A DNA stretch of 54,466 bases. Origin: a bacterium (lineage in GTDB: Bacteria > Hinthialibacterota > Hinthialibacteria > Hinthialibacterales > Hinthialibacteraceae). Positions within the stretch are counted from its first letter, which is position 1, and each line of letters starts with the position of its first letter. This document shows, in pieces, positions 1 to 54,466 of the stretch. Under the pieces are notes generated by a model that was not told the DNA's origin, did no database searches, and worked only from the letters and a program-made list of their open reading frames with translations. Position numbers and translations under genes: made by a program. The stretch covers positions 1 to 54,466 of the forward strand of contig WGLV01000048.1 of assembly GCA_016125385.1 (NCBI GenBank). The letters are read 5' to 3'.

Positions 1-2
1 AT

Positions 3-1259
3 CCAACGGATGGAACTTTTTGTTTTGATTTTGACTTGTACGACAAATTGCAATACGCCGATGAGGCAGACTTGCAGGATTATCTTTTGAAAGACGGCTC
101 TAGCCGGCCGCAGCAAGTTTTGATTCCAGCGGCGGACCCCGATGAAGAACTCGATCACTATATTTCCATTACGGGTACGGTGACCGGGTACGACGGCCCC
201 TATCAATACGTACATGCTTTTTGCTCGGCGGAAGACAAGTTCGACGCCATCTATTCAGATCCGCCTCAACTCTACCACGAGAAATATCCGAATCGATGTG
301 ATGCGTATAGCCGCATCGTCTACGCCCGATCCAGCAATTCAATCAGTTTTACCCGCATGCATGACAGCAGCGGTTCGCTGGTGGACGGCGCGACGCCGGT
401 ATTAACCCACTGGCAGAGTGAAGCGATCGCATTTCATCCGGCTGCGACCACTTTTGTGCTTACCGGCGGTCCGATCAGTGGCCCCACTTACGAGCCTCTC
501 AGTTTAGTTGGGGTGGGCGGTCCCTCGGTAATCGAACTGGGCGATTATTATTACATGTTTTACACCCGCTGGTGGGATACGCGCGAGCAAAGCCGTGACC
601 CCAGCGTAACGGTCGCCTACCCCGATTACGGTTGGAATTCATTCATCAGCAGCGTGACTCTTGCTGGTACTACGCCTTCTTCATCCGATCCGGAATGGGC
701 TGATTGGATTCGATACTGGGCGAGAGAAAACGTCTGCGTGGCCCGGGCTCCCAAATACAATGTAAACTACAGCGGTTACGCCAGCAACTCTAACCCGTGG
801 ACGAAACACCATGAATATTACACGGGAAGCGGACGCGCGGATGAATGGACCAGCGCGATCAAGGGGTTGGATACGGCGGTTCTGCCCGATCCCGGCGTGT
901 ATGGTAAAGTCAGTTGGAATACGTACCTGGAACGCTACGTTATGATTACCATGGACGCGCAGAATTACGGGTATTTCTACATTCAGGAGGCGACCAATCC
1001 GGCGAAGACGGACTGGCACGATATGATTCTGAATGACTGGAGTCCGCGAATCGCCATCGATATGGCTGATGTTGAGAAAGGGTATGAAAAGCGTATCAGT
1101 TACCCAACGATCATTGGCGATACCGATAAAACAACCGCGCGTTACAATGCGATGTATTACGCGATGGAAGTGAACGACACAAATGGAACCATTCATGATG
1201 GCTTTGTAACTGGAACGCATTATATGCGGCGGGTTACCTCATTCGAATTTGTGAAGTGA
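3..1259 (+). CDS. Secreted-type beta-propeller protein, GH43/GH32-like fold (5'-partial)
   Basis: The frame is open from the first complete codon, so the gene is cut by the left window edge and the true start is outside. The visible 418 or so residues contain a repeated propeller-blade signature: 'GGPSVIELGDYYYMFYTRWWD' near the middle, then 'YGKVSWNTYLERYVMITMD' and a C-terminal blade with 'ISYPTIIGD'. These phrases (ligand-side blade start, 'YYMFYT', 'WNTYLERYVM') are typical of five-bladed propellers of the GH43/GH32/GH68 superfamily and related non-catalytic proteins. I cannot assign a full catalytic triad, so a glycoside hydrolase activity is only possible. Many aromatic residues fit an extracellular glycan-related protein. 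The stop lies 4 bases before the next gene's ATG, suggesting one operon. Confidence 0.6.
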   Translation, partial: PTDGTFCFDFDLYDKLQYADEADLQDYLLKDGSSRPQQVLIPAADPDEELDHYISITGTVTGYDGPYQYVHAFCSAEDKFDAIYSDPPQLYHEKYPNRCDAYSRIVYARSSNSISFTRMHDSSGSLVDGATPVLTHWQSEAIAFHPAATTFVLTGGPISGPTYEPLSLVGVGGPSVIELGDYYYMFYTRWWDTREQSRDPSVTVAYPDYGWNSFISSVTLAGTTPSSSDPEWADWIRYWARENVCVARAPKYNVNYSGYASNSNPWTKHHEYYTGSGRADEWTSAIKGLDTAVLPDPGVYGKVSWNTYLERYVMITMDAQNYGYFYIQEATNPAKTDWHDMILNDWSPRIAIDMADVEKGYEKRISYPTIIGDTDKTTARYNAMYYAMEVNDTNGTIHDGFVTGTHYMRRVTSFEFVK

Positions 1260-1263
1260 CGTC

Positions 1264-2745
1264 ATGAAATCGAAATTTGTCTCTTTTTTGCATGTTTTAA
1301 TATTTGCAGGCATTGCTAATGCTGAACTAAAAATGTCTGGCAGAGTAGTCCCATGCTCAACTGATTCTGAAGGCCACTATTATTATGCGAGCATGCCAGT
1401 AATTGATTCAAGTGGTGATTGGCTTGGCTTTAGCGCGTTTGGCGGTTTGTCACCGGGGCAGCGTCCATTGTCATCTGGTTCTTCCGGTTTGGTGTATCTA
1501 CTAAACACTGAAACGAGGAAAGTGGAATTGATTTCGAAGACTCAATCTGGTGATGTATTATCTCATTCGGACGCTGCGCCGTATGCTTTCCATTGCAATG
1601 CGAGTTGGATTCAATCTACTGGAAATTTAGTAGCATTTACCGCCAATACGGAAAGAATTCTTGGAATTCCTAATGACAAACAACCATTGCCAGCGACTTA
1701 TTTGTGGGTTCGCGATCCATTTCAGATTGTTGCTCCCATGCCACTGGTGGATGGCTATGCGGCGTCGAACCAGAACGGGGAAGGGAAACTGGACATCAGT
1801 GGGCAATTTGTTTTTTATTCTTCATCCAAACGCCCTGAATTCGTGATGTGTGAGAATACGGATTTTAATTTTGGTACGCTCTACCGCCAGAACTGGCGTA
1901 CAGGGGAAGTGAAATGTCTTGGGCGGAATGAGTTTGGACAAACGTTGAATCGAGAAGTTCGGTTTTTGGAAGCAAGTTCCGATGGACGTTATATTCTAAT
2001 GGAATGCAGTTCGACAAATATTTTTAACAACGAGGAGTTTGCTTCGGATCAGGAATATAAAAATTCCGATCCCGGTTGGCAGAACCTGATCGTGCAAGAC
2101 ATCGAGAACGGAGAGAATGATCTGATTACAATGGGTTTCGATGGTGAGATTGCTAATAACAACAACAACATTGCAGTGCAGCCTTGGCGTTTTCTCTTCT
2201 TTGATCTGACCTTATCCGCCGATATGAGCGACGATGCCCGAATCGTTTCTTTCTGGTCGCGGGCCTCCAACCTCGACCCAAACGCCGCGTCCGCCTGGGC
2301 GCACGTGTATGTTTTTGACCGCCAGACCCGAGAAATGAAGGCTATTGCCGATCTGCCTGAATTACCGTGGCAAGGCCGAACTACGACAGGGGCTGTGTAT
2401 GGATATGATCCAGTCGGTCCGTACTGGACCCGCGTTAGCGGCGACGGACGCTTCGTTTTTTACGGGGAGGCGGAATATAATTATAACGAACTGAAGATAT
2501 ACCGATACAATACCGTGACCAGCAAAACTGACGTTGTTCTGAATGACAATGATGTACCCTTTTTAGATATGCATGCGCGATTCAGTACGCCTTCGGTGAA
2601 TTACGATGGGTCGGTGGTGGCGTTTTCGTCGCAGTCGAACAACCTCGTCCCCGGCATGGCGCCGCTCAACGACTGGAAGGTCTTCCTCCTTCAATTGCCC
2701 GTCGAACCCGCCTCCACCACGAAGTCATGGGACCGCCTGCGATAG
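1264..2745 (+). CDS. Secreted PD40/TolB-like seven-bladed beta-propeller protein
   Basis: The N-terminus (MKSKFVSFLHVLIFAGIANA) is a clear signal peptide with an ANA-type cleavage site. The rest is built of PD40-like blades; I count about seven turns of the form 'sxDGxxVxFxSxxxNL' (for example 'SSDGRYILMECSSTN', 'SGDGRFVFYGEAE', 'NYDGSVVAFSSQSNNLVPG'). Such proteins are exported and usually bind rather than catalyse; no function can be given. It begins 4 bases after the preceding propeller gene and so is probably cotranscribed with it. It ends only 4 bases before the convergent glycosyltransferase. The first two thirds look clearly more AT-rich than the last third and the neighbours, which may indicate mosaic origin. 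Confidence 0.7.
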   Translation: MKSKFVSFLHVLIFAGIANAELKMSGRVVPCSTDSEGHYYYASMPVIDSSGDWLGFSAFGGLSPGQRPLSSGSSGLVYLLNTETRKVELISKTQSGDVLSHSDAAPYAFHCNASWIQSTGNLVAFTANTERILGIPNDKQPLPATYLWVRDPFQIVAPMPLVDGYAASNQNGEGKLDISGQFVFYSSSKRPEFVMCENTDFNFGTLYRQNWRTGEVKCLGRNEFGQTLNREVRFLEASSDGRYILMECSSTNIFNNEEFASDQEYKNSDPGWQNLIVQDIENGENDLITMGFDGEIANNNNNIAVQPWRFLFFDLTLSADMSDDARIVSFWSRASNLDPNAASAWAHVYVFDRQTREMKAIADLPELPWQGRTTTGAVYGYDPVGPYWTRVSGDGRFVFYGEAEYNYNELKIYRYNTVTSKTDVVLNDNDVPFLDMHARFSTPSVNYDGSVVAFSSQSNNLVPGMAPLNDWKVFLLQLPVEPASTTKSWDRLR

Positions 2746-2749
2746 CGGA

Positions 2750-3913
2750 TCATGAACGCATGGCGTTGATCTCTATCCGGTAGGCTTCTTCCAGCGAATC
2801 GGCGTGGGTGGACCAGTTGTATTTCGATTCGGCGAAGCGGCGGCCCGCCGCGCCCATGCGGTGGCGCGTCTCCGCGTCATTCAACAATTTCACCGCTTCG
2901 TTCGCCATCGAGGCCGCGTCGCCGCACGGGGTGCAGATACCCGCGTCGTTCAACATCACCGGCGCCTCGCCCACATGCGACGCCACAACGGGAAGCCCCA
3001 TCGCCAGATATTCCGCGATCTTGAGAGGCGACTTCGCGCGAGTCACGTCGTTTTCCTCGAACGGGGCGAGCGCCAGATCGGCCAGCGCCAGATAACGCGG
3101 GACCTCGTCTCCCGCGATGTAATCGGTAAAGCGGACGCGATCCGCGACTCCGAGCGCTTCAGCGCGGGCGCGGATGGCGGGCAGTTTTCGCCCTCCGCCG
3201 ACGATAAGCAAAGCGGCTTGAGGAAACTCGCGCCGGACATGGACGAGCGCTTCGACGGCCTGTTCGGCGTAACTGGCTACTTCCAACTGGCCGTGGTAGG
3301 TCAGGACGGGCGAGCCCAGTTGCAGCGATTGAGCCAGGGCGGCGTCTTTTTCGCGAGGATGAAAGCGGTCGACGTCCGCGCCCACCGGGGCGTCCCACAG
3401 CCGGTCCGCGCGGGCGCCCCATCGCAGGGCCGTCTGGCGCAGAAACGCGCTGGCGGCCGTCATTCCGTCGCATAGCGAGGGCATGAGGCGGTCCCAGCGG
3501 CCCGCGATCCAGCCCGCCCATGCGGAGCCGGTCAGTTCTTCGGCGATGCCGCGTTCCCAATCGTCCCAATCGTAATGGAGCGGGATGTTCCAATGTCTCG
3601 CCAGGGCGATCGCGGGCAGGGAGGCGTCCGGGTAGGCTTTCCACAAGTGGACGACCTCCGGCGCGGGTTCGATACGGCGCAGGCGCAGGATGTTGGCGCG
3701 AATATAGGCCGCGCCCCGGGGCAGAGAGATTAACTCCGCGCCGAAATCGGTGGGCCGCGCCACCGGGGGCAACTCTTTCTGGCGGGCGGGGTGGATGAAA
3801 TCGGTCAATATGACCTTATGCCCGCGCCGGGCCAGTTGTTCCGCCTGACAGAGGATTCGCCTGGCGCATGAGACCGAGCTCAGGTCGAATCGCTGTATCA
3901 TCAGTATTTTCAT
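2750..3913 (-). CDS. Glycosyltransferase family 4 (GT-B)
   Basis: A 387-residue GT-B glycosyltransferase that should transfer a sugar from a nucleotide donor during surface glycan synthesis. The N-terminal Rossmann fold starts MKILMIQRFD. The C-terminal domain has the donor-binding signature 'SPLKIAEYLAMGLPVVA', with the two glutamate-spaced positions typical of GT4, followed by 'GEAPVMLNDAGICTPCGD'. I place the start at the ATG at 3913 because the protein then begins exactly at the first beta strand; an in-frame ATG at 3985 would add 24 unrelated residues. It stands alone, convergent with the propeller genes and divergent from the cohesin protein. Acceptor and sugar are unknown. Confidence 0.85.
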   Translation of the reverse strand: MKILMIQRFDLSSVSCARRILCQAEQLARRGHKVILTDFIHPARQKELPPVARPTDFGAELISLPRGAAYIRANILRLRRIEPAPEVVHLWKAYPDASLPAIALARHWNIPLHYDWDDWERGIAEELTGSAWAGWIAGRWDRLMPSLCDGMTAASAFLRQTALRWGARADRLWDAPVGADVDRFHPREKDAALAQSLQLGSPVLTYHGQLEVASYAEQAVEALVHVRREFPQAALLIVGGGRKLPAIRARAEALGVADRVRFTDYIAGDEVPRYLALADLALAPFEENDVTRAKSPLKIAEYLAMGLPVVASHVGEAPVMLNDAGICTPCGDAASMANEAVKLLNDAETRHRMGAAGRRFAESKYNWSTHADSLEEAYRIEINAMRS

Positions 3914-4216
3914 AGGGATAAATCGATGATCCGCCAACGGGCGTTTATCTTTTTTCGATCGGTTGAACGGGCTGATCCAAACCATGGAGCGGGGATAACC
4001 CCCGGGGCAAGTCGGGAGAGCCGCGTTATGTTATACTTATAGAAACCTCTGCGAAGATACTGTTAAAAATATCAGAAAAGAAGACAAAAAATAAGATAAC
4101 CAGTTGAAATTGACGGGAGATTTCGCTATCGTTATTAGACTTTGCCTGTATTTTCGCATAGTAGTTGTGTGTAACCACAAACAATAACAGACAGAACGAA
4201 TTGCTCGGAGGCGCCA
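3914..4216. other. Divergent intergenic region (glycosyltransferase / cohesin gene)
   Basis: About 300 bases between two divergent genes, with an AT-rich centre. A sigma-70-like promoter for the rightward gene is described separately. For the leftward gene only weak TATAAG/TATAAC-like hexamers near 4030-4045 are visible, without a good -35 at standard spacing. No structured RNA was recognised. Confidence 0.5.
4110..4138 (+). promoter_or_regulatory. Candidate sigma-70 promoter for cohesin/dockerin gene
   Basis: TTGACG at 4110-4115 (5 of 6 matches to the -35 consensus), a 17-base spacer and TATTAG at 4133-4138 (4 of 6). The start codon at 4217 is preceded by GGAGG at 4206-4210. Prediction from sequence only. 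Confidence 0.45.
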
Positions 4217-7165
4217 ATGCGGATACCACGCGTATTCACGATTCCGCTCATTACAATCTTGTGTTTGGTCAGCGTTTCGTCATCGTTTGCGGCGGGCGCG
4301 GTATCACTCACCCCGCAGTCAAACAGCGTGAAGGTGGGCGAGGCGGCCGCCTTCGACGTATACATGCAATCGTCCGACCCCTTCAGCGCTTATCTGCTGG
4401 AGTTCCAGTTCGATGGTTCGACGGTGGCTTCACCTCAGTTCGCTTTTACCGCCGACTGGGCTTCGACGCCTGACCCCGTCGGCCCCATCGTGACGCAGAA
4501 CGACAGCCAGGTGCTGGTTCAGACCTCGCTGGTCAACTCAGGCCCCGGCCTCGCGTTTAACGACGCGACCCGAATCGGGACGCTGACCGTCGTGCCCCAG
4601 GCCGCCGGTACGCTGAACGCGAACATCGGCCTCGCCAACGTTTTCGCCAACGGGCTGTTGAACCCCGAAGGCGCCGCCGTTACCGGCACGGGCGCCAGCG
4701 TGACGGTTGAGCCGAACACCGTGGTTCTTGGCGACGCGAACGGCAACGGCCGTTTCGACATCGGCGACGCGCTGGTGATCCAGCAGTTTCTCGCCGAACT
4801 TCGTCCCAGCCTGCCGAACCCCGACGCGGCGGATATTAACCAGAACGGCCGTATCGACATCGGCGACGCGCTGTTTATTCAGCAGGTTCTCGCTGAATTG
4901 CGTCCCAATCCGAATCAGGCGAACTCGATCTTCTTCGCCTTCGCGAATGGTCCGGCTCCGAGCCAGATCGATACCGCGCCTCTGGGCGATGCGAATAATG
5001 ACGGCGTTGTGAATTCAGACGACGCGGTTTTGATTCAGAAAGCGCTGGTTGGTCTGGCGGAAGTCGCGAATCCCTCCGCCGCCGATATGAACCAGAACGG
5101 TCATGTCGACATCGGCGACGCGCTGTACATTCAGCAGGTGGTTGAAGGGACGCGTTCCGATCCAAACGACCCTAACTCAGTGTTTGAATACGCTTATAAC
5201 GAAAGCTGGTTTATCAGCCCGTTGCAGGTCGCGGAAATGACCGCGACGGTTGTGTTCCCCGCCGGGCCCTTCGCGGCGGGAGAAAAACCGGTTGGACAGT
5301 TGATCATCAACGTCGGCGCGAATACGGTTCTCGGCGCCTACGACTTTGAGATCACCTATGATTCGAACGTGGTCACGATCGCGAAATCGGATGTTCAGAA
5401 CGGTTCCGCGCCCGAGATGAGCGCTCCGCTGGTGAATATTCCTTCACCGGGCCGCTTAAAGATGAACGCGCTGAACGCGAGCAGCTTTGATTCGCCGACC
5501 GGTGAAGTCAATGTCGCGGTACTTACGTTTACCGTCAGCGCCGTTCAGGGAACCTCGACTCAGATCGCAATCAATCCGGCGGCGAGTGAAGCGCAGGACG
5601 TGAACTTCAGTACGATTCCGCTGACCTTCCAGCCGAGCGCGATCAACTTCCCGACACAGGCTCAACCGACCGCTACGCCGGTCGTCGAGACGCCGACGAA
5701 CACGCCGGTTCCTCCGACGAATACCCCGGTTCCACCGACCAATACGCCGGTACCGCCAACGGCGACCGCGCAACCTGAAACTCCGACGAACACGCCGGTT
5801 CCTCCGACGAATACTCCGGTTCCGCCGACCAATACGCCGGCCGCCCCGACCGCGACGCCTGAATCACCGACGGCGACCCCGGTAGGCGAGACCGCGACGG
5901 CGACTCCGGTTCCGCCGACGAATACGCCGGTTCCTCCGACGGCGACGCCTGAATCACCGACGGCGACCCCGGTAGGCGAGACCGCGACGGCAACTCCGGT
6001 TCCTCCGACGAATACGCCGGTTCCTCCGACGGCGACGCCTGAATCACCGACGGCGACCCCGGTAGGCGAGACGGCGACGGCGACTCCGGTTCCTCCGACG
6101 AATACGCCAGTTCCTCCGACGGCGACGCCTGAATCACCGACGGCGACCCCGGTAGGCGAGACGGCGACGGCGACTCCGGTTCCTCCGACGAATACGCCGG
6201 TTCCGCCGACCAACACCCCGGTTCCTCCGACGGTTACTCCGGTTCAACCGACCGCGACGCCGACGCTGGCTCCGACTCCGACTCCGACCGTGACTCCGAC
6301 TCCGATTCAGGTCGCTATTGGTCCTGACACGGGTCTGATTGAACTGTCGTACAAAGGCTTGCTGGTCGAGCGCGGCTCTGAAACGGGAACCTCGCTTGAA
6401 GTCAGCGACTTCTTCAACACCAAACCGATCGATCTCGAACTGATCGGCTCCACCACCGTGGTGACCAACGTGAACGGCGAGATTTATCCGGCCGACATGG
6501 CGATCGCGGGCGGCGACGGCTCAGAGCTGGTTCCGGGCGAGGTTATCGACATGGAACCGCTGGTCTCCGGCGGCGCGCTTCAGGGCTACCTGGTTCTCGA
6601 CCGCATGGGCAACGTCCATACCTATGGAACAGCCCAGTTCCTCGGCGACGCGGAATACATTCGCACGATCCGCTTCGGCAGCCTGCGCTTTACTCAGGCG
6701 GTGGCCAACGCGGTCGATCTCGAAGTCGTGCCGAATCCGGCCGGCGGCAACTTTGGTTACTACATCCTCAGCCGTGAAGGCGCGATCGATAAGTATGGAA
6801 CCGTGCCCGACCTGGCGCCGATCGACACCGCCGTCTTTGGCGCGCCGGAAGCCTTCGACCTGTTGACCGATGGTCTTGGCAACGTAACCGGTTACCGCGT
6901 GTTGAATGAATTCGGCCAGATCATTCAGTGGACCGCGGCGGATGGCTTCGTCGCGGTGCAGGCCGAGGTCTTGCGGGCCAACGCCAGCGAACCGCTGCCG
7001 GTTGATTTCGTTGAGATCGAAGGCGCGTACTTCGTCTTGAATGAGCGCGGTGAAGTCTTCGGTCCGGACGTCGTCGCATCGCCCGAGGCGTTGCGCGGCA
7101 TCATCGGCGACCGTGGCTACATCGATCTGGAAGCGGGCGTATTGACCGCTCCTTCCGGCGAGTAA
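4217..7165 (+). CDS. Secreted cohesin/dockerin protein with Thr-Pro linker and C-terminal propeller-like domain
   Basis: A 982-residue exported protein. Residues 1-26 form a signal peptide (cleavage after SFAA). Residues about 27-168 look like a cohesin-type beta-sandwich. Two dockerin type I modules follow (about 170-232 and 256-311), each with two calcium loops: 'DANGNGRFDIGD', 'DINQNGRIDIGD', 'DANNDGVVNSDD', 'DMNQNGHVDIGD'. A second cohesin-like domain spans about 340-475. A Thr/Pro linker of roughly 220 residues contains four 30-residue repeats, and the C-terminal domain (700-982) repeats 'xGNVxxYGT', 'EGAIDKYGT', 'EFGQIIQW' like a propeller. Carrying both partner modules in one chain suggests self-assembly or an extracellular scaffold; this is inference. 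RBS GGAGG lies 6 bases before the ATG. The gene is followed after 57 bases by an outer-membrane barrel gene. Confidence 0.8.
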   Translation: MRIPRVFTIPLITILCLVSVSSSFAAGAVSLTPQSNSVKVGEAAAFDVYMQSSDPFSAYLLEFQFDGSTVASPQFAFTADWASTPDPVGPIVTQNDSQVLVQTSLVNSGPGLAFNDATRIGTLTVVPQAAGTLNANIGLANVFANGLLNPEGAAVTGTGASVTVEPNTVVLGDANGNGRFDIGDALVIQQFLAELRPSLPNPDAADINQNGRIDIGDALFIQQVLAELRPNPNQANSIFFAFANGPAPSQIDTAPLGDANNDGVVNSDDAVLIQKALVGLAEVANPSAADMNQNGHVDIGDALYIQQVVEGTRSDPNDPNSVFEYAYNESWFISPLQVAEMTATVVFPAGPFAAGEKPVGQLIINVGANTVLGAYDFEITYDSNVVTIAKSDVQNGSAPEMSAPLVNIPSPGRLKMNALNASSFDSPTGEVNVAVLTFTVSAVQGTSTQIAINPAASEAQDVNFSTIPLTFQPSAINFPTQAQPTATPVVETPTNTPVPPTNTPVPPTNTPVPPTATAQPETPTNTPVPPTNTPVPPTNTPAAPTATPESPTATPVGETATATPVPPTNTPVPPTATPESPTATPVGETATATPVPPTNTPVPPTATPESPTATPVGETATATPVPPTNTPVPPTATPESPTATPVGETATATPVPPTNTPVPPTNTPVPPTVTPVQPTATPTLAPTPTPTVTPTPIQVAIGPDTGLIELSYKGLLVERGSETGTSLEVSDFFNTKPIDLELIGSTTVVTNVNGEIYPADMAIAGGDGSELVPGEVIDMEPLVSGGALQGYLVLDRMGNVHTYGTAQFLGDAEYIRTIRFGSLRFTQAVANAVDLEVVPNPAGGNFGYYILSREGAIDKYGTVPDLAPIDTAVFGAPEAFDLLTDGLGNVTGYRVLNEFGQIIQWTAADGFVAVQAEVLRANASEPLPVDFVEIEGAYFVLNERGEVFGPDVVASPEALRGIIGDRGYIDLEAGVLTAPSGE
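5861..6220 (+). repeat. Four tandem 90-bp repeats coding the Thr-Pro linker
   Basis: The segment beginning GAATCACCGACGGCGACCCC recurs at 5861, 5951, 6041 and 6131, an exact 90-base period. Copies differ by a few synonymous changes (GACC/GACG, CCGCC/CCTCC). Each encodes 30 residues of P/T/V/A/E-rich linker. Near identity at DNA level implies recent duplication or conversion, and the copy number may vary between strains. Confidence 0.9.
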
Positions 7166-7222
7166 GTGAGTGAGCAACGAGTAGCCGCGTATATTCGAGA
7201 CGCGAGATAAGGACTGATAACC

Positions 7223-8374
7223 ATGACAACAAACCGAACGACGTGGGGGTTCGTAAACATGATCCGAGGTTGCGTGAAGTTGTTGGCGCTTGGCTTGATC
7301 TCCACCGTCTGCCTGGGGACCTCCCCGGCTCAGGCGCAGAACGATTACGAGGCGCTGTATAACCGGTACCTCTATCATTACGTTGGCGTGCCCGCCCGGT
7401 CCGCCGCGATGGGCGGCGCATACACCGCGCTCAAAGGCGGAGACATGGCGCTGTATGGCAACCCCGCCAGCCTCGGCTTTCAGAAAGACACTTATCTGTC
7501 GGTGAAAGGCGGGTTGCGAGACGTTTCAAGCGACAGTTCGCTGGATATCGGCGGCTTCTCCGATGTTTCCACGATCAATAACGATCTGTGGGACGCGGGG
7601 CTTGGTCTCGTGTATCCCTTCGAATGGGGCGCGTTGAGCGTTTCATACGACTACAGCAAGGATGAAGCGGATTCGGATTCGTTTAATATTCTGGGTTCGC
7701 GTTTCAAAACCAGTTCCGAACTCGAACGTCACACAATTTCACTGGGCGGCGGTTACTCCATCAATGAATGCTGGGCGATCGGTTATCGCTACAGCTTCAT
7801 CACGTGGGACCGCGACAGCGTCTTGCGCGACGTCGGCGCTTTTGTCCCGACCACGGTCGCTTCGTGGAGCGACGATTTTGACGGTCATCGCAACCATTTC
7901 GGTACCCAGTATGAGTATGGAGCCTATCGCTTTGGTCTGGACGGTATGTTCGGGCTTGGTGACAGCTCTAATGACGCGGCTGGCGATTCGGACCGTGATG
8001 AGTGGGGCGTCCGGGGCGGCGCGGCGTATGACTTCTCCGAACAGTTCCCCATGCTGGTCACTCTTGATCTCAGTTTTGATAACCGCGATCAGGACGGCGG
8101 CGGCTTCAACAACAGCGAAGATCTGTTCGGCGTTCACGTCGGCGCCGAGTACGAAGCGGTTGAAAACCTGTTCGTCCGCGCCGGTTATATGTATGAAGAT
8201 TACTCATACGATGACGACGCGAACGCCTTTAAGGCCGACGCCGGGATCAGCGGCTATACCGCCGGTCTTGGTTATTCGTGGAACCAGTTCACGCTGGACT
8301 ATGGTTTCATGTTCATGGACGTTGGCGGCGATGGCGATCTGGTTCACGTCTTCAACATCGGTTATCACTTCTAA
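7223..8374 (+). CDS. PorV/FadL-like outer-membrane beta-barrel protein
   Basis: A 383-residue protein with an N-terminal signal peptide ending in 'SPAQAQ'. The PorV/UPF0164-type hallmark 'RSAAMGGAYTALKGGDMALYGNP' follows near residues 55-85. Alternating hydrophobic strands fill the rest, and the chain ends in 'FNIGYHF', the terminal aromatic of barrels assembled by BAM. It most likely sits in the outer membrane. In Bacteroidota PorV partners type IX secretion, but no other T9SS component is seen here, so transport or shuttle function is open. The start may be 7223 (AAGGA upstream) or 7259 (GGGGG upstream); the second gives a more compact signal peptide. It is cotranscribed with the cohesin/dockerin gene and ends just before a strong terminator. 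Confidence 0.75.
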   Translation: MTTNRTTWGFVNMIRGCVKLLALGLISTVCLGTSPAQAQNDYEALYNRYLYHYVGVPARSAAMGGAYTALKGGDMALYGNPASLGFQKDTYLSVKGGLRDVSSDSSLDIGGFSDVSTINNDLWDAGLGLVYPFEWGALSVSYDYSKDEADSDSFNILGSRFKTSSELERHTISLGGGYSINECWAIGYRYSFITWDRDSVLRDVGAFVPTTVASWSDDFDGHRNHFGTQYEYGAYRFGLDGMFGLGDSSNDAAGDSDRDEWGVRGGAAYDFSEQFPMLVTLDLSFDNRDQDGGGFNNSEDLFGVHVGAEYEAVENLFVRAGYMYEDYSYDDDANAFKADAGISGYTAGLGYSWNQFTLDYGFMFMDVGGDGDLVHVFNIGYHF

Positions 8375-8400
8375 GCGATACGTATTCTGATGAAAACAAA

Positions 8401-8430
8401 GGCGGTCCGGTTTTCCGGGCCGCCTTTTTT
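8401..8430 (+). terminator. Rho-independent terminator
   Basis: GGCGGTCCGG-TTTT-CCGGGCCGCC forms a 10-bp stem (one G-T pair) with a 4-base loop, followed by six Ts. It closes the cohesin/barrel operon. On the other strand the tail is TTTGTTTTC, so it may also help end the convergent glycan operon. Confidence 0.9.
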
Positions 8431-8475
8431 GTTAGCGATTGCGATATGAGATCGTCTTGTCAGCGTGCAGGAGGG

Positions 8476-10272
8476 CTATTGCTCTTTTCTAAGACGCTGA
8501 TATTGCGCTTCCATCCATTCCGCGTCTGAGGCCATCGGTTTGACTTCAGCCGGGTCGGGGCGGAGTTGGATCAGCAGTGAAGGATCATCGACGCAGCGGC
8601 GCAGTTGCCTGGCTAATTGATCGGCGTCGCCCACGTCAAACAGCAGACCGTTCTCCCCGTCCCGAACCAGATCCGCCATGCCGCCGAAGCGCGATGTGAT
8701 CACGGGTTTTCGAGACAGGAACGCTTCATGAATGGTGATGGGTGAGTTTTCAAACCAGATGGATGGGACGATTAATGCGTCGCTTTCTGACAAGATGCGG
8801 GGGATGTCCTGATTTTCAGCACGGCCCCGCAGCCGTATTCCCGGATGGCTGATGAATTCCTGAATCCGTTTTACGTATCCGGTGAATTCGTTCAATGCGC
8901 CATACACATTCAGAATGGCGCCGTCATGCGGGAGACGATTAAAGGCGTCGATCAGGACATGCAGCCCTTTGTGTTCAACGAGCGTGCCTACATAAGTGAA
9001 ATGGATGGGGCGTTTGGGATCTCGGGGGGAGGCATCATACCCATCCACGGCGATTCCGTAGTCGGAAAAGACGATTTTTTCTTCCGGCATACCATATTCG
9101 ATGAACTTTTTGCGCAGGAAAGGCGATGGAGATATAAACAGGTCTACATCGTGGAACAGTTTCAGCGCCGCTTCACGGCGCTTCATGACTTTATGAGTCA
9201 GTTCTTTCCGCCTCCATCGTCCCGACCACGCTTCAACCCACCCGCGAAAACGTGAAGTCAAACTGGGCGTATACGCTCGCGCTTCCCCATCAATCAGGCG
9301 GGGCTCCGCCCACGCGGCGGAACAGAATTCATTTCGTCCGTTGGGATAGGCCTGGGTTTCAAAAGTCAGGCGCGACACGCCATTGGAGGGTTTAAGATCA
9401 ATGGCTACGCCGATCCAACCGCGATCTTCCGGATCGTGTTTCGCGTCGAGAGCGCGTTCAAACACGGTTTCTCCATCCTGCCGGACGCGAAACATAACGC
9501 CGTCGCCTTCACGATCGTAGGCGGCGGGGGCCATAGCGATCGCGGTTTGCAGACGCGTGGAAGGCGATAGCTTTGCTTTGATCGTCACGCTGGCGGGGGG
9601 GTGCATGAACAGGACGCGCCGCGCGTCACCATCAATATCAAGAACGCCGGATGCAACGTACTCAGCGCATGGCGTGTTGATTCGCCCGCGCCGCATCGCG
9701 GTCAGCAGAGTCTCGTCTCCCGGACGATCCAGACGATTCAGAATCCGCTTGACCAGCCGAGAGCCGCCATGATGGGCAAAAGCCGCCGTTGAGATACATT
9801 CCGCGCACAGGGATGGATCGACGTCATGGCAAACCTTACCTTCGCCACGAAATCGCTGTCCGCCTCCCCGGGGGCAGGTGAGCCAATAGTCATGCAATGT
9901 GAATACGACGGGGGCGCCGATCTGGCGGCATAATTCGATGCAGCCAAACGATAACGAGTGCAGGTGATGAAAGTGGACGATATCCGGCTGAAAATCATCG
10001 AGCACCCGGCGAAACACCGATTCCACCGCCGGGTTGCGGTAGGTCTCTTCAAACCCCGCATACCCGTGATTGTTGACGATTTCAACGAAAGGGAGTCCGT
10101 CGATTTCGCCTTGACGGGTGGAATACGCGGGACTGTTGTGATCGATTTCGCTGTAAAACAGCCGAACATCGTGCCCGCGTTTTTTCAGCGATCGGCTGAG
10201 GTGGTAACAATACAGTTCGGACCCCGCCTGATGACGCGGCAGGAAATCATGAATCACCTGGAGAATCTTCAT
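8476..10272 (-). CDS. Glycosyltransferase family 4 with inserted beta-sandwich domain
   Basis: A 598-residue GT-B enzyme; ordinary GT4 proteins are about 370-420. The N-terminal domain (1 to about 195) starts MKILQVIHDFLP and holds 'PDIVHFHHLHSLS' and 'LHDYWLTCPRGG'. The C-terminal domain (about 360-598) holds 'YVGTLVEHKGLHVLIDAF' and 'ENSPITIHEAFLSRKPVI' with the GT4 Glu-x7-Glu-like site. Between them, residues about 200-335 form a predicted beta-sandwich ('PPASVTIKAKLSP', 'GVMFRVRQDGETVFERALD') that resembles galactose-binding-like modules and is not part of the GT fold. The ATG overlaps the stop of the upstream methyltransferase gene by 4 bases (ATGA), implying translational coupling. It is the last gene of the glycan operon. 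Confidence 0.85.
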   Translation of the reverse strand: MKILQVIHDFLPRHQAGSELYCYHLSRSLKKRGHDVRLFYSEIDHNSPAYSTRQGEIDGLPFVEIVNNHGYAGFEETYRNPAVESVFRRVLDDFQPDIVHFHHLHSLSFGCIELCRQIGAPVVFTLHDYWLTCPRGGGQRFRGEGKVCHDVDPSLCAECISTAAFAHHGGSRLVKRILNRLDRPGDETLLTAMRRGRINTPCAEYVASGVLDIDGDARRVLFMHPPASVTIKAKLSPSTRLQTAIAMAPAAYDREGDGVMFRVRQDGETVFERALDAKHDPEDRGWIGVAIDLKPSNGVSRLTFETQAYPNGRNEFCSAAWAEPRLIDGEARAYTPSLTSRFRGWVEAWSGRWRRKELTHKVMKRREAALKLFHDVDLFISPSPFLRKKFIEYGMPEEKIVFSDYGIAVDGYDASPRDPKRPIHFTYVGTLVEHKGLHVLIDAFNRLPHDGAILNVYGALNEFTGYVKRIQEFISHPGIRLRGRAENQDIPRILSESDALIVPSIWFENSPITIHEAFLSRKPVITSRFGGMADLVRDGENGLLFDVGDADQLARQLRRCVDDPSLLIQLRPDPAEVKPMASDAEWMEAQYQRLRKEQ

Positions 10273-13046
10273 TCGCTTGGCGGATCATCCAGACTGGGAG
10301 TGAGGCCGGTTTTTCGCATCATTCGGTAGCCGAACGAGGTTCGCGCGCGGTGAATCATCTCACGATCGCGTTCTCGCTCAGCCATCAGATTCTGGATTTG
10401 GTTTTGAATCGTTTGCACGGTAAGCGGCATTCCGGTTTGTGGTTCAAGCTGCATGAGCGCACATAGATCAGCCAAGCTCGTTTCGAGTGCGCGGAATAAC
10501 TCTTCGACCCGGCTCATCTGTTTCATCGCGCCTTCATCACCGTCCTGACGCGCGGGGCCTTTGGCCGGTTTGAGCGGCTTGGGCGATTCGGTCGAAGCGG
10601 ATTCAATGAGGATCGAGATTCGGTTTTCTAACGCCTGTATTCGTTTATTGAGCTCATTAATGGTCCGATCTCGTTCTTTCAACATAACTTCCAGGTTTGC
10701 CGCGTGTTTTTGCTGTTCAGTCAGTGCGGTGACCAGATTGTCAGCGTGTTTTTCCCGCTCGTTGAGCGCGGCGACCAGATTGGCGGCGTGTTTTTCCCGT
10801 TCGTTGAGCGCGGCGACCAGATTGGCCGTGTGTTTTTCCTGTTCAACAGATCGCGCGTCTTTTTCTTTCAATAATCCTTCAAGATTCTTTGTATGTTTCA
10901 GCGATTCATCGTTGATCTTTTCGAGATTGCCGATGTGCTTTTCGAGCGCGGCCTGGTGATCTTTCAACGCGCTTTCATGCTGTTTGAGACGATCGGGAAA
11001 TTCGCTTTCTTTCGCGGCGAGAAGTTTGTCTTTTTCCTGATTGAGCTTGCGGCCTTCGTCCACCATCCCCTGAAGGTTGTCGGCGTGGCGCATGAGGCTT
11101 TCATTGCGCTTCCCGGCTTCTTTGAGAGATTCTTCCAGGTTGTGGATATGGTCATGCAAGCGGCCTTCGAGCTCAGCGCGCCGCCGCAGGTATTCCTCTT
11201 TTTCGCGGATCAACCTGAACTGGGAGAGCGAGGCGGTCAGCGAGGCGATGTTCCACATCTCCGCCGGGGATGAACGATCCTGAGAGATCAGCGAGGTGAG
11301 CGTTCGCTTCGCGTGGTCATCAAGCGGATGACGCCATGCGATGACCGCGATGCGGTAGGCGGGTTCACGGTTATCGAGCGCGTAATAATGCGTGTTGTAC
11401 AGCGCGTTCAGCCGCGCCTTTCCGTCCGTGAGTTCGGGCGCCTGACACATGATGAATTGCACGAACTGCATGGCCAGCCAGCGCGGCAGATACCCGTTGG
11501 GCAGGCCGGTGATGTCAAAACCATTGCGATCGAATATCTCCCCGACCGATTGAAGGTTCGGTAAGGTATATTCAGCGTGTTCGGATAGGAACCGGTCACG
11601 GCGTTGTAACTGGGTTTCCGCGAATTCGCGCAAGACGCCTTCCGCTTCTTCAACGCCGGCGTCTTCAAACGGCCCGCAGATCACGACGCCGAGACGCGCG
11701 ACTCGGCAAATTTCATCAATGAAACGCTGCCGTTCTGAAAGGGGGACGTGTTCAAGAGTATCGACCGAAACGACGACATCGAACGACTGGTCGGGATAGG
11801 GTAGGCGATCGGAACTGTACGCACGCGCGGTTGGGGAGTCTTCCCACGTGCGATCGATGTGTTCGATGCGAGTTTGGGGGTGAAACAGCGACAGGTATCC
11901 ATAGGCGCCGCCCACATCCAGAACGCTTTCCGCGTTCGGCGCGGCGGCGGAGAGAATCTGAGAGATGAATTGATAGCGCTGGTAGTGGTCGAACGATAAT
12001 TCGAGGACGAAGTCTTCCCGCGCTAATGAATCGGCGCTGAAGACGAATCGTCCCGCGATGCCCTGAGGCTTTTCAACCCGGATGGACAGATCGCGTCCGC
12101 CGGGCGGCAGGGTAACCGTCTTCCAGCGATGGATGCGCGTTTCGCCGTTGGTTTCACATTGATCGTAATGCAGTTTGAGGTCGCCGAGAAACAGGTCGGG
12201 ATGATTTTCTTTTTCGGTTTCAAAGATAACGCGGACCTGTTGGGGTTGTTCAGACTGGTTGAGCCAATACACCATGTCGCCATCGATCCAACGGCCTTGG
12301 GCGCCACAACCACGCGGATGAGCCGAGTAGAGGTCTCCGTTGAACTGTACGAACGCGGCGTTCGGCTGATTCTGTTCTTCAAACTCGCGTTGAATGCGTT
12401 CCCAGTCGCCGCCGGGATCGCGCGCGGCGAGGATTTCGATTTCATAGGGGCGCGCGCCAAAACGCAACGCGCCGGTGAATCCCCGCTTTTTCAATTCATT
12501 CATCCAGTACGAGGCGGGGCGCTCATACACGTGAGTGGGTTCGGGGCGATGAAAATAGATGGGATCGGGGGTGGCGATGATCGCCCAGCCATCGGGTTTG
12601 AGGACACGGTCGATTTCGTCAAAAAACTCATCGGGCGAGTGAAGGTGTTCGACCAGGTCGAAGGCGGAGATCACATCGACGGACGCATTTTGAACGGGCA
12701 AGTTACCGGCGACGCCCTGCATCCAGGCGCCTTCGGAGCCGTTACGATTCGACAGCGCGTACGAACTGACGTCCAGCCCAACCGCGTCGAATCCGGCTTT
12801 GATGGCCTCGTTTACCTGATAGCCGTAGGCGCAGCCGATATCGAGCCAGCGGGCGCCGCCGTCTTTGAACTCCTTCGCCCACGCGATCAACTTCGAGCGG
12901 TCGGGGCGGTCTTTCGTATAACCTTCTTTGGAGTATCCACTGTTTTCTCCGTGAAAATAGCCTTCACCATACACGGACTCCAGCGGATGACGGGAGGAGG
13001 TCTGGTTTGAGTTTTTGCTCATGGATTTTTTTTTCTTGACACCCAT
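10269..13046 (-). CDS. Dual methyltransferase / coiled-coil protein, WbdD-like architecture
   Basis: A 925-residue protein with two class I SAM methyltransferase domains. The first (about 25-215) has motif I 'RWLDIGCAYGYQ' and 'FDLVEHLHSPDEFFDEIDRVLKPDG'. The second (about 355-590) has 'SVLDVGGAYGYL' and 'VVSVDTLEHVPLSERQRF'. Between them lies a beta-rich segment (about 216-350). Residues about 620-850 form a long coiled coil ending in four 14-residue repeats of 'EKHAANLVAALNER' type. The combination of methyltransferase, coiled coil and an adjacent Wzt resembles WbdD, which caps O-antigen and measures chain length; WbdD has a kinase where this has a second methyltransferase. The ATG shares one base with the Wzt stop (TAATG). 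Codons 4-7 hold an A9 tract (13026-13034), with an in-frame ATG downstream at 13022. Confidence 0.8.
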   Translation of the reverse strand: MGVKKKKSMSKNSNQTSSRHPLESVYGEGYFHGENSGYSKEGYTKDRPDRSKLIAWAKEFKDGGARWLDIGCAYGYQVNEAIKAGFDAVGLDVSSYALSNRNGSEGAWMQGVAGNLPVQNASVDVISAFDLVEHLHSPDEFFDEIDRVLKPDGWAIIATPDPIYFHRPEPTHVYERPASYWMNELKKRGFTGALRFGARPYEIEILAARDPGGDWERIQREFEEQNQPNAAFVQFNGDLYSAHPRGCGAQGRWIDGDMVYWLNQSEQPQQVRVIFETEKENHPDLFLGDLKLHYDQCETNGETRIHRWKTVTLPPGGRDLSIRVEKPQGIAGRFVFSADSLAREDFVLELSFDHYQRYQFISQILSAAAPNAESVLDVGGAYGYLSLFHPQTRIEHIDRTWEDSPTARAYSSDRLPYPDQSFDVVVSVDTLEHVPLSERQRFIDEICRVARLGVVICGPFEDAGVEEAEGVLREFAETQLQRRDRFLSEHAEYTLPNLQSVGEIFDRNGFDITGLPNGYLPRWLAMQFVQFIMCQAPELTDGKARLNALYNTHYYALDNREPAYRIAVIAWRHPLDDHAKRTLTSLISQDRSSPAEMWNIASLTASLSQFRLIREKEEYLRRRAELEGRLHDHIHNLEESLKEAGKRNESLMRHADNLQGMVDEGRKLNQEKDKLLAAKESEFPDRLKQHESALKDHQAALEKHIGNLEKINDESLKHTKNLEGLLKEKDARSVEQEKHTANLVAALNEREKHAANLVAALNEREKHADNLVTALTEQQKHAANLEVMLKERDRTINELNKRIQALENRISILIESASTESPKPLKPAKGPARQDGDEGAMKQMSRVEELFRALETSLADLCALMQLEPQTGMPLTVQTIQNQIQNLMAERERDREMIHRARTSFGYRMMRKTGLTPSLDDPPSE
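10689..10856 (-). repeat. Four 42-bp repeats encoding coiled-coil heptad pairs
   Basis: Units of 42 bases start at 10689, 10731, 10773 and 10815 (the phrase GACCAGATTG recurs at the last three). Each encodes 14 residues, i.e. two heptads, of the coiled coil of the dual methyltransferase. Units two to four are nearly identical in DNA, suggesting recent expansion that would lengthen the rod without breaking heptad register. Confidence 0.85.
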
Positions 13047-14287
13047 TAATCATCCCATGAGGCGCCGGCCGAGTGGCGCGACAGAGTCCACTGCGTCGGC
13101 AGAGCGATCAGGCCGTGCTGGCCCGCCGTTCGCTCGCTAACGGTGAATTCCATGGCGCGCTCCCAATGGTCGACCGCCTGCGGTATTCCATCGCGTACAA
13201 TATAGCAGCAAACCGTAACGTAGTAATCTCCCGGCAGCAGTGGAAGATCTTCGATCCGGCAAACCACCCGTCCCCGTTCTCCCGCCCTGTTGAAATGGAA
13301 AATTTCAGGATTTTCATGCCAGTAATGGTTGGAACCGTTAATGTATGTTCCGTCAGAGCGGTATATCTGAAAACCGAAGACGATGTTCTCCGCCGGTTTT
13401 TCAACCCGGTAATCGAGTTCGAAGCACACTGCGTCGCCGGTGTCGATGAAGGTTGTCTCGCCGCCGTCGCCGCGCTTCAGTCTGACGGTGCTGGCCTGCA
13501 CCTGTCCGCTGCCCCAGCGGGGGCGTCCGAATTCGCCGCGCGATTCAGCCTGTTTTTCTTCGGTATGATGTTTATGCACGAGTTCAAGATACTGATCGAG
13601 CACTTCATCGGGTTTACCCGCGGCGAGCAGACGGCCCGAATCGAGCAGGGCGACATGCGTGCATAGATGCCGTACCGTGGACAGATCATGCGACACCAGC
13701 AAGATCGTCTTTCCCGCGTCTTTATAGTCGCGGATGCGCCGCAGACATTTGCCGCGAAATCGCTCGTCGCCTACCGCGAGCGCTTCGTCAATGATGAGCA
13801 CATCGGGATCGACGGTCGCCGCGACCGCGAACGCCAGACGCAGGGTCATGCCGGTGGAGTATGTCCGCAGAGGCTGATCGATGAATGACTCGAGCTCGGA
13901 AAACTCGACGATGTGGGGCAGGAGGCGTTCCGTTTCCACTCGGGAGTAACCCAGCAGCGCACAATTCATGAATACGTTTTCACGGCCGGTGAAACCGGAA
14001 TGAAACCCCGCCGCGAGTTCAAGAATGGAGTAAACGGACCCCTCGACCCGCACGCTTCCCTCCGAGGGGCGCGATACGCCGGAGATCAGTTTGAGCAGGG
14101 TTGATTTACCCGCGCCATTGCGGCCGATGACGCCGAAGCAGGCTCCCTGATCGACGGAGAGATAGAGATTACGCAACGCCCAGAATTCGCGATGCCACGA
14201 GCGGGCGAGACCGATGGATTCACACAGACGATGAAAGGGACGGTCGTATAACCGGTAGAGTTTTCCCGCGTTTACCGCTTCAATCAT
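13046..14287 (-). CDS. wzt: O-antigen/polysaccharide ABC exporter ATP-binding protein, Wzt type
   Basis: The 413-residue ATPase would drive export of a lipid-linked polysaccharide across the inner membrane. The N-terminal domain has Walker A 'GRNGAGKS', the Wzt-type signature 'YSTGMTLRLAFAVA', Walker B 'VLIIDEALAVGDE' and the H-loop 'LLVSHD'. Residues about 255-400 form the Wzt C-terminal beta-sandwich ('IDTGDAVCFELDYRV', 'FGFQIYRSDGTYING'), which in studied systems recognises the capped chain end. The permease Wzm is not adjacent in this window, which is unusual. It is the first visible gene of the three-gene glycan operon, with its stop overlapping the next start. Confidence 0.9.
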   Translation of the reverse strand: MIEAVNAGKLYRLYDRPFHRLCESIGLARSWHREFWALRNLYLSVDQGACFGVIGRNGAGKSTLLKLISGVSRPSEGSVRVEGSVYSILELAAGFHSGFTGRENVFMNCALLGYSRVETERLLPHIVEFSELESFIDQPLRTYSTGMTLRLAFAVAATVDPDVLIIDEALAVGDERFRGKCLRRIRDYKDAGKTILLVSHDLSTVRHLCTHVALLDSGRLLAAGKPDEVLDQYLELVHKHHTEEKQAESRGEFGRPRWGSGQVQASTVRLKRGDGGETTFIDTGDAVCFELDYRVEKPAENIVFGFQIYRSDGTYINGSNHYWHENPEIFHFNRAGERGRVVCRIEDLPLLPGDYYVTVCCYIVRDGIPQAVDHWERAMEFTVSERTAGQHGLIALPTQWTLSRHSAGASWDD

Positions 14288-14323
14288 GCGCGTTCCCGCT
14301 CGGGTGGGGATGGGACGTCCCGG

Positions 14324-15028
14324 TTAATTGAGATGAATGCGGCCGAAGTTCGAGATCATCTGGTGCGGCGCCGGATCGCGGCGGGAGGCGTGACCTCGTC
14401 TCAGTTTCTCATGGAGTTTGCGTTGAATAAACTCTCCCCGCGCGGCGACGCGAGTTTCTTCGAGCATATAAACCAGTTCGTCAGTCGGCAGTCCCACGAC
14501 GGACCCAATAGCGTCGATCAGCGCGCCCAGAGGCAGATTGGCGTCGGATAACGTGGGGAAATTGGATCCTCCAGCGTATTCCACCACGAATTCACCGTAG
14601 AGTTCGAGCAAAGTCTGGTTCAGTATGACGCCGTCTTTTTCAGACAGTCCGGTCAGGTCTTCTTCAAGCAGTTCGACTTCGGCCATGCGGTACGGTCTGG
14701 GCGATACGATATTCTTCACCCGGGCGCGGCGCAGACCGTAGAGAATGATGTTACTGCGGCCATCGGCGAGCGTCTCATGCTGAACGATGGTCCCCAGGCA
14801 GACGGTGGAATAGATGTCGGGGTTTCCGCTGTATTTTTCTTCCCAACCTGGTTTCAAGACGCCCATCGCGATCATTTTTTCGCCCAGCAGGGCGTCTTTC
14901 AACATCGCGCGGTAGCGCTTTTCGAAGATGTGAAGCGGCAGCATGGTTTGAGGAAACTGAACGACGTTCGGCAGAGGGAAAATGGGCGCCTTGCCGGAAA
15001 AATCCTTGAGTTGAACGTCGATATTCAT
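14324..15028 (-). CDS. LON N-terminal substrate-binding domain protein
   Basis: A 234-residue stand-alone LON-N (PUA-like) domain protein, without the AAA or protease domains of Lon. The family motif 'PIFPLPNVVQFPQTMLPLHIFEKRYR' lies near the start, and 'SNIILYGLRRARV' and a C-terminal helical part ('ALIDAIGSVVGLPTDELVYMLEE') follow. Such proteins are cytoplasmic and may act as adaptors; the role is unknown. Start at 15028 is chosen because the domain begins immediately and GAGG lies 10 bases upstream. A longer in-frame ATG at 15109 overlaps the regulator's stop (TGATG) and cannot be excluded. It probably shares a transcript with the regulator. Confidence 0.8.
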   Translation of the reverse strand: MNIDVQLKDFSGKAPIFPLPNVVQFPQTMLPLHIFEKRYRAMLKDALLGEKMIAMGVLKPGWEEKYSGNPDIYSTVCLGTIVQHETLADGRSNIILYGLRRARVKNIVSPRPYRMAEVELLEEDLTGLSEKDGVILNQTLLELYGEFVVEYAGGSNFPTLSDANLPLGALIDAIGSVVGLPTDELVYMLEETRVAARGEFIQRKLHEKLRRGHASRRDPAPHQMISNFGRIHLN

Positions 15029-15108
15029 GCCGGAAAAACCTCGAATTAAACTTGTTTTCATTATAATTCGACGCGGGATATCGGGAAGGCGCCGCCAGGA
15101 TTTTTCCA

Positions 15109-16248
15109 TCAACGGCGGCCATAGGTTTTGCGGTAAGCGGAGAGGCTCATCCCTTTTTCACGTTGAAAATAGCGGGCGATGTGTTCGTTGCCGTTGAAGC
15201 CCATCGCCAGGGAAATCTGTGAGACGGACAGGTTGGTTTCGACCAGCATCTGAGCGATGAGGTTGGCTCTGACGCGGCGGATTTCGTGAAGGATGGATCG
15301 GTCGAGTTGATCGCGAAAGCGTTTTTCCAACACGCGCCGAGATACGGTAACCGCGCTGACCACGTCATCGACGCCGATGTTTTCCTTGGCGCTCTGGCGG
15401 ATGTAGCGTACCGCTTCGGCGACGATCTCATCTTTCACGGCGGTGACATCGGTCGACTGGCGCGCCACGATGTGAGTGGGCCGGACGAGTATCTCATCTT
15501 GTTTCACTTTTTCGCCATTCATCAGCCGGTCGAGCACCGCCGCGCCGTCGAATCCACCGCGCTCGAAATTAACCGCCACGCTGGATAGCGGCGGGTCGGA
15601 GAGGTTGCAGACCAGTTCGTCGTTGTCGACGCCGATGATGGCGACATCGTCGGGAATCTTCAGCCTCGCGACTTTGCAGGCATGTAAAACCTGTTGGCCC
15701 CGGTCGTCGTGACAGGCCATCAGCCCCACCGGCTTGGGCAACGATTTCAGCCACTCGACGAGGTATTTTCGTTCCTTCCCCCAACTGATCATGCGCGGGA
15801 AAAAGGGCTGTTTATAGATCTCGGCCTTGTAGCCGCACGAGGCGACGTATTCAGCGAAACTTTCGCTGCGCTCGTTCGACCACGGTTTGTCGTCAAGACC
15901 GCAATAGGCGAAATGATGGAATCCGCATTTCACCAGATGTTCGGCACCCATGCGCCCGATGGTGCGTGAATCGGACATGATGTTGACCATGCCGGGGATT
16001 TTTTCGAGGTGATGCCCCACCACAATGACGGGTACGCCCAGCCGCATGACTTCATGCAGCAGAGGCGAATCGCGCATGATGATGCCGTCGGCTTTCAGCG
16101 ATTTGAGATGAGGGAAAATATCATCCAGCCCGCCGGGTTCCCAATAGAAGGTCCATGGGCCGTTCAGGCGGGAGTATTTCGCCACGCCGCGCAGCAGGTC
16201 GCGTCCGGACGCGCGTGAACTTTCGATGGGCAGCACAACGTTTCGCAT
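15109..16248 (-). CDS. XylR-like transcriptional regulator (LacI-type sensor + AraC HTH)
   Basis: A 379-residue regulator. Residues 1 to about 265 form a periplasmic-binding-protein-like sugar sensor ('GVPVIVVGHHLEKIPG', 'DDVAIIGVDNDELVCNLSDPPLSSVAVNFE'). Residues about 280-379 form an AraC double helix-turn-helix ('VSRRVLEKRFRDQL', 'SVSQISLAMGFNGNEHIARYFQREKGMS'). This order is that of E. coli XylR, and such proteins usually activate sugar catabolism on ligand binding. It is divergent from a Tat-exported sugar isomerase gene with a 253-base shared upstream region, so that gene is the likely target. The ligand is unknown. Confidence 0.9.
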   Translation of the reverse strand: MRNVVLPIESSRASGRDLLRGVAKYSRLNGPWTFYWEPGGLDDIFPHLKSLKADGIIMRDSPLLHEVMRLGVPVIVVGHHLEKIPGMVNIMSDSRTIGRMGAEHLVKCGFHHFAYCGLDDKPWSNERSESFAEYVASCGYKAEIYKQPFFPRMISWGKERKYLVEWLKSLPKPVGLMACHDDRGQQVLHACKVARLKIPDDVAIIGVDNDELVCNLSDPPLSSVAVNFERGGFDGAAVLDRLMNGEKVKQDEILVRPTHIVARQSTDVTAVKDEIVAEAVRYIRQSAKENIGVDDVVSAVTVSRRVLEKRFRDQLDRSILHEIRRVRANLIAQMLVETNLSVSQISLAMGFNGNEHIARYFQREKGMSLSAYRKTYGRR

Positions 16249-16501
16249 GATCGTACCCGGGATTCACAGGGCTTGGAACGAGTTGAATTCGTTCGCAATC
16301 GTTGTTCGTAATCAGGTGAATTTACTGATATTTTACGATGGATTGATTTTTGACCGCAAGGGGAGAGAACTCGATCCATCTTCGCGCTTCAGGTGGAGCG
16401 GGCCGATACGGTATAATGCGGGAGCCAGAGAAAAACGATGCCTGACGACAACGTTTTTATTGCGTGAATGCTTTTCATATTTAACAAGGGAGGATGTAAG
16501 T
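16249..16501. promoter_or_regulatory. Shared upstream region of regulator and isomerase genes
   Basis: A 253-base divergent region, AT-rich in its middle and right parts. Rightward translation uses GGGAGG at 16488-16493, 8 bases before the ATG at 16502. A rightward open frame enters from the regulator gene, but that SD and the Tat motif fix the real start. No certain promoter or operator was identified. Confidence 0.45.
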
Positions 16502-17377
16502 ATGAGCGAGACCTCGAATGTAAACCGCCGAGGCGTAATCAAACAGTTTTTCGTGGGGACCTCGATTCTGCTGATGGGCTCGAAGGTACGGGCGCAAACC
16601 CGAGCCGTAAAAAACGACCGGATCAAGCAATGCGTGACGCGCGGCGGCTGGAACAAATATTCATGGGACGACTTCTGCAAAAAATGCGTCGAGTTGGGTC
16701 TGCATGGCGTCGATCTGGTCGGCCCCGACGGTTGGCCGCATCTTAAAAAATATGGTTTGATCGCCACCATGGTTCCCGGGGCGGGATCGATTGTGTACGG
16801 TCTCAACCAGATCGAAAATCACGACAAACTGGCCGAAGATTTTAAAAAGAACATCAAAGCCGCCGCGGACAACGGATGGCCCAACGTAATCACGTTTTCA
16901 GGCAGCCGGTGGGGCATGAGCGATGAAGAAGCACATGAAAATTGTCACCTGCTGATCAAAAAAGTGATACGTATGGCGGAAGACCGCAACGTCACAATCT
17001 GCATGGAACTGCTCAACAGCAAGATCGACCACCCCGGCTATGTATGCGACAACACGAAATGGGGCGCGGAGATGGTGCGCCGGGTCGACTCACCCAACTT
17101 CAAATTGCTTTACGACATCTATCACATGCAGATCATGGAGGGCGACGTGATTCGCACCATCCGGCGCAACATCGATTGTCTGGCGCATTTTCATACGGCG
17201 GGGAATCCCGGACGCAAGGATCTCGACGACGATCAGGAACTGAACTACCGGGGCATCATGCGCGCTATCGCCAAGTTAACCGAGGAAGGGAAGTTTCACG
17301 GATACGTGGCTCATGAGTTCGGCGCCAAACACGATTGGGAATCGTTACGACAGGCGGTTGAGTTGTGCGACGTGTGA
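16502..17377 (+). CDS. Tat-exported hydroxypyruvate isomerase-like TIM-barrel enzyme
   Basis: A 291-residue sugar phosphate isomerase/epimerase-family protein (xylose isomerase-like TIM barrel). The N-terminus 'NRRGVIKQFFVGTSILLMG' is a twin-arginine signal. The barrel carries the Hyi-type metal and active-site segments 'ICMELLNSK', 'LYDIYHMQIMEGD', 'HFHTAGNPGR' and 'VAHEFGAK', with Glu, Asp, His and Glu as likely metal ligands. It should interconvert ketose/aldose or 3-keto sugars; hydroxypyruvate itself is less likely for an exported enzyme. The folded export route fits metal loading in the cytoplasm. It is divergent from a XylR-like regulator, which probably controls it. Confidence 0.85.
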   Translation: MSETSNVNRRGVIKQFFVGTSILLMGSKVRAQTRAVKNDRIKQCVTRGGWNKYSWDDFCKKCVELGLHGVDLVGPDGWPHLKKYGLIATMVPGAGSIVYGLNQIENHDKLAEDFKKNIKAAADNGWPNVITFSGSRWGMSDEEAHENCHLLIKKVIRMAEDRNVTICMELLNSKIDHPGYVCDNTKWGAEMVRRVDSPNFKLLYDIYHMQIMEGDVIRTIRRNIDCLAHFHTAGNPGRKDLDDDQELNYRGIMRAIAKLTEEGKFHGYVAHEFGAKHDWESLRQAVELCDV

Positions 17378-17404
17378 TTGTTATTGAAGCGTTTATCCGA
17401 TAAC

Positions 17405-17433
17405 AAAAACGCCCCATCGACCGATGGGGCGTT
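17405..17433. terminator. Bidirectional terminator between convergent genes
   Basis: ACGCCCCATC-GACC-GATGGGGCGT (17410-17433) is a 10-bp stem with a 4-base loop. On the minus strand it is followed by a T run (from AAAAA at 17405-17409), ending the pseudopilin-associated operon. On the plus strand the T tail is weaker (TTTGCGGTTTT). Confidence 0.8.
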
Positions 17434-17460
17434 TGCGGTTTTCAACCAATTGGTTTTCAC

Positions 17461-18759
17461 TTACTGAGAGCGTTCGCGGAAAAACAGGTTGGTGCGTTGA
17501 TCGGGCCTGAAGCCACGATCGCCGGGCGAACGTCCCAGCCGGTAGTTTTGCGCCGGGTTGAACTGGCCCGTGGGATCGGTTAACGACGAGGCTGGATCGG
17601 TTCGCATGACGATTGGCGCGACGCCCCGGATGCGTTTCTTTTCTTTACGGCCTTCGGTCATGCTTTCAAACTCGACATCGACGACGACCTTCACTGTGCC
17701 GTTATAGGGTTTCAGCGGAACGAAAGCCAGATTGTCGGCGAGCAACTCCTGCACGTCGGACTGGCGGTTCGTCACGTCCTGATTCGTTCCGCCGCCGATT
17801 TCAAAGGAGCGGATCAGCCCCACGTTTTCCGCATCACCGGTTTCATCGACGCGAAACTCGATGGTGGCGTTGGGGTCGATCGCTGTGATGGGGATGGGCT
17901 GGCCGTTGGAGCCGATGACCCGGAACGACAGGAACGATTGTTTTTTGGCGCCCTGTTGCGAAATGAAATCATCAGGGCTGACCTGAAGCATGGGCGGATT
18001 GGCGATCACCTGCACCGACTCGGCGGTCAGTTTGGGGGTTGGAGTCGGAGTGGGCGTGCCCGCCTGAGCGGTCGGCGCCGCCGTGGGGGTATTGCGCGGC
18101 GTGGGCGTGTCGAACGGCGTTCCGGTGGGCGAGGGGGTGGGCGTTTCATCGCCGCCGTTGCCGCCGGGAGCGGGGACCAACTGGATGTTATCGATATACG
18201 CGATGCTGTCAGGGTTGTTCATATCGCCGTCAAAGACGATTTTCAGCGTGTTGATGCGCGCGAAGGTGCTTGTGCTGTAATTCAGCTTCATCGATTTGGA
18301 CGACGCCTTGCCCACGATTGTGCTGGGCGTACCCGGATAGATCAGCACCTGGTTGTCTCCGATAAAGACGCGCATCTGGCCCTGACGAATATCGGCGCAG
18401 AACGAGATTTTGTACCATGTATGGGTCACGTCCGAGTCTTTATTGGGAACCTGAACCAGAGAATCGCCGGGTTCGAATTCGGCGTAATGGTTGGTGATAA
18501 AGTTACCGGTATCATCCGTGAGAGGGCCCAACTGCGATTTGATTACGGCGGGGCTCTGCGATGTCGACCAGCCGAATGGCAACTGACCATCCGCGGACGC
18601 CAGTTCAAAATCGCCGTTATTGAGAAGCGTATCGGGATCGAGCGTTTCGTTGATGCAGTCGAAATCGAAATTGGCGTCCTGGGTGATCTGCGCCGAGACG
18701 ATGAGGGCGCAAATCAGGCAGATCACGGATGCGGCCGCGAAAATCTTGTATGGCTTCAT
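17461..18759 (-). CDS. Secreted carbohydrate-binding-like protein with Thr-Pro linker
   Basis: A 432-residue exported protein with signal peptide MKPYKIFAAASVICLICALIV and cleavage near SAQ. Residues about 45-200 look like a galactose-binding-like (CBM) beta-sandwich: 'LLNNGDFELASADGQLPFGW' at the start and 'SIAYIDNIQLVP' at the end, the usual frame of such domains. A Thr-Pro linker (about 205-245) follows, then an Ig-like domain ('VQVIANPPMLQVSP', 'FLSFRVIGSNGQPIPITAI') in the style of filament or adhesin proteins. No catalytic site. It lies 118 bases downstream of the giant K-like pseudopilin in the same direction and ends at the terminator, so it may be a partner of the pilus tip. Confidence 0.7.
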   Translation of the reverse strand: MKPYKIFAAASVICLICALIVSAQITQDANFDFDCINETLDPDTLLNNGDFELASADGQLPFGWSTSQSPAVIKSQLGPLTDDTGNFITNHYAEFEPGDSLVQVPNKDSDVTHTWYKISFCADIRQGQMRVFIGDNQVLIYPGTPSTIVGKASSKSMKLNYSTSTFARINTLKIVFDGDMNNPDSIAYIDNIQLVPAPGGNGGDETPTPSPTGTPFDTPTPRNTPTAAPTAQAGTPTPTPTPKLTAESVQVIANPPMLQVSPDDFISQQGAKKQSFLSFRVIGSNGQPIPITAIDPNATIEFRVDETGDAENVGLIRSFEIGGGTNQDVTNRQSDVQELLADNLAFVPLKPYNGTVKVVVDVEFESMTEGRKEKKRIRGVAPIVMRTDPASSLTDPTGQFNPAQNYRLGRSPGDRGFRPDQRTNLFFRERSQ

Positions 18760-18834
18760 GGGTCCATCCTTTTTGCGGAGCTCGCCGCGGCGGGCTCCCG
18801 TTTCCTCAAAAGCGCTTATACCACTATCTTATCG

Positions 18835-18863
18835 CAAACCGGACGGTTTCGTCAGCCGGTTTG
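18835..18863. other. Inverted repeat between giant pseudopilin and downstream gene
   Basis: CAAACCGG and CCGGTTTG form an 8-bp stem around a 13-base loop, just downstream of the giant gene's stop. No T run follows on the minus strand. It may be an RNA-processing or partial-termination element that separates expression of the two genes. Confidence 0.4.
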
Positions 18864-18877
18864 TTTCCGTTTTCCCG

Positions 18878-21800
18878 TTAGCGGGAGCTGTAAACCGACT
18901 CCAGTTTGCGCTGGGCCACCAAGGTGCCATCCTTATCGTAGATGCGGCCCTGAGCCACCACGCCGAAGGCGCGCGATTTAACCGTTACCAGATTGGATAT
19001 GCGGTTCATCATGGCTTCCATGTCTTCCGGCGTGAGTTCGCGGCGCATTTCAGAATTCAAGCGGTCGCGCAGGTCGCCGGCGCCGTCCGGCTTTCCATCG
19101 CCAGTGCGGTCCATCGCACGCTTCAGGGCGTCTGAGTAGCGTTCACGGCGGCGTAAGTGAGTGATCTGTTCAAACAGGGTTCCCAGATTTTCATACGGGC
19201 CGTCGTCGGGGGCGGTTTCCCACGCGGTCAACGCGGCGTCTTTGAGATCGACCTGGGTTCCGTACACGTCCTGCGGCTTGATGTTCAACTTGTTGAAGCG
19301 CTGGGATTTAATGTACGTGAACAGTTTGAAGCTGGTGGGTTCGCGTCCCACGCTTTTCAATTTGAATTCTGAAATGGTATCCACATCGCGCTGATAGTTC
19401 AAAAAGCCCGACAGGAAGAGATCATCGTTAAGACCCTGAACGCCGAAGCTGGTATCGTGTCCGGTGGGCTGGCGGCCCTCCAGAATATAATCGGCGGCGA
19501 TCAGGTTGAATTCGCTGCGGACGCGCAGGTTTTCCAACTTGCCGGGTGAGGCCGGAGGAGTGAAGGGAAGCGCGGCCAGCACTTCACGCTGCGCGGTGTT
19601 GACGTTGATCTTGCCGGGCACGACGCCGTCGAGCGCGGTGGTGATCAGGTCGTACAGCGGGGTGTACTGGTTCTCCCACTGATCGAGCCGCTCGCGCTGA
19701 GCGAGCTGAATGCGGTAATCGGGCTGGTCGTTACTGTCGCCGACGCGTTTCGCTAACGCTGGATTGGAGAGAACACGCCCCGCCTGCATGGCGGCGTCTT
19801 CAAGCCGCTGAGGAATAATGGGCGTGTTGACCGTTTCGAATTTCTTGCCGGTATAAAGCCGCGACAGTTCGCCGATGGTCGCCAGCGGACCGTTTTTCAC
19901 GTAGGCGGTATTGTCGATCACGTCGAACTCGTCACGCGATGTTCCACGAAGATCGAGACGCCGGCGCGGATACGCCGGGGTGTAGCCGGTGTTATCGCGG
20001 CCCGGCGTGCCGGCGAGATACTGCATCGTTTTTTCAGGATTGGCCTGCTGAGCCAGACCCGGACCACGGCCCCGGCCGAATAACTCGACGCCGCGGAAGA
20101 AATAGTTGTCGTCGCCGGCTGAGCCCATCGCCAGAAGCTGTCCCGTCGAGTCTTCAAACTGCCCGTCGCCATTGCGATCCCGGAGAGGCATCTGGGTGCG
20201 CGTGCTGAGATCGGGGCGGTCCTGCTGAGTGATCTGGGGATTGATGGGCGATGCGACGTCTTTGGTCGATTTGCGCATCACCACCGCGATTTCGACCTGA
20301 GGTTCGGATTCAGAACTGTTCTGCAGGTCGCTCCACAGGTCGCGGTAGTCTTTGCGCAGGTCGATAGTGAAGGCGGTATCGCCGTTACGCAGCTTGGCGA
20401 AAACCGGCATACGTGACGTGCTGCGCGAGCCCACGAAGTAGGGATCGTCAGGGTTGGGGGCCGATTCGGGTTCTTTGCCGATCGGGTTGAGGCCCGGATC
20501 GATCAGGTTAAAGGCGGGATTCACCAGAACTTCACCCACGGGCATATCAAAGGGAAGCATGTCGCCCGCATGGGCCAGCGTTTTGCCGCTATCGATCAGG
20601 GGAACGCGAGTGACGTACTGGCGGCCAAGGACTTTCACCGTCAGATGATCGTCGACGTCGGGATCGTACCCCGCGCGGATCAGCTCGCGCAGGCCGACCC
20701 GCCAGATGAAAGCGGTGTATTGAACCTGGCGCGGGTCCTGTACGTTGGTGAAGTTTTCAAAGCCGCCCAGCATATCGTAAAACAGCACTTTATCGGCGGC
20801 GCTGGGCGAAGAACCGGCTTCACGCGCCATGGACGCGCTGCGTTCCATCGCCGTGCGGTACTGGGCGTCGCGTTTGGGCAGGTCGCGGTTGTATTCATAC
20901 GAATCGCCGATGAAGTCCCACCCGTTCCACCACGCGTCGTGGAAGCCCGCGCTGAATGGACCCATCAAACGGTCCTGAAAGCGGGAAATGGAACGATTGT
21001 TGGGATCGCTTTCGGTCCCCCGGTTGCGGTCGGTGTAGCCGCCGAAGGCGCCGCGTTTGAAATTGAACGCCCGGTCGGGAACCAGATTGACGACCATCGC
21101 GTCTTTCGCGTCGAGAATCATATTGGAGGGAACGAAACGTTCCGCGCTCAACGTATTGGTGATCGCATCGACTTTCGATTGGGTTCTGAAGTAGGTCGGG
21201 TCGGTGCGTTCATAGGCCTGGAAGCCGGTGTAGCCCGGCAATGCGACGATATCCAAGTTGGCGCCCATGTTGGGGATGTCGACCACGGCGTTGTTGAAGG
21301 TGGTGCGGTAGCGGAACGAGTCAATGTAATTGCCCGCCGGATCGTAGAGAGTGACCATCTTCTGGCGCGGGTTGTCGGTCAGGACGTCTTCCTGATAATC
21401 GAACAGACGGAAGCCTTCATCGCCGACCTGAGCGTTGGGGCGTTTGGGGTCGGCGGGATTGAGACTTTTGAGGCTGCGTTCGATGTCGGCTTTTTCATTC
21501 GTGGCGAGAACCGGCTGGAAGATGCGGTCCTGCGGCTGATAGATTTCGGGATAATTATCGCTGATAAAGGTGCGCAGACCCGCCGCGTTGTACGCCAACA
21601 GAATCTTGTTGTCTTCCATGCGCAGGTCCTGGTTGGAAATCGGGTTACCCAACCGATTCTGGTCGATCATGGGCTCGAAGGGGACGCCGATTCCGGGCAT
21701 GCCGTTCGGGGTGAGACGATCCTGACCGTCGTCGCCTTCATACGCCGGTTTCATACGATGAATCACGGTGTCTTGAGGCAGGACGTAATGACCGTAAGGC

Positions 21801-24800
21801 GTGTTGATCGTCCAACCGCCGAGGTCGACGTCATCCATGCCGATGTTGACGAGTTCAACGTACTGCGCGTAGGGGTTAATCAATTCGATGCGGTCGATCG
21901 AGGTGACGTAGTACGGTTTGACGGCGGCGTCCGGCTTTTTGGCCAGGATGCGGAGCGTCAGTTTTCCGTCGTTTTTCACTTCGACGCGGCCTTGTTTGGG
22001 ATCACCAAATCGCTGGCTGAAGGTCTGTGCGTCGCCGGGCCAGTAGGTCAGGCGGTAAGGCAGGGGGAATTCGGTTGAGCCGTGCAGCCGGTCGTCCCAG
22101 CGCGCGGTATCGCGGCGCAATACTTCATACGTCGCGGGGTCGGTGGTCTGGAGGTTGGCGATGGGCGTTTTGACTCCATTCGCCACGACCGCCGTATCGC
22201 TTTTCATCGGGATCCGTTTTTCGTTGAAGTAATACTCGACTTCCGGTTCCATCTCGTTGTTGGGATGGATGTACACGACAACGTCGTAAAAGCCCGCCGG
22301 AATGTTTTCAAACACCCACTGGCCTTCTTCGTCTTCAGCCGCGATGGTGGGATCGACCTGGGTGGCTTGTGGCGCGACGTTGGTCACCATGAAGATGAAC
22401 GCCGGAGCCAGCGCGTCGAGATTGGCCATCGGTACGACCGGATTGAAGGTGTTTTGAAAGCCCTGGGGTAAGAACAGGTTGGGGAAGGGGAACGAGAACC
22501 CACCGCGCGACGAAATCGCGCCAACCGACCACTGCGTATCGGCGGGAACGCCGGGAAGCTGGCCGTTGTCACCCGCGCCGCCGCGGCGGGGGCGCGGCTC
22601 AATGAAGCGCCCTTTCTTCGCGGTGACGACTGGAGCGGTATTGGGATCAGACGGATCGTACTGAATGGATTCGAGCACGTCTTCCATCTCAAGGCGGATG
22701 ACCGGCTGAGCGAGCACTTCATTGATACGAATCGATTCAACGCCTTCGTAGGTGACCTTCAACCCGGTTTGAGGCGGGTTGGGCAACAGGTACTTCATCT
22801 CGTCGATGAAGAGCTGACGGTCTTTCGCCTGGGCGTTGGGGCCGGTCAACAGCCGGGGGTGCATACGGAACGCGCGCTGGCGCGAGGTGTACAGCTCAAG
22901 CGTCTGGAAGGTGACCGGGTCGGAAAGCACCGCGTCGTCTTCGGTTTTGCCCAAAACCTGGCGGACGTCATCGTCTTCGGCGGGGGTATAGGGTCCCCAC
23001 GTATCGACGAAGTCGATCAGGTTGAGGGCGATCTGGAACTCGGCGGGATCTTCATCCATACGGCCGTCTTCGTCGTCGTCATACGCGGCGATGTATCGTT
23101 CGCCGATTTCATCGACCTGACCGTCGCCGTCGTTATCGACGCCGTCCAACTCGGGGGCGTACATCGCGGCGAGAACCTGGGGATCGTCAAAGTCGGCGAA
23201 ACCATCCCAGTCGTCGTCGGCGAAGCTGGTATAGAGAAAGTCGTCGCGTTCCTGCGGAGCGGTGACGATATCGCCTTCAGCGGAGTCTTTTTTGGCGTCG
23301 GGATCGCCGCCGAGGCCCGGGTAGCCGTCGCCCGAGAGGTCGCCGAAGTCGTCTTCGTTGAGGTGCCACTCGGGGTCATAGGTCAGCATCTTATCGCCGT
23401 TGAAATCGCCGTCGTCATCGATCAGGTTATCACCGTCGTCGTCCTGGCCGTTGCCTTCGATGACCATGCCGGGGCGGATGTCGTTGTCATTGACGTCGCG
23501 CGGGCGCTGGGCGTAGTCGGTCTTGTCGCGTGGCAGGCGACGCAGGCGGCCTTCGGCGTCCTGACTGTTGATGGTTCCATCGCGTGTTTCGCCGTCGAGG
23601 TCGTCGTCCTTGCCGTTTTCAAGGAATTCAGGCGAGCCGAGATCGGCTTCACCGAATCCGTCAAAGTCGGGGCTGGGGTAGAAATTTCCATCCCAGTCGT
23701 CGGAGGGTTCGTCGATCAGTCCGTCGCCGTCGTTATCGATGCCGTCGGGTTTGCCGTTGGTGACGTCGGCTTCCGCTTCGTGCTGCCAGTCCTGATCGTT
23801 GTCGACTTGAAGGACGAACATATCGCGCACGCTGAGGGGCGGGCCATACTGGAAATCAGCGACCTTGGTTTTTCCACCGCCGACGTTCCACGTATCGAGC
23901 GCGCGCCAGTTGTAGGCGGCGTTGGGGTTGATCTTGCCGACTTCATTATTTTTACCGGACAGCGGGCCCGCGACTTCATCCGACTGGCTCCAGATAGTGG
24001 TGGAGTTGCGCAGGATGTTAAACATCGTGGGAGGAGGCGATTCGAGGCGCGGTGGAACCGCGTCGCTGACGCCCCGCATGGGTTGCAGCAGTTTCAGGTC
24101 GTCGAGTGTGGCGAAGGGGCGGTCGTCGCCCTTGGGCTTGTAGACGTCGAATTCGGACGGGTCGTCAATGCCCTCGTCTTCTTCATCGATATACCCGTTG
24201 CCGTTATCGTCGATGCGGTTTCCGGGGCGGAAGTCTTCAAGGTTGCCGGAGCGCTGTTCGATGGGGCCGTCGAGAGGCGTACCGCTGGAGTTGATGGTGG
24301 TGGCGGCGATATAGGTTTCGTCTTCTTCATTGGTCAGGCCGTCATCGTCGTCATCGGCGTCGTTGCCCACGATGGCGAAGGGCTGGCCGTTGAAGTTTGG
24401 CGTGTTAAACGCCTGATCGAAATCCTGAACCTCAAGAATTTTAGGGTTGTTATTATTATTGTCGTCCTTGTTATCTTCACCGGGTTTTCTCACCGTCACG
24501 CCGCCGTCGCTCACGCTGCCGTTGCGGAAGTTGACGATATATTGCGCCAGTTGTTCGGCCTGGCTTTCGCTGAACTGGGCGACCGATCCGTTGCGGGAAT
24601 ACTGGACGATGCGCTGGTACAAAAACACCGGCAGGTCGAGTTCGTTGGGACCAACGCCCTGGTTGTAAACGAAGGAGCCGCCGGAGCCGTTGTTATTGCC
24701 GGCGAAGTTGAGGTTGATTTTGGCCGATTCATCGAAGACGCCCACCAGGTCGCCGTCGTTGTCATACCCGGTACCCGGCGTGAAGAAGAGTCCGTCGCGG

Positions 24801-25438
24801 CGGACGTCGTAGTGGTCTTCATCGGTGCGGAAATCTTCATCGTCGTCGAACGGATTCAGCAGATCCGCCTGATCTTTGGTTTCGCCGGTGATGCCGTCGC
24901 GATTGTCGTCGATTCCGCCGAGGCCCGGCTTGTTATCGCCGCGCCCGGCGTAGCCGATGCGCCGCTGACCGGTGACGTCGCCGGGCGGGTCTTCATCAAT
25001 GCCGCGCGGAATCGGCGTGGGGAGAATGCGAAGGCCGGTGCGCTGGACCACGGCCTCGGGGCGCTCGTCTTTCATAAAGGCACGGGCGTCATAGCGAATC
25101 TCGGGCGTGGTCTGGCCTTCGTACCCCAGGTACCACGGATCGAGTTGAGATACGTACTTGGGTTGAAGCCGGCCGAGCACGACGTGCTCCTGTCCGGGCG
25201 ACAGGTCATTGGACAATTGGCCCAGTACGCCCTGAATGGCCGATTCAGCCGCCTGTTGGACGTTGACGCTCTGCGCGTAGTTTTTGACGGTGATTTCTTC
25301 CATGCGGATGGTATAGATGAAACCCGTCAGAATGATCGCGAAGATGGCCAGCAGCGCCGTAACCGTCAAGAGCGCGATGCCGGATTCGGAAGAGCGATCC
25401 CGAGTCGTTTGATAGTGTTTCCGCGGTAACTGCATCAT
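18878..25438 (-). CDS. Giant GspK/PilX-like minor pseudopilin with calcium motifs and lamin-tail-like domain
   Basis: About 2,186 residues; typical GspK is about 320. The N-terminus 'SSESGIALLTVTALLAIFAIILTGF' is a prepilin signal with Gly20 before the cleavage site. Thr replaces Glu at position 5 of the mature chain, as expected for K-type pseudopilins. Residues about 150-870 hold at least eight Asp-rich calcium-type loops ('DNDGDGLIDEP', 'DDNGNGYIDEEDE', 'DNDGDGQVDE'). 'INEVLAQPVIRLE' near 909 and 'YVELVNIGMDDVDLGGWTI' near 1190-1210 look like a lamin-tail domain split by about 280 residues. Near 1943 'PGKINVNTAQREVLAALP' is the GspK SAM/helix-hairpin-helix signature. Start at 25438 (AAGGG upstream) places the signal correctly; a longer reading has 79 unrelated residues. 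It probably caps a secretion or adhesion pseudopilus and depends on Ca2+ (inference). Confidence 0.8.
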   Translation of the reverse strand: MMQLPRKHYQTTRDRSSESGIALLTVTALLAIFAIILTGFIYTIRMEEITVKNYAQSVNVQQAAESAIQGVLGQLSNDLSPGQEHVVLGRLQPKYVSQLDPWYLGYEGQTTPEIRYDARAFMKDERPEAVVQRTGLRILPTPIPRGIDEDPPGDVTGQRRIGYAGRGDNKPGLGGIDDNRDGITGETKDQADLLNPFDDDEDFRTDEDHYDVRRDGLFFTPGTGYDNDGDLVGVFDESAKINLNFAGNNNGSGGSFVYNQGVGPNELDLPVFLYQRIVQYSRNGSVAQFSESQAEQLAQYIVNFRNGSVSDGGVTVRKPGEDNKDDNNNNNPKILEVQDFDQAFNTPNFNGQPFAIVGNDADDDDDGLTNEEDETYIAATTINSSGTPLDGPIEQRSGNLEDFRPGNRIDDNGNGYIDEEDEGIDDPSEFDVYKPKGDDRPFATLDDLKLLQPMRGVSDAVPPRLESPPPTMFNILRNSTTIWSQSDEVAGPLSGKNNEVGKINPNAAYNWRALDTWNVGGGKTKVADFQYGPPLSVRDMFVLQVDNDQDWQHEAEADVTNGKPDGIDNDGDGLIDEPSDDWDGNFYPSPDFDGFGEADLGSPEFLENGKDDDLDGETRDGTINSQDAEGRLRRLPRDKTDYAQRPRDVNDNDIRPGMVIEGNGQDDDGDNLIDDDGDFNGDKMLTYDPEWHLNEDDFGDLSGDGYPGLGGDPDAKKDSAEGDIVTAPQERDDFLYTSFADDDWDGFADFDDPQVLAAMYAPELDGVDNDGDGQVDEIGERYIAAYDDDEDGRMDEDPAEFQIALNLIDFVDTWGPYTPAEDDDVRQVLGKTEDDAVLSDPVTFQTLELYTSRQRAFRMHPRLLTGPNAQAKDRQLFIDEMKYLLPNPPQTGLKVTYEGVESIRINEVLAQPVIRLEMEDVLESIQYDPSDPNTAPVVTAKKGRFIEPRPRRGGAGDNGQLPGVPADTQWSVGAISSRGGFSFPFPNLFLPQGFQNTFNPVVPMANLDALAPAFIFMVTNVAPQATQVDPTIAAEDEEGQWVFENIPAGFYDVVVYIHPNNEMEPEVEYYFNEKRIPMKSDTAVVANGVKTPIANLQTTDPATYEVLRRDTARWDDRLHGSTEFPLPYRLTYWPGDAQTFSQRFGDPKQGRVEVKNDGKLTLRILAKKPDAAVKPYYVTSIDRIELINPYAQYVELVNIGMDDVDLGGWTINTPYGHYVLPQDTVIHRMKPAYEGDDGQDRLTPNGMPGIGVPFEPMIDQNRLGNPISNQDLRMEDNKILLAYNAAGLRTFISDNYPEIYQPQDRIFQPVLATNEKADIERSLKSLNPADPKRPNAQVGDEGFRLFDYQEDVLTDNPRQKMVTLYDPAGNYIDSFRYRTTFNNAVVDIPNMGANLDIVALPGYTGFQAYERTDPTYFRTQSKVDAITNTLSAERFVPSNMILDAKDAMVVNLVPDRAFNFKRGAFGGYTDRNRGTESDPNNRSISRFQDRLMGPFSAGFHDAWWNGWDFIGDSYEYNRDLPKRDAQYRTAMERSASMAREAGSSPSAADKVLFYDMLGGFENFTNVQDPRQVQYTAFIWRVGLRELIRAGYDPDVDDHLTVKVLGRQYVTRVPLIDSGKTLAHAGDMLPFDMPVGEVLVNPAFNLIDPGLNPIGKEPESAPNPDDPYFVGSRSTSRMPVFAKLRNGDTAFTIDLRKDYRDLWSDLQNSSESEPQVEIAVVMRKSTKDVASPINPQITQQDRPDLSTRTQMPLRDRNGDGQFEDSTGQLLAMGSAGDDNYFFRGVELFGRGRGPGLAQQANPEKTMQYLAGTPGRDNTGYTPAYPRRRLDLRGTSRDEFDVIDNTAYVKNGPLATIGELSRLYTGKKFETVNTPIIPQRLEDAAMQAGRVLSNPALAKRVGDSNDQPDYRIQLAQRERLDQWENQYTPLYDLITTALDGVVPGKINVNTAQREVLAALPFTPPASPGKLENLRVRSEFNLIAADYILEGRQPTGHDTSFGVQGLNDDLFLSGFLNYQRDVDTISEFKLKSVGREPTSFKLFTYIKSQRFNKLNIKPQDVYGTQVDLKDAALTAWETAPDDGPYENLGTLFEQITHLRRRERYSDALKRAMDRTGDGKPDGAGDLRDRLNSEMRRELTPEDMEAMMNRISNLVTVKSRAFGVVAQGRIYDKDGTLVAQRKLESVYSSR

Positions 25439-25568
25439 TGCTTCAACCCTTTTCGTTTCACGTGCGAGGCGCGGCCGGTTGAAGGCGCGCGCCCGCCATC
25501 GGCTTGTCATTTCCTGCGTATCCCATGACCCGGCGAAGCCGCCTCGCGGGCGGGTTCGCGGCGAAGCG

Positions 25569-26861
25569 TCATCCCAGACCGATGCTGCGGTAGTTGTTGG
25601 GGATGAAGACGCGCGTGGTGTAGGGCATGGGGATTTCCTGTCGTTTGCGGTCCTGCACCCAGATGGTGATTTCAACCAGGTTGGGCAGGCCGTCGGTACG
25701 TTTGATCATTCGTTCGAGGACGTTTTTATACTGATCGTCCGACATGATCGTGGTCGGGTCCGATACCTGAAAGCGTTGCAGGTTGAACGGCTCGCGCGGA
25801 TACATGTCGTCGAGTTCGTTGACGATCACGTTGGCGAAGCTCAACCGCGTGTTGCCTTCGATGCTGTTGTTGGCCGCCGGCGCGTTGAAGATGCGTTGCG
25901 AGGGCGGCACCAGGGCGGTCTCACGCGCCGAGTCCCACTCCGGGGTCCAGCGCCAGCCGCCGCGATTGTAATCGAAATACCAGTAATGAACGCGCAGCCC
26001 GCGAATGTCGTAGGCCAGTACTTCAAAAATCTTGGCGGGCGAGTTGTTCGCCAGCACCGTGCTGTTGCCCGTAAGCGAGCCCAGCTCAGATCCTTTGTCC
26101 CAATTCGCGACCGTGCGGTTTACCATCTGGGGCGATTGCACCTGCCCCACGACCAGCGGGGGAGGCACCAGCGGCTCCTGAGTCTGATTGTCGATGAACT
26201 GACCGAAGTCGGCGAGTTCGCGCTGGTTATTGGCGGAGCTGCTGCCCAGCGAAAGGTTCTGGGAGCGGCGGACAAGCCGCGTTCCGCTGGGATCGAGACC
26301 GTAGGACACTTCGGTCAGGATGATGTCGCCTGAATTTTCAACCGCGGTGACGAAGTGAAGCATGTCGCTGGGGATTTCGCCGAGGTCTTCATCGATAAGG
26401 CCGTCGTTGTCGTTGTCGATGCCGTCGAGGGCTTCTTCGTCTTTGTCGCCGTCGCCGTCGTCATCTTTGCCGGCGCCCGGAATCTCCGTGTAGTTTTTCG
26501 ATTCGAGATCGCGGAAGAGACCGGCGAAGCGAAAACGCGGGGCCGTCTGGTTGGCGGTGTTCAGCCCCGAGGGGAGAAGCGGCTTCACCGAATCGGGGGT
26601 GAGGTACGCGGTGCGCAGCTCGCTGGAAAGGAAATCGAGCGCGGTGCGCGCGGTTTCGTTGCGTTCGAGGCGGTTAACGGCGATCTCGCGCGCTTCGAGC
26701 ACGGTTTTAAACGTCTGCGCCGCCATCCCCGCCAGAATCGAGAGCACCGCGACGGAGATCAATAACTCCACCAGGGTGAAGGCGCCTTCCCGCGCCGCGA
26801 ACGAGTTCGCCGGGCGCCGGGCGCGCGAGGTTCTAATCCGTGTGGGCATTCCGAGGCTCAT
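25569..26861 (-). CDS. GspJ/PilW-like minor pseudopilin
   Basis: A 430-residue prepilin-like protein. The class III signal is 'AAREGAFTLVELLISVAVL'. The conserved Glu is followed by a hydrophobic helix that anchors the protein before processing by a prepilin peptidase. Two calcium-type loops occur near residues 140-165 ('DDDGDGDKDEE', 'DNDNDGLIDEDLGE'). The C-terminal half is beta-rich as in GspJ. The ATG at 26861 is preferred because GGAAG lies just upstream and the signal then has a normal leader of 26 residues. It lies between the I-like and K-like genes, the order of type II secretion minor pseudopilins. Confidence 0.85.
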   Translation of the reverse strand: MSLGMPTRIRTSRARRPANSFAAREGAFTLVELLISVAVLSILAGMAAQTFKTVLEAREIAVNRLERNETARTALDFLSSELRTAYLTPDSVKPLLPSGLNTANQTAPRFRFAGLFRDLESKNYTEIPGAGKDDDGDGDKDEEALDGIDNDNDGLIDEDLGEIPSDMLHFVTAVENSGDIILTEVSYGLDPSGTRLVRRSQNLSLGSSSANNQRELADFGQFIDNQTQEPLVPPPLVVGQVQSPQMVNRTVANWDKGSELGSLTGNSTVLANNSPAKIFEVLAYDIRGLRVHYWYFDYNRGGWRWTPEWDSARETALVPPSQRIFNAPAANNSIEGNTRLSFANVIVNELDDMYPREPFNLQRFQVSDPTTIMSDDQYKNVLERMIKRTDGLPNLVEITIWVQDRKRQEIPMPYTTRVFIPNNYRSIGLG

Positions 26862-26905
26862 GCTTGCTTCCTTTGCTTCCGCCTGCATTCCTTCGCCTAC
26901 CGTCC

Positions 26906-28414
26906 TTACTCGATTTCGATGCTGTTGACCAAGCCGCGCGGCTGTCCGCTGTTCAGCGTGAACGACAGCGACGGGTCTTGCAGGTTGATAAAGCCAACCA
27001 GAATAAACTCGTCTTCGTAGGTATCTTCGTCGGCCTCACCATCGCGGTCGTTGTCGAGGCCGTCGCGTTTTTCTTCATCGATTCCCCATTCGATCGAGCC
27101 GTAGGAGATACGCTGGCGGCGCGTCTCGCGCGGGTCGATCTCGCCGAAGGCCGCCTGACTCTTGGGGTCGACGCGGGTCAGGTCACCATCGTTATCCTTG
27201 CCGTCGCCGCCCCAGGTGATCTTGATCTCGACCCGGCGCCAGTTGGGCAACGGCGAGGCCACGCAGTCTTCATCGACCAGACCGTCCTGTCCGGGCGGGC
27301 GAGTGAATCCGCGCAGAAAGCCGACGCCGCGCTGCCGCCGCGCCACGATGGGGAAATCCATGTCGAGGCCGTCTTTCAGTTCTTCGTCGACCAGGCCGTC
27401 GCCGTCGTTATCGATGCCGTCGCCAAGATCGGGAATGCCATCTCCGTTCACGTCGACCAGTCCCCAGCGTCCGTTATCGGGAACCACGCCGACGCGGATC
27501 TGCCAGCCGAACTTGTTATACGGGGCGGGGAAGAGCGCCGGGCTGGGCGGAAACGCGGCCAGCTGGCAGTCTTCGTCGATCTTGCCGTCGCCGTCGTTGT
27601 CGCGGCCGTCCCATACTTCTTCGTCGATGCCTTCGTCGATCTGACCGTCGCCGTCGTTGTCGATGCCGTCCGCGATGGCGGGGGTGGTTGGATCGCCGTC
27701 GTTGTCTTCGCCATCGAAGTCGTTATCGACGCCGTCGCCCGCCAACGTGGGCAGGAAGACGAACGAGTTGAGAATCCGCACCGAGGCGAGCCGGACGTCT
27801 TCATCAATCAGGCCGTCGCCGTCATTGTCGATTCCATCAGGAAATTCTTCATCGATACGCGGCTCGGGGTCATACCATAAAATGCCGTCCGGCGCCCAGC
27901 GCGAGAACGTCGCCGGGACGCTTTGCAGATTGGCCGACCAACTGTCGCCGTTGTCGTCGATGACGCCGTCGCCGTCGTCATCCAATCCGTTCGCACGGAC
28001 GTTTCTCATGCCCAGACGCTGTGCGAGGGCGTCGAACTCGGGCATGCCGTCGTAATCCGCATCGGGCAGGCCGTTTTTGTTGAGGTCGAACGGGTTGCGG
28101 TTGTTTCGTGGATTGTAAACGCTGTTGTTTTCGTCGTCGTCGTATCCATTGCCGGGCATGGGGATCAAGGTCAGGTCGGCGCCGGGTATGATCGGGAAGT
28201 TCCGCGGATCGGTCTTCATGCCTTCGAAGATGCTCTGCGCCAGCAGGGAGGCCTGCGTAACGTTTTCAGAACGCTTGCTGGCTTCGATGCCGTAAGGGAA
28301 CACGCCAACGATGGAGAGCAGACCCAGGCCCAACATCGTGGCGGCGATCATGACTTCAATCAATGAAAAGCCGCGCTCTGTGCGTACCGGGCGGCGATTC
28401 GTTCGTACTGACAT
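26906..28414 (-). CDS. GspI/PilV-like minor pseudopilin rich in calcium-type repeats
   Basis: A 502-residue protein; GspI is normally about 120 residues. The prepilin signal is 'RTERGFSLIEVMIAATMLG' (cleavage after Gly15, Glu at mature position 5). From residue about 95 on there are some nine Asp-rich loops of the kind 'DNDGDGLIDEDV', 'DNDGDGQIDEG', 'DNDGDGKIDED', 'DNDGDGLVDEE', 'DNDRDGEADED'. These resemble thrombospondin type 3 and EF-hand-like calcium ligands. The extra length is nearly all such repeats. GGAGG lies 5 bases before the ATG at 28414, which fixes the start. It begins 17 bases after the H-like gene. Confidence 0.85.
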   Translation of the reverse strand: MSVRTNRRPVRTERGFSLIEVMIAATMLGLGLLSIVGVFPYGIEASKRSENVTQASLLAQSIFEGMKTDPRNFPIIPGADLTLIPMPGNGYDDDENNSVYNPRNNRNPFDLNKNGLPDADYDGMPEFDALAQRLGMRNVRANGLDDDGDGVIDDNGDSWSANLQSVPATFSRWAPDGILWYDPEPRIDEEFPDGIDNDGDGLIDEDVRLASVRILNSFVFLPTLAGDGVDNDFDGEDNDGDPTTPAIADGIDNDGDGQIDEGIDEEVWDGRDNDGDGKIDEDCQLAAFPPSPALFPAPYNKFGWQIRVGVVPDNGRWGLVDVNGDGIPDLGDGIDNDGDGLVDEELKDGLDMDFPIVARRQRGVGFLRGFTRPPGQDGLVDEDCVASPLPNWRRVEIKITWGGDGKDNDGDLTRVDPKSQAAFGEIDPRETRRQRISYGSIEWGIDEEKRDGLDNDRDGEADEDTYEDEFILVGFINLQDPSLSFTLNSGQPRGLVNSIEIE

Positions 28415-28431
28415 GGGGGCCTCCATCAGAT

Positions 28432-29265
28432 TTACCCTTGATTCGGTTCGTCGTTGGGCCAAGGTCCAAAGATCGCGAAATCGTAGGTTCGCGTCTTACC
28501 GGTCAGCCACAAAATCTCAATGGTTCCGATCTTGTAGCGTTGCTGGGCGTTCACGCCGTCGTCAAAGTTCCACTGCGAGAACTGGATGTTTCCGTTGACG
28601 AGATCGGCGTAGGTTTTGGTTCCGTTATTGGCGATATCAAATATTTCGTTGTCGCGGGCGATGTAGATCATGGCGGCGCGGTTTTTGGGACGCGCCGCGC
28701 TTTCACCGCCCTGGAAATAAATCTTGCTCAACTGACCGCGTGGATTAAATTCGATGTACAGGTTTCGATTGTAGGTGCTCTGTCCATCGCCTGGATCGTC
28801 GTTGCCGACGCCGACGACGACCTCACCCACGCCGACGACGGACACGCCGTCGGGAAGGTAATCGGGATCGGTAATGGAGTAGTTGTTATCGGTATTGCCT
28901 CGCGGGTCCTGACAGTAGGCTTTTTCTTCGAAGCCGAATTCTTCGCAGATTTTGCCTTCGATCCATATCTGGGCGCGGCGGGTGCGGTATCCTGAGAAAT
29001 TGCGGCCGCTGAATCCGTCGAGTTCGCCTGGATCAATCGCCACCCGGCGCGACTGCCGCATCGCGATCGCCATCTGGCGCGCCTGAACCAGATTGGTATT
29101 CACGATTCCAACCGTGGCGGAAATTTTGCTGCTGCCTACCTGATGCACATAGGCGACGGAACCCAGCGCGGTGAGGACTCCAATGATTCCGATCACCACG
29201 ATCATCTCGACCATTGAAAAACCCGCGGTCGATCGCCTGTCACTCCATGTTCGATTTTTGCTCAT
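28432..29265 (-). CDS. GspH/FimT-like minor pseudopilin
   Basis: A 277-residue protein with prepilin signal 'STAGFSMVEMIVVIGIIGVL' (cleavage after Gly15, Glu at mature position 5) and a soluble domain starting 'VNTNLVQARQMAIAMRQSRRVAID', the typical helix-then-strand layout of GspH/FimT. It carries no obvious calcium loop repeats, unlike the next three genes. The ATG at 29265 follows AAGGG and gives a normal short leader; 43 in-frame codons upstream have no pilin features. It is the first gene of the pseudopilin operon. The assembly ATPase, platform protein, secretin and prepilin peptidase are not in this window. Confidence 0.85.
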   Translation of the reverse strand: MSKNRTWSDRRSTAGFSMVEMIVVIGIIGVLTALGSVAYVHQVGSSKISATVGIVNTNLVQARQMAIAMRQSRRVAIDPGELDGFSGRNFSGYRTRRAQIWIEGKICEEFGFEEKAYCQDPRGNTDNNYSITDPDYLPDGVSVVGVGEVVVGVGNDDPGDGQSTYNRNLYIEFNPRGQLSKIYFQGGESAARPKNRAAMIYIARDNEIFDIANNGTKTYADLVNGNIQFSQWNFDDGVNAQQRYKIGTIEILWLTGKTRTYDFAIFGPWPNDEPNQG

Positions 29266-29962
29266 GACCCTTAACCTGACGTCTCGTTGCTTACCGAAAT
29301 TAAAGTCCGTAAATTCATATACCCTAATGTGTTCTGTTGCGTCTGTATCCACCGGATCGTGGAGACGAGCAAACAATATCACAAAATGTTCCATCTGTGG
29401 GGGGCTTCATGCTCTCTTCCAACGTGTTTTTCGGGGCGGCTGAATCGAGGCAAAACGGCGGCGGTCCGCTTGAATTCTCCGCAGAGACATTTCGCGCGTG
29501 ATTATCTGGTAACATAAGAAAATTCCGTATCTTGCCGCTTCCCCGAGATTGATTCCATTCACACCCGTACGTCAGAAGGCGCCCGTGCTTCTTTCCGCGT
29601 GAAAACTCACTCAATCATCATGACTTGCGATTAAATTGGCCTGAATGGTAAAACCGGTTCCCAACCAACAATATCATGAAATCACCGATCCATCCCAAAA
29701 AATGTTGCATTCTCTTTCCGTCATCAGGTTTCAGCGCATGTAACTTTAACGTAAGTTTTGTATTGCCAAGAGAATATCGATCAAAATGATCTCAACAATA
29801 TTATTATACGTTTTTCGCGCCGCGTTTCCAAGCGCCGCCCCCTTTTCAGCCCGGCTCGATCTATGGTATACCCTGATGGTGCGCTGGTTCTTAACCGGTG
29901 CGGGATGAAACCGCGCCGGGACGCTCCATGCTCCAGCAAAAAAAACACGATGGGAGAGTCGA
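29266..29962. other. Divergent intergenic region (pseudopilin operon / GDSL gene)
   Basis: About 700 bases without a convincing gene. It holds the unmarked promoter of the leftward pseudopilin operon. On the right are the perfect dyad GATCA-AAA-TGATC at 29779-29791 and a TATTAT hexamer close after it. At 29729-29744 lies TTTCAGCGCATGTAAC, a near copy of a motif upstream of the gene at 36407. No RNA gene was recognised. Confidence 0.5.
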
Positions 29963-30712
29963 ATGGTCATGAGAAGTCTGATGATTTCAATGGTGGCTTG
30001 TCTGGCGGCGGTTGGCGCTTATGACGCGCAGGCCCGCTTTCTGCTCAACGACGGCGACGTCATCGTTTTTCTGGGAGACAGCATCACCCAGGCGGGCGCC
30101 GCTCCCGAGGGGTACGTCACCCTGTTCGATCTGTTCTGCGGCGTGAACGGGTATGAGGTCAAAGTCATTAACGCCGGCATCAGCGGTCATAAATCCGACG
30201 ACATGCTGGCGCGGCTCGACCGGGACGTGTTGTCCAAAGACCCCGACTGGGTCAGCATTTCATGCGGGGTGAACGACGTCTGGCATCAATTCATGGAGAA
30301 TCATAAAGGCGTTCCACTGGATGAATACAAAAAGAACATGACCGAGATGGTCGACCGGATTCAAGCGAAGGGCGCGAAGGTTCTGCTATTGACCGCCACC
30401 GTGATTTATGAAGACCTGAACAGCGATCAGAACAAGATGCTGAAGGGGTATAACGATTTTCTGCGCGAGTTCGCCAAAGAGAAAAACCTGTTGCTCTGCG
30501 ACTTAAACAAGGCGTTTCAGGAACGGATCAAGCAGAAGATGTTCCCCGATCAGAAACTGCTCACCGTCGACGGCGTTCATATGAACCCGCGCGGAAATCG
30601 TTTGATGGCGCGCGAGATACTGCGTGCGCTGGGCGCCGAGGGCGGACAGATCGCCCAGGCGGAAAAACGCTGGGAACTGATCAATAACATGGGTAAGGAA
30701 GGGGGCAAATAA
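29963..30712 (+). CDS. Secreted SGNH/GDSL-type esterase
   Basis: A 249-residue hydrolase with a signal peptide ending near 'AYDAQA'. The SGNH blocks are all visible: 'VIVFLGDSIT' (nucleophile Ser40), 'NAGISGHKSDDM' (Gly), 'SCGVNDVW' (Asn) and 'DGVHMNPRG' (Asp and His). It likely removes acyl groups, for example acetyl esters, from polysaccharides outside the cytoplasm. GGGAGAG lies just before the ATG. It is separated from the sulfatase gene by a single base, so both are cotranscribed and may act on the same decorated glycan. Confidence 0.88.
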   Translation: MVMRSLMISMVACLAAVGAYDAQARFLLNDGDVIVFLGDSITQAGAAPEGYVTLFDLFCGVNGYEVKVINAGISGHKSDDMLARLDRDVLSKDPDWVSISCGVNDVWHQFMENHKGVPLDEYKKNMTEMVDRIQAKGAKVLLLTATVIYEDLNSDQNKMLKGYNDFLREFAKEKNLLLCDLNKAFQERIKQKMFPDQKLLTVDGVHMNPRGNRLMAREILRALGAEGGQIAQAEKRWELINNMGKEGGK

Positions 30713-30713
30713 G

Positions 30714-32168
30714 ATGACCGAAACCAGCGCCAATTCCATCGCGCAATCGACTCGCCGCCGATTTTTGAAAACCGCCGTCGCGGCGGGCGCGGCCGCTCCA
30801 CTGGCTCAGTTTTCGCGGAACGCCGCAGCCGCTTCGGGCAAGCGCAACATCATTTTCATTCTGATCGACGACATGCGCTTCGATTCGATGAGCTGTATGG
30901 GGCATCCTTTTTTGAAGACGCCCAACCTGGACCGTCTGGCGGGCGGCGGCGTATTGTTCAACCACGCCTACGTGACCACGTCATTGTGTTCACCGAGCCG
31001 CGCCAGCATTCTCAGCGGACAGTACGCTCACCAGCACGGGGTACTCGACAACAGCACCCTGCTGCCCAAGGGGACGCCGATCTTCCCCATCGAATTGCAG
31101 AAAAACGGCTACGACACCGGATTCATCGGCAAGTGGCACATGGGCGGCAGCTCCGATGAACCGCGTCCCGGTTTCGACCGTTGGGTCAGTTTCCGCGGTC
31201 AGGGCGTTTATATCAACCCGACGTTCAACATCGATGGGAAGCAGGTCAAGCGAGACGGTTACGTAACCGACCTGCTGACCGACTACGCCGAGGACTTCAT
31301 CAAGCAGGACCGCGAGAAGCCGTTTTTCCTTTATCTGTCGCACAAGGCGGTTCATGCTGATTTTTACCCAGCCGAACGCCACAAGAAAGCGTTCAGCGAC
31401 ATCAAGATCGAACACCCCGCTTCAATGGCGGATACGCCGGAGAACTATGAAGGCAAGCCGCTCTGGGTGAAACGGCAGCGTCACAGCTGGCACGGCGTCG
31501 ATTATATGTATCACGATCAGACCGACTTCGATAATTTTATCCTCGATTACAACCGCACCATGCTGGCGGTTGACGACAGCGTGGGCCGGGTGATGGATAC
31601 GCTCGAAAAACAGGGGCTTCTCGACGATACGCTGATCTTGTTGATGAGCGACAACGGTTTTCTGCATGGTGAACACGGCCTGATCGACAAGCGCTGCATG
31701 TACGAGGAATCGATCCGCGTACCGCTGCTGGCCCATTGCCCCAATCTGTTCGACGGCGGGCGCCGCACCGACCGCATCGCGCTTAATATCGACATCGCAC
31801 CGACGATTCTCGAAGCCGCCGGGGTTTCGATCCCCGATACCGTACAGGGCGAATCGTTCATGCGCGTGTTGAAGGACGACGACGCGAACTGGCGCGAGGG
31901 CATGTTGTACGAATATTTCTGGGAGCGGGCGTTTCCGCAGACGCCGACGGTGTTCGGCGTTCGCACCGAGCGCTACAAGTACATGAACTTCCACGGAATC
32001 TTCGACCTCGACGAGTTGTACGATCTCGAAAAAGACCCGCACGAGATGCACAACCTGATCGATGACGCGGCTTATCACGACGTGCGCGTCGACATGGAAA
32101 AACGCCTGCGGGATCTGCTCAAGGAAACCGAAGCCGATATGGTCCCCAGTTTCAAAGCGGGAAGTTGA
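30714..32168 (+). CDS. Tat-exported type I sulfatase
   Basis: A 484-residue sulfatase. The N-terminus 'TRRRFLKTAVAAGAAA' is a twin-arginine signal. The catalytic sequence 'SLCSPSRASILSG' has Cys92, which must be converted to formylglycine, and Arg96. Metal ligands appear in 'FILIDDMR' (Asp52, Asp53) and 'LLMSDNGFLHGEHGL'. The family (S1) removes sulfate esters from glycans such as N-sulfoglucosamine or choline sulfate; the substrate is unknown. A maturase is not in the window. The start codon follows the esterase stop by one base, with an AG-rich SD inside the end of that gene. Confidence 0.9.
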   Translation: MTETSANSIAQSTRRRFLKTAVAAGAAAPLAQFSRNAAAASGKRNIIFILIDDMRFDSMSCMGHPFLKTPNLDRLAGGGVLFNHAYVTTSLCSPSRASILSGQYAHQHGVLDNSTLLPKGTPIFPIELQKNGYDTGFIGKWHMGGSSDEPRPGFDRWVSFRGQGVYINPTFNIDGKQVKRDGYVTDLLTDYAEDFIKQDREKPFFLYLSHKAVHADFYPAERHKKAFSDIKIEHPASMADTPENYEGKPLWVKRQRHSWHGVDYMYHDQTDFDNFILDYNRTMLAVDDSVGRVMDTLEKQGLLDDTLILLMSDNGFLHGEHGLIDKRCMYEESIRVPLLAHCPNLFDGGRRTDRIALNIDIAPTILEAAGVSIPDTVQGESFMRVLKDDDANWREGMLYEYFWERAFPQTPTVFGVRTERYKYMNFHGIFDLDELYDLEKDPHEMHNLIDDAAYHDVRVDMEKRLRDLLKETEADMVPSFKAGS

Positions 32169-32181
32169 TCTGAAATCGTGC

Positions 32182-32187
32182 TATACT
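32182..32187 (+). promoter_or_regulatory. Possible -10 element of HEPN module
   Basis: TATACT lies 21 bases before the ATG at 32208. No good -35 hexamer is seen at 16-18 bases upstream, so confidence is low. It would give the module its own promoter just after the sulfatase stop. Confidence 0.3.
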
Positions 32188-32207
32188 GATTTCTACGGAG
32201 ATCGGTT

Positions 32208-32579
32208 ATGTCACGGACTCGTTTGAATTCGACCCAACGCCTCGATGACCCGCTTCTTCATCTGGAAGAAGCGGGTTTTCGAATTCCGGTGAATCGTGAC
32301 GGCGTTCGTGATTTTGTAGACGGGCGTGATGATCGGGTTTCGTTTCTGATCCAGTCTCATCGGGAGATATTTCAGCGTTTCGCTGGTGCTCGCCGGGTTA
32401 ATCTGGAAACCTTTCAAAACGTGGAAGAAGATGAGGCCGATCAGTTGGTCGTCTCCATCGAACTTCATTCAAATGTTGAGCCAGCCGTTGAGGCGCTGCG
32501 CGTTTTTGAGCGGGACTGGTGGCTCCCCCGTCTGGATGATCCATCCCAAACAATCCTTACGCTGAAATACGTGGAATGA
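32208..32579 (+). CDS. Small protein of unknown function, partner of HEPN protein
   Basis: A 123-residue acidic soluble protein with no signal peptide. I recognise no family; in particular the GSxxxxxDxD motif of MNT nucleotidyltransferases, the usual HEPN partner, is absent. The C-terminal half 'LVVSIELHSNVEPAVEALRVF' suggests an alpha/beta fold. GGAG lies 6 bases before the ATG. Its last 4 bases (ATGA) overlap the HEPN start, so the two are translated together. By position it could be an antitoxin or regulatory subunit; this is inference from gene order only. Confidence 0.7.
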   Translation: MSRTRLNSTQRLDDPLLHLEEAGFRIPVNRDGVRDFVDGRDDRVSFLIQSHREIFQRFAGARRVNLETFQNVEEDEADQLVVSIELHSNVEPAVEALRVFERDWWLPRLDDPSQTILTLKYVE

Positions 32580-32965
32580 ATTTCAATTGGAATGAGTATC
32601 TCGTTTTTGCGAATCGTCTGGTAAGTGAAAATGCGGAGCCCGCTGATTTGAGAACCGCGATCAGCCGGGCGTATTACGCCCTGTTTCACGCCGCATTGGA
32701 GAAAATGCACGATGAAAACGCGGCGCTCGATCCACGCAATCAGCATAGTCAGGTGTGGAATTACTTTTGCCGTGGTGATGAACTGGAACGGCGCTGGATT
32801 GGCAATTGCGGTCATCGTTTAAAGCGAGAACGTCAACTCGCGGATTATTTTCCATCCGTTTATAGCCCGATTGGTCCTTATCCCTCATACGATTCTCTCT
32901 TTAAGAAAGCGCTTGAGGTCATGGATGAAGTCCAATGGCTGATCGCAAAGATTCATGCCTTATGA
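32576..32965 (+). CDS. HEPN-domain protein, putative ribonuclease
   Basis: A 129-residue helical protein with the UPF0332-type HEPN core 'LRTAISRAYYALFHAA'. It contains Arg31 and His38 in an R-x6-H arrangement, the catalytic motif of HEPN ribonucleases in toxin-antitoxin and anti-phage systems. The remaining helices ('YDSLFKKALEVMDEVQWLIA') complete the bundle. Conservation of the motif suggests activity; this is inference. It is coupled to the preceding small gene by a 4-base overlap and ends 9 bases from the convergent secreted-protein gene. Confidence 0.8.
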   Translation: MNFNWNEYLVFANRLVSENAEPADLRTAISRAYYALFHAALEKMHDENAALDPRNQHSQVWNYFCRGDELERRWIGNCGHRLKRERQLADYFPSVYSPIGPYPSYDSLFKKALEVMDEVQWLIAKIHAL

Positions 32966-32974
32966 GGCCTGGAG

Positions 32975-33862
32975 TCATTCCAGCCGTTCCGTTTCCCCCT
33001 TACTTCTTGTAATCACCACCACAGGCAGGTTGCGCTTTTCGGGGATGAACTCGACGCCCGTCTGTTCGGTAATATGTTTCAGGTAGAGTCTGGAGATTAC
33101 GTCAGGCCCGGTCAGTTTCTGTTGCGCCCAGCGCCACTGGATCGGTTGGCTTTTTTGTTCGGTTTCGTCGATCAGGATGAGATCGCTCTTGCGTTCGATC
33201 GATTCCAGCAATTCGCGGAAGGTGGTTTGATTTACATCATCGCGATATAACGGAAAACGGCTGAGATCGGTGTAGACGAAGAGTATGCCGCTCTCATCGG
33301 CGTGGTGGTACAACGAAGGTTTCATTTCGTAACGGCCCTTCGCCACCATCACGTTGAATTCAGCCGGTTTAATCGCGATTGAGACGGATAACTTCAACTC
33401 GTTTTGCAGAATCGCTTCCAGCGCCGCCATGCGATCGGCCAGCGAGGCGTCTTTGCGGACGATCCAGTCGCCGCTTAGACGAAGATTCAGGGCCTCGGCT
33501 TCTCCACTGATTACATAATTATTCAACCGAAACGCGGTGGCGAGAATCTGGTGTAGACTGAGAGCGTGATGAACGCTGTAGGAGATGGCGGCGCGTTCGA
33601 GCGATTCGCTCCACCAGAACGACATCATGTCGGGGCCGGCGGGCCAGTTTTTGCGAAAGCCGGGATTGATGTCGAAATAGTATTCCAGCCGTTCGGAGAT
33701 GAATGGCGGGGCGATGCGTTTGACGGTCTCGTTTGGCTTGAGCTGATAGATTTCGTCGAATCGCTTCTTCCATGATTGCGCGTCCGCCGTGTTCAGGCTG
33801 GCCGCCGCCCCCACGAGGACTATTCCCATCGCAAATAGTCTTACCCAGCGCGTTGCGTTCAT
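32975..33862 (-). CDS. Secreted protein with weak similarity to the TIGR03435/DUF3738 layout
   Basis: A 295-residue exported protein with signal peptide ending 'LNTADAQ'. A central region 'YVISGEAEALNLRLSGDWIVRKDASLADRMAALEAILQNELKLSVSI' followed by 'EFNVMVAKGRYEMKPS' resembles the pattern of the soil-associated TIGR03435 family. There 'isGpxWl', a helix 'LxxLLxxRFxL' and 'yxLvvAKgGpkl' occur in the same order. This was judged by eye and is tentative. The function of that family is unknown. GGAGG stands 8 bases before the ATG at 33862 and too close to an alternative ATG at 33868. Confidence 0.6.
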   Translation of the reverse strand: MNATRWVRLFAMGIVLVGAAASLNTADAQSWKKRFDEIYQLKPNETVKRIAPPFISERLEYYFDINPGFRKNWPAGPDMMSFWWSESLERAAISYSVHHALSLHQILATAFRLNNYVISGEAEALNLRLSGDWIVRKDASLADRMAALEAILQNELKLSVSIAIKPAEFNVMVAKGRYEMKPSLYHHADESGILFVYTDLSRFPLYRDDVNQTTFRELLESIERKSDLILIDETEQKSQPIQWRWAQQKLTGPDVISRLYLKHITEQTGVEFIPEKRNLPVVVITRSKGETERLE

Positions 33863-33925
33863 AATCATCGCCTCCGCGGCAAGATCGATTTAATCGACAA
33901 TGTAGTCAATATTGGGGATCGGCGT

Positions 33926-33958
33926 CAAAAAAAATGGCCGGCTGAATCAGCCGGCCAT
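33926..33958 (-). terminator. Rho-independent terminator
   Basis: ATGGCCGGCTGA and TCAGCCGGCCAT are perfect 12-base inverted copies around a single A. On the minus strand they are followed by eight Ts. It ends the beta-propeller gene that stops at 33984. Confidence 0.92.
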
Positions 33959-33983
33959 TCGAATTGTGGATTGTATTGCGCGT

Positions 33984-36083
33984 TCAATATAATTCGTAAT
34001 CGCTGATTTCCGTGAAAAAAGGGCCGGGAATTGGAGTCAGATCGCCGTTGAGTGAATACACTTCGATATCCGCGTTGATCATGTACGAAACGTATAACCG
34101 CGCGCGTGCGGCGTCGATAAACAGGTCCGGCGCCACCGTGCCCGCGCGGCGAAGGTTCATGCCGCCCACCAGACGATTGACGTCCTGTTTGATCCAGCTG
34201 ATCTGGTCTTTGGGTTCGACTGGATCGGAGGAATCGCCCAGTCCCCAGTACATATCGTTGCTCTCATCGTAGTACGTGACTTTTTGTACCGCGGGCAAGA
34301 GTAAACCGGCCTCCGTGCCATCCAATGGGCTGATTTCATACGGACCGAGAAACAGGCGTCCGTTAATCTCATCGTAAAACAGCCAGCCGACCGCGGGTGA
34401 GTTGGACATGCGCGACCAGTTTAACCTGCTCAGATCGACCACCCCCACTTCAACCGGCGCGCCGGCGATATCGAACACGCCGAGGCGATGATTGAGGCTG
34501 CTGTATACGAACAGGCGGTTGGTTGGATTCACAACCAGCAGTTGCAAGCGTCCCGGACCGCCAGCGTCAACGTCGGCTTCAGCGAAGTCAGAGAGATCGA
34601 TGGTCGCGTCGACGGCACCGGTCTTCAGGTCGGCGGCCACCAGCGTCAGGTATTCGGGATAAGCGGCGTAAGCTTTGTTTGTTGAATTATCGATCACCAT
34701 ATCCGGGATCAGGTCGGTCGTCCCGCGCGGGATGCCGAGATCGATCGTGGTGACCAGTTCGGTGGAGGGACGGGTTTTGAAGACGGAAATCGTGCTGTCC
34801 CACGCGTTCAGAGCGTAGAGGAACTCTCCATCGGACGAGGTTCGGATGGGGACCGGCCAGGTTCCGGCTTTGAAGGTTTCCAGCTCGCCGGTGTCGGGAT
34901 TGAGTCCATATAAATCGCTGCCGCCCAGCCGGCTGTTGACGTACAGCGGTGAATTGTTGACGCCGCCCGCCATGCCTTCGATGCTGTCGCCGATGCGGAT
35001 TCCATCGACTGAAAACGGCTCGGGCGTTACGACCCACAGCATCGAGGCGTCGCCATTGGCGAGATAGAGTTTGTGATTATTCCGGTTCAGTTGCATACGA
35101 TGGGCTTTCAAACCAAATTCAAGGACGCCGGTTTCGGTGAGGTCTTCGCCTTTGAAACGGAAGAGGTGGTCGCCGATGCCGGTGGTTTCTCCATCGACCG
35201 GTGGATTCAGCATCAGAACATACAGATCGTCAAAATCGGGGTCGTATGCGAATTTTTCAAGGTTGTATCCGAAGGGCAGTTCATGACGGGCGAGTTCCAA
35301 ACCGCCCGGCGCGAAGAGATAGAGATTGCTGGCGGTCAGGATGATGAAACTGCCATCAGGACGGCGGACAAAACCGTTGACCCGCTTGGCGCCCGGCACA
35401 CGGAACGACAACTCCGCGACCAATGACAGGTCGCTCTGGTCGATCTGGTAAATGATGGCGTTGGAGTCGGGAGTCAGGACGTTCAGCACGTACATCATGC
35501 CATCGGGGGCGAATGTAATCGGTCCCGCGCCTTCCGTCATCGCTTCGCAGGCGGGGCAGTCAACGCCCAGTTCATCCAGCGTCATCGCGTCGTGAACGGT
35601 CATGACCGGCGCTTCCTGGCGGGTTCTGTAGAGGCGGCTGGTCGATGAATCGATGGCGACGTTCTGCATCTCGACGATTTCCATGCCGTCCGCCACGCGT
35701 TCGTTGGTATCCATGTCGAAGCGCATCAGCTCTCCATTGGTGGTATCCATCAGGTAGAGGCTGCGCAGGTCGGAGCACTCAAACAGGTATTTGTGGGCGT
35801 TGTCGAGGATGCCGGTGTCGACCACGTCGATTACTTCGCCGGTTCCCGCGTCGACCAGCGCCATGTTGCGCGTCATAATACCGGTTACGTAGACGCGATT
35901 GGTCATGGAATCCGCCGCCGCGTCAAACAGCTTCAACACGTTCTGTTCCCAAGGTCTGTCGAGCGCATCGCGCAGCGAAATCGTCTGGATATACTCTCGA
36001 GTTGGAACCTGAGCCCATCCCGTTAAACCGAGGATGCAAAGTGCGCCAGCAGCGGCCACGGCAATCCGGTTAAGTCGCTTCAT
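33984..36083 (-). CDS. Secreted YVTN-type beta-propeller protein
   Basis: A 699-residue exported protein with signal peptide 'RIAVAAAGALCILGLTGWAQ'. The body is made of about ten to twelve repeats of the kind 'DSMTNRVYVTG...TGEVIDVVDTG', 'NPTNRLFVYSSLNHRLGVFDI' and 'IDAARARLYVSYMINADIEVYSLNGD', the YVTN propeller form. Two propellers are likely. Such proteins sit on the surface or in S-layers and bind ligands; none has a catalytic site visible here. The second ATG (36083) is preferred because GGGAGG lies 5 bases before it and only 2 bases from the first ATG at 36086. Confidence 0.8.
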   Translation of the reverse strand: MKRLNRIAVAAAGALCILGLTGWAQVPTREYIQTISLRDALDRPWEQNVLKLFDAAADSMTNRVYVTGIMTRNMALVDAGTGEVIDVVDTGILDNAHKYLFECSDLRSLYLMDTTNGELMRFDMDTNERVADGMEIVEMQNVAIDSSTSRLYRTRQEAPVMTVHDAMTLDELGVDCPACEAMTEGAGPITFAPDGMMYVLNVLTPDSNAIIYQIDQSDLSLVAELSFRVPGAKRVNGFVRRPDGSFIILTASNLYLFAPGGLELARHELPFGYNLEKFAYDPDFDDLYVLMLNPPVDGETTGIGDHLFRFKGEDLTETGVLEFGLKAHRMQLNRNNHKLYLANGDASMLWVVTPEPFSVDGIRIGDSIEGMAGGVNNSPLYVNSRLGGSDLYGLNPDTGELETFKAGTWPVPIRTSSDGEFLYALNAWDSTISVFKTRPSTELVTTIDLGIPRGTTDLIPDMVIDNSTNKAYAAYPEYLTLVAADLKTGAVDATIDLSDFAEADVDAGGPGRLQLLVVNPTNRLFVYSSLNHRLGVFDIAGAPVEVGVVDLSRLNWSRMSNSPAVGWLFYDEINGRLFLGPYEISPLDGTEAGLLLPAVQKVTYYDESNDMYWGLGDSSDPVEPKDQISWIKQDVNRLVGGMNLRRAGTVAPDLFIDAARARLYVSYMINADIEVYSLNGDLTPIPGPFFTEISDYELY

Positions 36084-36280
36084 CATACCCTCCCTGCTTG
36101 TTATGATTGATACGCTTGTATAACGAGAAATTATCCGATTTATTGAATCAAATTGGTATGTTACATGAAATTGAACGATACAACCGAACGTACGATTCGG
36201 GCTATACTATATTTTCATGTTTCTCCTGCTGTTCGGGTTCAAGGCGGCGAGAGTTTTTATCATAGCCCTTATGGGATTCG

Positions 36281-36300
36281 CGCCTCAACAGGCGGTTTTT
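36281..36300 (+). terminator. Small hairpin with T run, possible attenuator
   Basis: CGCCT-CAAC-AGGCG then GTTTTT: a 5-bp stem followed by five Ts. AGGCG also occurs at 36242-36246 and could pair with the same CGCCT (36281-36285), giving a competing structure. Confidence 0.4.
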
Positions 36301-36312
36301 CATCAAGAATGC

Positions 36313-36342
36313 TTGCCCGGCGTCATCGAAGTTATCTATAAT
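36313..36342 (+). promoter_or_regulatory. Candidate sigma-70 promoter for coiled-coil gene
   Basis: TTGCCC at 36313-36318 (4 of 6), an 18-base spacer and a perfect TATAAT at 36337-36342. The start codon is at 36407. Confidence 0.5.
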
Positions 36343-36406
36343 GAACTGTGCCTATGAATTTCAGCGCGTGTAACACTGAAGATCGTGCAGTATTCAAGCG
36401 AAGCCT

Positions 36407-37468
36407 ATGCCCAGTAAACCCGCGACCCTGATTCCTGAAGACGCCGTTCCCTTTCTGGAAGAATCGGCGACCCTGCAGGCGACCTTCGAACAACTCACCG
36501 GTACCGACAAGCCGTGGGAGGTGAATCTGCGCAAGTTTAAAGAGCTGCGCGAAAAACTCCGGCGGGTTGAGAAAGAGTTGCGCGAAACCAACGCCGATAA
36601 AGAGATCACCTGTATCATCGGCGAGCGCGGGATGTACTGGCTGTTTGAAGAAGCGTTTGAAACCTTCCGTGAAAAAATCGACGAAACCCTGAAAAAAATC
36701 AAAGAAGAAGGCCCGATGCCGGTCTGGCGTTACACCACCGCCGAGATGCTGGCCGCACACGTCAACAATATGCGCCAGTTGATCATGGCGGTGGCGCACG
36801 ACATCGTTCTGCTTGACCTGTTAAAGGAATCGCTGGGCGACAATCACGTCATGTTGAACCGCGAATTCGAGAACAGCGAGCGCACCGTGCGGGCCATGCT
36901 TGACGACATCCGCGATCAGGGCGAATTTCTGATGAGTTCCGTGTCGCACGACCTGCTCATGATGGAGCGATGCCGCATCACGCGCGAGATGATTGAGCGC
37001 GGCGACGTGGGAGAAGAAATTCTGGGGTATACCGCTGAAGACCTGCGCCGCGTCGAGGGTATTCTCGACGAGCGCTGCAAAAAAGAGATGCCCGCCTACG
37101 AGAAGCGTATCGCCTCGATGGCCTCCATCATGCGGGACGAGATGCGCAAGAGCGAGAGCGCCCAGCTCATTCGCGCCAGCCGATGGGTGATGGCGTACAG
37201 CCTGCTGGGTGACGCGCCCAAGGGATTCAAGGGGCAGGCGACGATGGCCAACAAGGAGCAGGAAGGCCTGGAGGCGTTCGTCGCATCGCGAGAAGAAGAA
37301 CTTGGCGAGAGCGAGGATGGAAAGAAAGCGCTCACCGCCGCCAAGGAAACCAAACCCGTTGAAGCCCCCGCGCCTCCGCCGTCACAGGAAGATGAACCCC
37401 AAGCCGAAGAAGAACCGAAGAAGAGAAAACGCGTCACCGGCATGGCGTATCTCGACCGCCGGCGTTAG
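36407..37468 (+). CDS. Cytoplasmic coiled-coil protein of unknown function
   Basis: A 353-residue protein without signal or membrane segment. It is mostly charged helix: 'RKFKELREKLRRVEKELRET' at about 42-62, 'FETFREKIDETLKKIKEEG' and two further long helices around 'MLDDIRDQGEFLMSSVSHDLLMM' and 'EGILDERCKKEMPAYEKRIASM'. The C-terminal 60 residues are a Pro/Glu/Lys-rich tail ending 'KKRKRVTGMAYLDRRR', likely disordered with a basic end that could bind nucleic acid or membrane. I recognise no family. It is monocistronic, facing the convergent folC gene 21 bases away. Confidence 0.75.
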   Translation: MPSKPATLIPEDAVPFLEESATLQATFEQLTGTDKPWEVNLRKFKELREKLRRVEKELRETNADKEITCIIGERGMYWLFEEAFETFREKIDETLKKIKEEGPMPVWRYTTAEMLAAHVNNMRQLIMAVAHDIVLLDLLKESLGDNHVMLNREFENSERTVRAMLDDIRDQGEFLMSSVSHDLLMMERCRITREMIERGDVGEEILGYTAEDLRRVEGILDERCKKEMPAYEKRIASMASIMRDEMRKSESAQLIRASRWVMAYSLLGDAPKGFKGQATMANKEQEGLEAFVASREEELGESEDGKKALTAAKETKPVEAPAPPPSQEDEPQAEEEPKKRKRVTGMAYLDRRR

Positions 37469-37489
37469 ACGAAGCGCTTCAAAAAATTT

Positions 37490-38842
37490 TTACTCATTGC
37501 ATGAGCCCGCGAGTCTGGCGAGGGCGCCGACGAGGTATAGCGAACCGGCGATGACCACCAGATCGCCGCGCCGGGCTATTTCACGGGCGAGGCGCAACGC
37601 GCGGGGGGGTCTGGGCTCAATCTGGATTGCGGATGGTTCAATCGAGGCGTTTCGTACAATCGCCTCCAGTTCATGCGGATCGCGCCCGCGCGGCGTAGGC
37701 GCCTTGGTCAGGATCACGGCGTCTTCGGGGCGGATCAGGTTGGTCAACATCCCCGCCGCGTCCTTATCCTTCAGAACGCCCAACACGAACACGCGCTTGC
37801 GCGACGGAAACAGTTCATCCAGCGATTCACGTAACGCCATCGCGCCTTTGCGCGTGTGGGCCACATCCATCACCAACGGCGCCTCGCCGGGAATCCGAAT
37901 GATTTCGAAGCGTCCCGGCCAACGCGCGCCGCGGAATCCCGCTTTGAGTTGCGCTGCGCTGAAGGGAGGGGCGCCGCCGCTCGCGGTCAGGGCGTCGAGC
38001 GCCGCCAGCGCGGTCAAGGCGTTTTGCGTCTGGTAGCGCCCCAGCAAAGGAAACTCAATCTCCCGCACGCCCGGCCATCCGGATCGGCTTACCTGCAACC
38101 GCCGGTATCGCCGCCCCGCTGAATCGCTTTCGATGTGATAACTCTTGTCGGTGAACGCCGCTTCAGGCTGATGGGCGGCGAGACGTTTGCGCATGTGGCG
38201 AAGAACGGATGCGTCCTGATGTCCGATGACGACGGGCGCGCCGGACCGGATGATGCCAAGTTTTTCATCGGCGATTTTCTCCAGCGTATCGCCCAGCAGG
38301 TTCGCGTGTTCCATCGAGATATGAGTGATGACGGAAACGAGGGGCTCGGCGACGTTGGTTGCGTCCAGCCGTCCGCCCAATCCGGTTTCGATTACCGCGT
38401 AGTCGACTTTCTTCTCGAGAAAATGCAGGAACGCCATCGCGGTGAGTAATTCGAAAAAAGTCGCATAGCCGTGCGCGGGGCGGGGATGGGCTTCGGACGC
38501 TTCTTTCAGGGCGTTCATCCAGCGGACGAAATCGCGCGGGGGAATCCAGCGGCCGTCGATCTGGATTCGTTCTCGAATGGAACGCAGATGCGGCGAAGAA
38601 TACAGCCCCACGCGAAAACCACGCGCCCGCAGCAGCGACGCCAGCATGGCGCAGGTCGAGCCTTTTCCATCGCTGCCCGCGACGTGAAGGATTTTTAATT
38701 TGAATTGAGGATCGCCGAGACGTTCAAGGAATTGCTTGAAGCGGTCGAGGTTGAGCGTTTTATCGGAATAGTGCCAGTTCGCCTTCTGTTCATACGAGAC
38801 GAACGAGTACAGATAATCCAAAGCCTCGCGGAATGTTTTCAT
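37490..38842 (-). CDS. folC: Bifunctional folylpolyglutamate synthase / dihydrofolate synthase
   Basis: A 450-residue Mur-ligase-family enzyme that adds glutamate to (dihydro)folate or dihydropteroate using ATP. The P-loop is 'ILHVAGSDGKGSTCAMLASLLR'; the usual GTNGKGS is here GSDGKGS. Family signatures are 'FFELLTAMAFLHF', 'YAVIETGLGGRLDATN', 'ITHISMEHANLLGDTLEKIADEKLGII' and the C-terminal 'PLVMDVAHTRKGA' and 'LTKAPTPRGRDPHEL'. The length is normal. Cytoplasmic; part of folate metabolism. It stands alone, between a convergent coiled-coil gene and the two-component system. Confidence 0.93.
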   Translation of the reverse strand: MKTFREALDYLYSFVSYEQKANWHYSDKTLNLDRFKQFLERLGDPQFKLKILHVAGSDGKGSTCAMLASLLRARGFRVGLYSSPHLRSIRERIQIDGRWIPPRDFVRWMNALKEASEAHPRPAHGYATFFELLTAMAFLHFLEKKVDYAVIETGLGGRLDATNVAEPLVSVITHISMEHANLLGDTLEKIADEKLGIIRSGAPVVIGHQDASVLRHMRKRLAAHQPEAAFTDKSYHIESDSAGRRYRRLQVSRSGWPGVREIEFPLLGRYQTQNALTALAALDALTASGGAPPFSAAQLKAGFRGARWPGRFEIIRIPGEAPLVMDVAHTRKGAMALRESLDELFPSRKRVFVLGVLKDKDAAGMLTNLIRPEDAVILTKAPTPRGRDPHELEAIVRNASIEPSAIQIEPRPPRALRLAREIARRGDLVVIAGSLYLVGALARLAGSCNE

Positions 38843-39031
38843 ATTGGTGTGAATCCAAATTGCATCCGGAATTCAGGTGAAAAAACGCGAAGTCTATTTT
38901 CACCCGATCACCCCTCCCAATATAAGGTTTGGTTTCAGCAACCTTCGCTCTCGTCCCCCCAGTTAAATGCAATCATGAGGTTTTCAGAATCAATGCGTGT
39001 GTTGAACAGAAAGCGCGATCAACCCGAGTGG

Positions 39032-40474
39032 TTACTCCTCGTTTCCCTGATCGAGGGGGATGTGGTGTTCTTTCATTTTACGGTAGAGCGTACGGGTGCT
39101 GTAGCCGAGAATGCTGGCAGTGGCTTCCTTGTCGCCCTGCGTCATCTCAAGCGTTTTGCGGATCACGACGCCCTCCGCCTGTTCGGCAGAGTATCCAAGC
39201 GGGATTTTGATATGCTTGCCGTCGCCGGTGACGGCGTCGGGCGCGCCCTCGGCGGCGCGGATGGTTTCGGGCAGGTCTTCGAGCAGAATCCGATCGCCCC
39301 GGGCGAGAATAACGCCGTGTTCGATGACGTTTTCCAACTCGCGCACGTTGCCCGGCCATGTATATTTTTCCATCGCGTTCAGCGCGTTTACGCCAAGACC
39401 GATCACACGTTTTCCGTTCTTTTTCGAGTATTTTTCAAGAAAGTGCTGAGCGAGTAACGCCAGGTCGCCGGTGCGTTCGCGCAAGGCGGGTAATCGCAGG
39501 TTAAACACGTTGATGCGGTAATAGAGGTCTTGCCGGAACTTGCCGCGTTTTACTTCTTCCATCAGGTCGCGGTTGGTGGCGGTGATGACGCGCACGTCGA
39601 CGTGAACTTCTTTGCCGCTGCCGACCCGCTCGAAAGCGCCTTCCTGAAGAACGCGCAGAAGTTTGACCTGAGCGGATGGACTCATCTCGCCGATTTCGTC
39701 GAGGAACAACGTGCCGCCGTCAGCCAGTTCAAAGCGGCCGGGCTGGTCTTTATACGCGCCGGTGAATGAGCCTTTGACGTGGCCAAACAGTTCCGACTCC
39801 AACAACGTTTCAGGCAACGCGCCGCAGTTCACCCGGATCATCGCCTTGTCGGCGCGCGGGCTGAGGGCGTGAATGGCGTTAGCGATCATTTCCTTCCCGG
39901 TGCCGGTTTCGCCAGTGATCAATACGGTGGCGGTGCTGGGCGCTACCTGTTCGATCTGGGTGATGACGCCGCGCATAGCGTGGCTTTTTCCCACGATGAT
40001 GGATTGGGATTGCATATCCTGCAGGCGGTTTTTGAGCTCCTGCACTTCCATCATCATTTCATGGGATGCGAGCGCTTTTTCAACGTAAATCTGGAGCTCC
40101 TGAAGGCGCACCGGCTTGGTGAGGTAGTGAAACGCGCCCGCCTTCATGGCTTCGACCGCGTTGTCGACCGAGGCGTAGCCCGTCATGACGATCATGGGGA
40201 TGTTTGGATCGATCTGTTTGATGCTGCGGACCAGCGTTACGCCGTCGAAGCCCGGCATCACCAGATCGGTTAACACCAGGTCGTAGCGGTTTTCATGGAC
40301 CAGGCTAAGCCCCTGATCGGGGCTTAACGCGGCGTCGACGTCATAGCCCTGACCGCGTAACGCCCGGGCGAGAGTTTTCGCCATGATCTCGTCATCATCG
40401 ACCACCAGAATGCGCGTGCGCCGTTTGACCGCGCCTTCGTCCGTTTCAATAGGTTGGCGTGCGTCCTCGTTCAT
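39032..40474 (-). CDS. NtrC-family sigma-54-dependent response regulator
   Basis: A 480-residue regulator. The receiver domain (about 20-135) has acidic residues 'VVDDDE', phospho-acceptor Asp70 in 'VLTDLVMPG', Thr98 and Lys120. The AAA+ domain has Walker A 'GETGTGKE', the sigma-54 contact loop as 'GSFTGAY' (a GAFTGA variant) and Walker B '[11 protein letters not shown]'. The C-terminus is a Fis-type helix-turn-helix ('[22 protein letters not shown]'). It should activate sigma-54 promoters from distant enhancers when phosphorylated by the adjacent kinase. The start lies 29 bases inside the kinase gene, indicating one operon. Targets are unknown. Confidence 0.93.
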
Positions 40475-42128
40475 GGTTGCTCATTTCGTTTTCGTGATGA
40501 TGGACTGGAATCTGTATTATTACGGAGGTTCCCTGACCGACTACGCTTTCAATATACACTCGCCCGCCATGAGCCTCGACGATCTCCCGTACCAGATACA
40601 AGCCGAGACCGGTTCCACCCGGGCGATTGGTTTCAAACGCGGTGAACACCGATTCAAGGCGATCGGGTGGGATGCCTCGGCCGTTATCGGAGACGCGAAT
40701 CACCGCGCTGGAGCCATCCCGATCCAACTCAAGGCGGATGAGGCCCTCATCGCCCAGCGCGTACTGCGAATTTTCAAACAGGTTAAGCGTCAGGCGGCGG
40801 AACTGGTCGGTGTCGACTTCAACGTAGACGTCTTCGGGGCAGGGCGATATTTCCAACATGACCCCGGTGCGGCTGACTCGTTCTTTCAGTTCTTCGACGA
40901 TTTCGCCGAAATACCGGTTGATCTCAATGACGCTCTTTTTGGGTTTCTGGATGCGCGACAGCACCAGATAGTGATTGACGATTTCGTTCATGCGGTCGAC
41001 CTCTTTCTGCAGGTCGCCCAGCATTTCGAACAGCTCCAATTTAATCGGTTCGCGCTCGGCGGGGTCGTCTAGATCGAGGCAGGTCTGCAAGCGGTCTGTG
41101 ATCAGGTCGGCGGTGAGCGCCATAACGCCCAGCGGGGTGCGGATTTCATGCGCGACGCCGGCGGTGATGCGGGTCATGGCATGAATCTGTTCCATGTTTT
41201 TCAGTTTGCCGGCGAGTTTGCGGATTTCGGTGGTATCGCGCAGAATCAGGGTGGAGCCGATCTGGACGCCCTTCTGGTCGCGCAGCATGGTGAGGTTGGC
41301 GTCGGCGATGATGGACCCGCCGTCTTTGGTTTTCCACTCGGTTTCGTAGACCGTCGCCGAGCCCTCAGCGGATGCCTGTTTACGCAGCAGTTCAAGCTGG
41401 CGAGGATCAACGATCAGGTCGCGCAACGATTTATCGACGATTTCCATCGTGCGGAAGCCAAAAAGGCGTTGCGCTCCCTGACTCCAAGTGGAGATCCGTC
41501 CGTCTTCATCCAAGCCAACGATGGCGTCGGAGGCCTCGGTGAGGATGAAAGTGAGAAGACGATCTTCCATCCACAGTTTCTGCTCGATGCGTTTTCGGGC
41601 GTCGACCAGTTCTCGAGAATAACGCTCGATATAGGTCTCCATCGCCAGTTCCATGTCGAGAAAGAAAACCTTTAACAGCGCGAGTTGGGCTTCTTCGATG
41701 GCGGCGGCGTCGCCGTTCAACGCCTCGCGCAGTATGGGGAACAAGGTTTCGCAGTGCAGCCCGTACGCACCGATGTACCAGCGGGGTTCGAGACCGATGC
41801 GCTCATGCGTCTTGCCGATCTGGCGGCGCTGTTCGATGTAATAGTCGTCGAAACGGGCTTCGAAGATATCAAGAAAATACTGTATCTGAGCCTTTTTCAG
41901 GCGCTCGACGGTTTTCTGATCGGGAAAGAACTGATGAGTGATTCCTGAGCTGATGAGGTGATCGTAAAATTTGTCGACGATTTCGGGCAGCCGTGGGCTG
42001 AGGAGCGTCCCAATGTGACGGATCACGTTTTTTTCTTTTTCAGTCAGCCGCAGAAACTGTTGAAGATAATTGAAATGGAAAGAGCGTCCAGTGAGAGGGG
42101 CGTTTTTATGCGCGGATTGAGGTTCCAT
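40446..42128 (-). CDS. Globin-coupled histidine kinase with PAS domain
   Basis: A 560-residue soluble sensor kinase. Residues about 20-175 are a globin-coupled sensor/protoglobin domain. 'RRQIGKTHERIGLEPRWYIGAYG' is the family pattern, in which His108 would be the proximal haem ligand. A PAS domain follows (about 190-305, 'DAIVGLDEDGRISTWSQGAQRLFGF'), then HisKA with His327 in 'GVAHEIRTPLG' and a HATPase ('FENSQYALGD', 'VSDNGRGIPP', 'GGTGLGLYLVREIVEAHGG'). It should sense O2 or another gas and phosphorylate the sigma-54 regulator whose gene overlaps its 3' end. Two dyad operator-like sites lie about 106 and 151 bases upstream. Confidence 0.92.
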   Translation of the reverse strand: MEPQSAHKNAPLTGRSFHFNYLQQFLRLTEKEKNVIRHIGTLLSPRLPEIVDKFYDHLISSGITHQFFPDQKTVERLKKAQIQYFLDIFEARFDDYYIEQRRQIGKTHERIGLEPRWYIGAYGLHCETLFPILREALNGDAAAIEEAQLALLKVFFLDMELAMETYIERYSRELVDARKRIEQKLWMEDRLLTFILTEASDAIVGLDEDGRISTWSQGAQRLFGFRTMEIVDKSLRDLIVDPRQLELLRKQASAEGSATVYETEWKTKDGGSIIADANLTMLRDQKGVQIGSTLILRDTTEIRKLAGKLKNMEQIHAMTRITAGVAHEIRTPLGVMALTADLITDRLQTCLDLDDPAEREPIKLELFEMLGDLQKEVDRMNEIVNHYLVLSRIQKPKKSVIEINRYFGEIVEELKERVSRTGVMLEISPCPEDVYVEVDTDQFRRLTLNLFENSQYALGDEGLIRLELDRDGSSAVIRVSDNGRGIPPDRLESVFTAFETNRPGGTGLGLYLVREIVEAHGGRVYIESVVGQGTSVIIQIPVHHHENEMSNHERGRTPTY

Positions 42129-42233
42129 CGTTTATAGCCAGTCGCCAGAGTGGTAAATCAATATTTATTCGTTGTGATGTTGTCTTTGTAAGGTGTATTA
42201 ATTCAGTGTGTTGCGTTGGTAGCGAGGAGCGTT

Positions 42234-42292
42234 TGTCAAAATTGACGCCAGTTGTTGAGGCAACCCGAACCTCGTATTTGTCATTATTGACG
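42234..42292. promoter_or_regulatory. Pair of inverted-repeat operator or enhancer sites
   Basis: TGTCAAAATTGACG at 42234-42247 and TGTCATTATTGACG at 42279-42292 share the form TGTCA-N4-TGACG and are exactly 45 bases apart, in the same helical-phase range. They lie 106-164 bases upstream of the kinase start, where NtrC-type activators bind. The binding protein is unknown. Confidence 0.5.
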
Positions 42293-42401
42293 CGGATTTT
42301 GGATTTGGGTAGGGGGGAAAGGATGGTTTTTCAGGAGAAATTATGGGGTTGGATGCTGTTGAAATCTAATAGTAACAGGTAAAGTATATAAAAAAAGTAT
42401 A

Positions 42402-42434
42402 AAAAATAAAAACCGGCCCTTGCAAGAGGGCCGG
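42402..42434 (-). terminator. Rho-independent terminator (minus strand)
   Basis: CCGGCCCT (42412-42419) and AGGGCCGG (42427-42434) form an 8-bp stem. On the minus strand it is followed by TTTTTATTTTTTAT. It would stop leftward transcripts coming from the repeat array or from the gene at 43589. Confidence 0.8.
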
Positions 42435-42577
42435 ATTATGATATAAATAGAGGCGAAGCAGGATGAACAGCGGGATGAAGTTCGATGTTGTGGTTTCGAT
42501 CCGCTGAGGCGCTAACCTGATTCATCCGCTCTACGTTGCCGTATCCAACTCTCGCACGCCAATGCGAGAGTTTTTTT
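42435..42577 (+). ncRNA. Possible small structured RNA ending in a terminator
   Basis: A stretch of about 140 bases with self-complementary segments: GCGGGATGAA (42470-42479) can pair with TTCATCCGC (42521-42529) with one bulge, and a second GGATGAA (42461-42467) competes for the same partner. It ends in a strong plus-strand terminator. No promoter was found with good spacing and no known RNA family was recognised, so this is tentative. Confidence 0.3.
42547..42577 (+). terminator. Rho-independent terminator (plus strand)
   Basis: AACTCTCGCA-CGCCAA-TGCGAGAGTT forms a perfect 10-bp stem with a 6-base loop, followed by further Ts. It implies a rightward transcript ending here although no rightward gene is found upstream. 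Confidence 0.85.
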
Positions 42578-42683
42578 ATGTATGGATGATCCTGGCCTGC
42601 TTCGCCTCTTTAAAACGATCCAGTCTTTTCGCGTCTTTCGCTCACGCCACAGGCGTCATGTTGTAGACTCTGATGTTGATCCC

Positions 42684-43143
42684 GTTGCCGTACCGATGCT
42701 GATTCTAAGGTGTCGTATCTGTTGCGATTTCTGTTGCCGTACTGTTGTGCGTGTGCATGAAGCCGTACTGCTGAGCGTGTTGTGTTTTTCCGATGCCGTA
42801 CTTGATGCCGTATCTGTTGTGCAGCCTGATGCCGTACCGATGCTGATTCTGATGCCTTACCGATGTCATGCCATGATGCCGTACTGATGAAAAACCCCGA
42901 TGAAAGCGTCCTGACGATTTTTCGTGTTGTGTAGCCCGGTGCGATGTCCGCTGTCTTACCGATGTGATGTCTGTTGCCGTACTGATGCGGATTCTGTTGC
43001 GGATTCAAAGATGCCGTACTGTTGAAAGACCTGATGTCGTACCGATGCCGTGCCTGTTGCCGTACTGATGTTTGTGCTGTTGATCGTCAAGTCGCAAAGT
43101 CAAGTTGTGATGCCAAGATGATGTCAAAGATGCCGTACTGCTC
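42684..43143 (+). repeat. Array of about 16 copies of a 15-nt motif with about 12-nt-multiple spacing
   Basis: Consensus G(A/T)TGCCGTACYG(A/T)TG. Copies begin at 42684, 42709, 42733, 42760, 42792, 42804, 42828, 42851, 42875, 42950, 42973, 43010, 43033, 43044, 43056 and 43129, some degenerate. Distances are mostly 23-25 or 11-12, with 37, 73 and 75, that is, near multiples of 12; 27 and 32 are the exceptions. A partial copy (GTTGCCGTATCC) lies at 42535. All copies are in one orientation. Confidence 0.85.
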
Positions 43144-43588
43144 AGTCTGTTGTGTCGCCGCCGCGCTGTTCAAGATGCTGATTCAGGTTGTTATGAAGCG
43201 AAGCCGCGTAAAACTGGAACGTAATCTGACTCGTGATGCGTTGCCTTGATGATGTTCGCGATGGTTGCTGGCGCCTTGTTGTTTTGTCATCCATCGTTCA
43301 CGCTTTTCTTTATATGCAGGGGGTGTGCCAAAAGGTTTATAAAATGAGTGTAGAATGGAAGAAAATTTTGTTTATTGAGTAACTTCTTAATAATAATAGA
43401 TTTACGTATTTTGATCGTGCTTGGTTGTGTGATCAGCGAACTATAAATCATTATAAAACCGATTCTATTAGATTCATCTTCTTGACAAGATTGACAAAAG
43501 AATAAACCGGCGATGTCATTCAAGTCAGAATTTGTCATGTTTTTGGTGTATGGAATCAGGTTGTGAGCATATGACGAGCGAGCCGGTT

Positions 43589-44713
43589 TTATTGCGGAAT
43601 CTGCATGATAGACCATGCGCCGCGGGCCTGGCGATTCGATGTGTAATATGTTTGAAAGATTTGGGTTACATCTTCGATCCGATCTGCTGAACGCAAATAC
43701 TGAAAACCGCTTATTGTATAAACCGGCATCTGATTGTAGACAGTGGCTTCTTCGAAAAAAACTTCCTTTCGCGTAATCCAGACCAAACCCCCATCCATTA
43801 CCAATCCGATATGAGCCCGGTGAAGGTATACAAAGGCGGGATTGTGGTCTTTTACGTGGTAAACCGTTCCTAGAATATGAGTAGGATTGTCGGGATTGTC
43901 AAAACTGACAACGATGTTCCAGCCGAAGCCATCGCCGATCCACGCGTACTGTAACCCGTGTATGAACAAGGTGTTTTCGTTTTGAGTTATTTCCCAGGGA
44001 GGATCGTATTCAACCGCGCGAGTCCATTCATGATCCACAGGGATCTCTTTCCACATTCCATACCAGCGCCCCGTGAACGAATTAAAGGCATCCAAGGCCG
44101 CGTTGAGATCAACGCCTTCATGGATACGCCGCTCATATTCCTCTTTATCAAATAAAAATGGTTTGAGCGTGGCGGGGGCTTTCAAAACTGGATTCACCGA
44201 ATGGACGACCTCCACCGCCAGGCTCGCCAGTTGAGCCGCGTAACTTTCGAGACCGCCGTTCTCCTGTAGTTCACGCCAGAAGGAGGCGCTTTCGAGCACG
44301 CCCGCGATCAACCGCTCGCGCGCGTCGGCGGGAACCGGTTTGCTGAAGGCCAGACCATTGGGCGCGGGCGTCAGCCAGCGCCGCTGAATCAACTCGCTCA
44401 GATGATTCAACCGCAACGCGGCGGCTTTATCGTGGGCATAGATCGCAGAGGGCCAGAGGAAACTCCCCGGTGGATCGTTTACGGAAGCCATAATCGCCAA
44501 GGCGATCCATGCGACGAGTCGGAACGAGAGCCAACCGCCTCCCAGATATAGAAACAACCTGCCTCGCCACGCGTATCGCGGCGGCGCGTGGTCAGTCAAC
44601 TCAATCGAGGCCCGCCAGAGGAGCGCGCCGCTGGCGATAAGCCCGATCGCTATGGGATCGAACGCGTCGGCGATGATTTCCGAAACCAGTTGGATTATCG
44701 CTAACGCCGTCAT
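43589..44713 (-). CDS. Membrane-anchored protein of unknown function
   Basis: A 374-residue protein. Two or three hydrophobic segments lie in the first 80 residues ('PIAIGLIASGALLW', 'LFLYLGGGWLSFRLVAWIALAIMA'). A long soluble C-terminal part follows, rich in aromatic residues ('FNSFTGRWYGMWKEIPVDHEW', 'GDGFGWNIVVSFDNPDNP', 'AHIGLVMDGGLVWITRKEVFF') and looking like a beta-rich lipocalin-like or propeller-like fold outside the membrane. No family recognised. GGAGG lies 10 bases before the ATG. It begins 16 bases after the MATE gene and so forms an operon with it. Confidence 0.7.
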   Translation of the reverse strand: MTALAIIQLVSEIIADAFDPIAIGLIASGALLWRASIELTDHAPPRYAWRGRLFLYLGGGWLSFRLVAWIALAIMASVNDPPGSFLWPSAIYAHDKAAALRLNHLSELIQRRWLTPAPNGLAFSKPVPADARERLIAGVLESASFWRELQENGGLESYAAQLASLAVEVVHSVNPVLKAPATLKPFLFDKEEYERRIHEGVDLNAALDAFNSFTGRWYGMWKEIPVDHEWTRAVEYDPPWEITQNENTLFIHGLQYAWIGDGFGWNIVVSFDNPDNPTHILGTVYHVKDHNPAFVYLHRAHIGLVMDGGLVWITRKEVFFEEATVYNQMPVYTISGFQYLRSADRIEDVTQIFQTYYTSNRQARGAWSIMQIPQ

Positions 44714-44729
44714 CGATATACAACCTCCG

Positions 44730-46145
44730 TTATTTTGCGGCCGCTGCTTCCGGCTGGGCTTCGGGCTGAATCAATTCGATCGTTTTCCAGTATCCATGCC
44801 GAAACCGCAGCATGAAGATGACGCCGATCAGGGCGATATAGACCGTCGCCCATCCCCACGCGGTCATCACGCCTCGCTCCAACCAGACCAGAATGAAATA
44901 TTCGCCCGGTACGAAGATCAGCCAGACGCAGAACACGCTGATCCACATGGAAAAGAAGGTGTCGCCGGCTCCCCGCAGCGCGCCGGAAAAGGTGATGATC
45001 ATCGCGTCGAACACCTGATAGATCGCGACGAACATCAGAATTTTCGTACCGTATTGATAGATCGCCGCATAGGCGGCGCCGTCGGCCGGCGTCTCCATCA
45101 GGAACAACCGGATCAACACGCCGGGAAACAGAAAATAAACCAGCGCGCAAACGATCATATAGGTTTCGACGGTCATCAGCGCGGTGTAGGCGCTTTTTTC
45201 GGCGATATCGCGCCGATTGCGGCCAATGTAGCGCCCCACCAGGCTGCCGGTGGCGATTCCCGCGCCCAGCATGGGAAAAAAGGCAAGCATGTTGAGCGTC
45301 ACTACAATGTTACTCGCCGCCAGTTCGAGATCGCCCAATCGCCCCAGCATGAAGACGAATACGGTAAAAGCGCCTACGTCCATCATCATCTGAAAACCCG
45401 AGGGCGCGCCAAAGCGAATCAGCCGGGTCATCATCGCGCCGTCGAAGCGCAGGGCGATCCAACTGCGCCTGATGCGCCGATTGGCCGGGGAGAAGATCAA
45501 GACAATATATATAAGTGAAATCATCGCACTGGCCGTAATGGTTGCGATGGCGGCTCCCGCGATTCCCCACTGAGGAAAACCCCACGCGCCGAAGATCAGG
45601 GCGTAATCGAGAAACGCGTTACAGCAATTCGCGGCCAGATTGACGTACATCACGATCCGGGTTTCGCCCCGGCCCGAGTAAAAACTACTCAAGGCGCCGT
45701 TCAGGATCAGTAGGAACCCGCCGCGCCAGAACCAGACGAAATAGAGTTTTTCCAACTCGATTACGCGAGGCGAATGGCCGGAGTGGTTCAGAATCGCGAG
45801 CATCCAAGGAGTAACCGCGTTGCACAGGACGCCCGCCGCCAGCGCAAAGATCGCGCCCTGCCATACGGCGCGGCTGGCTTCTTCTTCGCGATTCGCGCCG
45901 TGATACTGCGCCACTAATGAGTTGGCGAATTCGCTGACTCCGATAAAAAACGCCAGCAGGGTGAACGCGAGGATACCCGCGGGCAGCGCGGCCGCGATCT
46001 CTTCCGCGCCCGACCATGACAGAAACAGCCGGTCAACGAAGTGCATCAGCGCCATCGACAGATGGCTGATGACCAGAGGATAGGCGAGCGCGAAAAACTC
46101 CCTGAATCCACCGGGAGAGCGGTCCTGAAACGGGTTGAGAGTCAT
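44730..46145 (-). CDS. MATE-family multidrug/toxin efflux transporter
   Basis: A 471-residue inner-membrane protein with about 12 transmembrane helices. It has the MATE features 'FALAYPLVISHLSMALMHFVDRLFLSW' at the N-terminus, 'FFIGVSEFANSLVAQYHGA' and the second-half copy 'FFPMLGAGIATGSLVGRYIGR'. The family expels cationic compounds using a Na+ or H+ gradient. I start it at the ATG at 46145, just before the first helix; an upstream TTG at 46250 adds 35 residues without features. It heads a two-gene operon with a membrane-anchored protein of unknown function. Confidence 0.9.
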   Translation of the reverse strand: MTLNPFQDRSPGGFREFFALAYPLVISHLSMALMHFVDRLFLSWSGAEEIAAALPAGILAFTLLAFFIGVSEFANSLVAQYHGANREEEASRAVWQGAIFALAAGVLCNAVTPWMLAILNHSGHSPRVIELEKLYFVWFWRGGFLLILNGALSSFYSGRGETRIVMYVNLAANCCNAFLDYALIFGAWGFPQWGIAGAAIATITASAMISLIYIVLIFSPANRRIRRSWIALRFDGAMMTRLIRFGAPSGFQMMMDVGAFTVFVFMLGRLGDLELAASNIVVTLNMLAFFPMLGAGIATGSLVGRYIGRNRRDIAEKSAYTALMTVETYMIVCALVYFLFPGVLIRLFLMETPADGAAYAAIYQYGTKILMFVAIYQVFDAMIITFSGALRGAGDTFFSMWISVFCVWLIFVPGEYFILVWLERGVMTAWGWATVYIALIGVIFMLRFRHGYWKTIELIQPEAQPEAAAAK

Positions 46146-46413
46146 GTCGTTGAACCATCGAGCCCTGAGGCCCGGGGAATCCGGCGAGAGCCGGGCGAAC
46201 GGAAAACCACCGATATCAAACGGGCTTGTGAGAAATTGGGATATCCTCAAACGCCGGTCAATCTTTCATTTTTGTTGAAAAATGGTTTGAGTTGAGAATG
46301 AACATGCCTGAAATCGTGAAATAGGCAAGGGGGGCGTTCTTCGGATTGACTATCCCGCCGGACGCGATACATTGAAGGATAGCGACTGTACCCTATGGAA
46401 AAACATCCCACGA

Positions 46414-48210
46414 ATGAGTAAATCCGAACAATCCAGCTGGCAATTATTTATTCCAAACTATTTCGCCGCTTTTCGAGCGGGCAAATCGATTTTTCTAGGC
46501 GCATTGATTGGAGTCATCGCCGGGCTAGGCGCGATTCTATTCAATAAAATGGTCTTTGGCAGCGTCGACCTCTGCTATGCTCAGATTCTGGGCTGGAAAA
46601 TCGAAAAAGTGACCCGTGACGCTTCGGTGCTGGTTCCCGCCGAGGGATGGCGGTATTGGGTGATGCCCTTGATGGTCGCGGCGGGCGGTCTGCTGTCGGG
46701 GTTGCTGGTATTTACCTTCGCGCCCGAAGCGGAAGGCCACGGTACCGATGCGTTTATCAAAGCGTTTCACCGCAAACGCGGCGTAATCCGCGGGCGGGTA
46801 CCCATCATTAAAACCATCGCCTCAGCCATCACCATTGGATCAGGCGGTTCGGCCGGCCGTGAAGGCCCCATCGCCCAGATCGGCGCCGGGTTCGGTTCAT
46901 GGCTGGGTCAAGTTCTAAAAGTTGACTCGAAACAGTTGCGCGCCATGATCATCGCGGGAACGGCGGGCGGCATCGGCGCGGTGTTTTGCGCGCCGCTGGG
47001 CGGTGCGGTGTTCGCCATTGAAGTGCTCTACCGTAACCAGGACATGGAGACCGAATGCCTGATTCCCGCGCTGGTCTCGTCGCTGGTGGCGTTTTCGATT
47101 CTCACCACCGTCACCGGACAGTCTCAGGTTTTTCACACCCCCTATTTCGATTTTCAGGCGTATGAACTGTTACCCTACGCCGCGCTGGGCGTGATCTGCG
47201 GTCTGATCGGCGTGTTGTACGTGAACGTGTTTTACGGCGCGCGCGATTACCTGTTCAAAAAGATTCCCACTCCGCCGCACGTCAAACCGATGATCGGCGG
47301 AATCATGCTGGGCGCGCTGGCGCTTTATCAGCCTGCGGTTCTGTCGGGTGGATACGGCTGGATCGAGCGTTGCCTCAACGAAAATATCGGCATTCAGTTC
47401 ATGCTGTCGCTGGTGTTTCTCAAGATGATCGCCACCGCCTTTACCATTTCATCAGGCGGCAGCGGCGGCGTTTTCGGTCCATCATTATTCATTGGTTCGA
47501 TGCTGGGCGGCGCCTTCGGGTATTCGGTCGCGCATCTGTTTCCGGGGTGGATCGCCGATCCGCGGTCGTTCGCGCTGGTGGGCATGGTCGCATTCTTTTC
47601 AGGGATCGCCAAAACACCGATCGCCGCTCTTCTGATGGTGTCGGAGATGGCGCAGTCGTACGATCTGCTGGTTCCGATGATGCTGGTGTCATCAATGACA
47701 TACATCATCACCGACAAGTTCACGCTGTATGAGGAACAGGTGCCGTGTAAGGCCGATTCGCCCGCGCACATGGGCGAGTATCGCACCGACGTACTGGAAG
47801 GCCTGCGCGTCAATGAAATTGAACTGCGCAAGAACTGGATCGTCTTTCCTCATCACATCACGTTGCGCCAGATGCTGCCGAAAATTCTTGAAACCAGTCA
47901 GAATCTATTTCCCGTCGCGGATTCAGACGGAGAGATCGAGGCGGTATTTTCGGTCGACGATCTTCGCACCATTATGCTGGAAGAACAGATATACGACCTG
48001 ATCGTCGCGGAAGACATCGCGGAGTATGAGTATCAATCGGTTTCGCTGACCGATGACCTGCACACCGTGATGAGGAAAATGACCGAGTTGAACGCGGATG
48101 AGATTTCCGTTGTTGACAAAGAAAGCGGCAAGTTCGCTGGCGTCATCAATCGGCGTGACGTGCTCAACCTCTACAATCGCCGCCTGCATCAGTTCCAGAC
48201 GGCGGATTAA
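46414..48210 (+). CDS. ClC-family chloride channel/antiporter with C-terminal CBS domains
   Basis: A 598-residue membrane protein. Ion-path motifs are 'TIGSGGSAGREGPIAQIG' (with the gating Glu of GxEGP) and 'GGSGGVFGPSLFIG'. About ten or more membrane helices end near residue 450. Two CBS domains follow (about 470-595: 'IVFPHHITLRQMLPKI', 'SVSLTDDLHTVMRKMTELNADEISVVD', 'GVINRRDVLNLY'), which usually bind adenine nucleotides and regulate gating. The ATG at 46414 is preferred over an upstream TTG (46372). A strong terminator follows. It is monocistronic and divergent from the MATE gene. Confidence 0.92.
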   Translation: MSKSEQSSWQLFIPNYFAAFRAGKSIFLGALIGVIAGLGAILFNKMVFGSVDLCYAQILGWKIEKVTRDASVLVPAEGWRYWVMPLMVAAGGLLSGLLVFTFAPEAEGHGTDAFIKAFHRKRGVIRGRVPIIKTIASAITIGSGGSAGREGPIAQIGAGFGSWLGQVLKVDSKQLRAMIIAGTAGGIGAVFCAPLGGAVFAIEVLYRNQDMETECLIPALVSSLVAFSILTTVTGQSQVFHTPYFDFQAYELLPYAALGVICGLIGVLYVNVFYGARDYLFKKIPTPPHVKPMIGGIMLGALALYQPAVLSGGYGWIERCLNENIGIQFMLSLVFLKMIATAFTISSGGSGGVFGPSLFIGSMLGGAFGYSVAHLFPGWIADPRSFALVGMVAFFSGIAKTPIAALLMVSEMAQSYDLLVPMMLVSSMTYIITDKFTLYEEQVPCKADSPAHMGEYRTDVLEGLRVNEIELRKNWIVFPHHITLRQMLPKILETSQNLFPVADSDGEIEAVFSVDDLRTIMLEEQIYDLIVAEDIAEYEYQSVSLTDDLHTVMRKMTELNADEISVVDKESGKFAGVINRRDVLNLYNRRLHQFQTAD

Positions 48211-48228
48211 AACGGAATTGGAAAAGAT

Positions 48229-48275
48229 ATAGCGGATTCGATCTATCGCCAGACAGAACGAATCCGCTATTTTTC
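48229..48275 (+). terminator. Rho-independent terminator after ClC gene
   Basis: ATAGCGGATTCG (48229-48240) and CGAATCCGCTAT (48259-48270) are perfect 12-base inverted copies with an 18-base loop, followed by a short T run. Confidence 0.85.
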
Positions 48276-48321
48276 AGGCTTTGTGCGTAAAGTGGTGAAT
48301 CCCCTGAATCAAATACCGCAA

Positions 48322-49278
48322 TCAATCGTAAAGCGATGAATGTACCACAGCTGTAACATCCTCCAATTCCATCGCCCAGCGGCAAGCGCGAACAAAGAGC
48401 GTTCGTCCAACAGAATTCAACGCCAGGAAGTTGCGGTGAGGACCGCCGGAGCCTTCTTCGTTGCTGATCCAGTGAACGAGGCGGCAGGGAGATGTGGTTC
48501 CATCCGCCAGTTTGGCTCCTTTGTCCAGGACCGCCAGACAGACGACGAGATCGTCGCTCCCGGCCATCTCGGCGGAGACCTCCGCCAGAATTACGGTTCC
48601 GGGCGCTTTGTGAGATTTTGAGCCCAATGCGATGCGATTTTCATACAACCCTTCTTTTGCGATGATCTGCTTGGGGGCTGTATCCAACCAGCCGTTGAAT
48701 AAACCTTCACCGGGGTAGGGATCGTGAAAGACCTGAACCCATCCTTCCGCATCGGTTTGAATTCCCTGGGTTATCGGGTGATCTTTGTTCACGATTTTGA
48801 TTTGACGAATTTCATTGGTGCGCAAGTCTTTGTGCGCTTCTCCACCACCGATGTACATCTTGATATCTCCTGGCCGTCCCTCCTGCGCCAGGCACACATG
48901 TTCGCCCATCATGATCGGTACGCCCTTGGCGAAAAGCTCCGCTGTGCTGGGAACGTCGCCTGAAGAACTGCTCCCCGACAGGATCGCCAGGTCGATGGAA
49001 TGTTCTTCTCCGGTTGAATTGTCGAGCCAGAAATCCCCAAGCAGATCGTAAAAAAATTTGTCGGGTACGACGCGGGCGCTGACGCCGTTGTCCTGCAAAA
49101 GGATCTGCATGGCGATGTCGCCGGGGGCGGGACCTTGAGTATTCGCTTCTTCTGAATACTCACCCACCCACCGAGTGGATATGGTGGCATGTTTTCCTGT
49201 GGTCCCCTGCGGCCATGCCATTCCCGCACTGCAGAGGAGCAAACCGAGAACTACTAAGACTGAGAGATGTCTTTTCAT
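48322..49278 (-). CDS. Secreted protein of unknown function
   Basis: A 318-residue exported protein with signal peptide 'RHLSVLVVLGLLLCSAGMAWPQ'. The soluble part has 'DLAILSGSSSSGDV', 'GVPIMMGEHVCL', 'VNKDHPITQGI' and a C-terminal 'RNFLALNSVGRTLFVRACRWAM'. The 'DHPITQGI' and 'LVHW' phrases recall ThuA-like/trehalose-utilisation class I amidotransferase-fold proteins, without the catalytic Cys. I judge this similarity as weak. The second ATG (49278) is chosen because the first (49287) is only 2 bases from the GGAGG. It stands alone, convergent with the ClC gene. Confidence 0.65.
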   Translation of the reverse strand: MKRHLSVLVVLGLLLCSAGMAWPQGTTGKHATISTRWVGEYSEEANTQGPAPGDIAMQILLQDNGVSARVVPDKFFYDLLGDFWLDNSTGEEHSIDLAILSGSSSSGDVPSTAELFAKGVPIMMGEHVCLAQEGRPGDIKMYIGGGEAHKDLRTNEIRQIKIVNKDHPITQGIQTDAEGWVQVFHDPYPGEGLFNGWLDTAPKQIIAKEGLYENRIALGSKSHKAPGTVILAEVSAEMAGSDDLVVCLAVLDKGAKLADGTTSPCRLVHWISNEEGSGGPHRNFLALNSVGRTLFVRACRWAMELEDVTAVVHSSLYD

Positions 49279-49480
49279 TACGTTCATCCCCTCCCTGATT
49301 GTGGGTTCGGGGACTTCTCATTACGAACAAGAAATTCCCGCACCTTTGATTGGAGGAAATTGTTCCATGAATATGTTCATAAAGTCAAATACAAAATTAA
49401 TAAATGCGTTGATCGAATGATTTCGTGTTTGTGAGGGGGTGGTTTTGGCTGACCTTTAAGAAGGAAATCAATCAGATTCA

Positions 49481-51943
49481 TCACATGTTATTCATGATGA
49501 TCTGCCGCGGTTTACTGCCGCGTGGGGGGCCGACGATGCCGCGCTGTTCCATGATGTCGAGCAGACGGGCGGCGCGGCCATAACCAATCTTCAGGCGGCG
49601 CTGCAACAGCGAGGTCGACGCCGCGTCGTTTTCCAATACCACCGACACCGCGTCGTCATATAATTCGTCTTCGTCGCTTCCGCCGCCATCGAATCCGCCG
49701 CTTCCTTCATCCGCCGCGATGAATTCCTCCTGCACGTACTGCACTTCCTGCTGGTCGCGGACGAAATCGCACACGTCTTCGACCTCCTCGGTGGAGACGT
49801 AGCAGCATTGCAGGCGGCTGGGACGTCCCGCGCCGCCGGGGGTGAACAGCATGTCGCCGCGTCCCATCAGCGACTCGGCGCCCTTCATGTCGAGAATGGT
49901 GCGCGAATCGGTGGTAGACGAGACCTGAAACGCCATGCGCGAGGGGAAATTATTTTTGATGACGCCGGTCAGCACGTCGACCGAGGGCCGCTGGGTGGCG
50001 AGCACGAGGTGGATTCCAACCGCGCGCGCCATGGCGGCGAGCCGGGCGATGGCGCCTTCGACGTCCTGACGCACCACCATCATCAGGTCGGCGAGTTCGT
50101 CGATGATAATGACGATGTAGGGCAAAAAGCCGGGCAGTAGTTGCGACGCTTCAGTTTCGGCGACGTCGCCCCGCTGCTGGGCCATGCGCTTTTTGTTAAA
50201 TTCCTTGATATTGCGCACGCCGCCTTTTTTCAGGTACCGGTAGCGCGTTTCCATTTCCTCCACCGCCCAGCGCAACGCGGCTCCCGCCTTGTGGGGGTCG
50301 GTGACCACCGGCGAAAGCAGATGGGGAATATCTTTGTAGAGCGCCAGTTCAACCTGCTTGGGGTCGATCAGCAGCAGCTTGACCTCATGCGGCGCGGCGT
50401 TATAGAGAAACGAGGTGATGATGGTGTTGATGCAGACGGACTTACCCGATCCGGTCGCGCCCGCCACCAGCAGGTGAGGCGCCCGCATCAGGTCGAAGAT
50501 GAACGGCTCGCCGCTGATCGACTTGCCCAGCGCCACACGCAATTTCGAGTCGTTACGCTGGTAGGGTTCGCAGGCGATCACATCGCGCAGGAACACATCG
50601 GAGCGGTTTTTGTTGGGCACTTCGACCCCCACTGTCCCCTTGCCGGGGATGGGAGCGACGATGCGCACGTTTTCCGCTTTCAGCGCGCGAGTAATGTCGT
50701 TAGCCAGGTTCTCGATGCGGCTGATCTTGATGCCGGGCGCGGGTTCGAGTTCGTAACAGGTGATGGTTGGGCCGTAGTTCACCTCAACCACGCTGGCGGC
50801 GATGTTGAAATCGTTCAGAGTCTGTTCAAGCATGCGGGAGTGATGAATGATCTCCTCGCGGGCGACATCGGGCCGGGTCTGTTCCGATTTCTGCAGCAGA
50901 CTGATGGGGGGTAACTGATACTCATCATCGTCGGGCGTCGAGACCAGATTGACGCCGAGATCGGCTTCGCGCAACGGTTCTTCGTCACGGGTGATGATGC
51001 GCGGACCGTTGGACGCGACCGCTTCGGCGGCGTCTTCTTTCGAGTCGATCGCCGAAACCGCGGCGGCGTTCAGCGGTGGAAGGCCTCCGTCGTCTTCGTC
51101 AAAATCGTCTCCGGGGTCGCCGTAATAACTCACGGAAGGATACGTGGCCGGGTATACATCGGGCAGCGTCCCTTCACGGAAGGGTTTCAACGTCAGGCGG
51201 CCGCCGGTTTCTGTGACTTCTTCATCGAACTCGCCGTCTTCGTAATCGATCTCTTCCGTCTCGGTTTTTTCTGGAAAGAGAAATTCGGCGAACCATTGGA
51301 AGAAGTCGCCGAACAGAAACGGCGTACAGACGATCAGCGAAATCAACAGAATCGACGCGTTCACGATGTAGGCGCCGGCGTGCCCCAGTTCGGCCAGGCG
51401 GCGATTGAGGGTGTAGCCGATCGCGCCGCAGATTCGCCACAGTTCGGTCTGCGAGACGCCAGGCCTCATGGCCTCGGTCAGCGTGCCGAACATGCTGGAA
51501 AGCGCGATCAGTAAAACGATGAAACCGGCGATGCGCAGTTTACGGATCGACGATTGCGAACCGTTGCGCAGGCGGTCGATTCCCCAAAAGAGCAACAGAG
51601 CGGGTAATGAATACCCCGAAGCGCCAAACAGAAACAGGATCAGCCATGCGAGCCAGGCGCCGGGTTTGCCCACCCAGTTGTGGATGGTATGACCGCTTTG
51701 GACTGCAAGCGATCCCGCCGACAGATCGTTCGGATTATACGAAAACAACGCCAGCAGCGACGTCAGTGACAGGGCGAACAGCAAAACCGCGAGAATCTCG
51801 CGGCGGCGTTCGCCATCCAGTTCATTCCAGGCCTCGAACACGGCCTCTTGAGCCTGAGTACGCATCGCATTCACCGTATCATTGAATTGCGCCATCCAGC
51901 GTTTTTCGGATTGGTTTTGTTTTTTCTTTCTGGCGGCGGACAC
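49481..51943 (-). CDS. ftsK: DNA translocase FtsK
   Basis: An 820-residue FtsK/SpoIIIE protein that pumps chromosomal DNA at the division septum. Four or so transmembrane helices lie in residues about 45-210. An acidic linker (about 210-330) follows, then the alpha/beta motor with 'FDLMRAPHLLVAGATGSGKSVC' (Walker A) and 'LPYIVIIIDELADLMM' (Walker B). The C-terminal gamma winged helix ('SLLQRRLKIGYGRAARLLDIMEQRGIVG') reads KOPS sites. It starts with GTG at 51943, preceded by AGGGA. The linker is shorter than in E. coli, as in many phyla. Confidence 0.95.
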   Translation of the reverse strand: MSAARKKKQNQSEKRWMAQFNDTVNAMRTQAQEAVFEAWNELDGERRREILAVLLFALSLTSLLALFSYNPNDLSAGSLAVQSGHTIHNWVGKPGAWLAWLILFLFGASGYSLPALLLFWGIDRLRNGSQSSIRKLRIAGFIVLLIALSSMFGTLTEAMRPGVSQTELWRICGAIGYTLNRRLAELGHAGAYIVNASILLISLIVCTPFLFGDFFQWFAEFLFPEKTETEEIDYEDGEFDEEVTETGGRLTLKPFREGTLPDVYPATYPSVSYYGDPGDDFDEDDGGLPPLNAAAVSAIDSKEDAAEAVASNGPRIITRDEEPLREADLGVNLVSTPDDDEYQLPPISLLQKSEQTRPDVAREEIIHHSRMLEQTLNDFNIAASVVEVNYGPTITCYELEPAPGIKISRIENLANDITRALKAENVRIVAPIPGKGTVGVEVPNKNRSDVFLRDVIACEPYQRNDSKLRVALGKSISGEPFIFDLMRAPHLLVAGATGSGKSVCINTIITSFLYNAAPHEVKLLLIDPKQVELALYKDIPHLLSPVVTDPHKAGAALRWAVEEMETRYRYLKKGGVRNIKEFNKKRMAQQRGDVAETEASQLLPGFLPYIVIIIDELADLMMVVRQDVEGAIARLAAMARAVGIHLVLATQRPSVDVLTGVIKNNFPSRMAFQVSSTTDSRTILDMKGAESLMGRGDMLFTPGGAGRPSRLQCCYVSTEEVEDVCDFVRDQQEVQYVQEEFIAADEGSGGFDGGGSDEDELYDDAVSVVLENDAASTSLLQRRLKIGYGRAARLLDIMEQRGIVGPPRGSKPRQIIMNNM

Positions 51944-52020
51944 AATAATCCCTACCCGTTCAATGATCGGCCGGTAAAAATGAAGATTAAGCGGATTCTC
52001 AGGTGAGGCGGCCTAACTTG

Positions 52021-52280
52021 TTATACACGGCTATCATACGCTTCTTTTTGCGGCCGGAAAAGATAAAAGGCGGGGGAGTGATGGCGTGGATTTTGCCTGA
52101 TGCGCTGGTGAAATATTAGGGATAATGTAATTTCAAGTGTAATCTTTCCAGATATATAGATGAATGAACCGGTTGTGGATAAATTGGGGAGAAGAACTGA
52201 GCGATTTGTGAAAGCGCCCTGAAAAAAGTGGGGAGAAAGCCGTCCGAGCAAATGAAATCAATCGTTCAGGTTGTGGAAAA
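52021..52280. promoter_or_regulatory. Cluster of three DnaA-box-like sites
   Basis: One near-match on the plus strand (52021-52029), one perfect and one relaxed match on the minus strand (52174-52182, 52272-52280), in a 260-base gene-free stretch. Could reflect DnaA-controlled transcription or an origin element; three sites are fewer than in most oriC regions. Confidence 0.4.
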
Positions 52281-52367
52281 GAGCGCGTTTGGCCTGTGAA
52301 TGGCCGCCGACAAATCGGGCGAGCATGGTGAGTTTTTGTTCAATAACCACTCGTTCATCTTATTTTC

Positions 52368-52397
52368 TTGCGAAACTTTATCAATTGATGATAAAAT
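52368..52397 (+). promoter_or_regulatory. Candidate promoter with overlapping dyad, pseudopilin gene
   Basis: TTGCGA (52368-52373), an 18-base spacer and TAAAAT (52392-52397). The dyad TGATGAT-N7-ATCATCA (52386-52406) overlaps the -10, as an operator would. Confidence 0.45.
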
Positions 52398-52458
52398 CGA
52401 TCATCATCCTGGCTCACCCAACCCGCGTTTATGCTTTGATCTATTTGGAGGAATCTCA

Positions 52459-53034
52459 ATGATTCTCAACCGGGATGAGCGGGGCTTTACGCTGATCGAA
52501 TTATTGATTGTGGTTGCGATTATCGGTATTCTGGCGGCGATCGCCGTTCCGAATTTTCTGAACGCGCAGATTCGCGCCAAGGTGTCGAAAACCGAAGCGG
52601 AAATGCGCAATTTCGTCACCGCGCAGGAGATGTACCGCCTCGATAACAACGCCTACCCACCTCATTTTCACACCCCGTGGCAGAACAAGTTTCTCACCAC
52701 CCCGATCTCTTACGTCGGCTCCATGCCTAAAGACATTTTTATGAACCCGAAGAATCCCGATCCCGTAGCGTGGCCGCTGACTTATGGCGAATATCACCGC
52801 GAACAGATCTATAACAGCGACGGCGGCGTGATTCTGCCGCCTCAACAGCGAGTACCCAACAATCCCGACGATGTGCGGCGGGGACTGGCGGGAAAGCCAT
52901 TTGCTTATGAACTCTGGAGCGTCGGTCCGAACGGCGCGCTGGATTTCAACGTGAACGGCATCACCGGTTTCACCTATTATCAGGCATCGAACGGAACGCT
53001 CAGCATCGGCGATATTGTCTGGGTCAGGCCGTAA
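52459..53034 (+). CDS. GspG-like type II secretion pseudopilin
   Basis: A 191-residue prepilin. The signal 'RDERGFTLIELLIVVAIIGILAAIAVPNFL' is cut after Gly9, leaving Glu at position 5. 'RAKVSKTEAEMRNFVTAQEMYRLDNNAYP' is the alpha-1 C-terminal part typical of GspG, and the C-terminal part has 'FAYELWSVGPNGALDF', close to the GspG end that binds Ca2+ in studied systems. The ATG at 52459 is fixed by GGAGG at 52447-52451. It is monocistronic and far from the H-I-J-K cluster, but may supply the major subunit for the same pseudopilus (inference). Confidence 0.88.
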   Translation: MILNRDERGFTLIELLIVVAIIGILAAIAVPNFLNAQIRAKVSKTEAEMRNFVTAQEMYRLDNNAYPPHFHTPWQNKFLTTPISYVGSMPKDIFMNPKNPDPVAWPLTYGEYHREQIYNSDGGVILPPQQRVPNNPDDVRRGLAGKPFAYELWSVGPNGALDFNVNGITGFTYYQASNGTLSIGDIVWVRP

Positions 53035-53064
53035 AACTTTTATCCATTTTCATTCGGTGGAAAC

Positions 53065-53094
53065 AAAAAAGGAGCGGGCCGAGGCCCGCTCCTT
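53065..53094 (-). terminator. Rho-independent terminator
   Basis: AAGGAGCGGGCC and GGCCCGCTCCTT are perfect 12-base inverted copies around GA. On the minus strand a run of Ts follows. It ends the secreted protein gene at 53122 and sits between convergent genes. Confidence 0.9.
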
Positions 53095-53121
53095 CGTTGA
53101 ATCGGAAACGATTGAGAGCGA

Positions 53122-54243
53122 TTAGAAAACGCTCCAGTCATGCACGTCATTGGTAACCGGTACGACCACGCGGAAGTTATCAAAGAACACTTTTTTGCCC
53201 GCGTCGGCCGCGCCGTTGTTGGTGGAGAGCCAGATATTCATCCATGGCGCGTCGGAATTCAGCGACTCGGCGTGGCCAGACATGTCTACCGCCCAGACCA
53301 GCGTCTTCCAGTTATCAACGGCGTCAGCGTAGCCCAACTCGGCGTATTGATTCCATCCGCCGCTTTCGGTCTGGATGATCAGCGCCGATTGAACCCATCC
53401 GCCTGAGACCGCTTCGCCAAGACGAACGTCCATCCATACTTCGCGCACTTCAGTCCAACGGTCGAACCGGCTCAGGCCTTCCGTGGTGCGAATGGTATTC
53501 TGCCAGCCGCCCGCCAGTTCAAATTCCATGTAGTTCGAGCCTTCGGAGGGTTCCACTTCGCCTTCGCCGATAAAGGGCAGGGCGCCGGTGGTGTCGGAGG
53601 TTTCCCAACCGTCGACGAACAGGGTGTCGGGGTTTTCTTCGTTAAAGCCATAGACCAGCTTGGATTCGACGTCGGGAATGCCGGCGGGACGGTAAAAGTA
53701 GATATCGTCGATGTACAAACCGCCAACGTTTGTGGCGTCGCCCGGAGAGATGAAACCGCCGAAGTAAGTGACGTTGTCCATGCTCTGAGTCGCCAGCGAA
53801 CTGATCGGCCAGACCAGCTCGACCCACTGGTTGGTTACAGTCGTGCTCTTGAAACCAAGGCTGGTGTCGTTGAAGTCAAGGCGAATTTCCTTGTTGCCGA
53901 CCGTATGCACATCGCCCTTATCAATAAAGTAAACCCACATGTGCAACTCGGTCATACCCGCCGCCATGACCGCTTCCTTACCGCCGGGCCAGTTGAGCTG
54001 GGCCCACTGCCAGGTCCCGCCCGTGTTGTCGTATTCGACATACAGCGAGGCTTCGCCGCTGTGAGGCTGGATGGTCTGATCGACGAATGGAGCATACTCA
54101 ACCAGCGACCCGAGAATCGAGCCGCCGCTGTAGGTCCATTCAAGACCATCTTCAAAATCGGTGACGTCGATGCGTTTTGCTTCCTGCGCGTAAACGCCTG
54201 AAGCGACGAGAAGTGATGCCATAACCCAAATCCAGTGTTTCAT
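53122..54243 (-). CDS. Secreted carbohydrate-binding-like protein with two beta-sandwich domains
   Basis: A 373-residue exported protein with signal peptide 'MKHWIWVMASLLVASGVYAQ'. Two similar domains follow: about 25-185 ('TDFEDGLEWTYSGGS' to 'NVGGLYIDDIYFYRP') and about 200-370 ('LFVDGWETSDTTGALPF' to 'GKKVFFDNFRVVVP'). The 'YIDDIYFY' and 'FFDNFRV' endings and the Trp-rich strands are typical of galactose-binding-like CBM folds. No catalytic residues. The start at 54243 has GGAGG 9 bases upstream. It is monocistronic, ending at the terminator at 53094. Confidence 0.75.
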   Translation of the reverse strand: MKHWIWVMASLLVASGVYAQEAKRIDVTDFEDGLEWTYSGGSILGSLVEYAPFVDQTIQPHSGEASLYVEYDNTGGTWQWAQLNWPGGKEAVMAAGMTELHMWVYFIDKGDVHTVGNKEIRLDFNDTSLGFKSTTVTNQWVELVWPISSLATQSMDNVTYFGGFISPGDATNVGGLYIDDIYFYRPAGIPDVESKLVYGFNEENPDTLFVDGWETSDTTGALPFIGEGEVEPSEGSNYMEFELAGGWQNTIRTTEGLSRFDRWTEVREVWMDVRLGEAVSGGWVQSALIIQTESGGWNQYAELGYADAVDNWKTLVWAVDMSGHAESLNSDAPWMNIWLSTNNGAADAGKKVFFDNFRVVVPVTNDVHDWSVF

Positions 54244-54330
54244 AAAACCGATCCTCCCAAGTGATGTAGATGAGCATTGGATTGAAAAATACATATTTTC
54301 AACCCATGTTTTGGCAATAACAATATCTTA

Positions 54331-54466
54331 GAGCCCGTTTGCATGAATATTCATCTTGAGCTATGCTGACTCATCTGTTTTGATTTTTTCGGTTGAGGCA
54401 AACGGAATGCGGTACGAAAGCGATCTGACGGATCGGGAATGGGAAACGATTCGCCGCCATTTCGAA
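54331..54466 (+). mobile_element. Left end of an IS5-family insertion sequence (truncated by window)
   Basis: GAGCCCGTTTGC at 54331 looks like an IS5-type terminal inverted repeat. It is preceded by TTA (54328-54330), a plausible 3-base target duplication. A transposase start follows 76 bases in. The right end is outside the window, so the boundaries cannot be confirmed. Confidence 0.6.
54407..54466 (+). CDS. IS5-family transposase, N-terminal fragment (3' cut by window)
   Basis: The only 20 codons visible read MRYESDLTDREWETIRRHFE. This matches the conserved beginning of IS5-family transposases (DUF4096-type 'M.Y.SDLTD.EW..I...'). The reading frame is open at the window end. The DDE catalytic residues are not in the window. 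Confidence 0.75.
   Translation, partial: MRYESDLTDREWETIRRHFE

Follow-up and report, generated by a model that had tools for sequence, protein, structure and literature searches.

How T2SS and pilus tips recognize their ligands is a wider question, and a locus in a bacterium of the family Hinthialibacteraceae bears on it: what complex is formed by four prepilin-like proteins when three of them carry calcium-type loops and one of the three exceeds 2,000 residues? The locus was analyzed within a 54,466-nucleotide stretch of DNA (contig WGLV01000048.1 of assembly GCA_016125385.1), which is referred to as a whole as the window.

Gene organization and pseudopilin identity

The four prepilin genes lie on the minus strand in the minor-pseudopilin order H-I-J-K (29265 to 18878), at the positions given for them in a preliminary description of this DNA; a prepilin motif is present in H, I, and J, and a gene for a secreted protein comes next (Table 1).

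Table 1. Features of the cluster and of the window
Feature	Coordinates	Strand	Characteristics
H-like minor pseudopilin	28432–29265	−	277 aa; prepilin motif STAG/FSMVE; no calcium-type loops
I-like minor pseudopilin	26906–28426 (or 28414)	−	502–506 aa; pI 4.05; motif ERG/FSLIE; 10 loops
J-like minor pseudopilin	25569–26888	−	430–439 aa; motif EGA/FTLVE; 2 loops
Giant GspK-like protein K	18878–25438	−	2186 aa, 244 kDa, pI 4.45; motif ESG/IALLT; 10 loops
Lamin-tail-like domain of K	21800–22744	−	Residues ~900–1215; galactose-binding/CBM-like segment apparently inserted in domain
GspK-type helix-hairpin-helix motif 'GKINVNTAQREVLAALP' of K	19562–19612	−	hhalign; PF03934 T2SSK subthreshold
Secreted protein after K	17461–18759	−	432 aa; no loops; orthologs and gene order
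Divergent SGNH hydrolase and sulfatase genes adjoining H	29963–32168	+	PF13472 1.2e-27; PF00884 1e-60
GspG/PilA-like prepilin, away from the cluster	52300–53034	+	PF07963 2.2e-10; T2SSG 4.8e-4; TIGR01710 7.7e-16

The N-terminal helices fit pilin models. N_methyl (PF07963) exceeds its curated cut-off in H (6.4e-5), I (5.4e-5), and J (5.2e-6), all of which contain the Glu+5 of the prepilin cleavage/N-methylation motif, and the first helix of K matches GspK. The N-terminus of H matches TIGR01708 GspH (1.9e-4, 21.5 of 80 bits) and Verru_Chthon D (1.2e-5), both below the cut-offs; that of I scores best to PilV (1.9e-9, 38.1 of 52.2 bits, below the cut-off) and also matches XpsI (5.9e-6); and that of J matches gspJ (2.6e-4, 20.9 of 64.85 bits, below the cut-off) and Verru_Chthon C (1.5e-8). 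No whole-family equivalog model for GspH, GspI, or GspJ scores over its cut-off with H, I, or J, and K is under the cut-off of both GspK family models, NF037980 (21.5 of 130 bits) and PF03934 (0.098, 13.5 of 24.2 bits). All four proteins are far under the curated whole-family cut-offs, with matches limited to N-termini and short motifs. Most cluster proteins escape the existing family models, so comparable giant tips from uncultured phyla probably go under the label of unrelated hypothetical proteins. A sequence search of solved structures with the four prepilin-like proteins and the secreted protein returned pilin N-termini only or no meaningful match. The loops of I are placed between the first helix and the predicted strands, and its AlphaFold model (mean pLDDT 38) is weak except for that helix.

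Three segments of K, in the same order along the chain, align with GspK (hhalign against a GspK alignment): the first helix (Prob 95, E 2.8e-8), the alpha-domain motif 'DRPFATLDDLKLL..TIWS' (Prob 67, E 5e-5), and the hairpin 'GKINVNTAQREVLAALP' (INVNTA..EVL.ALP; Prob 79, E 1.7e-5). As in GspK, Glu+5 is absent. The length is about five times the usual (2,186 residues versus ~440 in GspK), which makes K unusually large. Where the preliminary description saw an expansion by the loops, these explain part of this size; nine of the 10 lie within residues 177 to 787, and much of the added bulk consists of ~900 residues outside the loops, including the lamin-tail-like domain. PF00932 LTD matches 8 of 8 K orthologs (best E 6.5e-6), the window copy scoring 22.2 bits versus a cut-off of 34.3. 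The AlphaFold model of K residues 895 to 1990 (mean pLDDT 45) is weak except for the lamin-like region. On this low-confidence model, Foldseek gave matches to lamins (prob 0.9 to 1.0) and to CBM35 (prob 0.8 to 0.9), all with E > 0.01 (0.02 to 0.06 for the CBM6/CBM35-like folds); sequence search gave no support for a CBM in K. K appears to carry a lamin-tail-like domain and may also have one that is carbohydrate-binding-like.

Calcium-type loops

Dx[DN]x[DN]G loops number 10 in I, 2 in J, and 10 in K, in line with the earlier counts of about nine, two, and at least eight. Composition-preserving shuffles gave expectations of 0.37, 0.04, and 0.61, respectively, and none of 2,000 reached the observed counts. 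The strict DNDGDG-type loop occurs 7 times in the 5.5-Mb genome, always within the cluster. Between orthologs, identity at the putative ligand positions of the loops is 85% for I (50% for the remainder) and 79% for K (44% for the remainder); the shuffles and this conservation together rule out chance composition of an acidic protein. The I and K orthologs contain arrays of 8 to 13 loops. Because different families of the class have loop columns in common, most of the loops are of ancient origin, and a recent repeat expansion was rejected.

Loop positions 1, 3, 5, 6, and 9 fit the consensus Dx[DN]xDGxxD. Position 9 is Asp in 72%, and Dx[DN]x[DN]G with an acid at this position was taken as EF-hand-like; no preference was seen for the canonical EF-hand Glu at position 12. 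EF-hand, dockerin, Excalibur, and TSP3 models match neither I nor K, and one I ortholog weakly matches the MopE "putative metal-binding" model (PF11617, E 0.039). The ordinary GspKs of the class each contain one EF-hand-like loop, GED[VT]NxNGxLDxNEN; what the arrays have amplified is therefore a trait that the lineage already had. Similar loops are found in fewer copies in pilins and GspKs of other phyla. Overall, the H-I-J-K set with its loop arrays, the oversized K, and the conserved secreted gene after K agree with the first description. We infer that the loops of I, J, and K may bind Ca2+.

Distribution and assembly machinery

Parts of the cluster are present in 14 of 14 genomes of the class, with conserved loop positions; the order H-I-J-K is found on one contig in 9 genomes and cluster parts in the other 5, and H orthologs were found in relatives. 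Among 386 genomes, no full-length I or J homologs were found outside the class, and a scan of named genomes with K matched a single contig, QZKN01000081. The secreted protein has a type I signal, an NGDFE-type N-terminal domain, a Thr-Pro linker, and a conserved RGFRPDxRTNLxF C-terminus, and matches no model in Pfam or NCBIfam. In both families that possess it, its gene lies immediately after K, as orthologs and gene order show, and it is a conserved partner. A GspG-like gene immediately follows K in one relative (G010). The SGNH gene has the same place in three same-family relatives (synteny in L079, L081, and L083), and the sulfatase gene was read in two.

Secretins, T2SSE ATPases, and prepilin peptidases are encoded in the genome. 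The preliminary description would have been refuted by a genome lacking secretion or pilus assembly genes or by N-terminal helices that failed pseudopilin models, and neither is the case. Three other T2SS loci, each with its own minor pseudopilins, were read from open reading frame (ORF) order with secretin and T2SSE matches, so the cluster is an additional set, not the genome's sole one, and needs machinery in trans. ORF order also revealed Tad loci, PilB/PilT-type loci (with such ATPases at C47), and, at C50, an MshA-like locus. The genome has 104 N_methyl matches, including the GspG/PilA-like prepilin of the window. No ATPase, platform, or secretin gene stands beside the cluster in the window or in the relatives examined.

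Proposed role and alternatives

The explanation that we favor, and consider probable as a whole, is that the product of the cluster is an extra tip (priming) complex of minor pseudopilins, specific to the lineage. The genome's prepilin peptidase would cleave the four proteins, and a T2SS or type IV filament machine encoded elsewhere would assemble them on a major pseudopilin. K would be a GspK with an enlarged alpha-domain region, capping the filament with I and J. The roughly twenty Dx[DN]x[DN]G loops would bind Ca2+ and hold the long insertions of I, J, and K, predicted to be poor in hydrophobic core, extended and rigid; calcium stiffening, a tip location, and a role in adhesion or secretion are plausible. 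A ligand, most plausibly a polysaccharide or an exported enzyme, would be bound by K through its lamin-tail-like domain and the possible carbohydrate-binding-like one, perhaps with the help of the secreted protein. We infer assembly in trans, the tip position, and the ligand; most likely, the product would serve a T2SS or type IVa pilus as an alternative tip complex that depends on calcium and is specialized for binding. It counts against this explanation that no E, F, or D gene adjoins the cluster, that the whole-family scores are so low, that loop position 12 lacks the conserved EF-hand Glu, and that a tip of ~350 kDa (the combined mass of I, J, and K) would need to pass or sit in a secretin, and how a 244-kDa GspK does so is a question that the cluster raises.

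FimU-pilV-pilW-pilX-pilY1 is the gene order of type IVa minor-pilin operons, and H-I-J-K with the secreted partner has the same order. The cluster could then be a type IVa pilus tip set of FimU-PilV-PilW-PilX equivalents, with the secreted gene in the PilY1 position, serving adhesion or twitching and not secretion; such sets have been described (PMC8833165), I scores best to PilV, and the loci at C47 and C50 could provide for such a pilus. K has a GspK-like first helix and GspK motifs (the INVNTA hairpin, DRPFAT..DL, and TIWS), however; the secreted protein has no PilY1 domain, and a genome search for PilY1, which had no working control, found none. We rate this reading as unlikely.

Filament assembly might also be dispensed with, the four being membrane-anchored surface or periplasmic proteins with borrowed prepilin N-termini and the loops a Ca-dependent scaffold, as the very wide use of this N-terminus in the genome would allow, along with the fact that none of the relatives examined has assembly genes in cis. 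Against this, four distinct types are kept together and in order across the class, and H, I, and J have Glu+5 while K lacks it, like real tip sets; we consider this reading very unlikely. In either assembly scenario, the loops could be flexible acidic spacers or sites for another metal; the lack of EF-hand, dockerin, Excalibur, and TSP3 matches, the weak MopE match, and the missing position 12 Glu would agree with this. Against it, positions 1, 3, 5, 6, and 9 fit the pattern through which PilY1 binds Ca2+ (PMC8833165), and conservation is clearly higher at the putative ligand positions than elsewhere in these proteins; we find it improbable. A bolder version of the tip complex reading is tentative: a calcium-armored type IV filament tip limited to one phylum-level lineage (OLB16/SURF_12), with three jointly expanded pseudopilins forming a ~350-kDa binding head, separate from the three ordinary T2SSs and representing a new functional tip class and not a secretion piston.

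Comparison with known systems

The T2SS tip GspH-I-J-K (XcpU-V-W-X) shares with the cluster its gene order, prepilin signals, lack of Glu+5 in K, GspK alpha-domain and hairpin motifs, and an association with calcium, GspK/XcpX being known to bind Ca2+ (PMC6211770). It differs in that the cluster K is ~5 times longer, arrays of 8 to 13 loops are found in the I and K orthologs, and the cluster stands alone, extra to three T2SS loci. Four prepilin-type families, one modeled as a very long GspK-like protein, also make up the Verru_Chthon cassette A-D (TIGR02600, 02598, 02599, and 02596). Membership in it was rejected, as matches are to N-termini only (TIGR02596, 02598, 02599, and 02600 give 25.5 of 70, 16.9 of 51.4, 34.3 of 256.5, and 12.6 of 332.3 bits), and TIGR02600 at 1e-8 has no match in any genome of the class. 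Literature searches found nothing relevant to calcium-repeat pseudopilins or to this cassette. MopE-type metal-binding motifs (PF11617) have a similar DGxDNDxDGxxDE-like pattern and contain cysteines, which are absent in the cluster, where the single weak match to an I ortholog is the only one.

PilY1 tips require Ca2+ via Dx[DN]xDGxxD loops, and Myxococcus has several minor-pilin sets beside single-copy machine genes (PMC8833165). The cluster resembles these systems in its loops at a predicted tip, in the number of tip sets, and in the secreted protein encoded after K, but here it is the pilins that bear the loops, in large numbers, and no PilY1 beta-propeller was found (by the same uncontrolled search). 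Modular type IV pilins bear grafted binding domains that are probably tip exposed, as in PilB/PilC of S. sanguinis, CofB, and ComZ (PMC8179133); in the cluster, several subunits of one complex are expanded jointly, and K has 2,186 residues versus 860 in the most extreme multidomain case named in that survey. Joint growth of I, J, and K within a conserved set whose calcium-type loops keep their positions would demonstrate that entire tip complexes can be remodeled into large display heads. The cluster is an extreme variant of the known modular pilins and not a new kind of machine.

The cluster comprises five minus-strand genes, from 29265 down to 17461, whose starts and upstream sequence were taken directly from the window DNA. 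Only 5 to 17 bases separate the H stop from the I start, depending on the start chosen, and 17 bases separate the I stop from the J start; gaps of about 130 and 118 bases lie 5′ of K and of the secreted protein gene, respectively. Cut-offs of whole-protein GspH/I/J/K family models were tested and were reached by none of H, I, J, and K; we therefore term K GspK-derived and H, I, and J minor-pseudopilin-like, a putative assignment based on N-termini, motifs, and gene order. A complete type II secretion system (T2SS) is not claimed here.

Cluster genes and neighboring features
Feature	Position	Strand	Remarks
H	28432-29265	-	Prepilin motif over Pfam cut-off
I	26906-28426 (alternative start 28414)	-	Prepilin motif over Pfam cut-off
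J	25569-26888	-	Prepilin motif over Pfam cut-off
K	18878-25438	-	GspK-type start, without Glu+5
Secreted protein gene	17461-18759	-	Last of the five cluster genes
SGNH hydrolase and sulfatase	29963-32168	+	Adjoin H, divergent; likewise placed in other members of the family
Dockerin type I and cohesin-matching protein	4217-7165	+	Long imperfect Thr-Pro repeat (PTNTPVPPTATPESPTATPVGETATATPV)

Judged by sequence, K is a GspK carrying very large insertions. Compared as a profile with an alignment of 14 GspKs, it matched collinearly in three segments. The first helix scored Prob 95, DRPFATLDDLKLL...TIWS scored Prob 67, and GKINVNTAQREVLAALP scored Prob 79. The last two segments lie about 1,450 residues apart in K versus roughly 150 in ordinary GspKs of the same genome (read-off). 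A lamin-tail-like domain at about residues 900 to 1215 was found in 8/8 orthologues, with sub-threshold or weak scores, and was also retrieved by fold comparison. A CBM35/CBM6-like resemblance of the same region (E, 0.02 to 0.06), which sequence searches did not support, comes from a model with a mean pLDDT of 45 and is a lead only.

The putative calcium-type loop Dx[DN]x[DN]G occurs 0, 10, 2, 10, and 0 times in H, I, J, K, and the secreted protein, versus means of 0.04, 0.37, 0.04, 0.61, and 0.05 in shuffled sequences; nine of K's ten loops fall within residues 177 to 787. Among 236 loops of relatives, the most frequent residues are [D]G[I]D[DN]D[G]DG[L][I]DE; position 9 is Asp in 72% of these loops. 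Orthologues are 85% identical at putative ligand positions versus 50% elsewhere in I, and 79% versus 44% in K. A strict loop codon pattern has seven matches in the 5.53-Mb genome, all within this cluster, and its reverse has none. A slightly stricter loop pattern matches in 14/14 genomes of the class, with 40 of the 52 places listed inside this cluster (manual count), and at least once in 61 of 372 genomes outside it; there, the loci shown are mostly unrelated proteins, with a few pilin-like exceptions. In another phylum, genome G040 (L166:2-2311) encodes a GspK of 769 residues that has three such loops (GMDNDRDGLIDE, GIDNDADGWIDE, and GEDDDKDGYIDE). G322 (L161, L206) encodes G-, I-, and J-type prepilins and an 866-aa GspK-like protein; several of these proteins carry Dx[DN]x[DN]G loops, and they may form a convergent, loop-rich set.

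The genomes compared are incomplete metagenome-assembled genomes (MAGs), and loci were read from open reading frames (ORFs). The H-I-J-K order stands on a single contig in G000 (the genome of the window), G001, G002, G003, G006, G007, G008, G010, and G012; G004, G005, G009, G011, and G013 hold portions on contig ends or broken contigs. J and K frames look fragmented in G011 (L090), by assembly error or decay, and a GspG-like major pseudopilin gene lies directly 3′ of K in G010 (L092:6037-6903). K orthologues whose two ends share a frame span about 1756 to 2217 aa and contain 9 to 13 loops; complete or nearly complete I orthologues contain 8 to 10. Among 386 genomes searched, full-length homologues of J and I occur only in this class, matches elsewhere being confined to the N-terminal pilin part. 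One relative with a K match, G004, is MAG SURF_12 (contig QZKN01000081); it is filed at NCBI under Omnitrophota and named as a misclassified OLB16/SURF_12 lineage (PMC10066038). The gene immediately upstream of H in the sister family (L087:16883-18184) encodes TolB_N-like and FGE-sulfatase domains; a sulfatase also adjoins the cluster in the first family.

GspK/XcpX binds Ca2+ (PMC6211770). The ordinary GspKs of the class have one loop each, GED[VT]NxNGxLDxNEN, which was missing from other-phylum GspKs among the matches shown by the same search. Amplification of loops in I and K would yield long insertions held by ions rather than a hydrophobic core. Given K's lamin-tail-like domain, the secreted partner encoded next to K, and one family's divergent SGNH hydrolase and sulfatase, our best guess is a cell-surface role in binding polysaccharide or the enzymes associated with it. 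Service to a type IVa pilus also fits, as the gene order is compatible with fimU-pilV-pilW-pilX-pilY1 sets and I most resembles PilV; however, K has GspK motifs, and we therefore favor probable T2SS use.

The genome has eight secretin, twelve T2SSE (one sub-threshold), and two Peptidase_A24 matches. It also has 104 N_methyl prepilin matches in 5.5 Mb, many in scattered genes of about 200 to 250 aa. ORF order indicates three T2SS loci (C8, C53, and C2), each with its own minor pseudopilins and a K confirmed by GspK model matches, as well as Tad (C30), MshA-like (C50), and PilB/PilT-type ATPase (C47) loci. Since the T2SS loci already own minor pseudopilins, the window cluster is a further set that would have to use machinery in trans. 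Such use is plausible by analogy with Myxococcus, in which several minor-pilin/PilY1 sets exist alongside generally single-copy machine genes (PMC8833165).
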